NCBI GenBank assembly: GCA_025966315.1
Contig: JAOPUZ010000045.1
Coordinates: forward strand, 1-41,354
DNA length: 41,354 nt
Direction: 5' to 3'
Source: Frankiales bacterium
Lineage (GTDB): Bacteria > Actinomycetota > Actinomycetes > Mycobacteriales > Jatrophihabitantaceae
A program made the translations under genes and the position numbers. The notes under the pieces are model-generated. The model did not search any database. It was not told where the DNA came from and was given only the letters and a program-made list of their open reading frames with translations. How positions within the stretch are numbered: position 1 is the stretch's first letter; each line of letters begins with the position of its first letter. Shown one piece after another: positions 1 to 41,354 of this stretch.

Positions 1-47
1 GTGCTGGAGGGCCCGTGTTTGCTGGGCTGTAGACCACAAACAGCTAT

Positions 48-63
48 AGTGATCCATGTCACA
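48..63. promoter_or_regulatory. Candidate Crp/FNR-family operator upstream of the flagellar sigma gene
   Basis: The sequence reads AGTGA-N6-TCACA, one mismatch from the Crp/GlxR-type palindrome TGTGA-N6-TCACA. It ends about 120 bases before the sigma factor start. A second short perfect palindrome, TGTGATCACA, lies at 115-124, but it has no 6-base spacer and so is not a standard Crp site. The upstream region is visibly richer in A and T than the genes. Control of the flagellar sigma gene by a Crp-family protein is inferred from this match only. Confidence 0.35.
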
Positions 64-184
64 CACAGAATCTTTACATCTGGCTTAACACACGCCTCAC
101 AGTCAGCTACTGTCTGTGATCACACGGGTACTTAACATCAGCGCAGTCACCACCGACAGCCCCCCAGGCGAGAAATGAGTCCGG

Positions 185-1069
185 ATGTCTGAGAACGCAG
201 CCACCGCCAGCACCACCCCCGCGGCGAGCACTCCGGCCGTCACCGCCCTGGTCGAACAGAACCTCCCGCTCGTCGGCCACCTGGTCCGCGAAACCATGAC
301 CCGGCTGCCCGCCCACGTCAACCGCGACGACCTCGTCTCCGCCGGCATGACCGCCCTCGTCCTGGCCGCCCGCAGCTTCCAAGAAGGCCGCGGCGTCCCC
401 TTCGCCCGCTTCGCCGCCATCCGCATCCGCGGCGCCCTCGTCGACGAACTCCGCAACATGGACTGGGCCAGCCGCTCCGTCCGAGGCCGCGCCCGCGAAC
501 TAGAAACCACCCGCGCCCACCTCACCAGCAGCCTCGGCCGCTCCCCCAAACCCCAAGAACTCGCCAACACCCTCGGCCTATCCGTCTCCGAACTCGACGC
601 CATCGACGCCGACGTCCAACGCGCCTCCATCCTCAGCCTGCAAGGCTTCGCCCCCGAAACCGGCGCCGCCCTCATGCCCGACACCCACCGCGGCCCCGAA
701 CAACTCCTGCTCGACCGCGAACAAATCGGCTACCTCCACGACGCCATCACCGAACTCCCCGACCGCCTCCAATTCGTCGTCCGCGCCTACTTCTTCGAAC
801 AACGCCAAATGAGCGACATCGCCACCGAACTCGGCGTCACCGAATCCCGCATCTCCCAACTCCGCGCCGAAGCCCTCAAAATGCTCAAACACGGAATCAA
901 CGCCCAATACACCGACACCCCCACCACCCCCACCGACACCACCCGCACCGCCACCAAACTCGCCACCTACGCCGCCACCATCGCCACCCGCTCCACCCTC
1001 ACCACCCGCCTCCACATCACCACCCCCATGGCCGAAACCCACCCCACCCGCACCTCCGCCGTCGCCTAA
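185..1069 (+). CDS. fliA: RNA polymerase sigma factor, FliA/WhiG (sigma-28) family
   Basis: This 294-residue protein is a flagellar-type alternative sigma factor that directs RNA polymerase to late motility promoters. Region 2 spans about residues 20-100, with the family pattern FARFAAIRIRGALVDELR (73-90) followed by DWASRSVR. Region 3 covers about 105-145. Region 4 covers about 185-237, with the helix-turn-helix segment MSDIATELGVTESRISQLR (209-227). Residues 241-294 are a Thr/Ala-rich tail not expected in the family. Codon use is unlike the neighbours: C-ending codons dominate, and GAA, CAA and AAA are preferred, whereas the structural flagellar genes prefer GAG, CAG and AAG. There is no good ribosome-binding site before ATG 185. 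No flgM anti-sigma gene is in the window. The sigma-28-like promoters found across the locus are its likely targets. WhiG and FliA cannot be separated by sequence alone, and the flagellar context favours FliA. Confidence 0.9.
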   Translation: MSENAATASTTPAASTPAVTALVEQNLPLVGHLVRETMTRLPAHVNRDDLVSAGMTALVLAARSFQEGRGVPFARFAAIRIRGALVDELRNMDWASRSVRGRARELETTRAHLTSSLGRSPKPQELANTLGLSVSELDAIDADVQRASILSLQGFAPETGAALMPDTHRGPEQLLLDREQIGYLHDAITELPDRLQFVVRAYFFEQRQMSDIATELGVTESRISQLRAEALKMLKHGINAQYTDTPTTPTDTTRTATKLATYAATIATRSTLTTRLHITTPMAETHPTRTSAVA

Positions 1070-1080
1070 CACACACCACC

Positions 1081-2259
1081 ATGCCCGCCCGCCGCACCCA
1101 CACCCGCAACGACTGGCTCGTAGTCGGATCCGGTCTGACCGGGGCGACCTTCGCCCGGTGCCTGGCCGAAGAAGCCGGTGCGAGCGTGCTCGTTGTTGAC
1201 CAGCGCGACCACATCGGCGGCAACGTCTTCGATTCACTGGACGAACGCGGAATCCGGGTCCAGCGATATGGCGCGCATATCTTTCACACCGGGTCCGCCG
1301 ACATCTTCGAGTACCTGTCCCGGTTCACCGACTGGTACCACTACGAACATCGGGTGCTCGCCGACGTGGACGGCCAGCTGGTTCCAGTGCCGTTCAACTT
1401 CACCTCCCTCGACACGCTGCTACCCGAGCGCTCGGGCGCACTTCAACAAGCTTTGCTCGAGGCCTTCCCTGGTACCGCGCGTATTCCGGTCGCCCAGCTG
1501 GCCCGAGCCGCAACGCCGCAACTGCGCGAGCTTGGCGAGTACATCGCCGCCGCCATCTTCCGCAATTACACGGCCAAGCAATGGGGCCGTCCCATCGAGC
1601 AGGTCGACCCCACCGTTCTCGAACGGGTGCCGGTCACACTGTCCTACGACGACCGCTACTTTCGCGATGAATTCCAGGCGATTCCCGCCGGTGGCTACAC
1701 CGCGATGGTCGAGGCCATCCTCGATCACCCGTTGATCAGCGTGGCCCTGCAGACCGACGGCGCGACCGAACACCAACGGCGACCGGACGCCCGGCTGCTG
1801 TGGACCGGCCGGGTCGACTCGTTCTTCGACTACCGGTACGGGGAATTGCCCTATCGCAGCTTGCGGTTCGAGAACACCCCGGGTACCCGCTGGCGTGAGT
1901 TGCCCGCCGCGGTCGTGAACCATCCCGGCGTCGAACCGTTCACCCGAATCATCGATCACAGCTACTTCGCGGCGGAGCCCACGGCTACGACGACTCTGAC
2001 CTATGAGTATCCCGCTGCCTACGAGCGTGGCCAGAACGAACCGTTCTACCCGGTGAGCGACGCCATCAGCACTGCGATGTACCAGAAATATGCTGCCCTG
2101 GCCGACCGCACCGGAGTGCTTTTCGGCGGCCGGCTCGGCGACTTCCGTTACTACGACATGCACCAGGCGGTCGGACGGGCACGCACCCTCGCCGACACCG
2201 TGCTGCACGGGCGCGCCGATCCACGCACGATCGCGCGCAGTATCCGTCGCTCGGCCTGA
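1081..2259 (+). CDS. glf: UDP-galactopyranose mutase
   Basis: This 392-residue flavoenzyme interconverts UDP-galactopyranose and UDP-galactofuranose, supplying galactofuranose for cell-surface glycans. The N-terminus has the FAD-binding Rossmann signature (WLVVGSGLTGATFARCL, then VLVVDQRDHIGGN). It is followed by family blocks such as RYGAHIFHT, NYTAKQWG and VPVTLSYDDRYFRDEFQ, and by the C-terminal GRLGDFRYYDMHQAVGRA. Length and motif order are those of a complete Glf. It starts 11 bases after the sigma gene stop and may be co-transcribed, although its codon use changes abruptly to that of the rest of the window a few codons in. No clear ribosome-binding site is visible. Together with the glycosyltransferases downstream on the other strand, it suggests a Galf-containing surface or flagellar glycan; that link is inference. 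Confidence 0.93.
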   Translation: MPARRTHTRNDWLVVGSGLTGATFARCLAEEAGASVLVVDQRDHIGGNVFDSLDERGIRVQRYGAHIFHTGSADIFEYLSRFTDWYHYEHRVLADVDGQLVPVPFNFTSLDTLLPERSGALQQALLEAFPGTARIPVAQLARAATPQLRELGEYIAAAIFRNYTAKQWGRPIEQVDPTVLERVPVTLSYDDRYFRDEFQAIPAGGYTAMVEAILDHPLISVALQTDGATEHQRRPDARLLWTGRVDSFFDYRYGELPYRSLRFENTPGTRWRELPAAVVNHPGVEPFTRIIDHSYFAAEPTATTTLTYEYPAAYERGQNEPFYPVSDAISTAMYQKYAALADRTGVLFGGRLGDFRYYDMHQAVGRARTLADTVLHGRADPRTIARSIRRSA

Positions 2260-2268
2260 CTCAACCGG

Positions 2269-2317
2269 AAATCGTGCAACACCTGGCATCGCTGCGATGC
2301 CAGGTGTTGCACGATTT
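2269..2317. terminator. Bidirectional hairpin terminator between glf and the glycosyltransferase pair
   Basis: A perfect 23-bp inverted repeat (2269-2291 with 2295-2317) has a 3-base loop. It begins AAATCG and ends CGATTT, so each direction finishes with a short run of T. It lies 10 bases after the glf stop and 18 bases after the stop of the convergent minus-strand gene, so it can serve both transcripts. Confidence 0.9.
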
Positions 2318-2334
2318 GGCGAAAGGGCGGGCGG

Positions 2335-3360
2335 CTAGCGCTTGCGGGCCTTCTGCTTGCTCGATTTGCCGCGGCCGACCGGCGCGCCCTTGAAGACCGG
2401 CTTCAGAGCCGCGGCCCACAACGCCCGCGTCTGCTCGGCGAACGCATCCTGCTGGCCGGCAATCCATTCGCGGTACGGGGCGAACTCCTCGGTAACCAGG
2501 TCGAATCGATCGATCGTGTCCCGGGCCAGCCCGACGAAGGTGTCGACCACATCGCCGCGTGACTCGTCCAGCCGGAACCGATCCGGGATCGGCACGTCGA
2601 TCGGATGCGCGGCCGCGCCGCGGCGGCCGGTTATCACGCAGCACCCGCTGAGCGCCGCTTCCCGGGGAATGCGATCCCGGCCTGGATGCTCGCCGAAATC
2701 GACGTAGAGCTTGGCTTCACCGAGCAAGTCCGCGACCCCGCCGGCGGACAGGCCCTGGATGGGCTGCCATTCCAGCACTCCGGCCGAGGCTGCCATCAAT
2801 CGTTCGGTGAAGGCGAGCCCTTTTCGCGGGTTGAACAGGACCAGGTCCTTCTTGGGCTGCTTCTGCAAAAGCTGGGCTCGATCCACGAACGCGCTCGACA
2901 GGTAGTCGGTCAACATGGTGGAACGGACCGATCGACGCTGCAGAAAGCTGCGGGCGTAGTCGGACTGGGTGACATGGATGACGCGCGAATCGGGACGCAG
3001 CAGATCGCGCAGGATCTCCGGATCCTCGACCGGTGCCGTCGGATCCGGGGTCGGTACGCCGATGGTGCTGAAGTAGTTGTCGACCGACAGCCACCACATC
3101 GCGGTGCGCGCGCGACCCAGCACGCTCAGCACGTAGGGCGAGGTCTCCGGGACGACGACGAGCACGTCCGAGGCGTCCGGCACCGAGGCCGAAACCTCGA
3201 TGTCGTAGTGGGCATACGCCGGCACGACCTCGGTACGCCCACCCGGGTAGTAGCAGATGCTGGCCGGGATCTGTTGCCGGCGAGCTGAATCGACGAGCTG
3301 GTGCAATGCCTCGACTCCACCGGTCACCGGGCCGTCGGGACACATCACGATCATGCGCAT
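2335..3360 (-). CDS. Glycosyltransferase-like protein, possible flagellin or surface glycan enzyme
   Basis: This 341-residue protein is cytosolic, with no signal peptide. It opens with a Rossmann-like first strand (MRMIVMCPDGPVTGGVEALHQLVDSA), as in GT-B glycosyltransferases. Near residues 225-265 it has a region resembling the donor-side half of that fold (LYVDFGEHPGRDRIPREAAL, then GCCVITGRRGAA). The C-terminus is a short Lys/Arg tail. I do not recognise a precise family, and the acceptor and donor are unknown. It starts 12 bases after the stop of the glycosyltransferase gene at 3373-4398, with GAGAGG upstream of the ATG, so the two form an operon. Their shared sigma-28-type promoter and the adjacent flagellin gene make flagellin or flagellar glycan modification the leading guess. 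Confidence 0.65.
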   Translation of the reverse strand: MRMIVMCPDGPVTGGVEALHQLVDSARRQQIPASICYYPGGRTEVVPAYAHYDIEVSASVPDASDVLVVVPETSPYVLSVLGRARTAMWWLSVDNYFSTIGVPTPDPTAPVEDPEILRDLLRPDSRVIHVTQSDYARSFLQRRSVRSTMLTDYLSSAFVDRAQLLQKQPKKDLVLFNPRKGLAFTERLMAASAGVLEWQPIQGLSAGGVADLLGEAKLYVDFGEHPGRDRIPREAALSGCCVITGRRGAAAHPIDVPIPDRFRLDESRGDVVDTFVGLARDTIDRFDLVTEEFAPYREWIAGQQDAFAEQTRALWAAALKPVFKGAPVGRGKSSKQKARKR

Positions 3361-3372
3361 GAGGCCGGCCTC

Positions 3373-4398
3373 TCAGACGCCTACCGGCGCCGGCACCGGT
3401 TCGGACGGGATGCCGAGGACGTCGTAGAAGACGTCCTCCCACCGCCACGCGTTCGCCTGGATCGTGCGCGTCGCCGACCACGCTCGCGCGTTACGGCCGA
3501 TCTCTTCGCGCGCCGCCGGATCGTTGGTCAAGGTTCGAAGATGGCGTGCCCACTCGTGCGGGTACTTCACCTTCATGCCTGTCACGCCGTGGATGATGGC
3601 GCTCGAATACGGTCCGTAATCCGTCGCCACGACCGGGATACCGAGGGAAGCGAATTCCAGGAATTTCAGATCACTCTTGCTCCGGTTGAAGGCGTGAAAC
3701 GCCAGCGGGGCGATGCCGATGTCGAAATCGAGTCCGTGAATGTATTCGACCAGGTTGTCCTGCCAACCGGTGAACCGCGAATCCGGGCGCCCGATGGCCG
3801 CGCCGTGATTCACGCCGATGAAGTGAGTGTCGACGTCCGGATTGCGCTTGAAAAACTGACGCAGGTCTTTGCTGACGGCCAGAAAGTCGTGATGATGCGA
3901 TGAGCCGCCGGCCCAACCCACCGTCAGCCGACCGGCCCGGGGTCGCTGCCAGTCCAGAATCGCGGCGTCGAAGCAATTGGGAATGACGCTGACATTGGGG
4001 TTATAAGTCCGCACCTGTTCGGCCAGATGTTCATTGGTCACGGTGACCGCATCGGCGACGGCGATGTTGCGCTTGACCCGCTCACCGGTCTCGCCCATGA
4101 AGTGGCGATGCTCGGCGTTGGTCTGCTGCAGGTTCCAGACGTCATCGTCGATCTCGTAGATCATCCCGAACGAGCGGCTCTCCAGCGCGGCCAGCGCTTG
4201 CCACGCCTCACTGCGGGGCTCGTCGGCGACAAGCTGGCCCACCATGATGTCCAAGTCGGCGGGCAGGTCACCGTCGAGGACGGTGAACGCCAGCGCGTCG
4301 TTGCCCAGGTTGTTCAGGGCCCACATGGGCAAGCCGACCCGGTAATTGCCACAGCCGTGACGGTCATTGGCCCAGCCGAATATCTTGAGTGGTCGCAC
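3373..4398 (-). CDS. Glycosyltransferase (GT-B fold), first gene of a sigma-28-linked pair
   Basis: The protein has 341 residues from the preferred start. The N-terminus (RPLKIFGWANDRHGCGNYRVGLP) contains a glycine-rich nucleotide-sugar/acceptor loop. A mid region, IPNCFDAAILDWQRP then LTVGWAGGSSHHHDF, is typical of GT1/GT4 enzymes. A later segment, LKFLEFASLGIPVVATDYGPY, matches the donor-binding E-x7-E-type region of GT4. The longest open frame extends to ATG 4464, but GTG at 4396-4398 is preferred. It has AGGAG at 4406-4410 with a 7-base spacer, and the upstream part of the frame overlaps the promoter at 4454-4480. The gene is divergent from flagellin, and co-expression with it is inferred from the promoter. 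Function as a flagellin glycosyltransferase is inference. Confidence 0.8.
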   Translation of the reverse strand: MRPLKIFGWANDRHGCGNYRVGLPMWALNNLGNDALAFTVLDGDLPADLDIMVGQLVADEPRSEAWQALAALESRSFGMIYEIDDDVWNLQQTNAEHRHFMGETGERVKRNIAVADAVTVTNEHLAEQVRTYNPNVSVIPNCFDAAILDWQRPRAGRLTVGWAGGSSHHHDFLAVSKDLRQFFKRNPDVDTHFIGVNHGAAIGRPDSRFTGWQDNLVEYIHGLDFDIGIAPLAFHAFNRSKSDLKFLEFASLGIPVVATDYGPYSSAIIHGVTGMKVKYPHEWARHLRTLTNDPAAREEIGRNARAWSATRTIQANAWRWEDVFYDVLGIPSEPVPAPVGV

Positions 4399-4453
4399 GC
4401 GGACTCTCCTATCACTCGCTTTTGTGCTTGTTGGTCCCCGTTGTTCCATACCC

Positions 4454-4480
4454 GTATCGGCCAACCGCGACCTGTGCTTA
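4454..4480 (-). promoter_or_regulatory. Sigma-28-type promoter for the two glycosyltransferases
   Basis: On the minus strand the sequence reads TAAG-N15-GCCGATAC (-35 at 4480-4477, -10 at 4461-4454). The FliA/WhiG consensus is TAAA-N15-GCCGATAA, so 10 of 12 positions match with the exact spacer. Transcription would start near 4447, about 50 bases before the GTG start at 4398. This is the best consensus match in the window. Confidence 0.75.
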
Positions 4481-4534
4481 AGCAGTAAGGGCGCAGCCCA
4501 GAGAATTCCCGGAAAAAACTACGACGAGAAGTTC

Positions 4535-4561
4535 TCATGTCGGCCCGGCAGCGGCCGAACA
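4535..4561 (+). promoter_or_regulatory. Candidate sigma-28-type promoter for flagellin
   Basis: The sequence reads TCAT-N15-GCCGAACA. The -10 element is identical to the one before fliM, and the TCA core and N15 spacer recur before flgB, flbD, fliM and flhA. The predicted transcript would begin near 4568, giving a leader of roughly 70 bases with a 6-bp hairpin (ACCGGA/TCCGGT, 4593-4607) ahead of the ribosome-binding site. Confidence 0.5.
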
Positions 4562-4640
4562 GAACAGTGCCAACCCACGGATGGGGCGGCGGACCGGATG
4601 TTCCGGTTACAAGAGACTCGATCTCAGGAGGAGAACCCCA

Positions 4641-5495
4641 ATGAGTCTGCGCATCAACACCAACGTCTCAGCGATGACGGCGTACCAGAACCTCAGCAAG
4701 AACCAGAACGACCTGTCCAGCTCGATCGAGAAACTGTCGAGTGGTCTGCGCATCAACAAGGCTGCCGACGACGCGGCCGGTCTGTCCATCAGCCAGGGCC
4801 TGACCAGCCAGATCAACGGCCTCACCCAGAGTGTGTCCAACGCCCAGGACGGCATTAACGTCGCCCAGATCGCGGACGGTGCCCTCGGCACCACCCAGGC
4901 CATCCTGCAGCGCATGCGGACCCTGGTCGTCCAGGCGAGCAACTCCGGTACGCAAGACGCCAACTCGCTCAACGCGATCGGCACCGAGGTCACCTCGCTG
5001 AACACCCAGCTCGGCAACATCGGCAGCCAGACCAAGTTCGGTCAGACTCAGCTGCTGAGCGGCACGTACTCCGGAACGTTCCAGGTCGGCGCCAACTACG
5101 GTGACACGGTCAGCCTGAACCTGTCCGGCAGCATCAGCGGCGGCGTTTCGGCTGCAGGCCTTGGCCTGTCCGGTCTCGCCATCGCTTCGACCGGTTTCAC
5201 CACCGCCGGTTACACCGGTACGTCGGCTGACCTCACGGCCATCGACGCTGCCATCACCAAGGTTTCCAACGCGCGCTCGAACATCGGTGCGTCGCAGAAC
5301 CAGCTGAACTACACCGTGTCCAACCTGCAGACTGCCATCACCAACGTGTCGGCATCGCGGTCGAACCTGACCGACGCAGACTTGGCAACGGAAGTCAGCA
5401 AGATGACACAGGCGCAAATCCTGTCCCAGGCCGCTACCTCGGTCCTGGCGCAGGCCAACTCTGCTCCGCAGTCGATCCTGAAGCTGCTGCAGTAG
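4641..5495 (+). CDS. fliC: Flagellin, filament structural protein
   Basis: This 284-residue flagellin is secreted by the flagellar type III system and polymerises into the filament. The conserved N-terminal D0/D1 segment is clear (MSLRINTNVSAMTAYQNLSK, then LSSGLRINKAADDAAGLSIS). So is the C-terminal D1/D0 segment (ASRSNLTDADLATEVSKMTQ, ending QANSAPQSILKLLQ). The middle, about residues 140-205, is short and rich in Gly, Ser and Thr, so outer D2/D3 domains are minimal. These residues could carry O-linked glycans. ATG 4641 is chosen over an upstream in-frame ATG at 4581 because AGGAGGAG lies 7-13 bases before it and family alignment begins at MSLRINTN. The gene is followed by a hairpin (5507-5548) and then fliD. 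It is preceded by divergent glycosyltransferase genes. Confidence 0.97.
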   Translation: MSLRINTNVSAMTAYQNLSKNQNDLSSSIEKLSSGLRINKAADDAAGLSISQGLTSQINGLTQSVSNAQDGINVAQIADGALGTTQAILQRMRTLVVQASNSGTQDANSLNAIGTEVTSLNTQLGNIGSQTKFGQTQLLSGTYSGTFQVGANYGDTVSLNLSGSISGGVSAAGLGLSGLAIASTGFTTAGYTGTSADLTAIDAAITKVSNARSNIGASQNQLNYTVSNLQTAITNVSASRSNLTDADLATEVSKMTQAQILSQAATSVLAQANSAPQSILKLLQ

Positions 5496-5506
5496 TAGTC
5501 CGAACT

Positions 5507-5548
5507 CGAGCGGCGCGGCAGACAACGGACTGTTTGGCGCGCCGCTCG
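5507..5548 (+). terminator. Hairpin after flagellin
   Basis: An 11-bp perfect inverted repeat (CGAGCGGCGCG at 5507-5517 with CGCGCCGCTCG at 5538-5548) has a 20-base loop. It starts 12 bases after the flagellin stop. There is no T-tract, as is common in actinobacteria. It may stop or attenuate flagellin transcription before fliD, or stabilise the 3' end of an abundant message. Confidence 0.55.
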
Positions 5549-5620
5549 CTCGGCATTGTCGCTCTGCCGCTTGGCCGGCAGGTGTCGATTGCTTTCGACT
5601 GACATGAAGGAAGGGTCATC

Positions 5621-6928
5621 ATGACCGCGTTCAGCATCGCCGGATTGTCCTCGGGTATCGACACAACCTCGGTCATCAGTCAGTTGATGACGCTCGCGGC
5701 CGGGCCGCAGACCGCGCTCAAGACCCAGCTCAGCACCGTCCAGTCCAAGCTGTCCGCCTACCAGACCATCAACAGCGTGGTGGCCGCTGCTCAAACCGCC
5801 GCCGCCGCCCTGGCCAATGCCGACACCTGGAACGCCACCACGACCGCCTCTTCGGACTCCTCGGTTGTCGCCTCGTCCACCACCAGCGCGGTACCGGGCA
5901 GCTCGACCACCTTCGACGTGGTGCGCCTGGCCACCGCTCAGATCTCCACCATCGACGCCAGCGGATCGGTCGTGGCCTCGCCGCCGGACGGCATCGATGT
6001 CGTGGACGGGTCCGGGAACAGCCACCACATAACCATCACCGACGGCACCGCCGCCGCTGTCGCCAGTGCCATCAACGCGGCCAAACTCGGCGTCCGAGCC
6101 AGCGTGGTCAACACCGACGCCGGCCAGAAGCTGCAGTTCACCGCGACCACCTCGGGTGCTGCCGGTTCCTTTCAGATCAATGGTTTGACCTCGACGCCCA
6201 CCAACCTGACCACCGCGCAGGACGCCCAGATTCGAGTGGGCGATCCCGCCGCCGGCGGTTACACCGTGTCCAGCAGCAGCAATACGTTCAGTGGCGCCAT
6301 CGCCGGGGTGACGTTCTCCGTCAGCAAGCTCGCCACCGGGGTCACCTTGTCCACCGCTTCGGACGCAAGCTCGATCTCCGATGCGACCAAGGCCATGGTC
6401 ACCGCCGTGAACACCGCGCTCAGCACGATCAAGCAGGCCACCGCGCAAGGCGCGATCCTGAACAGCGACAACACCCTGAACCAGCTCGCCCAGAAGATGC
6501 TCGGCCTGGTCTCCAGCGGCACCAGCTCCGGCGGCACGTACTCCACCGCCGGCGTCAGCCTTGACTCCAACGGCCAGCTCACCTTCGACCCAACGAAGTT
6601 CGCCAGCGCCTACGCCTCAGATCCAGCCGGTACGACAAGCATGGTCCAGACGTCGCTGGCCGGTGCGATGTCAACGCTGGCCGACGGCGCCTCGAACACC
6701 ACCTCGGGCAGTCTCGCGGCCCTGATCACCTCCGACAACGGCCAAGTCACGACACTCAACAAGCAGATCAGCGACTGGGACACCCGGCTCGCCGACCAGA
6801 AACAGAGCTTGGAATCGCGGTACGCGGCCATGGAGTCGGCGCTATCCAAGTTGAAGTCCCAGTCCACCTACCTGACGTCCGTATTCGCTTCGATGACCAA
6901 CACCACGTCCACGTCCTCGTCGTCGTAA
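5621..6928 (+). CDS. fliD: Flagellar filament cap / hook-associated protein 2
   Basis: This 435-residue protein caps the filament tip and guides flagellin folding after export. The N-terminal FliD motif is clear (FSIAGLSSGIDTTSVISQLM, residues 4-23) and is followed by a coiled-coil-prone segment to about residue 65. The middle is Thr/Ser/Ala-rich. The C-terminal FliD domain ends with a long helix (TTLNKQISDWDTRLADQKQS and onward to SQSTYLTSVFASM) and a short Ser/Thr tail. AAGGAAGGG upstream of ATG 5621 is a good ribosome-binding site. No sigma-28 element was found in the 120 bases before it, so it may read through from flagellin or use an unseen promoter. Its chaperone-type partner fliS follows. 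Confidence 0.95.
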   Translation: MTAFSIAGLSSGIDTTSVISQLMTLAAGPQTALKTQLSTVQSKLSAYQTINSVVAAAQTAAAALANADTWNATTTASSDSSVVASSTTSAVPGSSTTFDVVRLATAQISTIDASGSVVASPPDGIDVVDGSGNSHHITITDGTAAAVASAINAAKLGVRASVVNTDAGQKLQFTATTSGAAGSFQINGLTSTPTNLTTAQDAQIRVGDPAAGGYTVSSSSNTFSGAIAGVTFSVSKLATGVTLSTASDASSISDATKAMVTAVNTALSTIKQATAQGAILNSDNTLNQLAQKMLGLVSSGTSSGGTYSTAGVSLDSNGQLTFDPTKFASAYASDPAGTTSMVQTSLAGAMSTLADGASNTTSGSLAALITSDNGQVTTLNKQISDWDTRLADQKQSLESRYAAMESALSKLKSQSTYLTSVFASMTNTTSTSSSS

Positions 6929-6959
6929 CTCGTCATCCCACCAGAAGGAGCCCAGCGCC

Positions 6960-7394
6960 GTGTCCACCAGTCCCGCACAGCTGCGTTACCTGACCGATGC
7001 GGTCAGCACGGCGACGCCGGCCCGGCTGGTCGTCATGCTCTACGATCGCCTCGGCCTCGATCTGCGGCGCGCCGCCGAAGCCCACGCCATCGACGATCGA
7101 TACACCGCGTCCGGTCACCTGCTCCACGCGCAGCAGATCATCGCGGAGCTGATGTCCAGTCTGCGTCTGGAACTATGGCCCGACGGCAAGAACCTCGCGT
7201 CGCTCTACAGCTTCATCCTCGGCGAGCTCATCGCGGTCAACGGCAAGCCCGATCTGGCCCGGCTGGCCAAGGTCAGCGAGATCGTCAGCGGTCTCGGCGA
7301 ATCCTGGTCCCAGGCCGGTGCCGCGTTGCAGACCGGTACCGCCCCAGTCGCGAAGATCGGTACGGACAGCCCGCCGATGGCGTGGGTCGGCTGA
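6960..7394 (+). CDS. fliS: Flagellin export chaperone
   Basis: This 144-residue FliS-family protein binds the C-terminal disordered end of flagellin in the cytosol and delivers it to the export gate. The family pattern starts at residue 8 (LRYLTDAVSTATPARLVVMLYDRLGLDLRRA; P20 and the MLYDRL block are typical) and continues with the helical bundle (LLHAQQIIAELMSSL, LYSFILGELIAVN). The start is GTG 6960 with AAGGAG about 10 bases upstream. It follows fliD after 31 bases and precedes the small gene at 7400 by 5 bases, so the three are one unit. Confidence 0.93.
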   Translation: MSTSPAQLRYLTDAVSTATPARLVVMLYDRLGLDLRRAAEAHAIDDRYTASGHLLHAQQIIAELMSSLRLELWPDGKNLASLYSFILGELIAVNGKPDLARLAKVSEIVSGLGESWSQAGAALQTGTAPVAKIGTDSPPMAWVG

Positions 7395-7399
7395 GCAAC

Positions 7400-7723
7400 A
7401 TGCCCACCGATCCGCTCCCCACCTGGGAAGACGTCCTCGACGAATGTGAACAGGCCGCTGCCGAGGCCGAGGCGTTGTTGCGGTCCCGTCCCGGCGAACC
7501 GGCAATCGACGTCGGCACCTCGTGGCTCAACCTGTGGCAATTGAATCTGCCGCCGCTGCCGGCTGATCTGATGCCGCGGGCACAGCGAGTGCACTCCCGC
7601 CACCTGCAGCTGCAGGCCGACATCGTGATCGCCATGCAACAGCTGGCCCAGCAGGATCGGCTGGCCTCCAACGGCGTCGAAAAGAACGCCCGCCAGTCGT
7701 ACTACTTCGACAAGAGCGCGTGA
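7400..7723 (+). CDS. Small helical protein in the fliT position
   Basis: This 107-residue acidic, mostly helical cytosolic protein begins MPTDPLPTWEDVLDECEQAA and ends KNARQSYYFDKSA. The start at ATG 7400 is 5 bases after the fliS stop. I see no secure family match. Its size, helical content and location after fliS match FliT-type chaperones, which bind FliD, or the uncharacterised fliS-linked proteins of actinobacterial loci. The function is therefore assigned only by position. Confidence 0.7.
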   Translation: MPTDPLPTWEDVLDECEQAAAEAEALLRSRPGEPAIDVGTSWLNLWQLNLPPLPADLMPRAQRVHSRHLQLQADIVIAMQQLAQQDRLASNGVEKNARQSYYFDKSA

Positions 7724-7746
7724 TCTAGAAAAAGACCCAGCCGGGC

Positions 7747-7773
7747 TCAACTCGGTGCCACCGGCGCCGATGG
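7747..7773 (+). promoter_or_regulatory. Sigma-28-type promoter for the flgB operon
   Basis: The sequence reads TCAA-N15-GCCGATGG, 24 bases after the preceding stop codon and in front of flgB. It has the first six bases of the GCCGATAA -10 and the exact 15-base spacer. The predicted start is near 7780, which leaves a leader of about 70 bases before GTG 7849. Confidence 0.55.
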
Positions 7774-7781
7774 GGATGTCA

Positions 7782-7855
7782 CGAGCACGGATCGCTCACC
7801 TGCAGACGCCATGGATTAGGCGAAACCCCGCTAACGGAGGTTTCGTAAGTGCTCG
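7782..7855 (+). promoter_or_regulatory. Structured 5' leader of flgB that can sequester ribosome-binding site and start codon
   Basis: Two inverted repeats are visible. CGAGCAC (7782-7788) is perfectly complementary to GTGCTCG (7849-7855), which contains the flgB GTG start. Inside it, CGAAACC (7821-7827) pairs with GGTTTCG (7839-7845). The ribosome-binding GGAGG (7836-7840) sits in the loop and right arm of that hairpin. Folding would hide both initiation signals. No known riboswitch consensus was recognised, so regulation is inference. Confidence 0.4.
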
Positions 7856-8190
7856 ACGACCTCACCACCTCGACCATCGCGACGGCCCTGTCCGGCTTGG
7901 CCATGCGCCAACGCGTCAGCGCCAACAACATCGCCAATATCGAGACGCCGAACTTCCATGCCGGCCGCGTCGACTTCGAAACCAGCCTGCGCGACGCGGT
8001 GTCTTCGGGAGATCCCGCGGACAGCAACATCAGCCAGACGACGACGACCGACATGGCCAGTGCCAATGGCAACAACGTCAACCTCGACCAGGAAACGGTC
8101 ATCGATCAGCAGACCCTGATGCAGTACCAACTGCTCACCGGCGCGATCACCTCCAAATTCAGCCTTCTCGACACCGTGATCAAGGGCTGA
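7849..8190 (+). CDS. flgB: Flagellar basal-body proximal rod protein
   Basis: This 113-residue rod protein is exported by the flagellar type III system to build the proximal rod. It has the family pattern of an N-terminal helix followed by MRQRVSANNIANIETPNFHA (about residues 20-39) and ends with the helix QTLMQYQLLTGAITSKFSLL, which packs against the N-terminal one in the rod. The start is GTG 7849 with GGAGG and an 8-base spacer. It is the first gene of a long operon behind a sigma-28-type promoter and a structured leader. flgC follows after 5 bases. Confidence 0.95.
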   Translation: MLDDLTTSTIATALSGLAMRQRVSANNIANIETPNFHAGRVDFETSLRDAVSSGDPADSNISQTTTTDMASANGNNVNLDQETVIDQQTLMQYQLLTGAITSKFSLLDTVIKG

Positions 8191-8195
8191 CCGCG

Positions 8196-8609
8196 ATGTC
8201 TCTCTTCTCTGCGATCAACATTTCCGGCAGCGGCCTCACCTCGTCGCGGACCTGGATCGACGCGATCGCCAACAACATCGCGAACGTCAACACCGCCACC
8301 GCCACCTCCGGCAGCGCGTTCCAGGCGCAGTACGTGCGCCAGACGGAGATCGCCGGCGCCGCGGACGGCATCGGTGGTGGCACCGCAGCGACGGTCGTAC
8401 CGACCGGCGACACGGTCGGGCGGCTCACCTACCAGCCCGACAACCCCCTCGCCGACGACAAGGGTTACGTCCGTCTGCCCGACATCGACATGAGCGAGCA
8501 GATGGGCAACCTGATCATCGCCCAGCGCGCCTTTCAGGCCAACGCCTCCGTGATCGATCGGGCCAAGGACGTCTATCAGGCCGCCATCAACATCGGAAAG
8601 AGCAAATAA
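8196..8609 (+). CDS. flgC: Flagellar basal-body proximal rod protein
   Basis: The protein has 137 residues. The N-terminal rod motif (SGSGLTSSRTWIDAIANNIANVNT) and the C-terminal FlgC/E/G helix (DMSEQMGNLIIAQRAFQANA) are both present. A short loop links them, with the DNPLADDKGYVRLPDIDM block characteristic of FlgC. ATG 8196 is preferred over a longer upstream frame because that frame overlaps flgB and the family homology begins here. It is followed by fliE after 3 bases. It assembles next to FlgB in the rod. Confidence 0.95.
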   Translation: MSLFSAINISGSGLTSSRTWIDAIANNIANVNTATATSGSAFQAQYVRQTEIAGAADGIGGGTAATVVPTGDTVGRLTYQPDNPLADDKGYVRLPDIDMSEQMGNLIIAQRAFQANASVIDRAKDVYQAAINIGKSK

Positions 8610-8612
8610 GCC

Positions 8613-8927
8613 ATGACGATTCCTGCTATCGGCGCGATTTCCGCTGCGCTTCCGGTGCTGCCGACCTCAGCCACCACGAACGTCAACCCGACGCCGTCGG
8701 CCTCCGGCGATTCGTTTGCCGCGCAGCTGTCCAAGGGCCTCAACGCCGTCCAGGACGCGCAGAGCAAAGCCGACGGCCTTGCGGTGCAGGCCGCCACAGG
8801 TGACCTCACCGACGTCCACAACTACACGATCGCAGCTACCCAAGCATCGTTGTTGACCGAACTGGCGACCACGATCCGTACCAAGGGCGTAGACGCGTTC
8901 AACCAGATCATGGGAATGCAGGCCTGA
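8613..8927 (+). CDS. fliE: Flagellar hook-basal body complex protein, MS ring-rod junction
   Basis: This 104-residue FliE joins the FliF ring to the rod and is an early export substrate. The recognisable core is DSFAAQLSKGLNAVQDAQSKAD (about residues 33-54), followed by TGDLTDVHNYTIAATQASLL and the C-terminal KGVDAFNQIMGMQA, which matches the family ending. The N-terminus is short and Pro/Ser/Thr-rich. One base separates its stop from the fliF start. Confidence 0.95.
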   Translation: MTIPAIGAISAALPVLPTSATTNVNPTPSASGDSFAAQLSKGLNAVQDAQSKADGLAVQAATGDLTDVHNYTIAATQASLLTELATTIRTKGVDAFNQIMGMQA

Positions 8928-8928
8928 T

Positions 8929-10524
8929 ATGAAAGACCAGATCCTGGGAAAGGCGCAGCGTTTCTGGAAGGGCTTCCTCGCCTTCACACCCGGCCAGAAG
9001 GTCGTCACCGTGGCCGCGATCCTCGCCCTTGTCGTCGGCGGATACGTCTTCTCGACCTGGGCGTCAAAGCCCAGCTATGCGCCGCTGTTCACCAACCTCG
9101 CCCCGGCCGACGCCAGCGCCATCATCGACAAGCTGAACACCAGCAAGACGTCGTACGAGCTCGCGGCCAACGGCACCGAGATCCTGGTCCCGCAAAAGGA
9201 CGTGTACGCGCTCCGGTTGACCATGAGCGCGGCGAACCTGCCCGCGGCCGGCACCACCAACGGCTACAGCCTGCTCGACAAGGAGGGCATCACGACCTCT
9301 GAGTTCAAGCAGCACGTCGATTACCAGCGCGCCCTGGAAGGCGAGCTGTCCAAGACGATCAGCTCCATCAGTGGCGTCTCGAGTGCCCAGGTCCACCTGG
9401 CCATTCCGGAGCAGACCGTTTTCGACGACGGCACCCAGAAGCCCACCGCATCGGTATTGCTCGCTACCACCCCCGGCACCACGCTGTCCAGCGGCCAGGT
9501 GCAGTCGGTGGTGAACCTGGTCGCTTCGTCCGTCCCCGGTCTGACGTCGGACCAGGTGAGCGTCTCGGACTCGACCGGCAAGGTCCTCTCAGCGGCCGGC
9601 GATGCCGGTGGCACCTCGGCCGACACCGACGCCCAGACGGCGGCCACCGTGGCCTATGAGAAGCGGCTGTCCCAACAAGCCCAGGACATGCTCGACAAGG
9701 TCCTCGGGGTGGGCCACGCCGTCGTCACCGTGAACGCCGCACTCGACTTCAACAAGAGCAACTCGGTCATCACGAACTACTCCGCCGCAAGCGGTGTGCC
9801 GCCGCTGGCCATGGCCAGCACCGGTGAGAGCTACGGCAACGGAGCTACTGGCGCCGCCGGCGTCGTCGGGGCGAACACCAGCGCGCCGACGGCAAGTAGC
9901 AGCGGATCGGCCGCCAACAGCGCGTACAGCAAGGGGTCGTTGACCCAGAACAACGCGGTCAACTCCACGGTCGAGACCGTCACGAATGCACCCGGCAGCG
10001 TCACCGCCCTGAGTGTGTCCGTACTGCTGGACAAGACCTCGACCCCGATGACCACCGCCCAGGTCCAGAGCCTGGTCGGCACCGCGGTCGGCTTGAACAC
10101 CAAGCGCGGCGACACCCTGGCCGTCACCTCGGCACCATTCGACACCAGCGCGGCGAGTGCTGCGGCCAACGCCCTGGCCGCCCAGAACAAGGTCGAAGCC
10201 GCCGCAGCCAAGAGCAAGCAGATGATGTCGCTAGTCAAGACCGGCGGTGCGGTGCTCGGCGTGATCGCGCTGCTGGTGATCACCATGGTCGCCAGCAAGC
10301 GTCGCAAGAAGCCCGAAGAGCCCGATGATCTGGATGCCTTCCTGTCGGCGTTGAACGAGAACCCGAATGGCCTCCCGCCGGCACCGACCGAGATGGTCCC
10401 GCCGATCTCACGCGAGGACCAGCTGGCGGCCGGCCGGCAACGGCAACTAGCCGAAATGGCTGACAACGATCCGCAGGAAGTCGCACGGCTGCTGCGTACC
10501 TGGCTCAACGCGAAAGAGAGCTGA
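8929..10524 (+). CDS. fliF: Flagellar MS-ring protein
   Basis: This 531-residue membrane protein forms the MS ring that houses the export gate. The first membrane helix is at about residues 24-46 (VVTVAAILALVVGGYVFSTW), and the second is at about 434-456 (GAVLGVIALLVITMVASKRRK). Between them lie the ring-building modules, with the YALRLTMSAANLPAAGTTNGYSLLD-type segment in the first and SSAQVHLAIPEQTVF in the second. A Ser/Gly/Ala-rich stretch (about 295-340) precedes the second helix. The cytosolic tail ends EVARLLRTWLNAKES, the FliG-binding motif. Next is fliG after 5 bases. Confidence 0.96.
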   Translation: MKDQILGKAQRFWKGFLAFTPGQKVVTVAAILALVVGGYVFSTWASKPSYAPLFTNLAPADASAIIDKLNTSKTSYELAANGTEILVPQKDVYALRLTMSAANLPAAGTTNGYSLLDKEGITTSEFKQHVDYQRALEGELSKTISSISGVSSAQVHLAIPEQTVFDDGTQKPTASVLLATTPGTTLSSGQVQSVVNLVASSVPGLTSDQVSVSDSTGKVLSAAGDAGGTSADTDAQTAATVAYEKRLSQQAQDMLDKVLGVGHAVVTVNAALDFNKSNSVITNYSAASGVPPLAMASTGESYGNGATGAAGVVGANTSAPTASSSGSAANSAYSKGSLTQNNAVNSTVETVTNAPGSVTALSVSVLLDKTSTPMTTAQVQSLVGTAVGLNTKRGDTLAVTSAPFDTSAASAAANALAAQNKVEAAAAKSKQMMSLVKTGGAVLGVIALLVITMVASKRRKKPEEPDDLDAFLSALNENPNGLPPAPTEMVPPISREDQLAAGRQRQLAEMADNDPQEVARLLRTWLNAKES

Positions 10525-10529
10525 CGGTC

Positions 10530-11591
10530 ATGGAAGACACTCTCACCCAGACCAACCCGGCCGGCGCCGCGGTTTCTTCGGCCGAGCTGCTGCGCAGCAT
10601 GACCGGCCGGCGCAAAGCCGCCGTGCTGATCCTGCAGCTCGACCGGGCCGCGTGCTCGCGGGTGCTGTCGCAGATGCGGGAGTCCGAACTGGAGGAGTTG
10701 ACCTCGGAGATCGCCCGGATGGGCGAGATCACGCCGACCATGGCCGATGCCGTGCTGCGCGAGTTCGGCATGATGAACAACGGCGTGGCCGGGGTGCACG
10801 GCGGCCTGGAACAAAGCCGCGAAATGCTCGTGGGTGCGCTCGGCGAATCACGCGCTGAAGAGATCATGGGACGGTTGTCCACCAGCATCTTCGACGTCCC
10901 CTTCAAGTTCTTGCAGAACGCCGACGCCCGCCAGCTGCTCAGCTTCGTCGGCGACGAGCACCCACAGACGATTGCCCTGGTACTGGCGCACATTCCAGCC
11001 CCGTTGGCGTCCAAGGTCCTCGCCGGCCTGGACTCCAACCTGCAATCCGACGTCGCCCACCGCATCGCCATGATGGATCGCACCTCCCCCGAGGTCATCC
11101 GTCAGGTCGAATCGATCCTGGAGCGCCGCATGTCCAACGTGCTGGTGCCCGCCGAACTGTCCGTGGTCGGCGGCGTCCAACCGTTGGTCGAAATCATCAA
11201 CCGCGCTGACCGGGGCACCGAAAAGCTGATCCTGGAAGGCCTCGAGCAGCGCAACAAGGAACTGGCCGACGAGGTCCGCAGCCGGATGTTCGTGTTCGAG
11301 GACCTGGTAAATCTGGACGACCGCGCGGTTCAGCTGGTGCTGCGCCAGGTGGAGGTCGCCAACCTGGCCATTGCGCTCAAGGGCGTCACCGATCAGGTGC
11401 GCGAGAAGATCATGAAGAACATGTCCGAGCGCGCGGCCGAATCACTGGCCGAAGAGATCGAGTTGCTCGGCCCGGTGCGTGTCAACACCGTCGAGGAGGC
11501 CCAGACCGAGGTTGTCCGGGTCATCCGCACGCTGGAAGAGGAAGGCCAGATCGTGGTCAGCCGTGGCGCGGAGGATGAGTTCGTTGCCTGA
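10530..11591 (+). CDS. fliG: Flagellar motor switch protein, torque-generating rotor subunit
   Basis: This 353-residue FliG links the MS ring to the C-ring and contacts MotA. The N-terminal domain begins GRRKAAVLILQLDRA (27-41). The middle domain carries the EHPQTIA signature (143-149). The C-terminal domain has DDRAVQLVLRQVEVANLAIALKG followed by the charged torque helix (SERAAESLAEEIELLGPVRV). These are the full set of FliG domains. The fliH start overlaps its last 17 bases, so translation is coupled. Confidence 0.96.
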   Translation: MEDTLTQTNPAGAAVSSAELLRSMTGRRKAAVLILQLDRAACSRVLSQMRESELEELTSEIARMGEITPTMADAVLREFGMMNNGVAGVHGGLEQSREMLVGALGESRAEEIMGRLSTSIFDVPFKFLQNADARQLLSFVGDEHPQTIALVLAHIPAPLASKVLAGLDSNLQSDVAHRIAMMDRTSPEVIRQVESILERRMSNVLVPAELSVVGGVQPLVEIINRADRGTEKLILEGLEQRNKELADEVRSRMFVFEDLVNLDDRAVQLVLRQVEVANLAIALKGVTDQVREKIMKNMSERAAESLAEEIELLGPVRVNTVEEAQTEVVRVIRTLEEEGQIVVSRGAEDEFVA

Positions 11592-12213
11592 GATGCTGAC
11601 CTTCGAGGTCGCCGGCAACGCCGCGATCCCCGAACGACTGCTGGCCACGTCACGTTCCGAAGCGGCCGCCGTGGGGTACGCGCACGGCTGGTCCCAGGGC
11701 CTGCGCGAAGCACGCGAATCACTGCTCGCCGAGCAGGTCGCGGCCGCAACCGAGCACCGCGAATTCATCGACGCCCGCGACTTCAACTTTCGCGCCGCCC
11801 TCGGCTCACTGGTCAAGGCCGCCGACCAGCTCGAGCAGGCCGCCGTGCCGACCATCGAACAGAACGAGAACGCCATCATCGCCGCGGCCGTCGAGATCGC
11901 CGAAGCCCTACTCGGCCTGCAATTGCAGGACCGCGGAGTCGCCGGACGGGCCGCCATCGCTCGTTCACTGCGCCTGACTCCGAGTGGCGAGAAGGTCGTC
12001 GTCCGGCTCAACCCGCTCGTGCTGGCCGCAATCATGGACGAGGGGCTGCAGACCGTCCTGGCCTCGGTCTCCGAAGCCGCCGGCCACGAGGTCGTACTGG
12101 AAGCCGACGCCACGCTTGCTCCCGGCGACGCCATGGCGCGCTGCGGCGCGACCACCATCGACGCCCGGCTCAGCGCCGGCGTGCAGCGTGTCAAGCAGCA
12201 CGTGGCCGGCTGA
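11575..12213 (+). CDS. fliH: Flagellar export ATPase regulator / assembly protein FliH
   Basis: This protein of about 212 residues resembles FliH, which holds the FliI ATPase at the export gate. The middle has an alpha-helical Gln/Glu/Ala-rich part (AAATEHREFIDARDFNFRAA), and the C-terminal globular part (IAAAVEIAEALLGLQLQDRG, then VVVRLNPLVLAAIMDEGLQ) resembles the FliH/V-ATPase subunit E C-domain. Sequence conservation in this family is low, so position between fliG and fliI supports the call. The start is either ATG 11575, overlapping fliG, or ATG 11593. GAGG at 11571-11574 is too close to the first start and fits the second better. Confidence 0.85.
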   Translation: MSSLPEMLTFEVAGNAAIPERLLATSRSEAAAVGYAHGWSQGLREARESLLAEQVAAATEHREFIDARDFNFRAALGSLVKAADQLEQAAVPTIEQNENAIIAAAVEIAEALLGLQLQDRGVAGRAAIARSLRLTPSGEKVVVRLNPLVLAAIMDEGLQTVLASVSEAAGHEVVLEADATLAPGDAMARCGATTIDARLSAGVQRVKQHVAG

Positions 12214-12223
12214 GGATCACCAG

Positions 12224-13561
12224 ATGAGCATCCTGTCCGCGATCTCCGGTGAGCTGGCGGCGGTGACCCGATTAGCCGCCCCCCGCACGTACGGCGAAGT
12301 CGCCAAGGTCGTCGGCCTGTCGATCACCGTGGCCGGACTGTCCGCGCGAATCGGCGACCTGATCGCTCTCGGCGAGGACGACGACATCACGCTGGCCGAG
12401 GTGGTTGCCATCGCCGACGGCGCCTGCACCTGCTTGCCGCTCGGACCGATGATCGGTATCGGTAGCGGCATGCGCGCGACCAACACCGGCTCGCCGCTGC
12501 AGATCATGGTCGGTGACGGGCTGCGCGGCCGGGTCCTGGACGGTCTCGGTCAGCCCCTTGACGGGCGCCCGCTGCCCGCCGGCCTGGCCCAGGTCACCGT
12601 CGAACAAGCGCCACCACCGGCACTGCTACGTCAGCGCGTGGATCGCCCGATGCCGTTGGGCGTGCGGGCCATCGACACGCTGATGACCGTCGGCCGCGGC
12701 CAGCGGCTGGGCATCTTCGCCGGTTCCGGTGTCGGCAAGTCCAGCCTGATGTCGATGATCACGCGCGGCACCGATGCCGAGATCACGGTGGTCGCGCTGA
12801 TCGGTGAACGTGGTCGCGAGGTTCGGGAATTCCTGGAGAACGACCTGGGCCCGGAAGGCCTGGCCAACGCCGTCGTCATCATCGCCACCTCGGACGAACC
12901 ACCGATGGTCCGGCTGCGGGCTGCTTTCGTCGCCACCCGGATCGCCGAATGGTTCCGTGACTGCGGCCGCGACGTCCTGCTGTTGATGGACTCGGTCACT
13001 CGACTGGCCACCGCACAACGGGAAATCGGCTTGTCCGCGGGCGAACCGCCGGCCTCGCGGGGCTTCCCACCATCCGTGTTCGCCATGATGCCGCGGCTGC
13101 TCGAACGCGCCGGCGGCGGCGAGACCGGCTCGATCACCGGTCTGTACACCGTGCTGGTGGAGGGCGAGGATCACAACGAACCGATCGCCGACACCGCCCG
13201 CTCGATCCTGGACGGCCACATCGTGCTCGACCGGCGGCTGGCCACCGCGGGACACTTCCCGAGCATCGACGTGCTCGAATCGATCTCGCGGGTGGCCTCA
13301 GCGGTGACCAGCCCCGAGCAGCGGGCCGTGGCCAAGCAGGCTCGCCAGCTGATGGCCGCCCGACGTGACGTCAAGGAACTGGTCGAGATCGGCGCGTACG
13401 TCTCGGGTACGAACCCGCGAGCCGATCAGGCGCTGGCCCTCTGGCCGGCCATCGAGGACTTTCTGCAGCAGGAGATGGACGAAACGTCCACCTTCGACCA
13501 GGCCTGGCATCAGCTGGCCGCCGTGCTCGCCGGGGTTCCGGAGGGGTTGGTGACCCGATGA
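12224..13561 (+). CDS. fliI: Flagellum-specific type III export ATPase
   Basis: This 445-residue ATPase of the F1-beta type powers unfolding and export of flagellar substrates. The Walker A motif GSGVGKS is at 167-173. It is followed by the GERGREVREF block and the Walker B region (CGRDVLLLMDSVTRLATAQREIG), with EPPASRGFPPSVFAMMPRLLERAG typical of FliI and its relatives. ATG 12224 is preferred, because the longer open frame extends back through fliH. The last codon overlaps an ATG of a tiny frame (13558-13644) that separates it from fliJ. Confidence 0.96.
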   Translation: MSILSAISGELAAVTRLAAPRTYGEVAKVVGLSITVAGLSARIGDLIALGEDDDITLAEVVAIADGACTCLPLGPMIGIGSGMRATNTGSPLQIMVGDGLRGRVLDGLGQPLDGRPLPAGLAQVTVEQAPPPALLRQRVDRPMPLGVRAIDTLMTVGRGQRLGIFAGSGVGKSSLMSMITRGTDAEITVVALIGERGREVREFLENDLGPEGLANAVVIIATSDEPPMVRLRAAFVATRIAEWFRDCGRDVLLLMDSVTRLATAQREIGLSAGEPPASRGFPPSVFAMMPRLLERAGGGETGSITGLYTVLVEGEDHNEPIADTARSILDGHIVLDRRLATAGHFPSIDVLESISRVASAVTSPEQRAVAKQARQLMAARRDVKELVEIGAYVSGTNPRADQALALWPAIEDFLQQEMDETSTFDQAWHQLAAVLAGVPEGLVTR

Positions 13562-13644
13562 GTGAGCATCGCAGCGAGGTACGAGCGAGGAGCGGAGCGA
13601 ATGCCAGCGATGAGCGCTCGCGCGAAGAGCCGGTGAATGCATGA
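13558..13644 (+). other. Inserted low-complexity segment encoding a coupled 28-residue mini-ORF between fliI and fliJ
   Basis: An ATG overlapping the fliI stop (ATGA) opens a 28-codon frame reading MSEHRSEVRARSGANAS and on to EEPVNA. It ends in another ATGA overlap with the fliJ start. The first 15 bases (13558-13572) match the first 15 bases of fliJ (13641-13655) at 13 positions. The inside is the GAGCGAGGAGCGGAGCG type of sequence often seen between actinobacterial genes. I read it as an insertion into the original fliI/fliJ overlap that duplicated the fliJ start; whether the peptide is made is unknown. Confidence 0.5.
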
Positions 13645-14069
13645 GTCAGCACCGCTGGGTGGCCACCTTGCTGCGCGCTCGGCAAGCTCGTGAGGACGCT
13701 GCCGCGCAACAGCTGGCCGTGGCGCACCGCGACTTGGCCATTGCCCAGCAGTCACTGCGCCACGAGGACGAGCGCGTCGGGGCGATGAGCACCCCGCGAT
13801 CCCTTACCGTGGCGAGCTTCCTGGCCTCGATGGCGAGTCAGAGTGCCGCCGGTGCCACGCACGCCGCCGCCGGTTCCCGGGTCGGGTTCGCGTACCAGCA
13901 GGTGGAGCTCGACGCCGAACAGCTGACCGTGACGGCACGCGCCCGACGGACGGTGGAGAAGCTGTCCGAACGCCAGCAGGCCGAAGCGCGGGCCGCCGAA
14001 CTGAGCCTGGAACAACGCCAGCTCGATGAGATCGCGATCAGCCGCTTCAACTGGACGGAGGCACGATGA
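13641..14069 (+). CDS. fliJ: FliJ-like coiled-coil flagellar export protein
   Basis: This 142-residue protein is almost wholly helical, with long Gln/Glu/Arg/Ala heptad-like stretches (LLRARQAREDAAAQQLAVAH; KLSERQQAEARAAELSLEQR). It begins MSQHRWVATLLRARQ and ends IAISRFNWTEAR. FliJ is the central stalk of the FliI ring and is poorly conserved in sequence. The assignment rests on size, coiled-coil character and position directly after fliI. The start overlaps a mini-ORF stop (ATGA), and the end overlaps the next gene start (ATGA). Confidence 0.8.
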   Translation: MSQHRWVATLLRARQAREDAAAQQLAVAHRDLAIAQQSLRHEDERVGAMSTPRSLTVASFLASMASQSAAGATHAAAGSRVGFAYQQVELDAEQLTVTARARRTVEKLSERQQAEARAAELSLEQRQLDEIAISRFNWTEAR

Positions 14070-15058
14070 GCGTAGGAATCGACAGCATTGACGCCGTCCT
14101 GGCTCGGATTGCCCAGATCCAGCAGCAGTTTCCGAAGCTGGCGGGCGCGACGTCGAGCAGCACGTCCGCGGGCACCTCGAGCGTCAACAGCGCCACCGGC
14201 ACCGACTTTGCCGCTGCGCTGTCCGACGCGGACAGCACCACCGGTGCGACCGGATCGCTGACCGGCGCGGACATCGTCGCCTCGGCGAAGAAGTATCTCG
14301 GAGTGCCGTACGTGTTCGGCGGAACCACGTCCTCTGGCATCGACTGCTCCGGGCTAGTACAGCGTGCCTACGGTGACCTCGGCGTCACCGTGCCACGCCT
14401 GAGCTACGACCAGGCCAAGATCGGCACGGCCGTACCGGACCTCGCCCATGCCCAACCCGGTGACATCCTCGGATTCGGTACACCGGCCGAGCACGTGGCG
14501 ATTTACCTCGGCAACAACATGATGATCGCGGCGCCACAGCCGGGCGAGAACGTCAAGATCCAGAGCGTGTACGAGACGCCGGCCAGCATCCGGCGGGTGG
14601 TCGGCGACGCCGGCTCCAGCACGACCGGTGCGGTGGCGGGGTTCGCCAGCTCGGCCACGGCCACGCAGTCGAGCGGGTTGAGCCAATACGCCAGCCTCTT
14701 CCAGACCAACGAGGCGCAATACCAGCTGCCGGCCGGCCTGCTCGCCGCGGTTGCCCAGACCGAATCCGGCGGCAACGCCTCGGCGGTCAGCCCCGCCGGC
14801 GCGCAGGGTTTGATGCAGCTGATGCCGACCACGGCGGCCGGCCTGGGTGTGAACCCGTGGGATCCCGCGCAGGCAGTCCAGGGAGCGGCAAAGATGTTCA
14901 GCGGTTACCTCAAGCAGTACCAGAACTCCGTTCCGTTGGCGCTGGCCGCGTACAACGCCGGACCAGGCGCGGTCGCTCAGTACGGTGACGTTCCGCCTTA
15001 TGCCGAAACCCAGAACTACGTCTCCAAGATCACCGGACTAATGGCAGGTACCGCGTGA
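14066..15058 (+). CDS. Bifunctional peptidoglycan hydrolase: NlpC/P60 endopeptidase plus SLT lytic transglycosylase
   Basis: The protein has 330 residues and two catalytic domains. Residues about 68-180 are NlpC/P60: GIDCSGLVQRAYGDLG with Cys94, RLSYDQA, then QPGDILGF and EHVAIYL with His143. Residues about 205-325 are a Slt-type transglycosylase: LLAAVAQTESGGNASAVSPA with the catalytic Glu233 in TESG, GAQGLMQLMPTTA and ALAAYNAGPGAV. A Ser/Thr/Gly-rich linker joins them. There is no classical signal peptide; the N-terminus is amphipathic (GIDSIDAVLARIAQIQQQF), which would fit export through the flagellar rod pathway. It occupies the place of FlgJ and probably opens the wall for rod growth by cutting both glycan and peptide. 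Both neighbours overlap it. Confidence 0.9.
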   Translation: MSVGIDSIDAVLARIAQIQQQFPKLAGATSSSTSAGTSSVNSATGTDFAAALSDADSTTGATGSLTGADIVASAKKYLGVPYVFGGTTSSGIDCSGLVQRAYGDLGVTVPRLSYDQAKIGTAVPDLAHAQPGDILGFGTPAEHVAIYLGNNMMIAAPQPGENVKIQSVYETPASIRRVVGDAGSSTTGAVAGFASSATATQSSGLSQYASLFQTNEAQYQLPAGLLAAVAQTESGGNASAVSPAGAQGLMQLMPTTAAGLGVNPWDPAQAVQGAAKMFSGYLKQYQNSVPLALAAYNAGPGAVAQYGDVPPYAETQNYVSKITGLMAGTA

Positions 15059-16677
15059 TGCGCATGCTCATAACCTCGGCCTCGACCATCGCGACCAACG
15101 CCGTACCTACCGCGAACTCCGACGCCGAGTCCGGGGGCGCCGAGTTCGCATCGGTGCTCGCCGGGCTTCCCACCCGCCAACGCGACGGTGCGGCACGCCG
15201 CGACGCTTCCGACCGTGCTGACAGTGCGCGCAACGCTCAGGACGCAGCCAGCCAGTCGCGGTCTGCATCGGCGACCGCTGACGCTGACGCCGCCGCTGAA
15301 TCAGCGGGGACGACGGGACGACGCGGATCGAAGGCAGCGAAAGCGGCCGCAGCCGCCGAAGCGGAGGCGCTGTCGTCGGCGCAGCTCGCGGCGGCCGCGG
15401 CACAGCTGCCCGTGCCCGTCACACCGCCCGCTTCGGCTTTGCCCCTTACCGGAAAGGCTCTGCTGACCGCAGCCCAGACGCCGCCCGGATCTCCCGCTAT
15501 CGCCAGCCCAGCGCCGGCGGACGGCGCCGTGTTCAGGTCCGCGCCGGCCCTCGATGCCGGGGCAGCCTCCGCGACCGCGCTGGCCGACCTCAGCGCTACG
15601 CCCGGCGCGGCCTCGACGGCAGCAGCCTCGGCAGCGATCGACCCAACCGTGCCCGTGCCGGCCCCGACCGCTACGAACCAGCCGGCCTCGACGGCGACGC
15701 CGACGGCCACGCCGCCCGCCGGGCCAACCGCGGCCACCACAGCGAGTGCAACCGCGGCCACCACAGCGACGGCGGCACCGTCGGTCCCGAACGTCGACCT
15801 CGCGCAACTGGCCAGCCTGCTACCGGCCGGCTCCGCGGTCGGCACCGCGGTCGGCCCGGCTGCGACGGACACCGCCCAGGCCGCGGGGGCCCTCAGCCCG
15901 AACGGCAGCACGGCCACAACGCGCCGTATCGGTGCCGCGCACATCGTCGACCGGCTGACCGCAACCATCGACGCCACCGCGACTGGTCCGGCCGGCGCCG
16001 ACCCGCAGCCCGACCCCAGCCTTACCGCTACGGCCGCCACGCCCGCTACGCCGGCTTCGGCCGCCACGCCCGCCACGCCCGCCACGCCCGCTACGCCCAT
16101 CGACAGCGGCACCGCCGTTGGTACCGCGGCGGCCGCCGCCCTGAACGGGCTTGGCGTTACGCCGGCGGCCGTTACGTCCGCCTCAGCACCCGCCGCTGGG
16201 CCGGCCGCCCCTCCCGCCGCCGGTACGCCCTGGCCCGCCACGGATCATCCGCTGCCCCAGCAGTTGTCCGCTCCGATCCTCACGATGCAGGCGCGCGGCG
16301 ACGGCAGCCAGCGCCTGCTCATCGATCTTCATCCCGTCGATCTCGGGCGGGTCAGCGTCGAATTGCGAATGCACAACGGCGCCCTGCACGTATCGCTGTC
16401 CGGAGCCGGGGAGGCCACCCTGCAGACGCTGCGGGCGGCCTTGCCGGAACTGCACGCCGAACTCGGCAACGCCGGGCTCGGACAGGTTTCGGTATCGCTG
16501 GATTCCAGTGGCGCCGGGGCATTCGGCCAGCAACGTCAGGCCGATGCCGGTTCACAGCGGTCATTCGTTTCGGCCGGCGCGGTTGCTGCCGATAGTGCTG
16601 TGAACCGGGTACCGCGCACAACCAGGGCGAGCGGCACACGCATCGCCACCGACACCGGCGTGGATCGCTGGCTGTAG
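15055..16677 (+). CDS. fliK: Flagellar hook-length control protein
   Basis: This 540-residue protein is very rich in Ala, Pro and Thr over residues 1-390 and has a conserved C-terminal domain. The C-domain contains QRLLIDLHPVDLGRVSVELR, then NGALHVSLSGAGEATLQTLR and ELGNAGLGQVSVSLD, which is the FliK/Flg-hook pattern. FliK measures hook length as an exported molecular ruler and switches export from hook to filament substrates. The low-complexity part includes short DNA repeats at 15727-15769 and 16032-16098. The start is GTG 15055 or ATG 15058, both overlapping the preceding stop. Confidence 0.9.
   Translation: MMRMLITSASTIATNAVPTANSDAESGGAEFASVLAGLPTRQRDGAARRDASDRADSARNAQDAASQSRSASATADADAAAESAGTTGRRGSKAAKAAAAAEAEALSSAQLAAAAAQLPVPVTPPASALPLTGKALLTAAQTPPGSPAIASPAPADGAVFRSAPALDAGAASATALADLSATPGAASTAAASAAIDPTVPVPAPTATNQPASTATPTATPPAGPTAATTASATAATTATAAPSVPNVDLAQLASLLPAGSAVGTAVGPAATDTAQAAGALSPNGSTATTRRIGAAHIVDRLTATIDATATGPAGADPQPDPSLTATAATPATPASAATPATPATPATPIDSGTAVGTAAAAALNGLGVTPAAVTSASAPAAGPAAPPAAGTPWPATDHPLPQQLSAPILTMQARGDGSQRLLIDLHPVDLGRVSVELRMHNGALHVSLSGAGEATLQTLRAALPELHAELGNAGLGQVSVSLDSSGAGAFGQQRQADAGSQRSFVSAGAVAADSAVNRVPRTTRASGTRIATDTGVDRWL
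16032..16098 (+). repeat. Nine-base tandem repeat in fliK
   Basis: Repeats of GCCACGCCC and close variants encode Ala-Thr-Pro units in the FliK ruler region. Copy number could vary by slippage and change ruler length. A second, 19-base direct repeat pair lies at 15727-15745 and 15751-15769. Confidence 0.75.
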
Positions 16678-16722
16678 GCGCGTCGCAACGCAGACCACGC
16701 AGACAGGCTGAGAAGGAGAAAG

Positions 16723-17151
16723 ATGACCACCCCCGTTACCAGTTCCACCGGCGTCACCATACCGAGGAGCACGTCGATCGCCGATGGCGGCGACAACACC
16801 ACGCTCAGCTCGGATGCCTTTCTGAAGCTGCTGGTTGCTCAGCTGCAGTACCAGGACCCGAGCAAGCCCGCCGACATGTCGGCGTTCATGAGCGAGACGG
16901 CAACCCTCACCCAGGTGCAGACCATGCAGGCCACCGCCCAGTCCACCACGGACCTGCTGAACGCGCAGAAGTCGCAGACGGCCAGCAGCCTGGTGGGCAA
17001 GACGGTCAGCTACGTCAACGGCACCGGCAAGACCGCCGAGGGCATCGTGTCAGCCGCGACCATCTCGGTCATCCCGCCGACGCTCACCATCGACGGCGCC
17101 ACCGTCGACCTCACCCAGATCCAGCAGGTGCTCGCCGCCGCATCGTCCTGA
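16723..17151 (+). CDS. flgD: Flagellar hook assembly scaffold protein
   Basis: This 142-residue short FlgD provides the temporary cap for hook polymerisation. The N-terminal FlgD signature is clear (SSDAFLKLLVAQLQYQDPSKPADMSAFMSETATLTQVQTM, about residues 29-68), followed by SSLVGKTVSYVNG and a short C-terminal beta region. GAAGGAGAAAG precedes ATG 16723, a strong ribosome-binding site. It lies between fliK and flgE as in most loci. The larger C-terminal Ig/tudor domains of proteobacterial FlgD are absent. Confidence 0.95.
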   Translation: MTTPVTSSTGVTIPRSTSIADGGDNTTLSSDAFLKLLVAQLQYQDPSKPADMSAFMSETATLTQVQTMQATAQSTTDLLNAQKSQTASSLVGKTVSYVNGTGKTAEGIVSAATISVIPPTLTIDGATVDLTQIQQVLAAASS

Positions 17152-17221
17152 TCGGCCGTCCGACCAGTTCCACCGCTACTCACCCACAGACCGTTCACCC
17201 CGTCACCAAGGAGAAATCAGA

Positions 17222-18022
17222 ATGCTTCGCTCCCTCTTCACCGGCATCTCCGGCTTGCGCGCGCACCAGCAGATGCTCGACGTCACCTCGAACAACATCG
17301 CCAACGTCAACACCACCGGTTTCAAGAGCTCGAACACCGTCTTCGAATCAACCCTCAGCCAGACGATCGAAGGCGCCGGTGCGCCCATCGTCAACGGCGG
17401 CACGAACCCGGTGCAGGTCGGCCTGGGCGTCCAACTGGCCGGCACCGAGGTGAACTTCAACCAGGGCAACAACCAGTACACCGGTCGTACGTCCGACGTC
17501 ATGATCAACGGTGACGGTTTCTTCGCGGTTCAGAAGAACGGCGCGACCAGCTTCACCCGCGCGGGGTCGTTCTCCCTCGACAAGGCCGGTCACCTGGTCT
17601 CGCCGGACGGTTCCTCATTGGAAGACGCGACCGGAGCGGTGATCGACCTGTCGGCGCTGAACAGTGGCACCTACACCTCGTGGAGCATCTCACCCCAGGG
17701 CAATGTCAACGCCGTTGACGCCACCGGTGCGACGACCACGCTGGCCACCATCGGCGTCGCGACCTTCGCCAACCCGGCCGGCTTGGCTGCCAGCGGGGAC
17801 ACCCAGTGGGCGCAGACCGCAAACTCGGGCGTACCGACCTTCGGCGCACCCGACTCGGCAAACCGCGGCAGCCTGACCTCGGGCTACCTGGAGATGTCCA
17901 ACGTCGATCTGTCGACCGAGCTGACCAACCTGATCATCGCCGAGCGCGGATTCCAGGCCAACTCGCGGGTCATCACGGCCTCGGACGAGATTTTGCAGAG
18001 CCTCGTCAACCTCGGGCACTGA
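17222..18022 (+). CDS. flgE: Flagellar hook protein (FlgE/F/G family)
   Basis: This 266-residue protein has the family N-terminus (MLRSLFTGISGLRAHQQMLD, then SNNIANVNTTGFKSSNTVFE), the central FlgE/G core (INGDGFFAV...FTRAGSFSLDKAGHLVSPDG) and the C-terminal helix (LSTELTNLIIAERGFQANSR and ITASDEILQSLVNL). Location directly after flgD indicates the hook protein FlgE. The length is short, closer to the distal rod protein FlgG, so it may build a hook without the outer D2 domain. AAGGAG precedes ATG 17222. No other flgE, flgF or flgG paralogue is in the window. Confidence 0.9.
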   Translation: MLRSLFTGISGLRAHQQMLDVTSNNIANVNTTGFKSSNTVFESTLSQTIEGAGAPIVNGGTNPVQVGLGVQLAGTEVNFNQGNNQYTGRTSDVMINGDGFFAVQKNGATSFTRAGSFSLDKAGHLVSPDGSSLEDATGAVIDLSALNSGTYTSWSISPQGNVNAVDATGATTTLATIGVATFANPAGLAASGDTQWAQTANSGVPTFGAPDSANRGSLTSGYLEMSNVDLSTELTNLIIAERGFQANSRVITASDEILQSLVNLGH

Positions 18023-18028
18023 TTGACG

Positions 18029-18068
18029 CGGTTCGCCGGCGTTGCCTCCGCGGCGCGCCGGCGAGCCG
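18029..18068 (+). terminator. Hairpin terminator after flgE
   Basis: A 13-bp stem (18029-18041 with 18056-18068, one G-T pair) has a 14-base loop. It begins 6 bases after the flgE stop and is extremely GC-rich, without a T-tract. It marks the end of the long flgB-flgE operon. Confidence 0.65.
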
Positions 18069-18215
18069 AGGTCGGCCGACGGCGGCTCTGCACGTTCACC
18101 GCGTCGAGTACCTTCGGGCAAAATCTGCGAGGCGTTCGTGCATCGGCGTTGCGGTGACCTCATGGTCAGGGTTTCATCGAATGCGCTATATCGGATGCTT
18201 CGGACGGAAACCACT

Positions 18216-18737
18216 ATGTCCTACAAACTGTATCTCCGCTTAACCAAGCTCCTCGTAACGTGCGGGACGGTGGTCGCTCTTATCGTCGCTGGCGTGACGC
18301 CGGCCAACGCCGCAGGCGCCGACGTCGGCGTCGCCACGGTCGGCCAATCCGCCACGGTCGGCCAATCCGTCGGGTCAGCCCCGATCCCGCCATCGGTGAG
18401 GACATCACCGGATGAGATTGACAAAGCCAACCGGGCTGATATCGCTGCTAAAACCTGGCGCGGTAAGCATGGATCCATCGTGACCCACTGGTACGGAATC
18501 CAGGTGAACATGGACTCCTACCTGGCCAACAAGGTCATTGGCGGGTTCTGGGTCGGCACCGGCATCGCTGCGCTGGCCGCCGCGCTCGGTGGTGGTCCGT
18601 ACGCCGCAGCCGTGGCTGCCGTGCTGGGTATTACCGCCGGCGTCTTGCAGGTCTGCGAGGATTCGCACAACCGATTGACGGTCTACTTCGTCGGCGCAAT
18701 AAGTATCGGAGGCTGGGTATGCAACCCGTTCGCCTAG
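18216..18737 (+). CDS. Small secreted hydrophobic protein, bacteriocin-like, function unknown
   Basis: The protein has 173 residues. ATG 18216 gives a clear Sec signal peptide: positive N-terminus, hydrophobic LLVTCGTVVALIVAGVTP, and a probable cut after ANA at residue 32. The mature part has a Ser/Val/Gly linker, a polar segment (SPDEIDKANRADIAAKTWRG) and HWYGIQVNMDSYLANKVIGG. A Gly/Ala-rich hydrophobic stretch follows (about 108-146, VGTGIAALAAALGGGPYAAA and on), then Cys147 and Cys169 (GGWVCNPFA end) that could form a disulfide. It resembles small secreted actinobacterial proteins of unknown role with membrane-active character. It overlaps the start of a two-helix membrane protein gene. 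No flagellar family is recognised. A bacteriocin-type role is a guess. Confidence 0.7.
   Translation: MSYKLYLRLTKLLVTCGTVVALIVAGVTPANAAGADVGVATVGQSATVGQSVGSAPIPPSVRTSPDEIDKANRADIAAKTWRGKHGSIVTHWYGIQVNMDSYLANKVIGGFWVGTGIAALAAALGGGPYAAAVAAVLGITAGVLQVCEDSHNRLTVYFVGAISIGGWVCNPFA
18334..18369 (+). repeat. Perfect tandem duplication of 18 bases
   Basis: Two identical 18-base units (18334-18351 and 18352-18369) encode the repeated ATVGQS just after the signal peptide of the secreted protein. The duplication is in frame and recent enough to be exact. Confidence 0.9.
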
Positions 18738-18937
18738 CTCCGAAGAAATGGCAACGACTGGTCTCGGTCGTTGTGATCGGTGGTTTCGCAATAACCGGTG
18801 TTGTTGTATATATCGCGCAATTGCCTTCGAGCGCCAACGATTCAGCCCCGTTCGGCGGCGCGGCGCTGGTCGCGTTGTCAGGCTTCTGGTTGCTCGGGTG
18901 GACGACATTGCCCCCGCTACGTCGGCGCCGCCGGTAA
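18719..18937 (+). CDS. Small two-helix membrane protein, possible immunity partner
   Basis: This 72-residue basic membrane protein has two predicted transmembrane helices: about residues 14-33 (LVSVVVIGGFAITGVVVYIA) and 46-62 (GGAALVALSGFWLLGWT). It ends in an arginine cluster (PPLRRRRR), which would keep the C-terminus inside. Its ATG at 18719 overlaps the last 19 bases of the secreted-protein gene in another frame, so expression is coupled. Small polytopic proteins placed like this often protect the producer against a secreted toxin. That role here is inference from position and size only; no family is recognised. Confidence 0.55.
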   Translation: MQPVRLAPKKWQRLVSVVVIGGFAITGVVVYIAQLPSSANDSAPFGGAALVALSGFWLLGWTTLPPLRRRRR

Positions 18938-18956
18938 GCGGAAAGTAAGCGGAAAG
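18935..18956 (+). repeat. Eleven-base tandem repeat at the end of the small membrane gene
   Basis: TAAGCGGAAAG occurs twice without a gap (18935-18945, 18946-18956). The first copy contains the TAA stop of the small membrane gene, and the second runs into the left arm of the following hairpin. Confidence 0.8.
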
Positions 18957-19000
18957 TCCTAGTATCGCGGCGTTATGGCGACGCGACAGTAGGACTTTCC
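18951..19000 (+). terminator. Hairpin terminator after the secreted/membrane protein pair
   Basis: The outer stem GGAAAGTCCTA (18951-18961) pairs perfectly with TAGGACTTTCC (18990-19000). An inner stem TCGCG (18965-18969)/CGCGA (18982-18986) closes a 12-base loop. It separates the small genes from the GGDEF-EAL promoter just downstream. Confidence 0.7.
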
Positions 19001-19013
19001 GGTAAGAAATTGC

Positions 19014-19041
19014 TCAAGTTCGTTCTGCGAGGCGCCGATAA
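19014..19041 (+). promoter_or_regulatory. Sigma-28-type promoter for the GGDEF-EAL gene
   Basis: The -10 element GCCGATAA (19034-19041) is a perfect match to the FliA/WhiG consensus. The -35 can be read as TCAA with an N16 spacer or CAAG with N15. It lies 31 bases before ATG 19073, so the leader would be about 25 bases. Confidence 0.6.
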
Positions 19042-19072
19042 GCGTTGTAGAACGAACGGGGGCAAGACGACT

Positions 19073-21340
19073 ATGACTGTGAGCAATTCGGCGACTCCGC
19101 CGAAGCCTGTCGACAGTGCACGGCGCGTTTCACGCGTCCGGGTAGTGCTGACGATCCTCGGCACCCTGCTCGTGGTAATCGGCGAACTCGCCTTGCTGTC
19201 CGGTGTCTACCACCGCGGCGTACCTACCCGTCAGCAACGCGTCGACCTGGCCGCCTACGCCGGCCAGCTGCAGCAAGTCCGGCCCGGCCCGTCCGCCGCT
19301 GCCCTAGCCAGCGGCACGCCGGCTGTCATCCAGACCCTTCGGCGCGACGGCGTTTCTGCCGTCCGCACCGAGCCGATCGCCGCCGCGGCGCGCTCGGTCG
19401 CCACGAACCCGGCCGGCCCGGCCAACCTCGGCGAACTCAGAGTCGCCACCACCACCCTCAGCCGAACGCTGTCGGCCCAACAACATCGCATCGACCAACA
19501 AGCAGTGTTCAGCTACGCGGGGCTGCTGATCTTCGCCTCCATCGGGTGGATGATCTGGTTCAAACGGCTGGTCGGACGGCATCGCGAGCTCCAGCGGCAG
19601 TGGAGCGAGCAGCAGGCCCGCGCCGTCGGCGAGCAGCGGCTGGCCGCGCTGGTTCGTAACTCGGCCGATGTGGTCGCGGTGTGCGACCTCGATTCCACCA
19701 TCTCATTCATCAGCCCGTCGGTGCACAGCATGCTCGGCCGCGACGTCGCGGGGGTGCTCGGCAGTCGCTTCGCCGACCTCGTCAGCGCCGACGATCAGGA
19801 CCTGTTCGTGCATCTGGTGGCCGGCCTGCGGCCCGGCGACGAACAGTCGTTCACCCTGCGGATGCAACATGTCGACGGCCGGCTATTGAGCGTCGAAGGA
19901 ACGCTCATCAACCTGCTCGCCGACGATGCCGTCAACGGTCTGGTCATGACCGTGCGCGATATCACGACCCGGGTGAAACTGGAAGAACGCCTTACCCATC
20001 AGGCCTTTCACGATTCGCTTACCGGCCTGGCCAACCGCCAGCTTTTCTCCGACCGGCTCGGGCACGCGCTCAAACAGCGGGCCGGCTCGGCCAGCTCGCA
20101 CATGGTGTTGATCTGCGATCTGGACGACTTCAAGAATATCAACGACGGCCTCGGCCACGGCGCCGGCGACGTGGTGCTGGCCGAAGTTGGACGCCGGGTG
20201 GCCGACATCGTCCGGTCCGGGGACACCGCGGCTCGTTTCGGGGGCGACGAATTCGCGATCCTGATGGAAGCCACCGACCTTGAGGGCGCGCAGCAAGTTG
20301 CGCACCGCCTGCTGGCCTCGCTGGCCGAGCCGATCATCGTCGAATCCTCGGCCTTGTCGGTGCATGCCAGCATCGGCCTCGCGGTCGCCGTGCCCGGGCA
20401 GGTCAGCCGCGAAGACGCCCTGCGGAACGCCGATGTGGCTATGTACCTGGCCAAGGACCGCGGCAAGTCGGGCGTCGCGATGTACGAACCGCAGTTGCAC
20501 GCCGCGGCGCTGGAACGCCTGGAATTGCGAGCGGATCTGCAACGGGCCCTGCGCCAGGACGAACTGATCCTGCACTACCAGCCGACCATCGACCTCAAGA
20601 CCGGCGGCATCGTCGGTTTCGAGGCGCTGGTCCGGTGGCGGCATCCGAGCCGGGGCATCATCGCGCCGCTGATGTTCATCCCGATGGCCGAGGAGTCCGG
20701 GCTGATCATCCCGCTGGGCAGCTGGGTGCTACGTACCGCATGCCGGGCGGCGGTGGCCATGCAGCGCGACGGCCGGACGCCGACCATGTCGGTCAACGTC
20801 GCCGCCGCGCAGCTCGCCCAGCCGGGATTTGTCGAACTCGTGCTGGAGATCCTGTCCGACACCGGGCTAGCCACGGACCGGCTGTGCCTGGAAATCACCG
20901 AGAGCGTCGTCCTGAAGGACCTGGATACCATAACCGCTCGGCTGACCACGTTGCGCGAGCTGGGCATTCGCATTGCCATCGACGACTTCGGCACGGGGTA
21001 CAGCTCGCTGCAATACCTCAGCAACCTGCCCGTCGACGTCCTCAAGGTCGACAAGTCCTTCGTGGACAAGGTCACCCACGGGCCCCAGGACGCCTCGCTG
21101 ACGGTCGCGATCATTGCCATGAGCCATAGCATGAATCTGACCACCGTGGCCGAAGGGGTCGAGGACGCCGAACAGGCCAGCTGGCTGACCGAGGCGAACT
21201 GCACGTACGGACAAGGCTATTTGTGGTCGAAGCCGGTGCCGCTCGAGCGCGCGCACGAACTACTGACCACCATCGCGCTGCCCCGCTCGGTGCGCGAGCG
21301 GGCGCCGGCCGACCCGGTCAGGCTGCCCGTCGCGGGCTAA
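19073..21340 (+). CDS. Membrane PAS-GGDEF-EAL protein, c-di-GMP turnover
   Basis: The protein has 755 residues. Two membrane helices (about 23-45 and 145-163) bracket an extracytoplasmic segment of about 100 residues. A PAS domain covers about 190-300. The GGDEF domain carries an intact GGDEF at 390-394 with an RSGD inhibitory I-site at 381-384, exactly five residues upstream. The EAL domain has EALVRW (517-522), EITESVV (607-613) and DDFGTGYSSL (637-646). Both catalytic centres look complete, so it may make and degrade c-di-GMP depending on the PAS and periplasmic input. ATG 19073 is preferred to ATG 19010, because the latter overlaps the promoter. Its sigma-28-type promoter would tie c-di-GMP level to flagellar expression. 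A hairpin ends the transcript. Confidence 0.93.
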   Translation: MTVSNSATPPKPVDSARRVSRVRVVLTILGTLLVVIGELALLSGVYHRGVPTRQQRVDLAAYAGQLQQVRPGPSAAALASGTPAVIQTLRRDGVSAVRTEPIAAAARSVATNPAGPANLGELRVATTTLSRTLSAQQHRIDQQAVFSYAGLLIFASIGWMIWFKRLVGRHRELQRQWSEQQARAVGEQRLAALVRNSADVVAVCDLDSTISFISPSVHSMLGRDVAGVLGSRFADLVSADDQDLFVHLVAGLRPGDEQSFTLRMQHVDGRLLSVEGTLINLLADDAVNGLVMTVRDITTRVKLEERLTHQAFHDSLTGLANRQLFSDRLGHALKQRAGSASSHMVLICDLDDFKNINDGLGHGAGDVVLAEVGRRVADIVRSGDTAARFGGDEFAILMEATDLEGAQQVAHRLLASLAEPIIVESSALSVHASIGLAVAVPGQVSREDALRNADVAMYLAKDRGKSGVAMYEPQLHAAALERLELRADLQRALRQDELILHYQPTIDLKTGGIVGFEALVRWRHPSRGIIAPLMFIPMAEESGLIIPLGSWVLRTACRAAVAMQRDGRTPTMSVNVAAAQLAQPGFVELVLEILSDTGLATDRLCLEITESVVLKDLDTITARLTTLRELGIRIAIDDFGTGYSSLQYLSNLPVDVLKVDKSFVDKVTHGPQDASLTVAIIAMSHSMNLTTVAEGVEDAEQASWLTEANCTYGQGYLWSKPVPLERAHELLTTIALPRSVRERAPADPVRLPVAG

Positions 21341-21344
21341 TACT

Positions 21345-21384
21345 CGGCCGGTTCACACCTCTGGGGGGTTGTGTGAACCGGCCG
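21345..21384 (+). terminator. Hairpin terminator after the GGDEF-EAL gene
   Basis: A perfect 14-bp stem (CGGCCGGTTCACAC at 21345-21358 with 21371-21384) has a 12-base loop. It starts 4 bases after the stop and is followed by TAAAGAAA. It isolates this gene from the flbD-mot operon. Confidence 0.85.
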
Positions 21385-21405
21385 TAAAGAAACGTCGGCT
21401 AGTCC

Positions 21406-21432
21406 TCAGATAGCAGGCAGTACAACCGATAT
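21406..21432 (+). promoter_or_regulatory. Candidate sigma-28-type promoter for flbD-motA-motB-fliL
   Basis: The sequence reads TCAG-N15-ACCGATAT. The -10 contains CCGATAT, the Bacillus sigma-D form, and the spacer equals that of the other sites. The predicted transcript starts near 21439, right before the 7-bp hairpin CGAACCC/GGGTTCG (21445-21464). Confidence 0.55.
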
Positions 21433-21444
21433 GAATCACTGAGG

Positions 21445-21464
21445 CGAACCCACGGAAGGGTTCG
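21445..21464 (+). promoter_or_regulatory. Leader hairpin of the flbD-mot operon
   Basis: CGAACCC (21445-21451) pairs with GGGTTCG (21458-21464) around the loop ACGGAA. The surrounding AGGCGAA, ACGGA and TTCG bases align with the flgB leader hairpin (7819-7845). It may stabilise the transcript or tune initiation. Confidence 0.4.
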
Positions 21465-21478
21465 ATTGCACCCCCTGG

Positions 21479-21799
21479 ATGGATCCGTTGATACTGCTAC
21501 GTCGGCTGGGCGGCCCGGTTTTCGCCCTGAACCCCGATCTCATCGAGCGCGCCGAGGCGACGCCCGACACCGTCATCACCATGATCGGCGGAAACAAATA
21601 CCTGGTTTGCGAGACGCTCGAAGAACTTGTCGAGCAGATCCGCGATCACCGCGCCGGCATCATCGCCGCCGCCGAGACCCTCGGCGCTGACGGCGGATAC
21701 GGCAACCACGCCAACCGTCCCGACGCCGGCCACGCTCGGCTGCACGAGGTCTCGCACGTGACCTCCTCGGTCATCCCGCTCCGCTCCAAGGATTCGTGA
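21479..21799 (+). CDS. flbD: FlbD-family flagellar protein
   Basis: The protein has up to 106 residues. The first 50 match the FlbD family: LILLRRLGGPVFALNPDLIE, then EATPDTVITMIGGNKYLVCE and ELVEQIRDHR. A further 45 residues, His/Gly/Ser-rich, are an extension. Gram-positive FlbD is a small conserved cytosolic protein found before motA or flgE; its biochemical role is not established. The start may be ATG 21479, or TTG 21488, which aligns exactly with the usual family N-terminus and has GGATGGA just upstream. The stop overlaps the motA start (TGATG). Confidence 0.85.
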   Translation: MDPLILLRRLGGPVFALNPDLIERAEATPDTVITMIGGNKYLVCETLEELVEQIRDHRAGIIAAAETLGADGGYGNHANRPDAGHARLHEVSHVTSSVIPLRSKDS

Positions 21800-22572
21800 T
21801 GGACCCGTCACTCATCGCCGGCATCGTCCTCGCCCTGGTCGCGATCGTTGGATCGACGATCATGGAAGGCGGCAACCTCGGCTCGATGTTCCTGATCCCA
21901 CCGATGATCCTGGTCTTCCTGGGTACGATCGGCGCCGCGGTCGGCGGCGGCCTGATGGCGGATGCCATCGCCATGCCTAAGAGCCTGATCCGCGGTCTGA
22001 CCGCCAAGAAGCCGATGCCCGACGCGATCGTCGAGGTGCTGGTGCACCTGGCCGGCCGGGCCCGCCGCGAAGGGTTGCTCGCCCTGGAAGAAGAGGCCAC
22101 CGGCATCGAGGACGATTTCCTCAAGCGCGGCCTGCAGATGGCCATCGACGGCACGGACGCCGAAGAAGTTGCCATCATCCTGTCGTCCGAGGTAGACACC
22201 AAACGCGCCGTGGACGCTCGCGGAGCCAAAATCTTTGCCGACATGGCGGGCTACGCCCCGACCATCGGCATCATCGGAACAGTGCTCGGCCTGGTCAAGG
22301 TGCTTGGTCACCTGGGTGAGCCGGCCGCACTGGGCGCCGAAATCGCCAGCGCGTTCGTGGCCACCCTCTGGGGTGTCATGAGTGCCAACGTGTTCTGGAT
22401 GCCCATCGCCAACCGGCTAAAGCGCCTCAGCGGCGCGGAGGCCGAACAGATGGAGCTGGTCATCGAGGGCATCCTGGCGATCCAGTCCGGCGCCAACCCA
22501 CGTCTGGTCGAGCAGAAGCTACTCAGCTTGCTGCCTGCTCCGGCCAAGACCGCAGAGAAAGACGTCGCATGA
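21799..22572 (+). CDS. motA: Flagellar stator protein MotA
   Basis: This 257-residue inner-membrane stator subunit drives rotation with MotB. Hydrophobic helices are at about 4-23 (LIAGIVLALVAIVGSTIM) and 30-52. The cytosolic loop carries the charged FliG-interacting stretch (LVHLAGRARREGLLALEEEA). The second helical pair begins MAGYAPTIGIIGTVLGLVKV and continues with SAFVATLWGVMSANVFWMPIA, with the proline positions conserved in MotA. The start is ATG 21799, or GTG 21796, both overlapping flbD. The stop overlaps motB (ATGA). Confidence 0.96.
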   Translation: MDPSLIAGIVLALVAIVGSTIMEGGNLGSMFLIPPMILVFLGTIGAAVGGGLMADAIAMPKSLIRGLTAKKPMPDAIVEVLVHLAGRARREGLLALEEEATGIEDDFLKRGLQMAIDGTDAEEVAIILSSEVDTKRAVDARGAKIFADMAGYAPTIGIIGTVLGLVKVLGHLGEPAALGAEIASAFVATLWGVMSANVFWMPIANRLKRLSGAEAEQMELVIEGILAIQSGANPRLVEQKLLSLLPAPAKTAEKDVA

Positions 22573-23453
22573 GCGGCCACGCCGGGGCACGGGGCCGGCG
22601 TGGCCGTTCAGGCGGCGACCATGGCGGCGGACACGATGGTTCGGAAGAGCGCTGGCTGGTGACGTACGCCGACATGCTCACGCTGCTCTGCGTGCTCTTC
22701 ATCGTGCTGTACGCGATCTCGTCGGTGAACACCTCGAAGTTCGCCCAGCTCAAGTCCAGCCTGGCTACAGCATTCAATAACGGTCAGCCGACCGTGCTCA
22801 GCCAGGGCAGTGGGATTGTCGGCGGCGAGTCGCTGTCGACACAAGCGGCGGTCGGTTCGGCCGCTTCGGCCATCTCGGCGCAAAACGCCGCGGCAGCATC
22901 ACTGGGTCGGGCCCAGGCCGCTGCCGCGAAAACCGAGCTGGACGAGTTCAAGGAGATAAAGCAGTCGGTCACCAAGTCGCTGCACGCCAAAGGGTTGGAC
23001 GGGCGGGGGTCGTTCAACATTGACGAGCGCGGCTTGGTGATCACTGTGGTCACCGATGCTCTGGTCTTCACCGGCAACAGCGCGGTGTTGCAGCCCGAGG
23101 GTCAGGAAATCATGGACACGATCGCGCCCGCGTTGGTCACCGTGGACAACCAGCTGCAGATCGACGGGCACACGAACCAGGACAAGGTCAGCACCGCTCC
23201 GTACCCGAGCGGCTGGGAACTCTCAACTGCCCGTGCGTCCTCGGTGGTCCGCTACCTGATCGACCACGACCACGTGGCCGGCAGCCGGCTCAGCGCCAAC
23301 GGCTATTCCGACCAGCGCCCGCTGGTGCCCGCGAGCAACCCGTTGTCAAGCACCCGCAATCGCCGGGTGGACATCGTGGTGCTGTCCAAACTGCCCGCGA
23401 CCACGCGCGCGGCGCTGCCGGATCTTGCCGCCGCCGCGCTGCCGGCCAACTAA
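22569..23453 (+). CDS. motB: Flagellar stator protein MotB
   Basis: The protein has 294 residues. A short Gly/Arg/His-rich cytosolic N-terminus leads to the single helix starting ERWLVTYADMLTLLCVLFIV, with the ion-binding Asp35 in YADM. The periplasmic plug and linker (about 60-140) are Ala-rich. The C-terminal OmpA/MotB domain binds peptidoglycan: LVFTGNSAVL, IDGHTNQDKV, WELSTARASSVVRYLI and LSSTRNRRVDIVVL. Proton versus sodium use cannot be decided here. It is translationally coupled to motA. Confidence 0.96.
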   Translation: MSGHAGARGRRGRSGGDHGGGHDGSEERWLVTYADMLTLLCVLFIVLYAISSVNTSKFAQLKSSLATAFNNGQPTVLSQGSGIVGGESLSTQAAVGSAASAISAQNAAAASLGRAQAAAAKTELDEFKEIKQSVTKSLHAKGLDGRGSFNIDERGLVITVVTDALVFTGNSAVLQPEGQEIMDTIAPALVTVDNQLQIDGHTNQDKVSTAPYPSGWELSTARASSVVRYLIDHDHVAGSRLSANGYSDQRPLVPASNPLSSTRNRRVDIVVLSKLPATTRAALPDLAAAALPAN

Positions 23454-23486
23454 CCGTCCGATTCGAATCGATAGCAGGAGCAGATA

Positions 23487-24023
23487 ATGGCAACCACCGA
23501 AGCCGAAGCGCCCAACCGCTTCGCCAAGAGCAACGCCAACGCCAAGGACGTCAAGAGCGGCGGCAAGGACGGTGGCAAGAAAGACGCCGCCGGAAAGAAA
23601 AAGGGCGGCAAGAAGAAGATCATCATGATCGTCCTGGCGCTGGTCCTGGTCGCCGCCGCATTGAAGTTCACCGTGCTCAAGCCGAAGGTGGACAACACCC
23701 CGGCCGGCAAGGCCGCCGCGGCCGCGGCCGCACTCGACGCGACCAAGGGTGAGGTGCTGCCGATCACCGACGTCACCGCGAACCTGACCGACGGTCACTT
23801 CCTGCGGGTCGCCGTGGCCCTGCAGCTGACCAAGTCGGCCGGCACGGTGGACCCCAGCGAGGCGTCCGAGGCGATCATCACCCAGTTCAGCGGGCAGAGT
23901 GTAGCCGCCCTCACCGGCGAGAAGGCCCGCGAGAAGAACAAGGCGGAACTGGTCAAGAAGCTCCAGAAGCTGTACCCGAAGAAGGTCATGGACGTCTATT
24001 ACACGGCCTTCGTCACCCAGTAA
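23487..24023 (+). CDS. fliL: Flagellar basal body-associated protein FliL
   Basis: The protein has 178 residues. A long Lys/Gly-rich cytosolic N-terminus (about 1-48) precedes one membrane helix (about 49-68, KIIMIVLALVLVAAALKFTV). The external FliL domain follows (LPITDVTANLTDGHFLRVAV, ALQLTKSAG, then KKVMDVYYTAFVTQ at the end). FliL associates with the stator and supports torque. The start ATG 23487 has CAGGAG about 8 bases upstream. The next gene, fliM, has its own promoter in the 92-base gap. Confidence 0.93.
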   Translation: MATTEAEAPNRFAKSNANAKDVKSGGKDGGKKDAAGKKKGGKKKIIMIVLALVLVAAALKFTVLKPKVDNTPAGKAAAAAAALDATKGEVLPITDVTANLTDGHFLRVAVALQLTKSAGTVDPSEASEAIITQFSGQSVAALTGEKAREKNKAELVKKLQKLYPKKVMDVYYTAFVTQ

Positions 24024-24080
24024 CCGTCCATTGCGGGGCCACCTCACCATACCGACTTTTGGGACGGTGGGCGCAAGCCC

Positions 24081-24107
24081 TCAGGTCCGCGTGACAACCG
24101 CCGAACA
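24081..24107 (+). promoter_or_regulatory. Candidate sigma-28-type promoter for the fliM operon
   Basis: The sequence reads TCAG-N15-GCCGAACA. The -10 is identical to the flagellin site, the -35 to the flbD site, and the spacer to both. The -10 ends only 8 bases before GTG 24116, so the transcript would be leaderless. This agrees with the absence of a ribosome-binding site there. Confidence 0.55.
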
Positions 24108-24115
24108 GTGTCCAT

Positions 24116-25111
24116 GTGGCACTGATCGAGAACGACATCGCGGAGACTCCGGTCTCGACCCCACCCGCACCGCGCGAATCGGCGACGGGCACCGTCGCTC
24201 GCATGATGCGCCGCGGGGGTGCGGGGGCCGGAGCGCTGCCGTATGACTTCCGGCGCCCGACCAAGCTGTCCCGTGATCACACCCGGGCGCTGCAGATGGG
24301 ATATGAGACCTTCGCCAAGCGGCTGGGCACCCAGCTGACCAGCGGACTGCGTCAGGTCTGCCAGATCAACCTGGTCGCCATCGAGCAACAGGCCTACGAG
24401 GACTACATCAGCGGCCTGTCCGAGACCACCATGATGGCCTCCCTGACGATCGACCCGCTGCCGGGGACCGCCATCTTCGAATTCGCGGTGCCGACCGCGC
24501 TGGCCTGCCTCGACTACCTGCTCGGCGGTCCCGGCGGTGAGCAGCCGACCCGGCCGCTCACCGACCTCGAGACTCCGCTGCTGCGCGGCCTGCTGGCCCA
24601 GATGCTCGACGTGCTGCGTTACGCCATGGAGAGCACCACCGGGATCCAACCTGCCCTGACCGCGATCGAATACAACCCGCAGTTCGTCCAAGCCTCAAGC
24701 GCTTCGGACGTCATGGTCGTCGGCTCCTTCGAGATGCACATCGGCAATCAGACCTGCCTGGCGACACTCTGCATCCCGTTCTCCGCCATCCTCCCGAAGC
24801 TGGACGCGGGCAAGGAGAAGCGACCTAGTACGCCGGCCGAGCAGCAGACGTCGGAGCGAAACGCCGCCAACCTGCGGACCGCGCTCGGCGGGACGCCAGT
24901 ACCGGTCACGGTCCGCTTCGCACCCACGACGCTGACCCCGGCGCAGATCGTGAATCTCGCTCCCGGCGATGTCCTGCCCCTCAATCACCGCGTCACCGCG
25001 CCGTTGGCCGTAGAAGCCGGTGGCACCACCTTCGCGTACGCCCTTGCGGGGCGGCGCGGTACCCGATTGGCCGGCCTGGTGGTCGGATACCCGAGAGAGA
25101 AGTCAGCCTGA
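24116..25111 (+). CDS. fliM: Flagellar motor switch protein FliM
   Basis: The protein has 331 residues. The CheC-like middle domain begins LPYDFRRPTKLSRDHTRALQ (about 40-59), and the C-terminal SpoA/FliN-like domain covers about 255-325 (PVTVRFAPTTLTPAQIVNLA, then PGDVLPLNHRV). The N-terminal CheY-binding peptide, usually LSQxEIDALL, is present only as a degenerate ALIENDIAET. CheY response may therefore be weak or differ. The start is GTG 24116; an in-frame stop lies at 24092-24094 and there is no Shine-Dalgarno sequence, consistent with leaderless translation. The stop overlaps the fliN start. Confidence 0.93.
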   Translation: MALIENDIAETPVSTPPAPRESATGTVARMMRRGGAGAGALPYDFRRPTKLSRDHTRALQMGYETFAKRLGTQLTSGLRQVCQINLVAIEQQAYEDYISGLSETTMMASLTIDPLPGTAIFEFAVPTALACLDYLLGGPGGEQPTRPLTDLETPLLRGLLAQMLDVLRYAMESTTGIQPALTAIEYNPQFVQASSASDVMVVGSFEMHIGNQTCLATLCIPFSAILPKLDAGKEKRPSTPAEQQTSERNAANLRTALGGTPVPVTVRFAPTTLTPAQIVNLAPGDVLPLNHRVTAPLAVEAGGTTFAYALAGRRGTRLAGLVVGYPREKSA

Positions 25112-25875
25112 TGCCACAACCGATGTCCGAATCCCTGCGTCAGGCCGCCGAGGCCGCACTGGCCAACGTCCCGATCGCGGACGCCCTCACCGTGGGCGAA
25201 CCGCTGGACATGGCGGTGGCCACCGGATTCATCGGCGCCGCCGTCACCGCCCGATTCAACGGCGTGCAGTCCGGCGAGATCCTGGTCGCCGTCGAGCAGG
25301 AAGTGGCCGACGCGCTGCAGAATTCACCGCTCGGCGCACTGGACGTCAGCGCCGCGCTCGCTCCGGCCCTCACCGCGGCCGCCAGCACCCTCGGCAACGT
25401 CGTCACCGGCCCCGGCCAGGCCCTCGATCCGAAGCCGGCGCTGGACGCACTGCTCGGCAAGGCCGGCGCCCTGGTCGTCCCGCTCGTGCACGAAGGCGCG
25501 GTCCGCGGCCTGGTCGGGCTGTGGCTCGCACCGCAGGCCACCGGCGGCAACGAGCCGAGCGCGCCCAACTACCCCAGCGCCGACGACATGCCCCGTACCT
25601 CGACGAAGGCGCCCCGACCGGCGAACTTCGGACTGGAAATGCTGCGCGACGTCGCCATGGAGGTGACCGCTCAGATCGGTAGCACCCGGATGACGGTCAG
25701 CGAGTTGTTGAACCTGGCCGACGGCGCGGTCATCGAACTGGATCGCTCCGCCGGCGCACCGGCCGACCTGCTCGTCAACGGTCACCTGATCGCCCGCGGC
25801 GAGGTCGTCGTGATCGATGAGAACTTCGGACTGCGCATCACCGAGATCGTGTCCGACGAAGCAGCAGTGGCCTAA
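25111..25875 (+). CDS. fliN: Flagellar motor switch protein FliN with a CheC-like N-terminal domain
   Basis: This 254-residue protein is much longer than a minimal FliN (about 100-140). Residues about 170-250 form the SpoA domain typical of FliN (LRDVAMEVTAQIGSTRMTVS, ELLNLADGAVIELDRSAGAP, VNGHLIARGEVVVIDENFGL). Residues about 1-145 resemble a CheC/FliY-like module (LTVGEPLDMAVATGFIGAAV, GEILVAVEQEVADAL). This could be a FliY-type protein, but I could not confirm phosphatase residues. Its ATG overlaps the fliM stop. Confidence 0.9.
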   Translation: MPQPMSESLRQAAEAALANVPIADALTVGEPLDMAVATGFIGAAVTARFNGVQSGEILVAVEQEVADALQNSPLGALDVSAALAPALTAAASTLGNVVTGPGQALDPKPALDALLGKAGALVVPLVHEGAVRGLVGLWLAPQATGGNEPSAPNYPSADDMPRTSTKAPRPANFGLEMLRDVAMEVTAQIGSTRMTVSELLNLADGAVIELDRSAGAPADLLVNGHLIARGEVVVIDENFGLRITEIVSDEAAVA

Positions 25876-25880
25876 GCCCC

Positions 25881-26456
25881 GTGAATGCCGTCGAGCTGAT
25901 CGGACGCACCCTGCTGGCCTTGCTGGTCGTGCTGGGGATCATGTGGGCGCTGGCAAAATTTGCGCGCAAGCCGCTGACCGGAATGACCGGACGTTCGGAC
26001 AAGGTGCTGACCGTGCTCGCGCGCCAGCAGCTCAACCGCAACGCCTCGGTCGCCGTCCTGAAGGTGGGCGACAAAGCGATCGTCGTCGGCGTCAGCGACG
26101 GCGGCGTACGACTGCTCAGTGAAACCGACGCCGCACCCTTCGAAGCGGCGTTGGCCGCCGGCCGTCCGGAGAAGACCACCCGCGCGGTCCGGGGCGTCCG
26201 CGGTTCCCGCACCCGACCACCACCCAAACGCCGAGCGTTGCCGCGGGGCGCACCGATGCCTGCACCAACGCCGATGACGATGCCGCTGTCCAGGTCCGTG
26301 GACAGCGTCACCGACAACACAGCCGAGGTCACCGACGACGTCGCGCTGCCGGCCTACCAATCTGACGCCCGCGGCGCCCTGGACGGGTCTGTCCTGTCGC
26401 CCAAGGTGTGGAAGCAGCTGCTCGACGGGGCCCGAGAGCTGACGGTTAGACGATGA
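25881..26456 (+). CDS. fliO: Flagellar biosynthesis protein FliO
   Basis: The protein has 191 residues. One membrane helix lies near the N-terminus (LIGRTLLALLVVLGIMWALA, about 6-25). The FliO cytosolic domain follows (VLARQQLNRNASVAVLKVGD, then AIVVGVSDGGVRLLSE). The remainder is Pro/Arg/Thr-rich and poorly ordered. FliO assists assembly of the FliP ring. The start is GTG 25881, 5 bases after fliN, and the end overlaps fliP. The family is weakly conserved, so gene order supports the name. Confidence 0.87.
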   Translation: MNAVELIGRTLLALLVVLGIMWALAKFARKPLTGMTGRSDKVLTVLARQQLNRNASVAVLKVGDKAIVVGVSDGGVRLLSETDAAPFEAALAAGRPEKTTRAVRGVRGSRTRPPPKRRALPRGAPMPAPTPMTMPLSRSVDSVTDNTAEVTDDVALPAYQSDARGALDGSVLSPKVWKQLLDGARELTVRR

Positions 26457-27361
26457 TCCAAATCAGCAGCCGTCGGGGGATCGGCTCGAATCCGAGACTC
26501 CGACGGCTCGTTCAGGCTGCCCTGATCGGGGCGCTGACCCTGTTCGCGATCTTCATCGCCGCCACGGCAACCGCGTCCTCGGCGCACGCCAGCACGGTGC
26601 CGCAGGCGAGCACCCAGTTACCCGCCATGACCCAGCCGCTTGCGGCGCCGGTCGATCCGATTGCGCCGACCGCACCCGTGGTCAAGCCGGTCGTCGGCGG
26701 CACCGGCTCGGTCAGCATCAACGTCGACCCGAAGCCGAGCACCTCGATCAGCGTGCTGCTGCTGCTCACCGTTATCTCGGTGGCGCCGTCGATCATCCTG
26801 CTGATGACCAGCTTCACGAAGATCTTCGTGGTGCTCTCACTTACCCGCAACGCGCTCGGGCTGACCTCGGTACCGCCGAACCAGGTGCTCGCCGGCCTGT
26901 CCATGTTCTTGAGCCTGTTCATCATGGGCCCAACCGTGAAGGCGGTTAACTCGCTGGGCATTCAGCCCTATCTGAAAGGCACCAAGACCCAAGCGGTCGC
27001 CTTCCAGGACGGCATCGCGCCGCTACGGACGTTCATGCTGCACCACACCCGCAGCGAAGAGATCGCCTTGATGTTGCGGGCCGGGCACCTGCCGAACCCG
27101 CCGACGCCGGACAAGCTCGACCTGACCACGCTGATCCCCGCGTTCGTGCTGTCCGAACTCCGCTCGGCCATGATCATCGGCTTCGTCATCTACATCCCGT
27201 TCCTAATCATCGACATGGTCGTCTCGTCGTCGCTGATGTCGCTCGGCATGATGATGCTGCCGCCGGTATCGGTGTCGCTGCCCTTCAAACTGCTGCTCTT
27301 CGTCCTGGTCGACGGTTGGGGCCTGATCATCAACGCGCTCGTCCAGAGCTACAACACCTAA
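26453..27361 (+). CDS. fliP: Flagellar type III export gate protein FliP
   Basis: The protein has 302 residues. A cleavable signal-like N-terminus (LVQAALIGALTLFAIFIAAT and on to SSAHAS) is followed by a Pro/Val-rich linker to about residue 95. The conserved core then begins LLLLTVISVAPSIILLMTSF, TKIFVVLSLTRNALGL and PPNQVLAGLSMFLSLFIMGP. It ends with MIIGFVIYIPFLIIDMVVSS and KLLLFVLVDGW. FliP pentamers form the export pore with FliQ and FliR. The ATG overlaps the fliO stop. Confidence 0.96.
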   Translation: MIQISSRRGIGSNPRLRRLVQAALIGALTLFAIFIAATATASSAHASTVPQASTQLPAMTQPLAAPVDPIAPTAPVVKPVVGGTGSVSINVDPKPSTSISVLLLLTVISVAPSIILLMTSFTKIFVVLSLTRNALGLTSVPPNQVLAGLSMFLSLFIMGPTVKAVNSLGIQPYLKGTKTQAVAFQDGIAPLRTFMLHHTRSEEIALMLRAGHLPNPPTPDKLDLTTLIPAFVLSELRSAMIIGFVIYIPFLIIDMVVSSSLMSLGMMMLPPVSVSLPFKLLLFVLVDGWGLIINALVQSYNT

Positions 27362-27424
27362 CGACCGTGGCCCTGACCCTGTCCCGCAATCTTGGCTCGA
27401 ATCCCTTTCCCCCCAAGGACTCCG

Positions 27425-27694
27425 ATGACTGATACCGCAATCGTGCACCTCGGTTTGCAGGCGATGCTGATCGCTTTCAAGCTCGCCGCACCCACCTTGC
27501 TGACCGCGCTGCTGATCGGCTTCGGCGTCTCGCTCTTCCAGTCGGCCACCCAGATCCAGGAAGTCACGTTGTCCTTCGTCCCCAAGGCGATCGGTGTCGG
27601 TGTGGCCCTGCTGGTGACCGGCAGCTGGATGATGCATTCGATGATCACCTTCACCCAGCAGCTGTTCGCGCAGCTGCCGGCCCTGCTCAGCTGA
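27425..27694 (+). CDS. fliQ: Flagellar type III export gate protein FliQ
   Basis: This 89-residue protein has exactly the family length. The two membrane helices lie at about 14-38 (AMLIAFKLAAPTLLTALLIG) and 51-75 (SFVPKAIGVGVALLVTGSWM). The intervening SLFQSATQIQEVTLSFVPK is the FliQ signature. ATG 27425, with AAGGA upstream, is preferred to GTG 27392, which adds 11 poorly conserved residues. It sits between fliP and fliR as expected. Confidence 0.95.
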   Translation: MTDTAIVHLGLQAMLIAFKLAAPTLLTALLIGFGVSLFQSATQIQEVTLSFVPKAIGVGVALLVTGSWMMHSMITFTQQLFAQLPALLS

Positions 27695-27714
27695 CCGCGG
27701 ATCGCAACGAGCCG

Positions 27715-28479
27715 ATGAATCTTCAGTTCAGCGCTACGACGCTGGTGACGCTGCTCCTGGCGTCCATCCGCATCACGGCCTGGCTGACAATTGCCCCGCC
27801 GTTCGCCACCGCGGGAATCCCCCGCACCGTCCGCACCATGCTCGCCGTCGCCCTGGCCCTCACCGTCACCCCGATCGCCGCGGCCCACGCACCGCCGGCC
27901 GAACTAGGACCGATCCTCACCAGCGCGGTCGAACAGGTCGTGATCGGAGGCTCGCTCGGCTTCATCACCCGGATGCTGTTCAGCGCGATCGAGTCGGCCG
28001 GCGCCCTGATCGACCTGTTCGGTGGCTTCTCGCTGGCTTTCGCCTATGACCCGCTGTCGGCGACCAGCACGTCGATCTTCGGCAAGTTCTACGGGTTGCT
28101 CGCGACCGTGCTGATCTTCGCCACGGATGCGCACCTGATCATCGTGCAGGGCTTCCTGCGCACCTTCAGCTCCATGCCGCTCGACGGGTCCATCAACATG
28201 TCCCAGCTGGGATCGGCACTGGTGCACGGCCTGACCGCTATGTTCATCGCCACCCTGCAGATCGGCGCGCCGTTGATTGCGGTGCTGTTCCTGGCCGACC
28301 TCGCCTTGGGCCTGTTGAGCCGGATCTCGCCGCAGCTCAACGTGTTTTCGGTCAGCTTCCCGCTGAAGATCATGCTCACCCTCGGCCTCGTCGGGTTGAG
28401 TTTCACCCTGCTGCCCCAGGTGGTCATGGACATGGCCCGCTCGACCACCTCGATGGTCACCCAGATCGGCGGCGGCTGA
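27715..28479 (+). CDS. fliR: Flagellar type III export gate protein FliR
   Basis: This 254-residue protein has about six hydrophobic helices. The N-terminal block is VTLLLASIRITAWLTIAPPF. The mid block FGGFSLAFAYDPLSATSTS is the FliR loop region. The later FLADLALGLLSRISPQLNVF and FPLKIMLTLGLVGLSFTLLP are strongly conserved in the family. FliR seats in the export gate and contacts FlhB. Its stop overlaps the flhB start (TGATGG). Confidence 0.95.
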   Translation: MNLQFSATTLVTLLLASIRITAWLTIAPPFATAGIPRTVRTMLAVALALTVTPIAAAHAPPAELGPILTSAVEQVVIGGSLGFITRMLFSAIESAGALIDLFGGFSLAFAYDPLSATSTSIFGKFYGLLATVLIFATDAHLIIVQGFLRTFSSMPLDGSINMSQLGSALVHGLTAMFIATLQIGAPLIAVLFLADLALGLLSRISPQLNVFSVSFPLKIMLTLGLVGLSFTLLPQVVMDMARSTTSMVTQIGGG

Positions 28480-29567
28480 TGGCGGGCAAACCGGCGGGTG
28501 AACGCAGCGAAAAGGCCACCCCCCGGCGCCTGAAGAAGGCCCGCAAAGAGGGCCACATCGGCCACTCCCACGAACTCGGATCCTGGTTGTCCGTACTGGC
28601 GGCCACCTTCGTCATTCCGCTGGTCTCGCGGAAGATGATGGCCAACTCCGAAACAACGATGGGCCAGATCGCCGGCCTGATCCGGAACCCGGACATCTCG
28701 CTGGCGATGTCCATCAGCAAGACGGCGGTCTTGCAAGGTGCGCTGGCGGTGGTGCCGCTGGTGGCCCTGGTGATGGGAACGTCCGTGGCTGCCTCGGTGC
28801 TGCAAGGTGGCCTGCACGTAGCCCCGAAGCTGTTCATGCCGAAGTTCAGCCGGCTCAATCCGCTGTCCGGCATCAAGCGCATGTTCGGCCCGCAAGGCGC
28901 CTGGCAGCTGGCGAAGTCCCTCGGCAAGCTCGCGGTGCTGTCTCTGGTGACCTACCTGGCCATCCGGCAGATGGTGCCGGTCTTGATGGCCGCCGGTTCA
29001 CTCTCATTGGAGACCGTGCTGGACGAGGTGGTGGGCGCCGCCCTGAAGTTATTCCGCTGGGGCGCCTCGGCCGGCGTCCTGCTGTCACTGGCCGACGTGG
29101 TGGTTGTCCGCAAACGAAACAACAAACAATTGAAGATGACCAAGCAAGAAATCAAAGAGGAGCACCGGCAGAGCGAGGGCGACCCGCACATGAAGGGCGC
29201 GATGCGGTCCAAGGCGATCGCGATGAGCCGTAACCGGATGATGGCCGACGTGGCCGAGGCCGACGTGGTCCTGGTCAACCCGACGCACGTGGCCGTCGCC
29301 CTCAAGTACGACCCCAAGCGGGGGGCTCCCCGGGTGGTCGCCAAGGGCGCCGACAACATCGCGGCGAAGATCCGCGAGATCGCCGAGCAGAACCGGGTGC
29401 CGATGGTGGCCGACATACCGCTGGCCCGGACGCTGTATTCAACCTGCGAAATCGGGCAGGAGATTCCGGCCGACCTCTACCAGGGGGTGGCGACCGTGTT
29501 GGCCTTCGTCATGCGGCTCAAACGGCGTGGTTCGGCGGCCGGCATCCACCGGCTGGCGGCGGCGTAA
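28479..29567 (+). CDS. flhB: Flagellar export switch protein FlhB
   Basis: This 362-residue protein begins GERSEKATPRRLKKARKEGH, the FlhB N-terminus. It has four membrane helices to about residue 208 and a cytosolic domain with the self-cleavage site NPTH (267-270, in VLVNPTHVAVALKYD). FlhB switches substrate class together with FliK. In most loci flhA follows directly. Here about 8.7 kb of glycan and transport genes intervene. Confidence 0.96.
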   Translation: MAGKPAGERSEKATPRRLKKARKEGHIGHSHELGSWLSVLAATFVIPLVSRKMMANSETTMGQIAGLIRNPDISLAMSISKTAVLQGALAVVPLVALVMGTSVAASVLQGGLHVAPKLFMPKFSRLNPLSGIKRMFGPQGAWQLAKSLGKLAVLSLVTYLAIRQMVPVLMAAGSLSLETVLDEVVGAALKLFRWGASAGVLLSLADVVVVRKRNNKQLKMTKQEIKEEHRQSEGDPHMKGAMRSKAIAMSRNRMMADVAEADVVLVNPTHVAVALKYDPKRGAPRVVAKGADNIAAKIREIAEQNRVPMVADIPLARTLYSTCEIGQEIPADLYQGVATVLAFVMRLKRRGSAAGIHRLAAA

Positions 29568-29609
29568 CCCGAAGGTCCCACCGGCCCAGTTGGCCCAGCC
29601 GCGGATTCG

Positions 29610-31205
29610 TCAGCTGACGGTTATCGGGCTCGAGAACACCATGACCCGGTAGATGCCCACTCGGTAGCTCTCAGCGGGTGAGCCGAATGTCTGGGTAGCC
29701 GTTGCCGTCGTGACGTTGCCCCACGGGACGGCCTCATCGAAGACCAGGAAATTGAACGATTGTCCGCGATACCAATCGGCGCTGGCCTGACGTCGATAAA
29801 TGATCAGCTGGCCGTCCTGCTGGCTGGCGATCACCGGCCGGACCCGGATCTGATCCTTACTGGTCACGGTGGTGATCGAGGCGCTCCAATAGTCCCCCAA
29901 ACCTTGCGTCAGCCCGCGGCTTTGCAGCGACGCAATGAGGTCCTTCGAAGTGGCCGGCGGCGTGGCTCCACTGGCCGTGATGGCGAAGCCAGCAACCCAG
30001 CTCGCAAGCACCAGCGCCGCGACCACGCCTGCGATCCGGATCGTCCTGGCGTGGGCCGACCACCGGGGCAGGGACCGTCCGACCAACCGACCGGCCAGAA
30101 TCGCACCGAACACGACGACCGGGCTGAGGTAGCGGATGTAGGCCGGATCGGTGGACGTGGTGGTCAGCGCGAGGTAAAAGCACAGATCGCCCAGACAGGC
30201 CAGCAGCAGCAGATCGTCCAGGCGGGAACCGTCGTCGTCCAATCCGCGGACCATCCCCCGGATCGTTCGGGTCAGCGCCCAGCCGATCGCGACCAGGACG
30301 ACCAGCAGGCCGATGATTCGCAGGCTGGCCAGCACGACCGGGACGCCGGCGCGCCCGTTCTCGCCGTTGCCGACGCCGAAGATCTGCGCGCTCCAACTCG
30401 GCAGGTGCGCGATGTTCTGCAGTATCTGGTGCCCGCTCGCCCGCTCGTTGGCCCGCCCGATGCTGAAAGTCCCGATCGCCACCGCGACCTTGCGCACGGC
30501 GTAGGCCAACACGAGGCCACCGACCGCGGATGCGATGGCCGGCCCGCCTGCTCGCCATGATCGTCGGCGCAGCATCGCGATCACGCCGGCACCGACGGCC
30601 GGGGCGATCCCAAGCGGCACCGTCTGCAGATCACCGAGAATTCCCGCGGCGAAGATGACCGCGGCCAGTACGCACCCCCAGCGAGGACGCGCGCGTTGCA
30701 GGATCGCGAAGGCCAGCAGGCACCACAACATCGTGCCGACGTGCAACGGCCCGCGCAGGATGAACATCGCGAGCACCGGATTGGGCAGGGCCAGCAAAGC
30801 GATCGTGGTGCCCATGGCCAGCACGCCCGCCCTGCCGCGGCTCGACCCGCGGGCCAGACCGGCGCCGAGGACGATCACCAGCGCGGCGATCACGGCCGGC
30901 ACCAGGTACAGCAGCACACGGCTCACGCCGAGGACGGGCACGGCGGCGGTGTAGAACAACGCGTCCACCGTCCAGAACGAATCCATCGACAGCCACCAGC
31001 CATCGAGACCGAAGTTTCCGCCGCTCATCGACTGGCCCTCGAGGACAGCGGTGGCACCGTCGGAGTCCCCCGGGAATGCGTGCAAGCCGGCGGCGTACAA
31101 AATGGCGACCAGGGCGAGAAACCCGAGCACGGCGAGGGCGGCGACAGCGACGCGGACGGTGTGCGAGACCGGCGGTCGGCCCACACCGGTTTCGATCCTG
31201 TCCAC
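29610..31205 (-). CDS. Polytopic membrane protein, GT-C glycosyltransferase-like
   Basis: This 531-residue protein has around ten hydrophobic segments and a C-terminal external domain of about 120 residues. The first helix is followed by an acidic loop (AFPGDSDGATAVLEGQSMSG), a position and composition used by GT-C enzymes for their catalytic Asp. I do not recognise a named family. It may transfer a sugar from a polyprenyl-phosphate donor on the outer face. The start GTG 31203-31205 has AGGGTG upstream. It is divergent from the DUF2142-type gene and convergent with flhB. Confidence 0.65.
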   Translation of the reverse strand: MDRIETGVGRPPVSHTVRVAVAALAVLGFLALVAILYAAGLHAFPGDSDGATAVLEGQSMSGGNFGLDGWWLSMDSFWTVDALFYTAAVPVLGVSRVLLYLVPAVIAALVIVLGAGLARGSSRGRAGVLAMGTTIALLALPNPVLAMFILRGPLHVGTMLWCLLAFAILQRARPRWGCVLAAVIFAAGILGDLQTVPLGIAPAVGAGVIAMLRRRSWRAGGPAIASAVGGLVLAYAVRKVAVAIGTFSIGRANERASGHQILQNIAHLPSWSAQIFGVGNGENGRAGVPVVLASLRIIGLLVVLVAIGWALTRTIRGMVRGLDDDGSRLDDLLLLACLGDLCFYLALTTTSTDPAYIRYLSPVVVFGAILAGRLVGRSLPRWSAHARTIRIAGVVAALVLASWVAGFAITASGATPPATSKDLIASLQSRGLTQGLGDYWSASITTVTSKDQIRVRPVIASQQDGQLIIYRRQASADWYRGQSFNFLVFDEAVPWGNVTTATATQTFGSPAESYRVGIYRVMVFSSPITVS

Positions 31206-31346
31206 CGCGGCACCCTAACCGGTGCGGATGTAGCTTCGACAAGAGGCGCCCGTGCGATCACATCAGGCTGCGCGCTCGCGCACAGAGACTTCCAAGTTGG
31301 CCGCGTTAGGTTCCCGGTGACCGTTCGCGCTGATGCCGCGAACACC

Positions 31347-31404
31347 TTGGTAGCACTACGGGAAACTTGCTAGCACTACGGGACTTGGTAGCACCACGGG
31401 AAGG
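31347..31404 (+). repeat. Three tandem copies of an 18-20 base unit
   Basis: The motif TTGGTAGCACTACGGGA and variants occurs at 31347-31366, 31367-31384 and 31385-31404, between divergent membrane-protein genes. The unit contains TTG codons that could act as weak starts. Function is unknown; it may be a regulatory or slippage-prone region. Confidence 0.75.
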
Positions 31405-31442
31405 GGCCGTCATCCGCGTCCACGCCGGCAGGTCGCCCGGCC

Positions 31443-31514
31443 GCGCGCCTGGGCCACGCCGCGCGCCTGGGCCACACCGCGCGCCTGGGCCACACCGCGC
31501 GCCTGGGCCACGCC
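31443..31514 (+). repeat. Four tandem copies of an 18-base unit
   Basis: GCGCGCCTGGGCCACGCC and its G/A variant repeat four times (31443-31460, 31461-31478, 31479-31496, 31497-31514). Read in frame with the downstream gene they encode Arg-Ala-Pro-Gly-Pro-His units. They end 12 bases before the preferred ATG 31526, so they lie either in the leader or in an extended basic N-terminus. Confidence 0.85.
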
Positions 31515-31525
31515 GCGCGCTAGCA

Positions 31526-33007
31526 ATGAGCCTCGTGGGCTTCGTCCTGTTCTTCGGACTCATCGCTCTCTGGAGCGTGGCGACGCCACCGTTCGCCGCG
31601 CCGGACGAACCGGTCCAGGCGGTCAAGGCAGCGGCAACCGCCCACGGCGAATTCCTCGGGCGTGGCACCGCGGACCCGGCAAAGATCCTGTTCCAGGTAC
31701 CCGGCACACTGGCCCGCGCGCCGAATCCAGGCTGTTTCGCCTTCAGACCGACGGTGGCGGCCTCGTGCCTGGCTCACTGGACGGCGGACGACAGCACGAG
31801 TCCGGCGACCAGCTACGTAGGACGGTATCCCCCGCTTTACTACCTGATCGTGGGCCTGCCGTCGGTAATAACCTCGAGCACCTCGGTCCTGCTACTGATG
31901 CGGCTGGTCAGCGCTGCGTTGTCGGCGGTGTTCCTGGCCGCGGCCTTCGTCTCGGCGTCCCAGTTCTGTCGGCGCCGATGGGTGCTGCTCGGAACTGCCT
32001 TCGCGCTGACACCGATGGAATTGTTCCTGGCCGGGGTGATAAACCCGAGCGGCCTGGAAATAAGCAGTGCGTTGTGTTTGTGGACGTCCGGGCTCGGACT
32101 GGTCCTGCGGGACAAGTCGCAACCGGCGACGCGGCTGGTGGTGTGGTCGACGTTATCCGCCGCCATCCTCGTCCAGCTGCGTGGCTTGTCGCCGTTGTTG
32201 CTGGCGGTCATTGGTGTTTCGCTCGCGCTGGTCGCCGGTCGCGACCGGCTGCGGGTCATCGCTCACCGAGCCGGCGCGCGCGTCGGTCTGGTGGCAGTGG
32301 CGGCCTGCTCGGTGTTCTCGGTGAGCTGGGTGCTGTTCCGGCACGGACTGCGAGTGCAGGCCTCCGGACGGCCGGTGTCCAGCGACGCCGGCTCGCTCGC
32401 CGTCCTCAAAGCGGCGGCGCACGTCGGCCTGGCCTACACCCAGTTGATCGGCAACTTCGGTTGGCTCGACACCCCGATGCCGCGCTGGTGCTATGCGCTC
32501 TGGGCTTTGGCGTTGGTCGCTCTGGGCGTGGCCGCGTTGGCCGGCCGATCGATTCGGCTGAGCCTGCTGCTGGCCGCGCTGGTCGTGGCGACCGTCGCGA
32601 TCCCGACGCTGTTGGCGTACTCGCAGGCCCACCGCGTCGGCATCGTCGGTCAGGGTCGTTACATCCTGCCGGTCGCGGTCGGCCTACCCGTGTTGGCCGG
32701 TTACGCGGCGAGCCGTCGCCTCGAACGCAGCCGGTGGTCGGTGCCCGGCATGATCGTGGGCGGCGTCGTGGTGGCCGCCATCCAGGTCACCGGCTACGTC
32801 GTCGCGTTGGCGCGGTACCGCAACGGCACCGGGCACGCCATCTGGACGCTGGACGCGGAGTGGGAACCGCCACTGCCGTGGCTGGTTGGCCTCGGCCTGT
32901 TCGTGACCCTGCAGCTACTGTTGTTCGCCTGGTGGCTGACGCTGTCTGCCGGCGAAGCGAATGCCGTACACACAGTGAACGTCCGAGAGATGGGCCGACG
33001 TGGCTGA
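31526..33007 (+). CDS. DUF2142-like polytopic membrane protein, probable glycosyltransferase
   Basis: The protein has 493 residues from ATG 31526, or 546 from TTG 31367. The first helix (LVGFVLFFGLIALWSVATPP) is followed by FAAPDEPVQAVKAAATAHGE, the P-DEP motif of DUF2142 proteins. A periplasmic loop reads GRYPPLYYLIVGLPS. About ten more helices follow. DUF2142 members belong to the GT-C-like set and are thought to add or polymerise sugars outside the membrane; activity here is inferred. Neither start has a good ribosome-binding site. The region from 31206 to 31525 holds no other gene, only two tandem repeats. The 3' end overlaps the GT2 start. Confidence 0.75.
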   Translation: MSLVGFVLFFGLIALWSVATPPFAAPDEPVQAVKAAATAHGEFLGRGTADPAKILFQVPGTLARAPNPGCFAFRPTVAASCLAHWTADDSTSPATSYVGRYPPLYYLIVGLPSVITSSTSVLLLMRLVSAALSAVFLAAAFVSASQFCRRRWVLLGTAFALTPMELFLAGVINPSGLEISSALCLWTSGLGLVLRDKSQPATRLVVWSTLSAAILVQLRGLSPLLLAVIGVSLALVAGRDRLRVIAHRAGARVGLVAVAACSVFSVSWVLFRHGLRVQASGRPVSSDAGSLAVLKAAAHVGLAYTQLIGNFGWLDTPMPRWCYALWALALVALGVAALAGRSIRLSLLLAALVVATVAIPTLLAYSQAHRVGIVGQGRYILPVAVGLPVLAGYAASRRLERSRWSVPGMIVGGVVVAAIQVTGYVVALARYRNGTGHAIWTLDAEWEPPLPWLVGLGLFVTLQLLLFAWWLTLSAGEANAVHTVNVREMGRRG

Positions 33008-33836
33008 ATTTCCAGAGCCGAGAACCACCGCGCAACGTTCACTGTCCGAAACCGCCGACACACCAGCGATCGTGGATGCCGCCATTGCCAAGTTTCGCCT
33101 GCAGCAACAAGGCCAAACGGCCGCCCCGCTGACGGTCGTCATTGCCGCACTCGACGAGGCGCCCAGTATTGCCGCGGTGCTGGACGAGATACCCGATCGC
33201 ATTGCGGGCCTGGCCGTGGACGTGCTGGTGATCGACGACGGCAGCACGGACGCCACCGCCGAGGTCGCCCGCTCGCACGGCGCGTTGGTGTGCCGGTTGA
33301 GCAGCAACTGCGGGCACGGCGCCGCGCTTCGGGCCGGTTACCGGATCGTGCGCGAGAACCAGGGGCAGTACATCGCGACCTTGGATGCCGACGGGCAGTG
33401 GGATCCGGCTGATCTGCCGGCCATGGTGTCGAAGCTGGCCGCGAACGAAGCCGACTTCGTCATCGGCTCCCGGCAACTCGGGCGGACGGAGAACACCGAC
33501 GCCTTGCGAAACCTCGGAGTTCGCGTCTTCGCGAGGTTGATCAGCCTGCTCACCGGCACCAAGATCACTGACAGCTCCAGCGGTTTGCGCGCGATGCGAG
33601 CCGAACTGACCGGGACCGTGCGGCAGACCCAGCCGCAATATCAAACCTCAGAGCTCCTGATCGGCGCGATCTTCGCGGGTTACCGAATTGCCGAAGTGCC
33701 GACGGTGATGCGGACACGCAGCGCCGGAACGAGCAAAAAGGGCCGCAATCTCGGGTACGGGCTTCGCTACACCCGGGTGATCCTGCGTACCTGGCGGCGC
33801 GAACGGCGACATCGGGTCGCACCGCGATCGGGCTGA
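33000..33836 (+). CDS. GT2 polyprenyl-phosphate glycosyltransferase (DPM1-like)
   Basis: The protein has 278 residues. The GT-A core starts PLTVVIAALDEAPSIAAVLD (about 43-62). VLVIDDGSTDATAEVARSHG, GHGAALRAGYRIV and IATLDADGQWDPADLPAMV follow, with the metal-binding DAD. GSRQLGRTENTDALRNLGVR and SSSGLRAMRAEL are typical of dolichol/undecaprenyl-phosphate sugar synthases. There is no C-terminal membrane pair, so it is the soluble form. It likely loads a hexose on polyprenyl phosphate for GtrA and the GT-C-like proteins next to it. The start is GTG 33000, overlapping the preceding gene by 8 bases. Confidence 0.87.
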   Translation: MAEFPEPRTTAQRSLSETADTPAIVDAAIAKFRLQQQGQTAAPLTVVIAALDEAPSIAAVLDEIPDRIAGLAVDVLVIDDGSTDATAEVARSHGALVCRLSSNCGHGAALRAGYRIVRENQGQYIATLDADGQWDPADLPAMVSKLAANEADFVIGSRQLGRTENTDALRNLGVRVFARLISLLTGTKITDSSSGLRAMRAELTGTVRQTQPQYQTSELLIGAIFAGYRIAEVPTVMRTRSAGTSKKGRNLGYGLRYTRVILRTWRRERRHRVAPRSG

Positions 33837-33863
33837 ATTCGACCATGCAGGATCGGGCCGAAC

Positions 33864-33887
33864 CCGGCGTCGGCGACCGAACGCCGG
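33864..33887. terminator. Hairpin between convergent GT2 and gtrA genes
   Basis: CCGGCGT (33864-33870) pairs with ACGCCGG (33881-33887) around a 10-base loop. It lies in the 85-base gap between the two convergent stops and could terminate both. Confidence 0.45.
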
Positions 33888-33921
33888 CGTCCGCGATCGG
33901 GCCGATGTCCAGCGTCCTCGA

Positions 33922-34422
33922 TCAGCCGGCGACCGGCCCCGTCGCGCGCGGTCGAAAGAGGCGATCGAAGATGATGAACTTGACCACGAACAAGACGCCG
34001 TAGACCGCACAATAGGTTGCCGCATTGATCACCGTGCGGGTACTGCGACTCTGGTCGGCGAACGCCGCGTTGACCACGCCGATGGCCAACGCGGCGATGG
34101 CCGTACTCAGCAAGGCGGTCAGCCAGTACGGCGCGACCTCGCGCCAGAAATCGGACCGGTCTCGTCTCGACCAGGTCCAGCTGCGGTTGAGCAGGTAGCC
34201 CGGCACGATGCCGGCCACCGATCCCGCCACGGACGCGCCGCGGGCGCCGAGCAAGCCGGTACGGAAGGCGATGACCAGCACGATTTCGGCGACCAGGAAA
34301 CAGAAAACCGAGCCGAGGGTGTAGCGGGTGAGCCGTCGCCACGGGAGCCTGGCGGCCATGCCCGGCGCTGAACGCTCAGGCTCGGCTGCTAACTCGGCCG
34401 GTACCGACAACTCAGACGACAC
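33922..34422 (-). CDS. GtrA-family membrane protein, probable polyprenyl-sugar flippase
   Basis: This protein of about 166 residues has four hydrophobic helices: TLGSVFCFLVAEIVLVIAFR, GASVAGSVAGIVPGYLLNRS, LLSTAIAALAIGVVNAAF and a last one ending GVLFVVKFIIFDRLF. The pattern GYLLNRSWTW and the final VKFIIFDRLF are GtrA hallmarks. GtrA proteins move polyprenyl-phosphate sugars across the membrane. The start is unclear. GTG 34420-34422, just after the upstream stop, is used here, and ATG 34357-34359 gives the usual length of 145. The longest frame (to 34530) overlaps the upstream gene and is not preferred. Confidence 0.82.
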   Translation of the reverse strand: MSSELSVPAELAAEPERSAPGMAARLPWRRLTRYTLGSVFCFLVAEIVLVIAFRTGLLGARGASVAGSVAGIVPGYLLNRSWTWSRRDRSDFWREVAPYWLTALLSTAIAALAIGVVNAAFADQSRSTRTVINAATYCAVYGVLFVVKFIIFDRLFRPRATGPVAG

Positions 34423-34429
34423 CGGCGGC

Positions 34430-35611
34430 TCAGACGCCCGTCGTCGCCGCGCTGCGCCACAGCGAGCGGCACGGAATCTTGCTGGTATCGCAGCGGTCGG
34501 CGTACTTATGAGCGATTTCGTGCACCTCATCGAGCAGGTTGCCGGCGAGGGTGGTCGGTACCAGGCCGAGCTCGCGAAGGTGGCGATTCACGACCATCAG
34601 TTCGTTCTCCGGGGCCTCGGCCCGCGGATTGTCGACGTAGTCGATCTCGGCGCCGGTCTGCCCGGCGACCAACTCCGCCAGTTCGGCGACTCGGTGGGTT
34701 TCGGTCATCTGGTTGAAGATCCGAACCCGTTCACCGCGCGGCGGCGGATTCTCGACTGCGAGCCGGATACATCGCACCGTGTCGCGGATGTGGATGAAGG
34801 CCCGGGTTTGCCCGCCGGTGCCATGCACCGTCAACGGATACCCGATGGCCGCCTGCATGATGAACCGATTGAGGACCGTGCCGTAGTCGCCGTCGTAGTC
34901 GAAGCGATTGATTAGCCGCTCGTCGAGTTCGGTCTCAACCGTCTGGGTTCCCCACACGATGCCCTGATGCAGGTCCGTCACTCGGATGGCGTCGTTCTTG
35001 TTGTAGAAGGCGAAGAACAGCTGATCCTGCGCCTTGGTCATATGGTAAACGCTGCCCGGATTCGTGGGGTGCAGGATTTCCTGGTCGATCATCGACCCGT
35101 CGGCGGCCTCGATCTTGATCGGCAGGTAGCCCTCCGGGATGGCGGTACCCGAGGTGCCATATCCGTAAACGCCCATCGTGCCCAGATGCACTACGTGAAT
35201 GTCCTGGCCGGATTCGCTGATCGCGGCCAGCAGGTTGTGGGTGGCATTGAGATTGTTGTCGACGGTGTAGCGCTTGTGCACCGAAGATTTCATCGAGTAC
35301 GGCGCTGCGCGCTGCTCGGCGAAGTGAATGACCGCGTCAGGCTGGTAATCGGTCAGTAATTCCAGCAGGCCGTCGTAGTCCTGGGCCGCGTCGATTCGAC
35401 GGAAATGCAGCTCGCGACCGGTGCTTTCTCGCCAAGCCGAACATCGTTCGTCGATCGTGCGAATTGGCGTGAGCGAATGTGCGTCGAGTTCGTCGTCGAT
35501 ACGACGGCGGGACAGGTTATCCGCAATCATCACGTCATGCCCATTAGCGGACAGATGTAACGAAGTCGGCCAACCACAAAATCCGTCGCCTCCGAGTACC
35601 AACACGCGCAT
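34430..35611 (-). CDS. sqdB: UDP-sulfoquinovose synthase (SQD1/SqdB family)
   Basis: This 393-residue NAD-dependent SDR-type enzyme turns UDP-glucose and sulfite into UDP-sulfoquinovose in the best-studied members. The start MRVLVLGGDGFCGWPTSLHL matches SQD1. Further matches are IHFAEQRAAPYSM, LGTMGVYG with Thr145, the catalytic YHMTK (Tyr189, Lys193), INRFDYDGDYGTVLNRF, AAIGYPLTVHGTGGQTRAFI and IRDTVRCIRLAVENP. The family TMGEYG has Val in place of Glu, the main visible difference, so specificity could differ. AGGATCC upstream of ATG 35609-35611 serves as ribosome-binding site. A weak promoter TTGTCA-N18-TACACA (35717 to 35688) precedes it. gtrA follows in the same direction. Confidence 0.85.
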   Translation of the reverse strand: MRVLVLGGDGFCGWPTSLHLSANGHDVMIADNLSRRRIDDELDAHSLTPIRTIDERCSAWRESTGRELHFRRIDAAQDYDGLLELLTDYQPDAVIHFAEQRAAPYSMKSSVHKRYTVDNNLNATHNLLAAISESGQDIHVVHLGTMGVYGYGTSGTAIPEGYLPIKIEAADGSMIDQEILHPTNPGSVYHMTKAQDQLFFAFYNKNDAIRVTDLHQGIVWGTQTVETELDERLINRFDYDGDYGTVLNRFIMQAAIGYPLTVHGTGGQTRAFIHIRDTVRCIRLAVENPPPRGERVRIFNQMTETHRVAELAELVAGQTGAEIDYVDNPRAEAPENELMVVNRHLRELGLVPTTLAGNLLDEVHEIAHKYADRCDTSKIPCRSLWRSAATTGV

Positions 35612-35763
35612 ATTTGGATCCTAACTTCAGCCGATTCTTGGTAACAAATTTGTATCGCCGAAGCCTGTTCCTTACCTGCACGTTTGCTGTGTACCAGTTA
35701 ATCGATTCAGCTGACAAAAGCTAACGACGGCTGGACAACGGCCGCCGACTTCCACCGGCCCGA

Positions 35764-36309
35764 TCAGACCGCGGGCGAGCCGGGACCACGATCGTCCCAG
35801 CCGAGTCGACCCTCGCGCCGGACGTCCCGCCCCCGTACCGGCTCGCCACATTCGCGACACACCGACGTCAAGCGCAGCTCGTGATCATGGTGGAAGCGCG
35901 CCACCGGCGGGTCGGACACCGCCCACTCGTCGCCCCAGGCGAGCAGCGCGTCGAGCACCGGCGCAAGTGCGCGGCCGGCGGCCGTCAAGTGATAATCCGA
36001 TCGGGGCGGGGCATCGGAATAAGGACGACGCTCCAGTACCCCTGCGTGCACGAGCACCTTCAAACGCGCCGCCATCCGATCCCGGGGCGCGCCGGTGTTG
36101 CGCACGATCTCTGAGAATCGGTGATTGCCGAGCACGACTTCACGCACGGCCAGCAGCGCCCATTTCTCGCCGATGATCTCCATCGCCGCGGCAATCGAGC
36201 AGGGCCGTCCCGGCAGCGTGGCCGGATCGATGCGGGCATCGGCCGCCGATTCGGCGGCGCCGGTCAGAGCGCTCGGTGACGTGACGGTGCGGGAGCGAGC
36301 CGAAGGCAT
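35764..36309 (-). CDS. HxlR-family transcriptional regulator
   Basis: The protein has 181 residues. The winged-helix domain covers about 35-125: CSIAAAMEIIGEKWALLAVR with Cys37 at the HxlR position, FSEIVRNTGAPRDRMAARLK and SDYHLTAAGRALAPVLDALL. A C-terminal extension has a CxxC pair (Cys151, Cys154) that may bind metal. It is divergent from the MFS gene and very likely controls it from the 45-base intergenic region, where a GTTTG-N5-CAAAC palindrome is found. No link to motility is visible. Confidence 0.9.
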   Translation of the reverse strand: MPSARSRTVTSPSALTGAAESAADARIDPATLPGRPCSIAAAMEIIGEKWALLAVREVVLGNHRFSEIVRNTGAPRDRMAARLKVLVHAGVLERRPYSDAPPRSDYHLTAAGRALAPVLDALLAWGDEWAVSDPPVARFHHDHELRLTSVCRECGEPVRGRDVRREGRLGWDDRGPGSPAV

Positions 36310-36317
36310 GAATCAAG

Positions 36318-36332
36318 GTTTGCACATCAAAC
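36318..36332. promoter_or_regulatory. Candidate HxlR operator
   Basis: GTTTG-CACAT-CAAAC is a perfect 5-bp inverted repeat with a 5-base spacer, located between the divergent HxlR and MFS genes. A further ATCAAAC half-site lies just inside the MFS gene near 36370. Binding by the adjacent regulator is inferred. Confidence 0.5.
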
Positions 36333-36354
36333 CAGCGAACGCTACCGTCGGCAC

Positions 36355-37893
36355 ATGTCAGTTCGACAATCAAACTCAAGGTACGTCCGCAATCGCCGGC
36401 TCGGCGTGCTGGTGCTGGTCGCCGCGGTTTTCATGACGAATCTGGATCTGTGGATCGTCAACGTGGCCTTGCCGGACATCGGGGCCAGCTTCGGCGGAGG
36501 CGGCAGTGGCGGTGGTGAGGCCGGACTGGCTCAGCTGTCGTGGGTCTTGAACGGCTACGCCGTGGCGCTGGCCGCCGCCCTCATCGTGGCCGGACGGTTG
36601 GGCGACCGGATCGGGCACCGGCCGGTGTTCCTGGTTGGTGTCGTGCTGTTCACTGCCGCGTCGGCGGCCTGCGCGGTGGCACCGAATCTCGGCCTGCTGG
36701 TCGCGGCCCGAGTTGTCCAGGCGCTCGGTGCGGCCGCCCAACTGCCGACCTCGCTGGCGCTGTTGCTGGCCACCATGCCCGTCGAGCGCCGAGCCGGTGC
36801 GGCCCGCGGCTGGGCGGCGGTCGGCGGGGTGGCCGCCGTGGCGGGGCCGGTGCTCGGTGGCTTGCTGGTCGAAGCGTCCTGGCGCTGGATCTTCGTCGTG
36901 AACCTGCCCATCGGCCTGATCTCGCTCATGCTCGGCCGGCGCCTACTGCCGCGCCGATCCGCCATTGACCAGGCGGCCGCCCGCCGGCAGCCCATGCCGG
37001 ACCTCGTCGGTGCGATCACCGTGACCGTCGCGGTCGCGGCACTTACCGGCAGCTTGGTGCAGGCACCGCAGTGGGGCTGGACGTCCGCGAGCACCCTCGG
37101 GTTGATGCTGGTCGCGGTCGTTACCGGCGCTGGGTTCCTCGTCCGCTGCGCCCGCCATCACAACCCGCTGTTCGAGCTGGGTCTGTTGCGAATCGCACGG
37201 TTCCGGCAGGCCAACCTGGCCACCTTCTCGTTCAGCATCGCGTTCGCGATCATGTTGCTGTCCAACGTGCTCTGGTGTCAGGACGTGTGGGGTTACAGCG
37301 CACTGCGGACCGGGCTGGCGATGTCCCCCGGCCCAGCCCTCGTCCCGCTGGTCACCATCGTCACCGGCCGGGCCATGAAGCGCTTCGGACCGGGACCGCT
37401 GGCGGTGCTGGGGGCGTTGCTGTTCGCTGCCTCACTGCTGTGGCGAGTACTCGCCATCGACGTGGCACCGAACTACCTGCACGACCTGTTGCCGAGCATG
37501 CTGCTGGGCGGCCTCGGCGTGGGGCTGACCTTGGGCACCCTGATCGCGGCGGGTGTGACGTCGTTGCCGGCCGACCGTTCGGCCACCGGTTCCGCGGTGC
37601 TCAACGCCGGGCGCCAGATCGCATCCGCCGTCGGCGTCGCGCTGCTGGTGACCTCGATCGGCGTACGGATCGGGCCCGCCAGCGTGGCCGATTTCCGACG
37701 GAGCTGGGGGCTGGGCGTCGCGCTGGCCCTCGTCACCGCCGGGTTGGCGTTGCGGATGGCTTTCAGTGCGAAGCGGGATTCCACGCAGGAAACTACGGCC
37801 CTACAGTTCGCGCTGGTCGATGAGGATGACGGCACCCATGCCGCTCAACGCATCAGCGAACTGTCCGTAGTGGTGGCCACACCAGACAAGTGA
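36355..37893 (+). CDS. MFS drug exporter, DHA2 (EmrB/QacA) family
   Basis: This 512-residue transporter has about 14 hydrophobic helices. The first reads LGVLVLVAAVFMTNLDLWIV followed by NVALPDIGASF (motif D1 of 14-TM exporters, with Asp in the helix). Then come LSWVLNGYAVALAAALIVAG, RLGDRIGHRPVFLVG (motif A) and GPVLGGLLV (motif C). It exports hydrophobic or cationic compounds by proton antiport; the substrate is unknown. No ribosome-binding site precedes the ATG, so it may be leaderless. Its last 93 bases overlap the 3' end of the opposite-strand DUF7455 gene. Confidence 0.92.
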   Translation: MSVRQSNSRYVRNRRLGVLVLVAAVFMTNLDLWIVNVALPDIGASFGGGGSGGGEAGLAQLSWVLNGYAVALAAALIVAGRLGDRIGHRPVFLVGVVLFTAASAACAVAPNLGLLVAARVVQALGAAAQLPTSLALLLATMPVERRAGAARGWAAVGGVAAVAGPVLGGLLVEASWRWIFVVNLPIGLISLMLGRRLLPRRSAIDQAAARRQPMPDLVGAITVTVAVAALTGSLVQAPQWGWTSASTLGLMLVAVVTGAGFLVRCARHHNPLFELGLLRIARFRQANLATFSFSIAFAIMLLSNVLWCQDVWGYSALRTGLAMSPGPALVPLVTIVTGRAMKRFGPGPLAVLGALLFAASLLWRVLAIDVAPNYLHDLLPSMLLGGLGVGLTLGTLIAAGVTSLPADRSATGSAVLNAGRQIASAVGVALLVTSIGVRIGPASVADFRRSWGLGVALALVTAGLALRMAFSAKRDSTQETTALQFALVDEDDGTHAAQRISELSVVVATPDK

Positions 37894-38010
37894 ACTTCCA
37901 CCATGCATCGCCGTCTCGACGACCGCACGGGCAGAGCAGCGGTCGCAGCGGTCCGAGGCGTCGAGCAGGCGGACATCGAGCTCGAGCGTTGGGTCAGTGA
38001 ACGCGACCAT
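37801..38010 (-). CDS. Small zinc-binding protein, DUF7455-like
   Basis: The protein has 69 residues. The pattern is LDASDRCDRCSARAVVETAM then SSLVWCGHHYGQF, with Cys22, Cys25, Cys44, His46 and His47 as likely metal ligands. Such mini-proteins are widespread in actinobacteria and have no assigned function. The longer frame to 38172 is not used. ATG 38008-38010 has the very strong GAGGAGGAA ribosome-binding site just upstream and matches the family length. It overlaps the MFS gene tail to tail. Confidence 0.82.
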   Translation of the reverse strand: MVAFTDPTLELDVRLLDASDRCDRCSARAVVETAMHGGSSLVWCGHHYGQFADALSGMGAVILIDQREL

Positions 38011-38176
38011 CAGGTTCCTCCTCGTACGGTGCGGGCTGTTATCCCTACGATCGGCCGCCCCCGGCGCGGGCTGAGGATTTTGGCTGTGCCGACCCGCGAC
38101 GAGGATCGACATGCCCCGCGGCCGGGCGCTCCCAGCCAGCGCCCCCGGAAGATCGAGATGCCCGGCGATCACCCCC

Positions 38177-38203
38177 TCAAGTCAGTACATCGCTGGCCGA
38201 ATA
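38177..38203 (+). promoter_or_regulatory. Sigma-28-type promoter for flhA-flhF
   Basis: The sequence reads TCAA-N15-GCCGAATA, identical in its -35 to the flgB site and with the same spacer. It is located where flhA has lost contact with flhB. The predicted start is near 38210, giving a leader of about 110 bases. Confidence 0.55.
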
Positions 38204-38205
38204 GA

Positions 38206-38309
38206 TAGCTGCCAGGACGGCACGGCTGTACCCCAGGGACTGGGGCCGATTCCAATGGATGCGCACCATCCACGGGATCAGCCAGCTACTTAGGAAGCCC
38301 ACCGTCCTG
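38206..38309 (+). promoter_or_regulatory. Structured 5' leader of flhA
   Basis: An outer stem pairs CAGGACGG (38213-38220) with CCGTCCTG (38302-38309), directly before the ribosome-binding AGGGGAG. It encloses two hairpins: CCCCA-GGGAC-TGGGG (38231-38245) and TGGATG-CGCAC-CATCCA (38256-38272). TAGCTG (38206-38211) could instead pair with CAGCTA (38283-38288), which would form a pseudoknot or alternative fold. The layout resembles a multi-helix junction with a switch. I recognise no known riboswitch. The region from 38011 to 38319 otherwise holds only the promoter. Confidence 0.4.
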
Positions 38310-38319
38310 AAGGGGAGAA

Positions 38320-40377
38320 GTGAAACCCAAACGGCTCAGCCAGTTCGCGGTACCGATCGGTGTCGTCGGCATCATCCTGATGATGGTCGTACCCGTTCCG
38401 GCCGCCATCCTGGACTTCCTGATCGCCGTCAACATCACCGCGTCCGTGCTCATCGTGCTCACCAGCATGTACGTCAAGCGGCCCCTCGACTTCTCCAGCT
38501 TCCCGTCGCTGCTGCTGGTCTGCACCCTGTTCCGGCTCGCCCTGAACATCTCCGCGACCCGCAACGTCCTCGCCCACGGCTACGCCGGCAAGGTCATCAG
38601 CGCGTTCGGTCATATCGTCATCTCCGGGTCGCTGATCATCGGCCTGGTCATCTTCGCGATCCTGCTGGTCATCCAGTTCGTCGTCATCACCAACGGTGCC
38701 GGACGGGTGGCCGAGGTCGGCGCGCGCTTCACCCTCGACGCGATGCCCGGCAAGCAGATGGCGATCGACGCTGACCTGAACGCCGGCCTGATCGATGAGA
38801 AGACGGCCCGGCAACGTCGTCACGAGGTCACCGCCGAAGCCGACTTCTACGGCTCGATGGACGGTGCGTCCAAGTTCGTCAAGGGCGACGCCATCGCGGC
38901 CATCATGATCACGATGATCAACCTGCTGGGCGGCATCGGCATCGGCATGTTCCAAGGGCACCTGTCGATCACCGAGGCGGTCAGCAAGTACAGCCTGCTC
39001 TCGGTCGGCGACGGACTGGTCTCCCAGATCCCGGCCCTGCTGCTCTCGGTTGCGACCGGCCTGATCGTCACCCGGTCCAGCGATGCCGACGACATGGGCA
39101 CCATGGTGTCCAATCAGCTCGGATCGCAGAAGCGCCCCCTGCAGATCGCCGGCGGTGCCGCCATCGCCCTGTGCCTCGTGCCGGGCCTGCCCAAACTGCC
39201 CTTCCTGGTCGTCGGTGGCGCCCTGCTGCTGGTCGCGTCGCGAGTCAAGCCGCCGGCCAAGACCGCTGAAGAGATCGCGGTCGAGGCCGCCACCGCCGGC
39301 GCCACCCGGCCGGCCCTCGACAGCGCCGAAGCCATCATGGAAGACCTGTCCGTCGACCCGCTCGAACTGGCGCTGTCCGCCGACATGATCTCGCTCGTCG
39401 ACGGTGCCGGAGCGGACCTGCTCGACCGCGTCCGGTCCCTGCGCCGCAAGCTGGCCATGGAGCTGGGCGTGGTCATGCCACCCGTCCGAACCCGCGACAA
39501 CCTGGACCTGCCCGCGTCGACCTATGCGATCTGCGTCAACGGGGTCGAGGTCGCCCGCGGGCAGGCGCCCAGCGGGACCGTGCTGGCCATCGGCGACGGC
39601 TTGGACAATCTGCCTGGTGTCGAAGGTCAGGAACCGGTTTTCGGACTCACCGGCAAGTGGATCGGCCTGGAACTCCGCGGCCAAGCCGAACTGCTGGGCG
39701 CGACCGTCGTCGACCGCTCGTCGGTCATCATCACCCACTTGTCCGAGGTGGTCCGGTCGCACGCCAGCCGCCTGCTCGGCCGCGAGGAAGTCTCAGCTCT
39801 GACCAAAGCTCTCAAGCGCAGCCACCCGGTGGTCGTCGAGGACCTCACGCCGGCACTGCTCACCCTCGGCGAAGTGCAACGGGTGCTGCACGCCCTGCTC
39901 GACGAAGGAGTCTCGGTACGCGACCTGGTGCGCATCTTCGAGGCGCTGTCGGTCGCGGCGAAGTCCAGCACGGATCCGGACAAGCTGATCGAGGCGGCCC
40001 GCATGGCCCTGGCACCGGCCATCACGGCCGACCATCTCGGCGCCGACGGCCGCCTGCACGTGCTGACCTTGGATCCGCGACTCCAACAAGCCCTGCTCGA
40101 GTCGGCACGCTCGACCGAGATCGGCATGCAGTTGCTGCCCGGCCCCGACCTGGTCGAGGCACTCGTCACCGACATCGCCCGCCAGCACCAGTCCGCATCC
40201 GAACGGGGTTCTCGGCCGGTACTGGTCTGCGCGCCGCTGATCCGGATGCCGCTGCGCCGGCTGCTGTCCTCGACCGTCCCGGATCTGCCGATCATGTCCT
40301 ACTCCGAAATCTCAAGTAATGCTCCGATCGTCGACACCGTGGGGGTGATCCGTGATGGACGCACCGTTGGTGTCTGA
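38320..40377 (+). CDS. flhA: Flagellar type III export gate protein FlhA
   Basis: The protein has 685 residues. Eight membrane helices cover about 1-320, opening with FAVPIGVVGIILMMVVPVPA and LIAVNITASVLIVLTSMYVK. The FHIPEP-region signature is seen as LDFSSFPSLLLVCTLFRLAL and NISATRNVLAHG. The charged loop ARFTLDAMPGKQMAIDADLN carries the conserved Asp cluster. The cytosolic nonamer-forming domain runs from about 345 to the end. Start is GTG 38320 behind AAGGGGAG. The flhF frame begins 23 bases before its stop. Confidence 0.96.
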   Translation: MKPKRLSQFAVPIGVVGIILMMVVPVPAAILDFLIAVNITASVLIVLTSMYVKRPLDFSSFPSLLLVCTLFRLALNISATRNVLAHGYAGKVISAFGHIVISGSLIIGLVIFAILLVIQFVVITNGAGRVAEVGARFTLDAMPGKQMAIDADLNAGLIDEKTARQRRHEVTAEADFYGSMDGASKFVKGDAIAAIMITMINLLGGIGIGMFQGHLSITEAVSKYSLLSVGDGLVSQIPALLLSVATGLIVTRSSDADDMGTMVSNQLGSQKRPLQIAGGAAIALCLVPGLPKLPFLVVGGALLLVASRVKPPAKTAEEIAVEAATAGATRPALDSAEAIMEDLSVDPLELALSADMISLVDGAGADLLDRVRSLRRKLAMELGVVMPPVRTRDNLDLPASTYAICVNGVEVARGQAPSGTVLAIGDGLDNLPGVEGQEPVFGLTGKWIGLELRGQAELLGATVVDRSSVIITHLSEVVRSHASRLLGREEVSALTKALKRSHPVVVEDLTPALLTLGEVQRVLHALLDEGVSVRDLVRIFEALSVAAKSSTDPDKLIEAARMALAPAITADHLGADGRLHVLTLDPRLQQALLESARSTEIGMQLLPGPDLVEALVTDIARQHQSASERGSRPVLVCAPLIRMPLRRLLSSTVPDLPIMSYSEISSNAPIVDTVGVIRDGRTVGV

Positions 40378-41354
40378 GGGCGCCGATCTTGACCGGCTGC
40401 TCGAATCGATCCGGGCCGAGCACGGCGACGATGCCACGATCCTGTACCAGGACAGTGTCCGTCGTGGCGGCATGGGTGGCTTCTTCTCGCGCGAGGTCTA
40501 CCGGGTCGCCTACCGCGTGAGCTCAGCTCAAGCGCCCGATTCCGCCACCGCGTCCGATGCGTTCACTGCGCCCGATGCGTTCACTGCGCCCGATGCCTTC
40601 ACTGCGCCCGATGCCACTGCGCCCGATGCCTCGACGCCGCCGGACGGCGGCTTCTTCGACGAGCTGCTGTCGGGTGGCCCGGTATTCGGCGCCGCGATGC
40701 CGGCCAGCCGGGTCACCGGCGACCGCCCGGCGGGTCCGGCGCAGCCACGGCACGCCGGACCCGATTCATCGACCGCCCCGGCTCCGGCGCTGCTCGATGT
40801 GTTGCCGGCATCGGTGACCGACACGCTCACCCAGCAGGAGCGCGACGAGCTCGCCTCTCCCGAAGCGATCTCACGGTTTCAGGAGATGCTCGACCGGGAA
40901 CTCCGGCGCGCTGAGAACGAAGACGCCCTCGGCGGAATCGCAGGGCCCGCCATCCCCCGCCACGCCGGCGCCAGCAAAGCGACCGCGGGCAAGGCCAGCG
41001 CTGCCTACGCCAGCACACTCGCCGACCTGCTCGCCGACGCCGACGCCGCAGACACGGGCCGCGTCACCGCTTCGGCCCCCGGACCACTCGATGACTACGG
41101 CCTGATCGCCGGCGCGCACGCCGAGTCGTTTTCGGCCCCAGCCGACCAGACCTACCGGGCCGCCTTCGAGCCGGCGATCGCCGCGCAGCCGGCCGAGGTC
41201 ACCCACCTGCCCGTCTACCTGCCCGAGCCGATCGCGGTGCTCAGCGCTGCGCTTGCCGCGCCGACCGTACCTTCCGTGCCGACGGCGACCACCGTGCCGA
41301 CGGCGACCACCGTGCCGACGGTGCCGACCGTGCCGACCGTGCCGACCGTGCCGA
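40355..41354 (+). CDS. flhF: FlhF-like flagellar GTPase, N-terminal part (runs off the window)
   Basis: An open frame from ATG 40355 continues for 333 codons to the window end without a stop. The first 60 residues match the FlhF B-domain pattern: LDRLLESIRAEHGDDATILY, then RRGGMGGFFSREVYRVAYRV. The rest is a long Ala/Pro/Asp/Thr-rich linker with a helical island near residues 155-190 (TLTQQERDELASPEAISRFQ). It contains repeats at 40556-40624 and 41289-41354. The SRP-type GTPase domain, expected further on, is outside. FlhF helps place flagella at cell poles. Name confidence is moderate because the GTPase is not visible. Confidence 0.75.
   Translation, partial: MDAPLVSEGADLDRLLESIRAEHGDDATILYQDSVRRGGMGGFFSREVYRVAYRVSSAQAPDSATASDAFTAPDAFTAPDAFTAPDATAPDASTPPDGGFFDELLSGGPVFGAAMPASRVTGDRPAGPAQPRHAGPDSSTAPAPALLDVLPASVTDTLTQQERDELASPEAISRFQEMLDRELRRAENEDALGGIAGPAIPRHAGASKATAGKASAAYASTLADLLADADAADTGRVTASAPGPLDDYGLIAGAHAESFSAPADQTYRAAFEPAIAAQPAEVTHLPVYLPEPIAVLSAALAAPTVPSVPTATTVPTATTVPTVPTVPTVPTVP
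40556..40624 (+). repeat. Tandem 18-base repeat in flhF
   Basis: Three units of GATGCGTTCACTGCGCCC or a one-base variant (40556-40573, 40574-40591, 40592-40609) are followed by a 15-base unit missing one codon (40610-40624). They encode Asp-Ala-Phe-Thr-Ala-Pro. Copy number changes would stay in frame. Confidence 0.85.
41289..41354 (+). repeat. Val-Pro-Thr coding repeats at the window end
   Basis: Nine-base GTGCCGACC units and 18-base variants with GCGACC run to the last base and probably beyond. They extend the flexible linker of the FlhF-like protein. Confidence 0.85.

Follow-up and report, generated by a model that had tools for sequence, protein, structure and literature searches.

Why does a gene for a UDP-sulfoquinovose synthase homologue lie inside a flagellar locus, between flhB and flhA? 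The window analysed here, a stretch of 41,354 nucleotides from a Frankiales bacterium, has a gap of 8752 bp between flhB (28479-29567, + strand; PF01312, 1.2e-114) and flhA (38320-40377, + strand; TIGR01398, above its cut-off), both outside the cassette. The five genes that a first-pass annotation had placed in this gap were all found at 29610-35611, on mixed strands: GTC1, a polytopic protein with a C-terminal soluble part (29610-31205, - strand), a DUF2142 polytopic protein (31526-33007, + strand; PF09913, 4.9e-58), a GT2 glycosyltransferase (33000-33836, + strand; PF00535, 7.9e-26), a GtrA-type membrane protein (33922-34359, - strand; PF04138, 9.2e-09, 36.0 bits for a cut-off of 26.1) and the synthase homologue (34430-35611, - strand). 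Two additional genes, omitted by that annotation, also precede flhA: an HxlR-type regulator (35764-36309, - strand; PF01638, 7.8e-22) and a DHA2-like MFS transporter (36355-37893, + strand; PF07690, 3.2e-40), the latter scoring 228.3 bits with TIGR00711, slightly short of the 230.2 cut-off. They probably have no relation to the cassette.

The synthase homologue showed full-length similarity to Arabidopsis SQD1 (1qrr; phmmer, E = 1.5e-98, residues 2-387 of 393), carries the motif GTMGVYG and falls in a clade that we call SqdB type. It matched NCBIfam NF041015 (1.5e-103, 346.7 bits) but missed the equivalog cut-off of 575, which we did not judge decisive because all five other family members tested missed it as well (343-466 bits). 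Residues H95, R101, M145, Y182, and K186, essential in Agl3, are retained as H96, R101, M146, Y189, and K193. The counterpart of Agl3 E147, whose replacement by alanine strongly impairs that enzyme (PMC4388408), is V148 instead of glutamate; among 113 sequences, with a few strains entered twice, this position was V in 93, E in 19 and unreadable in one. The protein is 64% identical to one from Sinorhizobium meliloti, which likewise has V and precedes a GT8 gene. A PAPS-reductase-like gene adjoins the SqdB type in four of 70 named loci (PF01507, 6.4e-43 in the one checked), a neighbourhood that suggests a link of the SqdB type to sulfite.

The GT2 protein, presumably a polyprenyl-phosphate sulfoquinovose synthase of the DPMS/ArnC/GtrB-like kind, has a GT2 domain with a DxD motif (DADG, invariant in the eight aligned rows) and is nearest to polyprenyl-phosphate sugar synthases, its closest solved structures being ArnC (1.1e-12) and dolichol-phosphate mannose synthase (4.1e-12); its 17 NCBIfam matches were all under their cut-offs. 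We favoured the GTG start at 33000, overlapped by the DUF2142 stop, because it includes an N-terminal RSL...DTP stretch common to relatives. This GT2 is strictly linked to the synthase. At E ≤ 1e-60, 27 of the order's 298 genomes had it, every one of them among the 33 with a synthase; at E ≤ 1e-55, so did 11 of 316 genomes of a class-wide sample, again all among the 15 with a synthase. Both genes shared one contig, 470-2175 bp apart, in 37/37 distinct genomes, and within the order a synthase homologue lay at most 2.2 kb from the GT2 on the same contig in 27/27, counts in which members of a single clade do not represent independent observations.

GtrA, which presumably acts as a flippase or partners the GT2 in the membrane, has a start at 34359 consistent with its relatives and was found near 33 of the 37 GT2 cassettes (26/27 in the order and seven of ten further ones), leaving four distinct cassette genomes where none was found near the GT2. 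A PMT-like or DUF2142 partner was present in the cassette neighbourhood in 26/27 order genomes with the GT2, and in 16 of the 27 the GT2 was fused to it. GtrA, GT2, and a polytopic partner occur in one cluster, as in GtrA/GtrB/GT-C systems.

The polytopic proteins were more variable. Both had been described as GT-C-like, a description only half supported. One is the DUF2142 protein, a presumed GT-C-type transferase from a family of the Pfam GT-C clan; GTC1 had no Pfam or NCBIfam match, and the putative GT-C nature of this possible second transferase rests on hydrophobic segments and a DSD motif. A DUF2142 homologue (59% identity) adjoins the cassette in genome G015. DUF2142 was rejected as a general cassette member, since only two of the 24 order genomes (of 298) in which it was detected (E ≤ 1e-12) had the synthase; the other 22 DUF2142 proteins, from genomes without it, showed ≤41% identity. 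GTC1 homologues were found in none of the 297 other genomes of the order (E ≤ 1e-6), and one, 40% identical over the whole length, occurs beside SQD1-GtrA-GT2 in G443, from another family of the class. Single-sequence AlphaFold models (pLDDT 44.9 for DUF2142 and 43.5 for GTC1) were too poor for a fold search, profile searches of the PDB with the DUF2142, PMT-like, and GTC1 alignments gave no credible match to solved structures (best E 0.49), and neither DUF2142 nor GTC1 matched the PMT-like partner in profile comparison.

Judging from gene families and their arrangement, we consider it likely that this is an accessory cassette of GtrA/GtrB/GT-C type, placing sulfoquinovose or a derived sulfohexose outside the membrane, that landed in a variable flagellar junction. 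The SqdB-type enzyme would convert UDP-glucose and sulfite into UDP-sulfoquinovose, as its family and the gene displacement described below suggest. The GT2, on the grounds of its family and strict linkage, would then load the sugar onto polyprenyl phosphate at the cytoplasmic face, and the lipid-linked sugar would cross the membrane via GtrA. Finally, a GT-C-type protein (DUF2142, perhaps GTC1) might hand it to an extracytoplasmic acceptor, the likeliest candidates being exported proteins and polysaccharides of the wall or surface. The first-pass annotation had read these genes as a set that could, on paper, make, flip, and transfer a lipid-linked, possibly sulfonated sugar. That part stood, as synthase, polyprenyl-phosphate-type GT2, GtrA, and polytopic partner are conserved together without SqdX; the flagellar role did not.

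Three-component extracytoplasmic glycosylation is well known from the GtrA/GtrB/Gtr(type) systems of O-antigen glucosylation, and likewise from ArnC/ArnT and mycobacterial polyprenyl-phosphate systems. The cassette shares with GtrA/GtrB/Gtr a GT2-type polyprenyl-phosphate sugar synthase, a small GtrA, and a variable polytopic partner, but it brings its own sulfosugar nucleotide-sugar enzyme and its GT2 is often fused to the polytopic partner. As in the sulfoquinovose N-glycan pathway of Agl3 in Sulfolobus acidocaldarius, in so far as the available text of that study describes it (PMC4388408), UDP-sulfoquinovose, predicted here, would go to an extracytoplasmic glycan and not to a lipid. That pathway, however, is archaeal and uses a lipid-linked oligosaccharide and AglB, whereas here we predict a bacterial single-sugar carrier lipid; no oligosaccharyltransferase was recognised within the cassette. 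The sulfolipid (SQDG) synthesis systems SqdB/SqdX and SqdBDC, as presented in the available part of PMC11346425, have a homologous UDP-sulfoquinovose synthase, but the cassette has GT2, GtrA, and polytopic partners instead of an SqdX-type GT4 or a Sinorhizobium-like GT8.

A first alternative is that the synthase homologue makes another nucleotide sugar, such as a 5,6-ene or a 6-substituted sugar other than sulfoquinovose, which the cassette would export. The valine at the Agl3 E147 position in the SqdB-type clade and the missed NF041015 cut-off would agree with this, as would the formation of UDP-glucose-5,6-ene by Agl3 itself when sulfite is absent (PMC4388408). We nevertheless regard this alternative as improbable, since the SqdB-type clade adjoins SqdX-type and PAPS-reductase-like genes and the 64% identical Sinorhizobium meliloti protein, found before a GT8 gene, also has V. 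Moreover, in Prauserella and Saccharomonospora the SqdB type occupies the operon slot where other Pseudonocardiaceae have the SQD1 type, which has E, and the GT2s of these two genera nest within those of other Pseudonocardiaceae. This displacement of one synthase lineage by another in the same slot speaks for UDP-sulfoquinovose as the donor. The synthases of this genome and G015 group apart although their GT2s group together, a conflict reflecting either further exchange or poor resolution.

A second alternative is that ordinary sulfolipid is the product, made by a GT2 that serves as an SQDG synthase unrelated to SqdX and stands in its place. The first-pass annotation had seen no SqdX, and indeed a search of the draft genome (95.8% complete), window included, gave no SqdX-type protein at E ≤ 1e-40, on which ground we rejected ordinary SQDG synthesis via SqdX; a weakly GT4-like protein occurs in the window at 3373-4464. 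Next to the synthase, an SqdX-type transferase was found in none of the 37 genomes with the GT2 but in six of the ten synthase genomes without it. Within the order, an SqdX-type GT4 (449-565 bits) adjoins the synthase in four of the 33 genomes, all lacking the GT2 and one of them (G043) being a row of the SqdX profile itself; elsewhere the profile reached at most 309 bits. Different transferases may already serve SQDG, as the SqdB type adjoins an SqdX-type GT4 in 16/70 named loci and a GT8 in Sinorhizobium, and in the same gene neighbourhood the GT2 stands where these transferases would otherwise lie. Against this, the solved structures most similar to the GT2 are those of polyprenyl-phosphate sugar synthases, and neither the recurrent GtrA nor the fused or neighbouring polytopic partner would have a clear role in a cytoplasmic transfer to diacylglycerol. 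Sulfolipid synthesis by the GT2 therefore seems unlikely to us, and export of a sulfonated sugar remains the preferred reading.

The first-pass annotation, noting the position between flhB and flhA, had considered a sulfonated decoration of filament, sheath or wall. FlhA occurred in only two of the 33 synthase genomes: the island is conserved, unrelated to flagella, in relatives without them, an outcome that the annotation had itself named as contradicting its reading. Conversely, the synthase was found in none of eight same-genus genomes, some incomplete, all with flhA; their flhB-flhA gap was nearly empty, at 425-577 bp, in six and held other cargo in two. In G015, the only other flagellated cassette carrier, this gap measures 244 bp, and the cassette is on a separate contig whose other called genes are non-flagellar. 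FlhA distribution, junction anatomy, and G015 led us to reject the flagellar link. Glycosylation of bacterial flagellin generally takes place in the cytoplasm, and candidate genes for this adjoin fliC at 1081-4464. With these observations and the mixed strands of the island set against its location alone, decoration of the flagellar filament or basal structure by the cassette is very improbable. We attribute the location of the cassette to the variability of this junction in the genus; its flagellar position seems to be a matter of chance insertion. No tRNA was found in the window, nor a repeat pair resembling an insertion boundary in 29500-38400. Per 1 kb, the G+C content ranged from 61 to 71% within the gap and from 64 to 70% in its flanks; the dip to 61% covers the synthase and the region upstream of it, a difference too small to prove recent transfer. 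Scans of 29400-38400 gave no promoter sites (0.8 expected) and seven terminators (4.4 expected).

Few organosulfur compounds are as abundant as sulfoquinovose, for which the available text of a 2026 review names use in sulfolipid and in some archaeal N-glycans (PMC12890257). Among the matches listed from open-licence literature, we found no bacterial sulfoquinovose glycan and no link to GtrA or GT2. Cassettes of the same kind occur in many actinomycetes without flagella. We are inclined to think that in at least nine actinomycete families polyprenyl-phosphate-sulfoquinovose is made and serves to attach a sulfonated sugar to a polymer of the wall or surface, that a dedicated GT2, in many cases fused to a polytopic transferase, takes the place of SqdX, and that the cassette moved into a flagellar locus here; bacteria would then, for the first time, be seen to use sulfoquinovose for something other than sulfolipid. 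If so, sulfonated surface glycan would have a new source in a bacterial pathway with lipid-carrier-linked sulfoquinovose, which would also account for the UDP-sulfoquinovose synthase kept by actinomycetes without a recognisable SqdX.

The draft genome of this Frankiales bacterium (4.56 Mb, 77 contigs, completeness 95.8%) includes the window as one entire contig of 41,354 bases with a large flagellar locus, whose genes were named from position and BLAST (fliC, fliK, flhB and flhA from Pfam). Seven genes lie in the 8752-bp gap between flhB (28479-29567) on the left and flhA (38320-40377) on the right. Five of them form the putative sulfoquinovose island that the first-pass annotation had placed, correctly, at 29610-35611: the polytopic proteins GTC1 (29610-31205, minus strand) and DUF2142 (31526-33007, plus), GT2, a presumed polyprenyl-phosphate sugar synthase (33000-33836, plus, its reading frame overlapping that of DUF2142 by 8 bases), the presumed flippase GtrA (33922-34359, minus), and the SQD1-like gene, a UDP-sulfoquinovose synthase homologue (34430-35611, minus). 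The other two, an HxlR gene (35764-36309, minus) and an MFS gene (36355-37893, plus), apparently represent unrelated cargo. The spacer of the divergent GTC1 and DUF2142 contains two tandem-repeat arrays with an 18-bp unit (31346-31402, 3.0 copies; 31440-31520, 4.5 copies), the second stopping just ahead of the DUF2142 start.

GT2 was found exclusively in genomes that also encode the synthase. Among 298 genomes of the order, searched with both proteins at E≤1e-60, the synthase occurred in 33 and GT2 in 27, all within those 33 (Fisher test, 6e-33, same-clade genomes not being independent). A class-wide sample of 316 genomes (GT2 threshold E≤1e-55) gave 15 and 11, respectively, with the GT2 set again nested in the synthase set. 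Our genome is the sole positive common to both samples, which therefore contain 37 distinct GT2 genomes; in all 37 the two genes share a contig, 470-2175 bp apart (median 849). By genus, GT2 occurs in 13 of 76 (order sample) and 9 of 121 (class sample). GtrA, searched by profile in all six frames, was located near GT2 in 26 of the 27 order genomes (exception G033) and in none of the six order synthase genomes without GT2. In the class sample, it accompanied GT2 in 7 of 10 further genomes (exceptions G307, G331 and G348) and was absent from the four synthase genomes counted as lacking GT2. One of these four, G378, does have a GT2 of weaker similarity (42%) at a distance of three genes.

The polytopic partner near GT2 is PMT-like in 24 of the 27 order genomes and DUF2142 in two, ours and G015; the cassette neighbourhood of G033 has neither. 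Judging from lengths, GT2 is fused to its partner in 16 of the 27 (one was Pfam-checked, with PMT_2 under the cut-off). By contrast, DUF2142 homologues occur in 24 of the 298 order genomes, merely two of them with the synthase. GTC1 matched no Pfam or NCBIfam family and had no homologue at E≤1e-6 in the 297 other genomes of the order. Since G443, from another family of the same class, encodes a 40% identical homologue of equal length beside synthase, GtrA and GT2, GTC1 looks like a part of the cassette and not a stray gene. Predicted models of GTC1 and DUF2142, both candidate GT-C transferases, had pLDDT values of 43.5 and 44.9, and profile searches with both proteins against solved structures and the PMT-like partner yielded nothing credible. 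Several cassettes also contain a class I methyltransferase (L254 690-1451, scanned; look-alikes by eye in L014, L255, L258 and L259) and a second SDR enzyme (L017 13642-14631, scanned, plus look-alikes), both of which may modify the sulfosugar; neither was found in the island of the window. In Rubrobacter-type genomes (L083 7360-8412; L084, L093), the gene after a 73-74% identical synthase encodes a GT2 protein with 39-40% identity to that of the cassette and, in the scanned L083, a DUF2304-GT2 architecture; this may be a sister system.

The SQD1-like protein is a full-length SQD1 homologue (1.5e-98 to 1qrr). A tree of 51 sequences separated, with 100/100 support, an SqdB-type clade containing the window synthase (identity ~70% across phyla) from a clade with Arabidopsis SQD1, the Arabidopsis branch being long according to a program warning. 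At one studied position the clades differ in motif, GTMGVYG in the SqdB type and GTMGEYG in the SQD1 type (113 sequences: V in 93, E in 19, one unreadable). In Agl3, residues H95, R101, M145, Y182 and K186 are essential and the E147A mutant is strongly impaired (PMC4388408); the five essential residues are all conserved in the window synthase, and the counterpart of E147 lies in the V-type motif in the SqdB-type clade, window synthase included. The tree legend of the same paper names Saccharopolyspora and Mycobacterium synthases, without giving their role there. The window protein scores 346.7 bits, below the NCBIfam UDP-sulfoquinovose synthase cut-off of 575, which we judged not decisive because all five other members tested miss it too, three of them adjoining SqdX-type genes.

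Pattern matches to the SqdB type comprised at least 594 stretches, of which at least 579 encode relatives. Among the best 80 of these, a gene caller recovered the synthase in 70 loci, and a GT4 of the SqdX type, the sulfolipid (SQDG) transferase, directly adjoins it in 16 of the 70. In four (one Pfam-checked), the direct neighbour is PAPS-reductase-like, of a type that yields sulfite. These neighbours offer indirect support for a UDP-sulfoquinovose reaction in the SqdB-type clade. A Sinorhizobium meliloti replicon encodes a protein 64% identical to the window synthase that shares its V; a GT8 gene comes next. We take the sqdB of Rhodobacter sphaeroides to be of this same type. Its deletion abolished SQDG (PMC11346425). 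Cyanobacterial genomes (L046, L048, L067, L071, L092 and L094) also have an SqdB-type synthase, with 67-72% identity.

A profile built from 11 SqdX-type GT4 proteins encoded beside synthase genes matched 26 of the 33 order synthase genomes at E≤1e-40, with scores in two separate ranges. Matches of 449-565 bits lie beside the synthase in G217, G043 (whose protein is one of the profile's own 11 rows), G280 and G206, and GT2 is absent from all four. The remaining matches (≤309 bits) are located away from the synthase and look like another GT4 class, since three of these four genomes hold a second copy near 300 bits. Our draft genome gave no match at E≤1e-40, in agreement with the first-pass annotation, which had seen no SqdX, and SqdX adjoins the synthase in none of the GT2 genomes examined. 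In the fetched class neighbourhoods, an SqdX-type gene stands beside the synthase in two of four genomes without GT2 and in none of 10 with it. Altogether, SqdX adjoins the synthase in 6 of 10 synthase genomes without GT2, the other four being G378, G253, G288 and G551. The last three (L167 4114-9001, L168 6373-11178, L262) show a third setting, in which the synthase is followed by two genes of ~600-650 aa. In G253, one of the two encodes a membrane-synthase-type GT2 (PF13641, 4.6e-25), whereas the other resembles BcsB weakly, scoring under the cut-off. This setting could encode a system akin to cellulose synthase that makes a sulfonated polysaccharide.

Two synthase types were found in the same cassette slot. 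Two Prauserella genomes and a Saccharomonospora record have an SqdB-type synthase where relatives of their family have the SQD1 type, although the cassette neighbours match those in other genomes of the family and the GT2 nests inside the GT2s of that family (95/95 with G174, G285 and G226). The synthase was apparently swapped for the other type and the transferase retained, which is best explained if both synthases make the same donor, used by GT2. We regard this displacement as the strongest evidence that GT2 would handle sulfoquinovose. The GT2s of our genome and G015 group together but their synthases do not, which may reflect further exchange or poor resolution.

The flagellar decoration initially proposed for the island did not stand up to comparison with related genomes. 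flhA is present in all nine genomes of the genus, and the synthase was found in none of the other eight (three of them merely 63-85% complete). In six of these eight, the flhB-flhA gap measures 425-577 bp, with a doubtful 64-aa ORF in G005, and in G004 and G008 it holds unrelated cargo (L028 7318-12590 and L032 6004-7203). FlhA occurs in two of the 33 order synthase genomes, ours and G015. In G015, a gap of just 244 bp separates flhB from flhA; synthase, GtrA, GT2 and DUF2142, in the same relative orientation as in the window, lie on a separate contig whose other called genes are non-flagellar (on the left this contig is cut off 525 bp from the synthase). Because gap content varies and the G015 cassette lies elsewhere, the flhB-flhA junction is a variable site with the island as one of its cargoes. 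Three genes at 1081-4464, flanked by fliC and the sigma factor gene, are better candidates for flagellin glycosylation than the island: one for a UDP-galactopyranose mutase (PF03275, 2e-60), one whose product matched no Pfam family (2335-3360, minus) and one for a weakly GT4-like protein (3373-4464, minus).

We infer that the SQD1-like enzyme would synthesize UDP-sulfoquinovose and GT2 would load the sugar on polyprenyl phosphate; the lipid-linked sugar would then be translocated across the membrane and the sugar transferred to an acceptor outside. The sulfoquinovose sinks named in a 2026 review are sulfolipid and archaeal N-glycans (PMC12890257), and the literature matches listed contained no description of a bacterial cassette of this kind. 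We class the cassette with the GtrA/GtrB/GT-C systems, whose kind it shares, the putative sulfosugar donor being its own, new feature.
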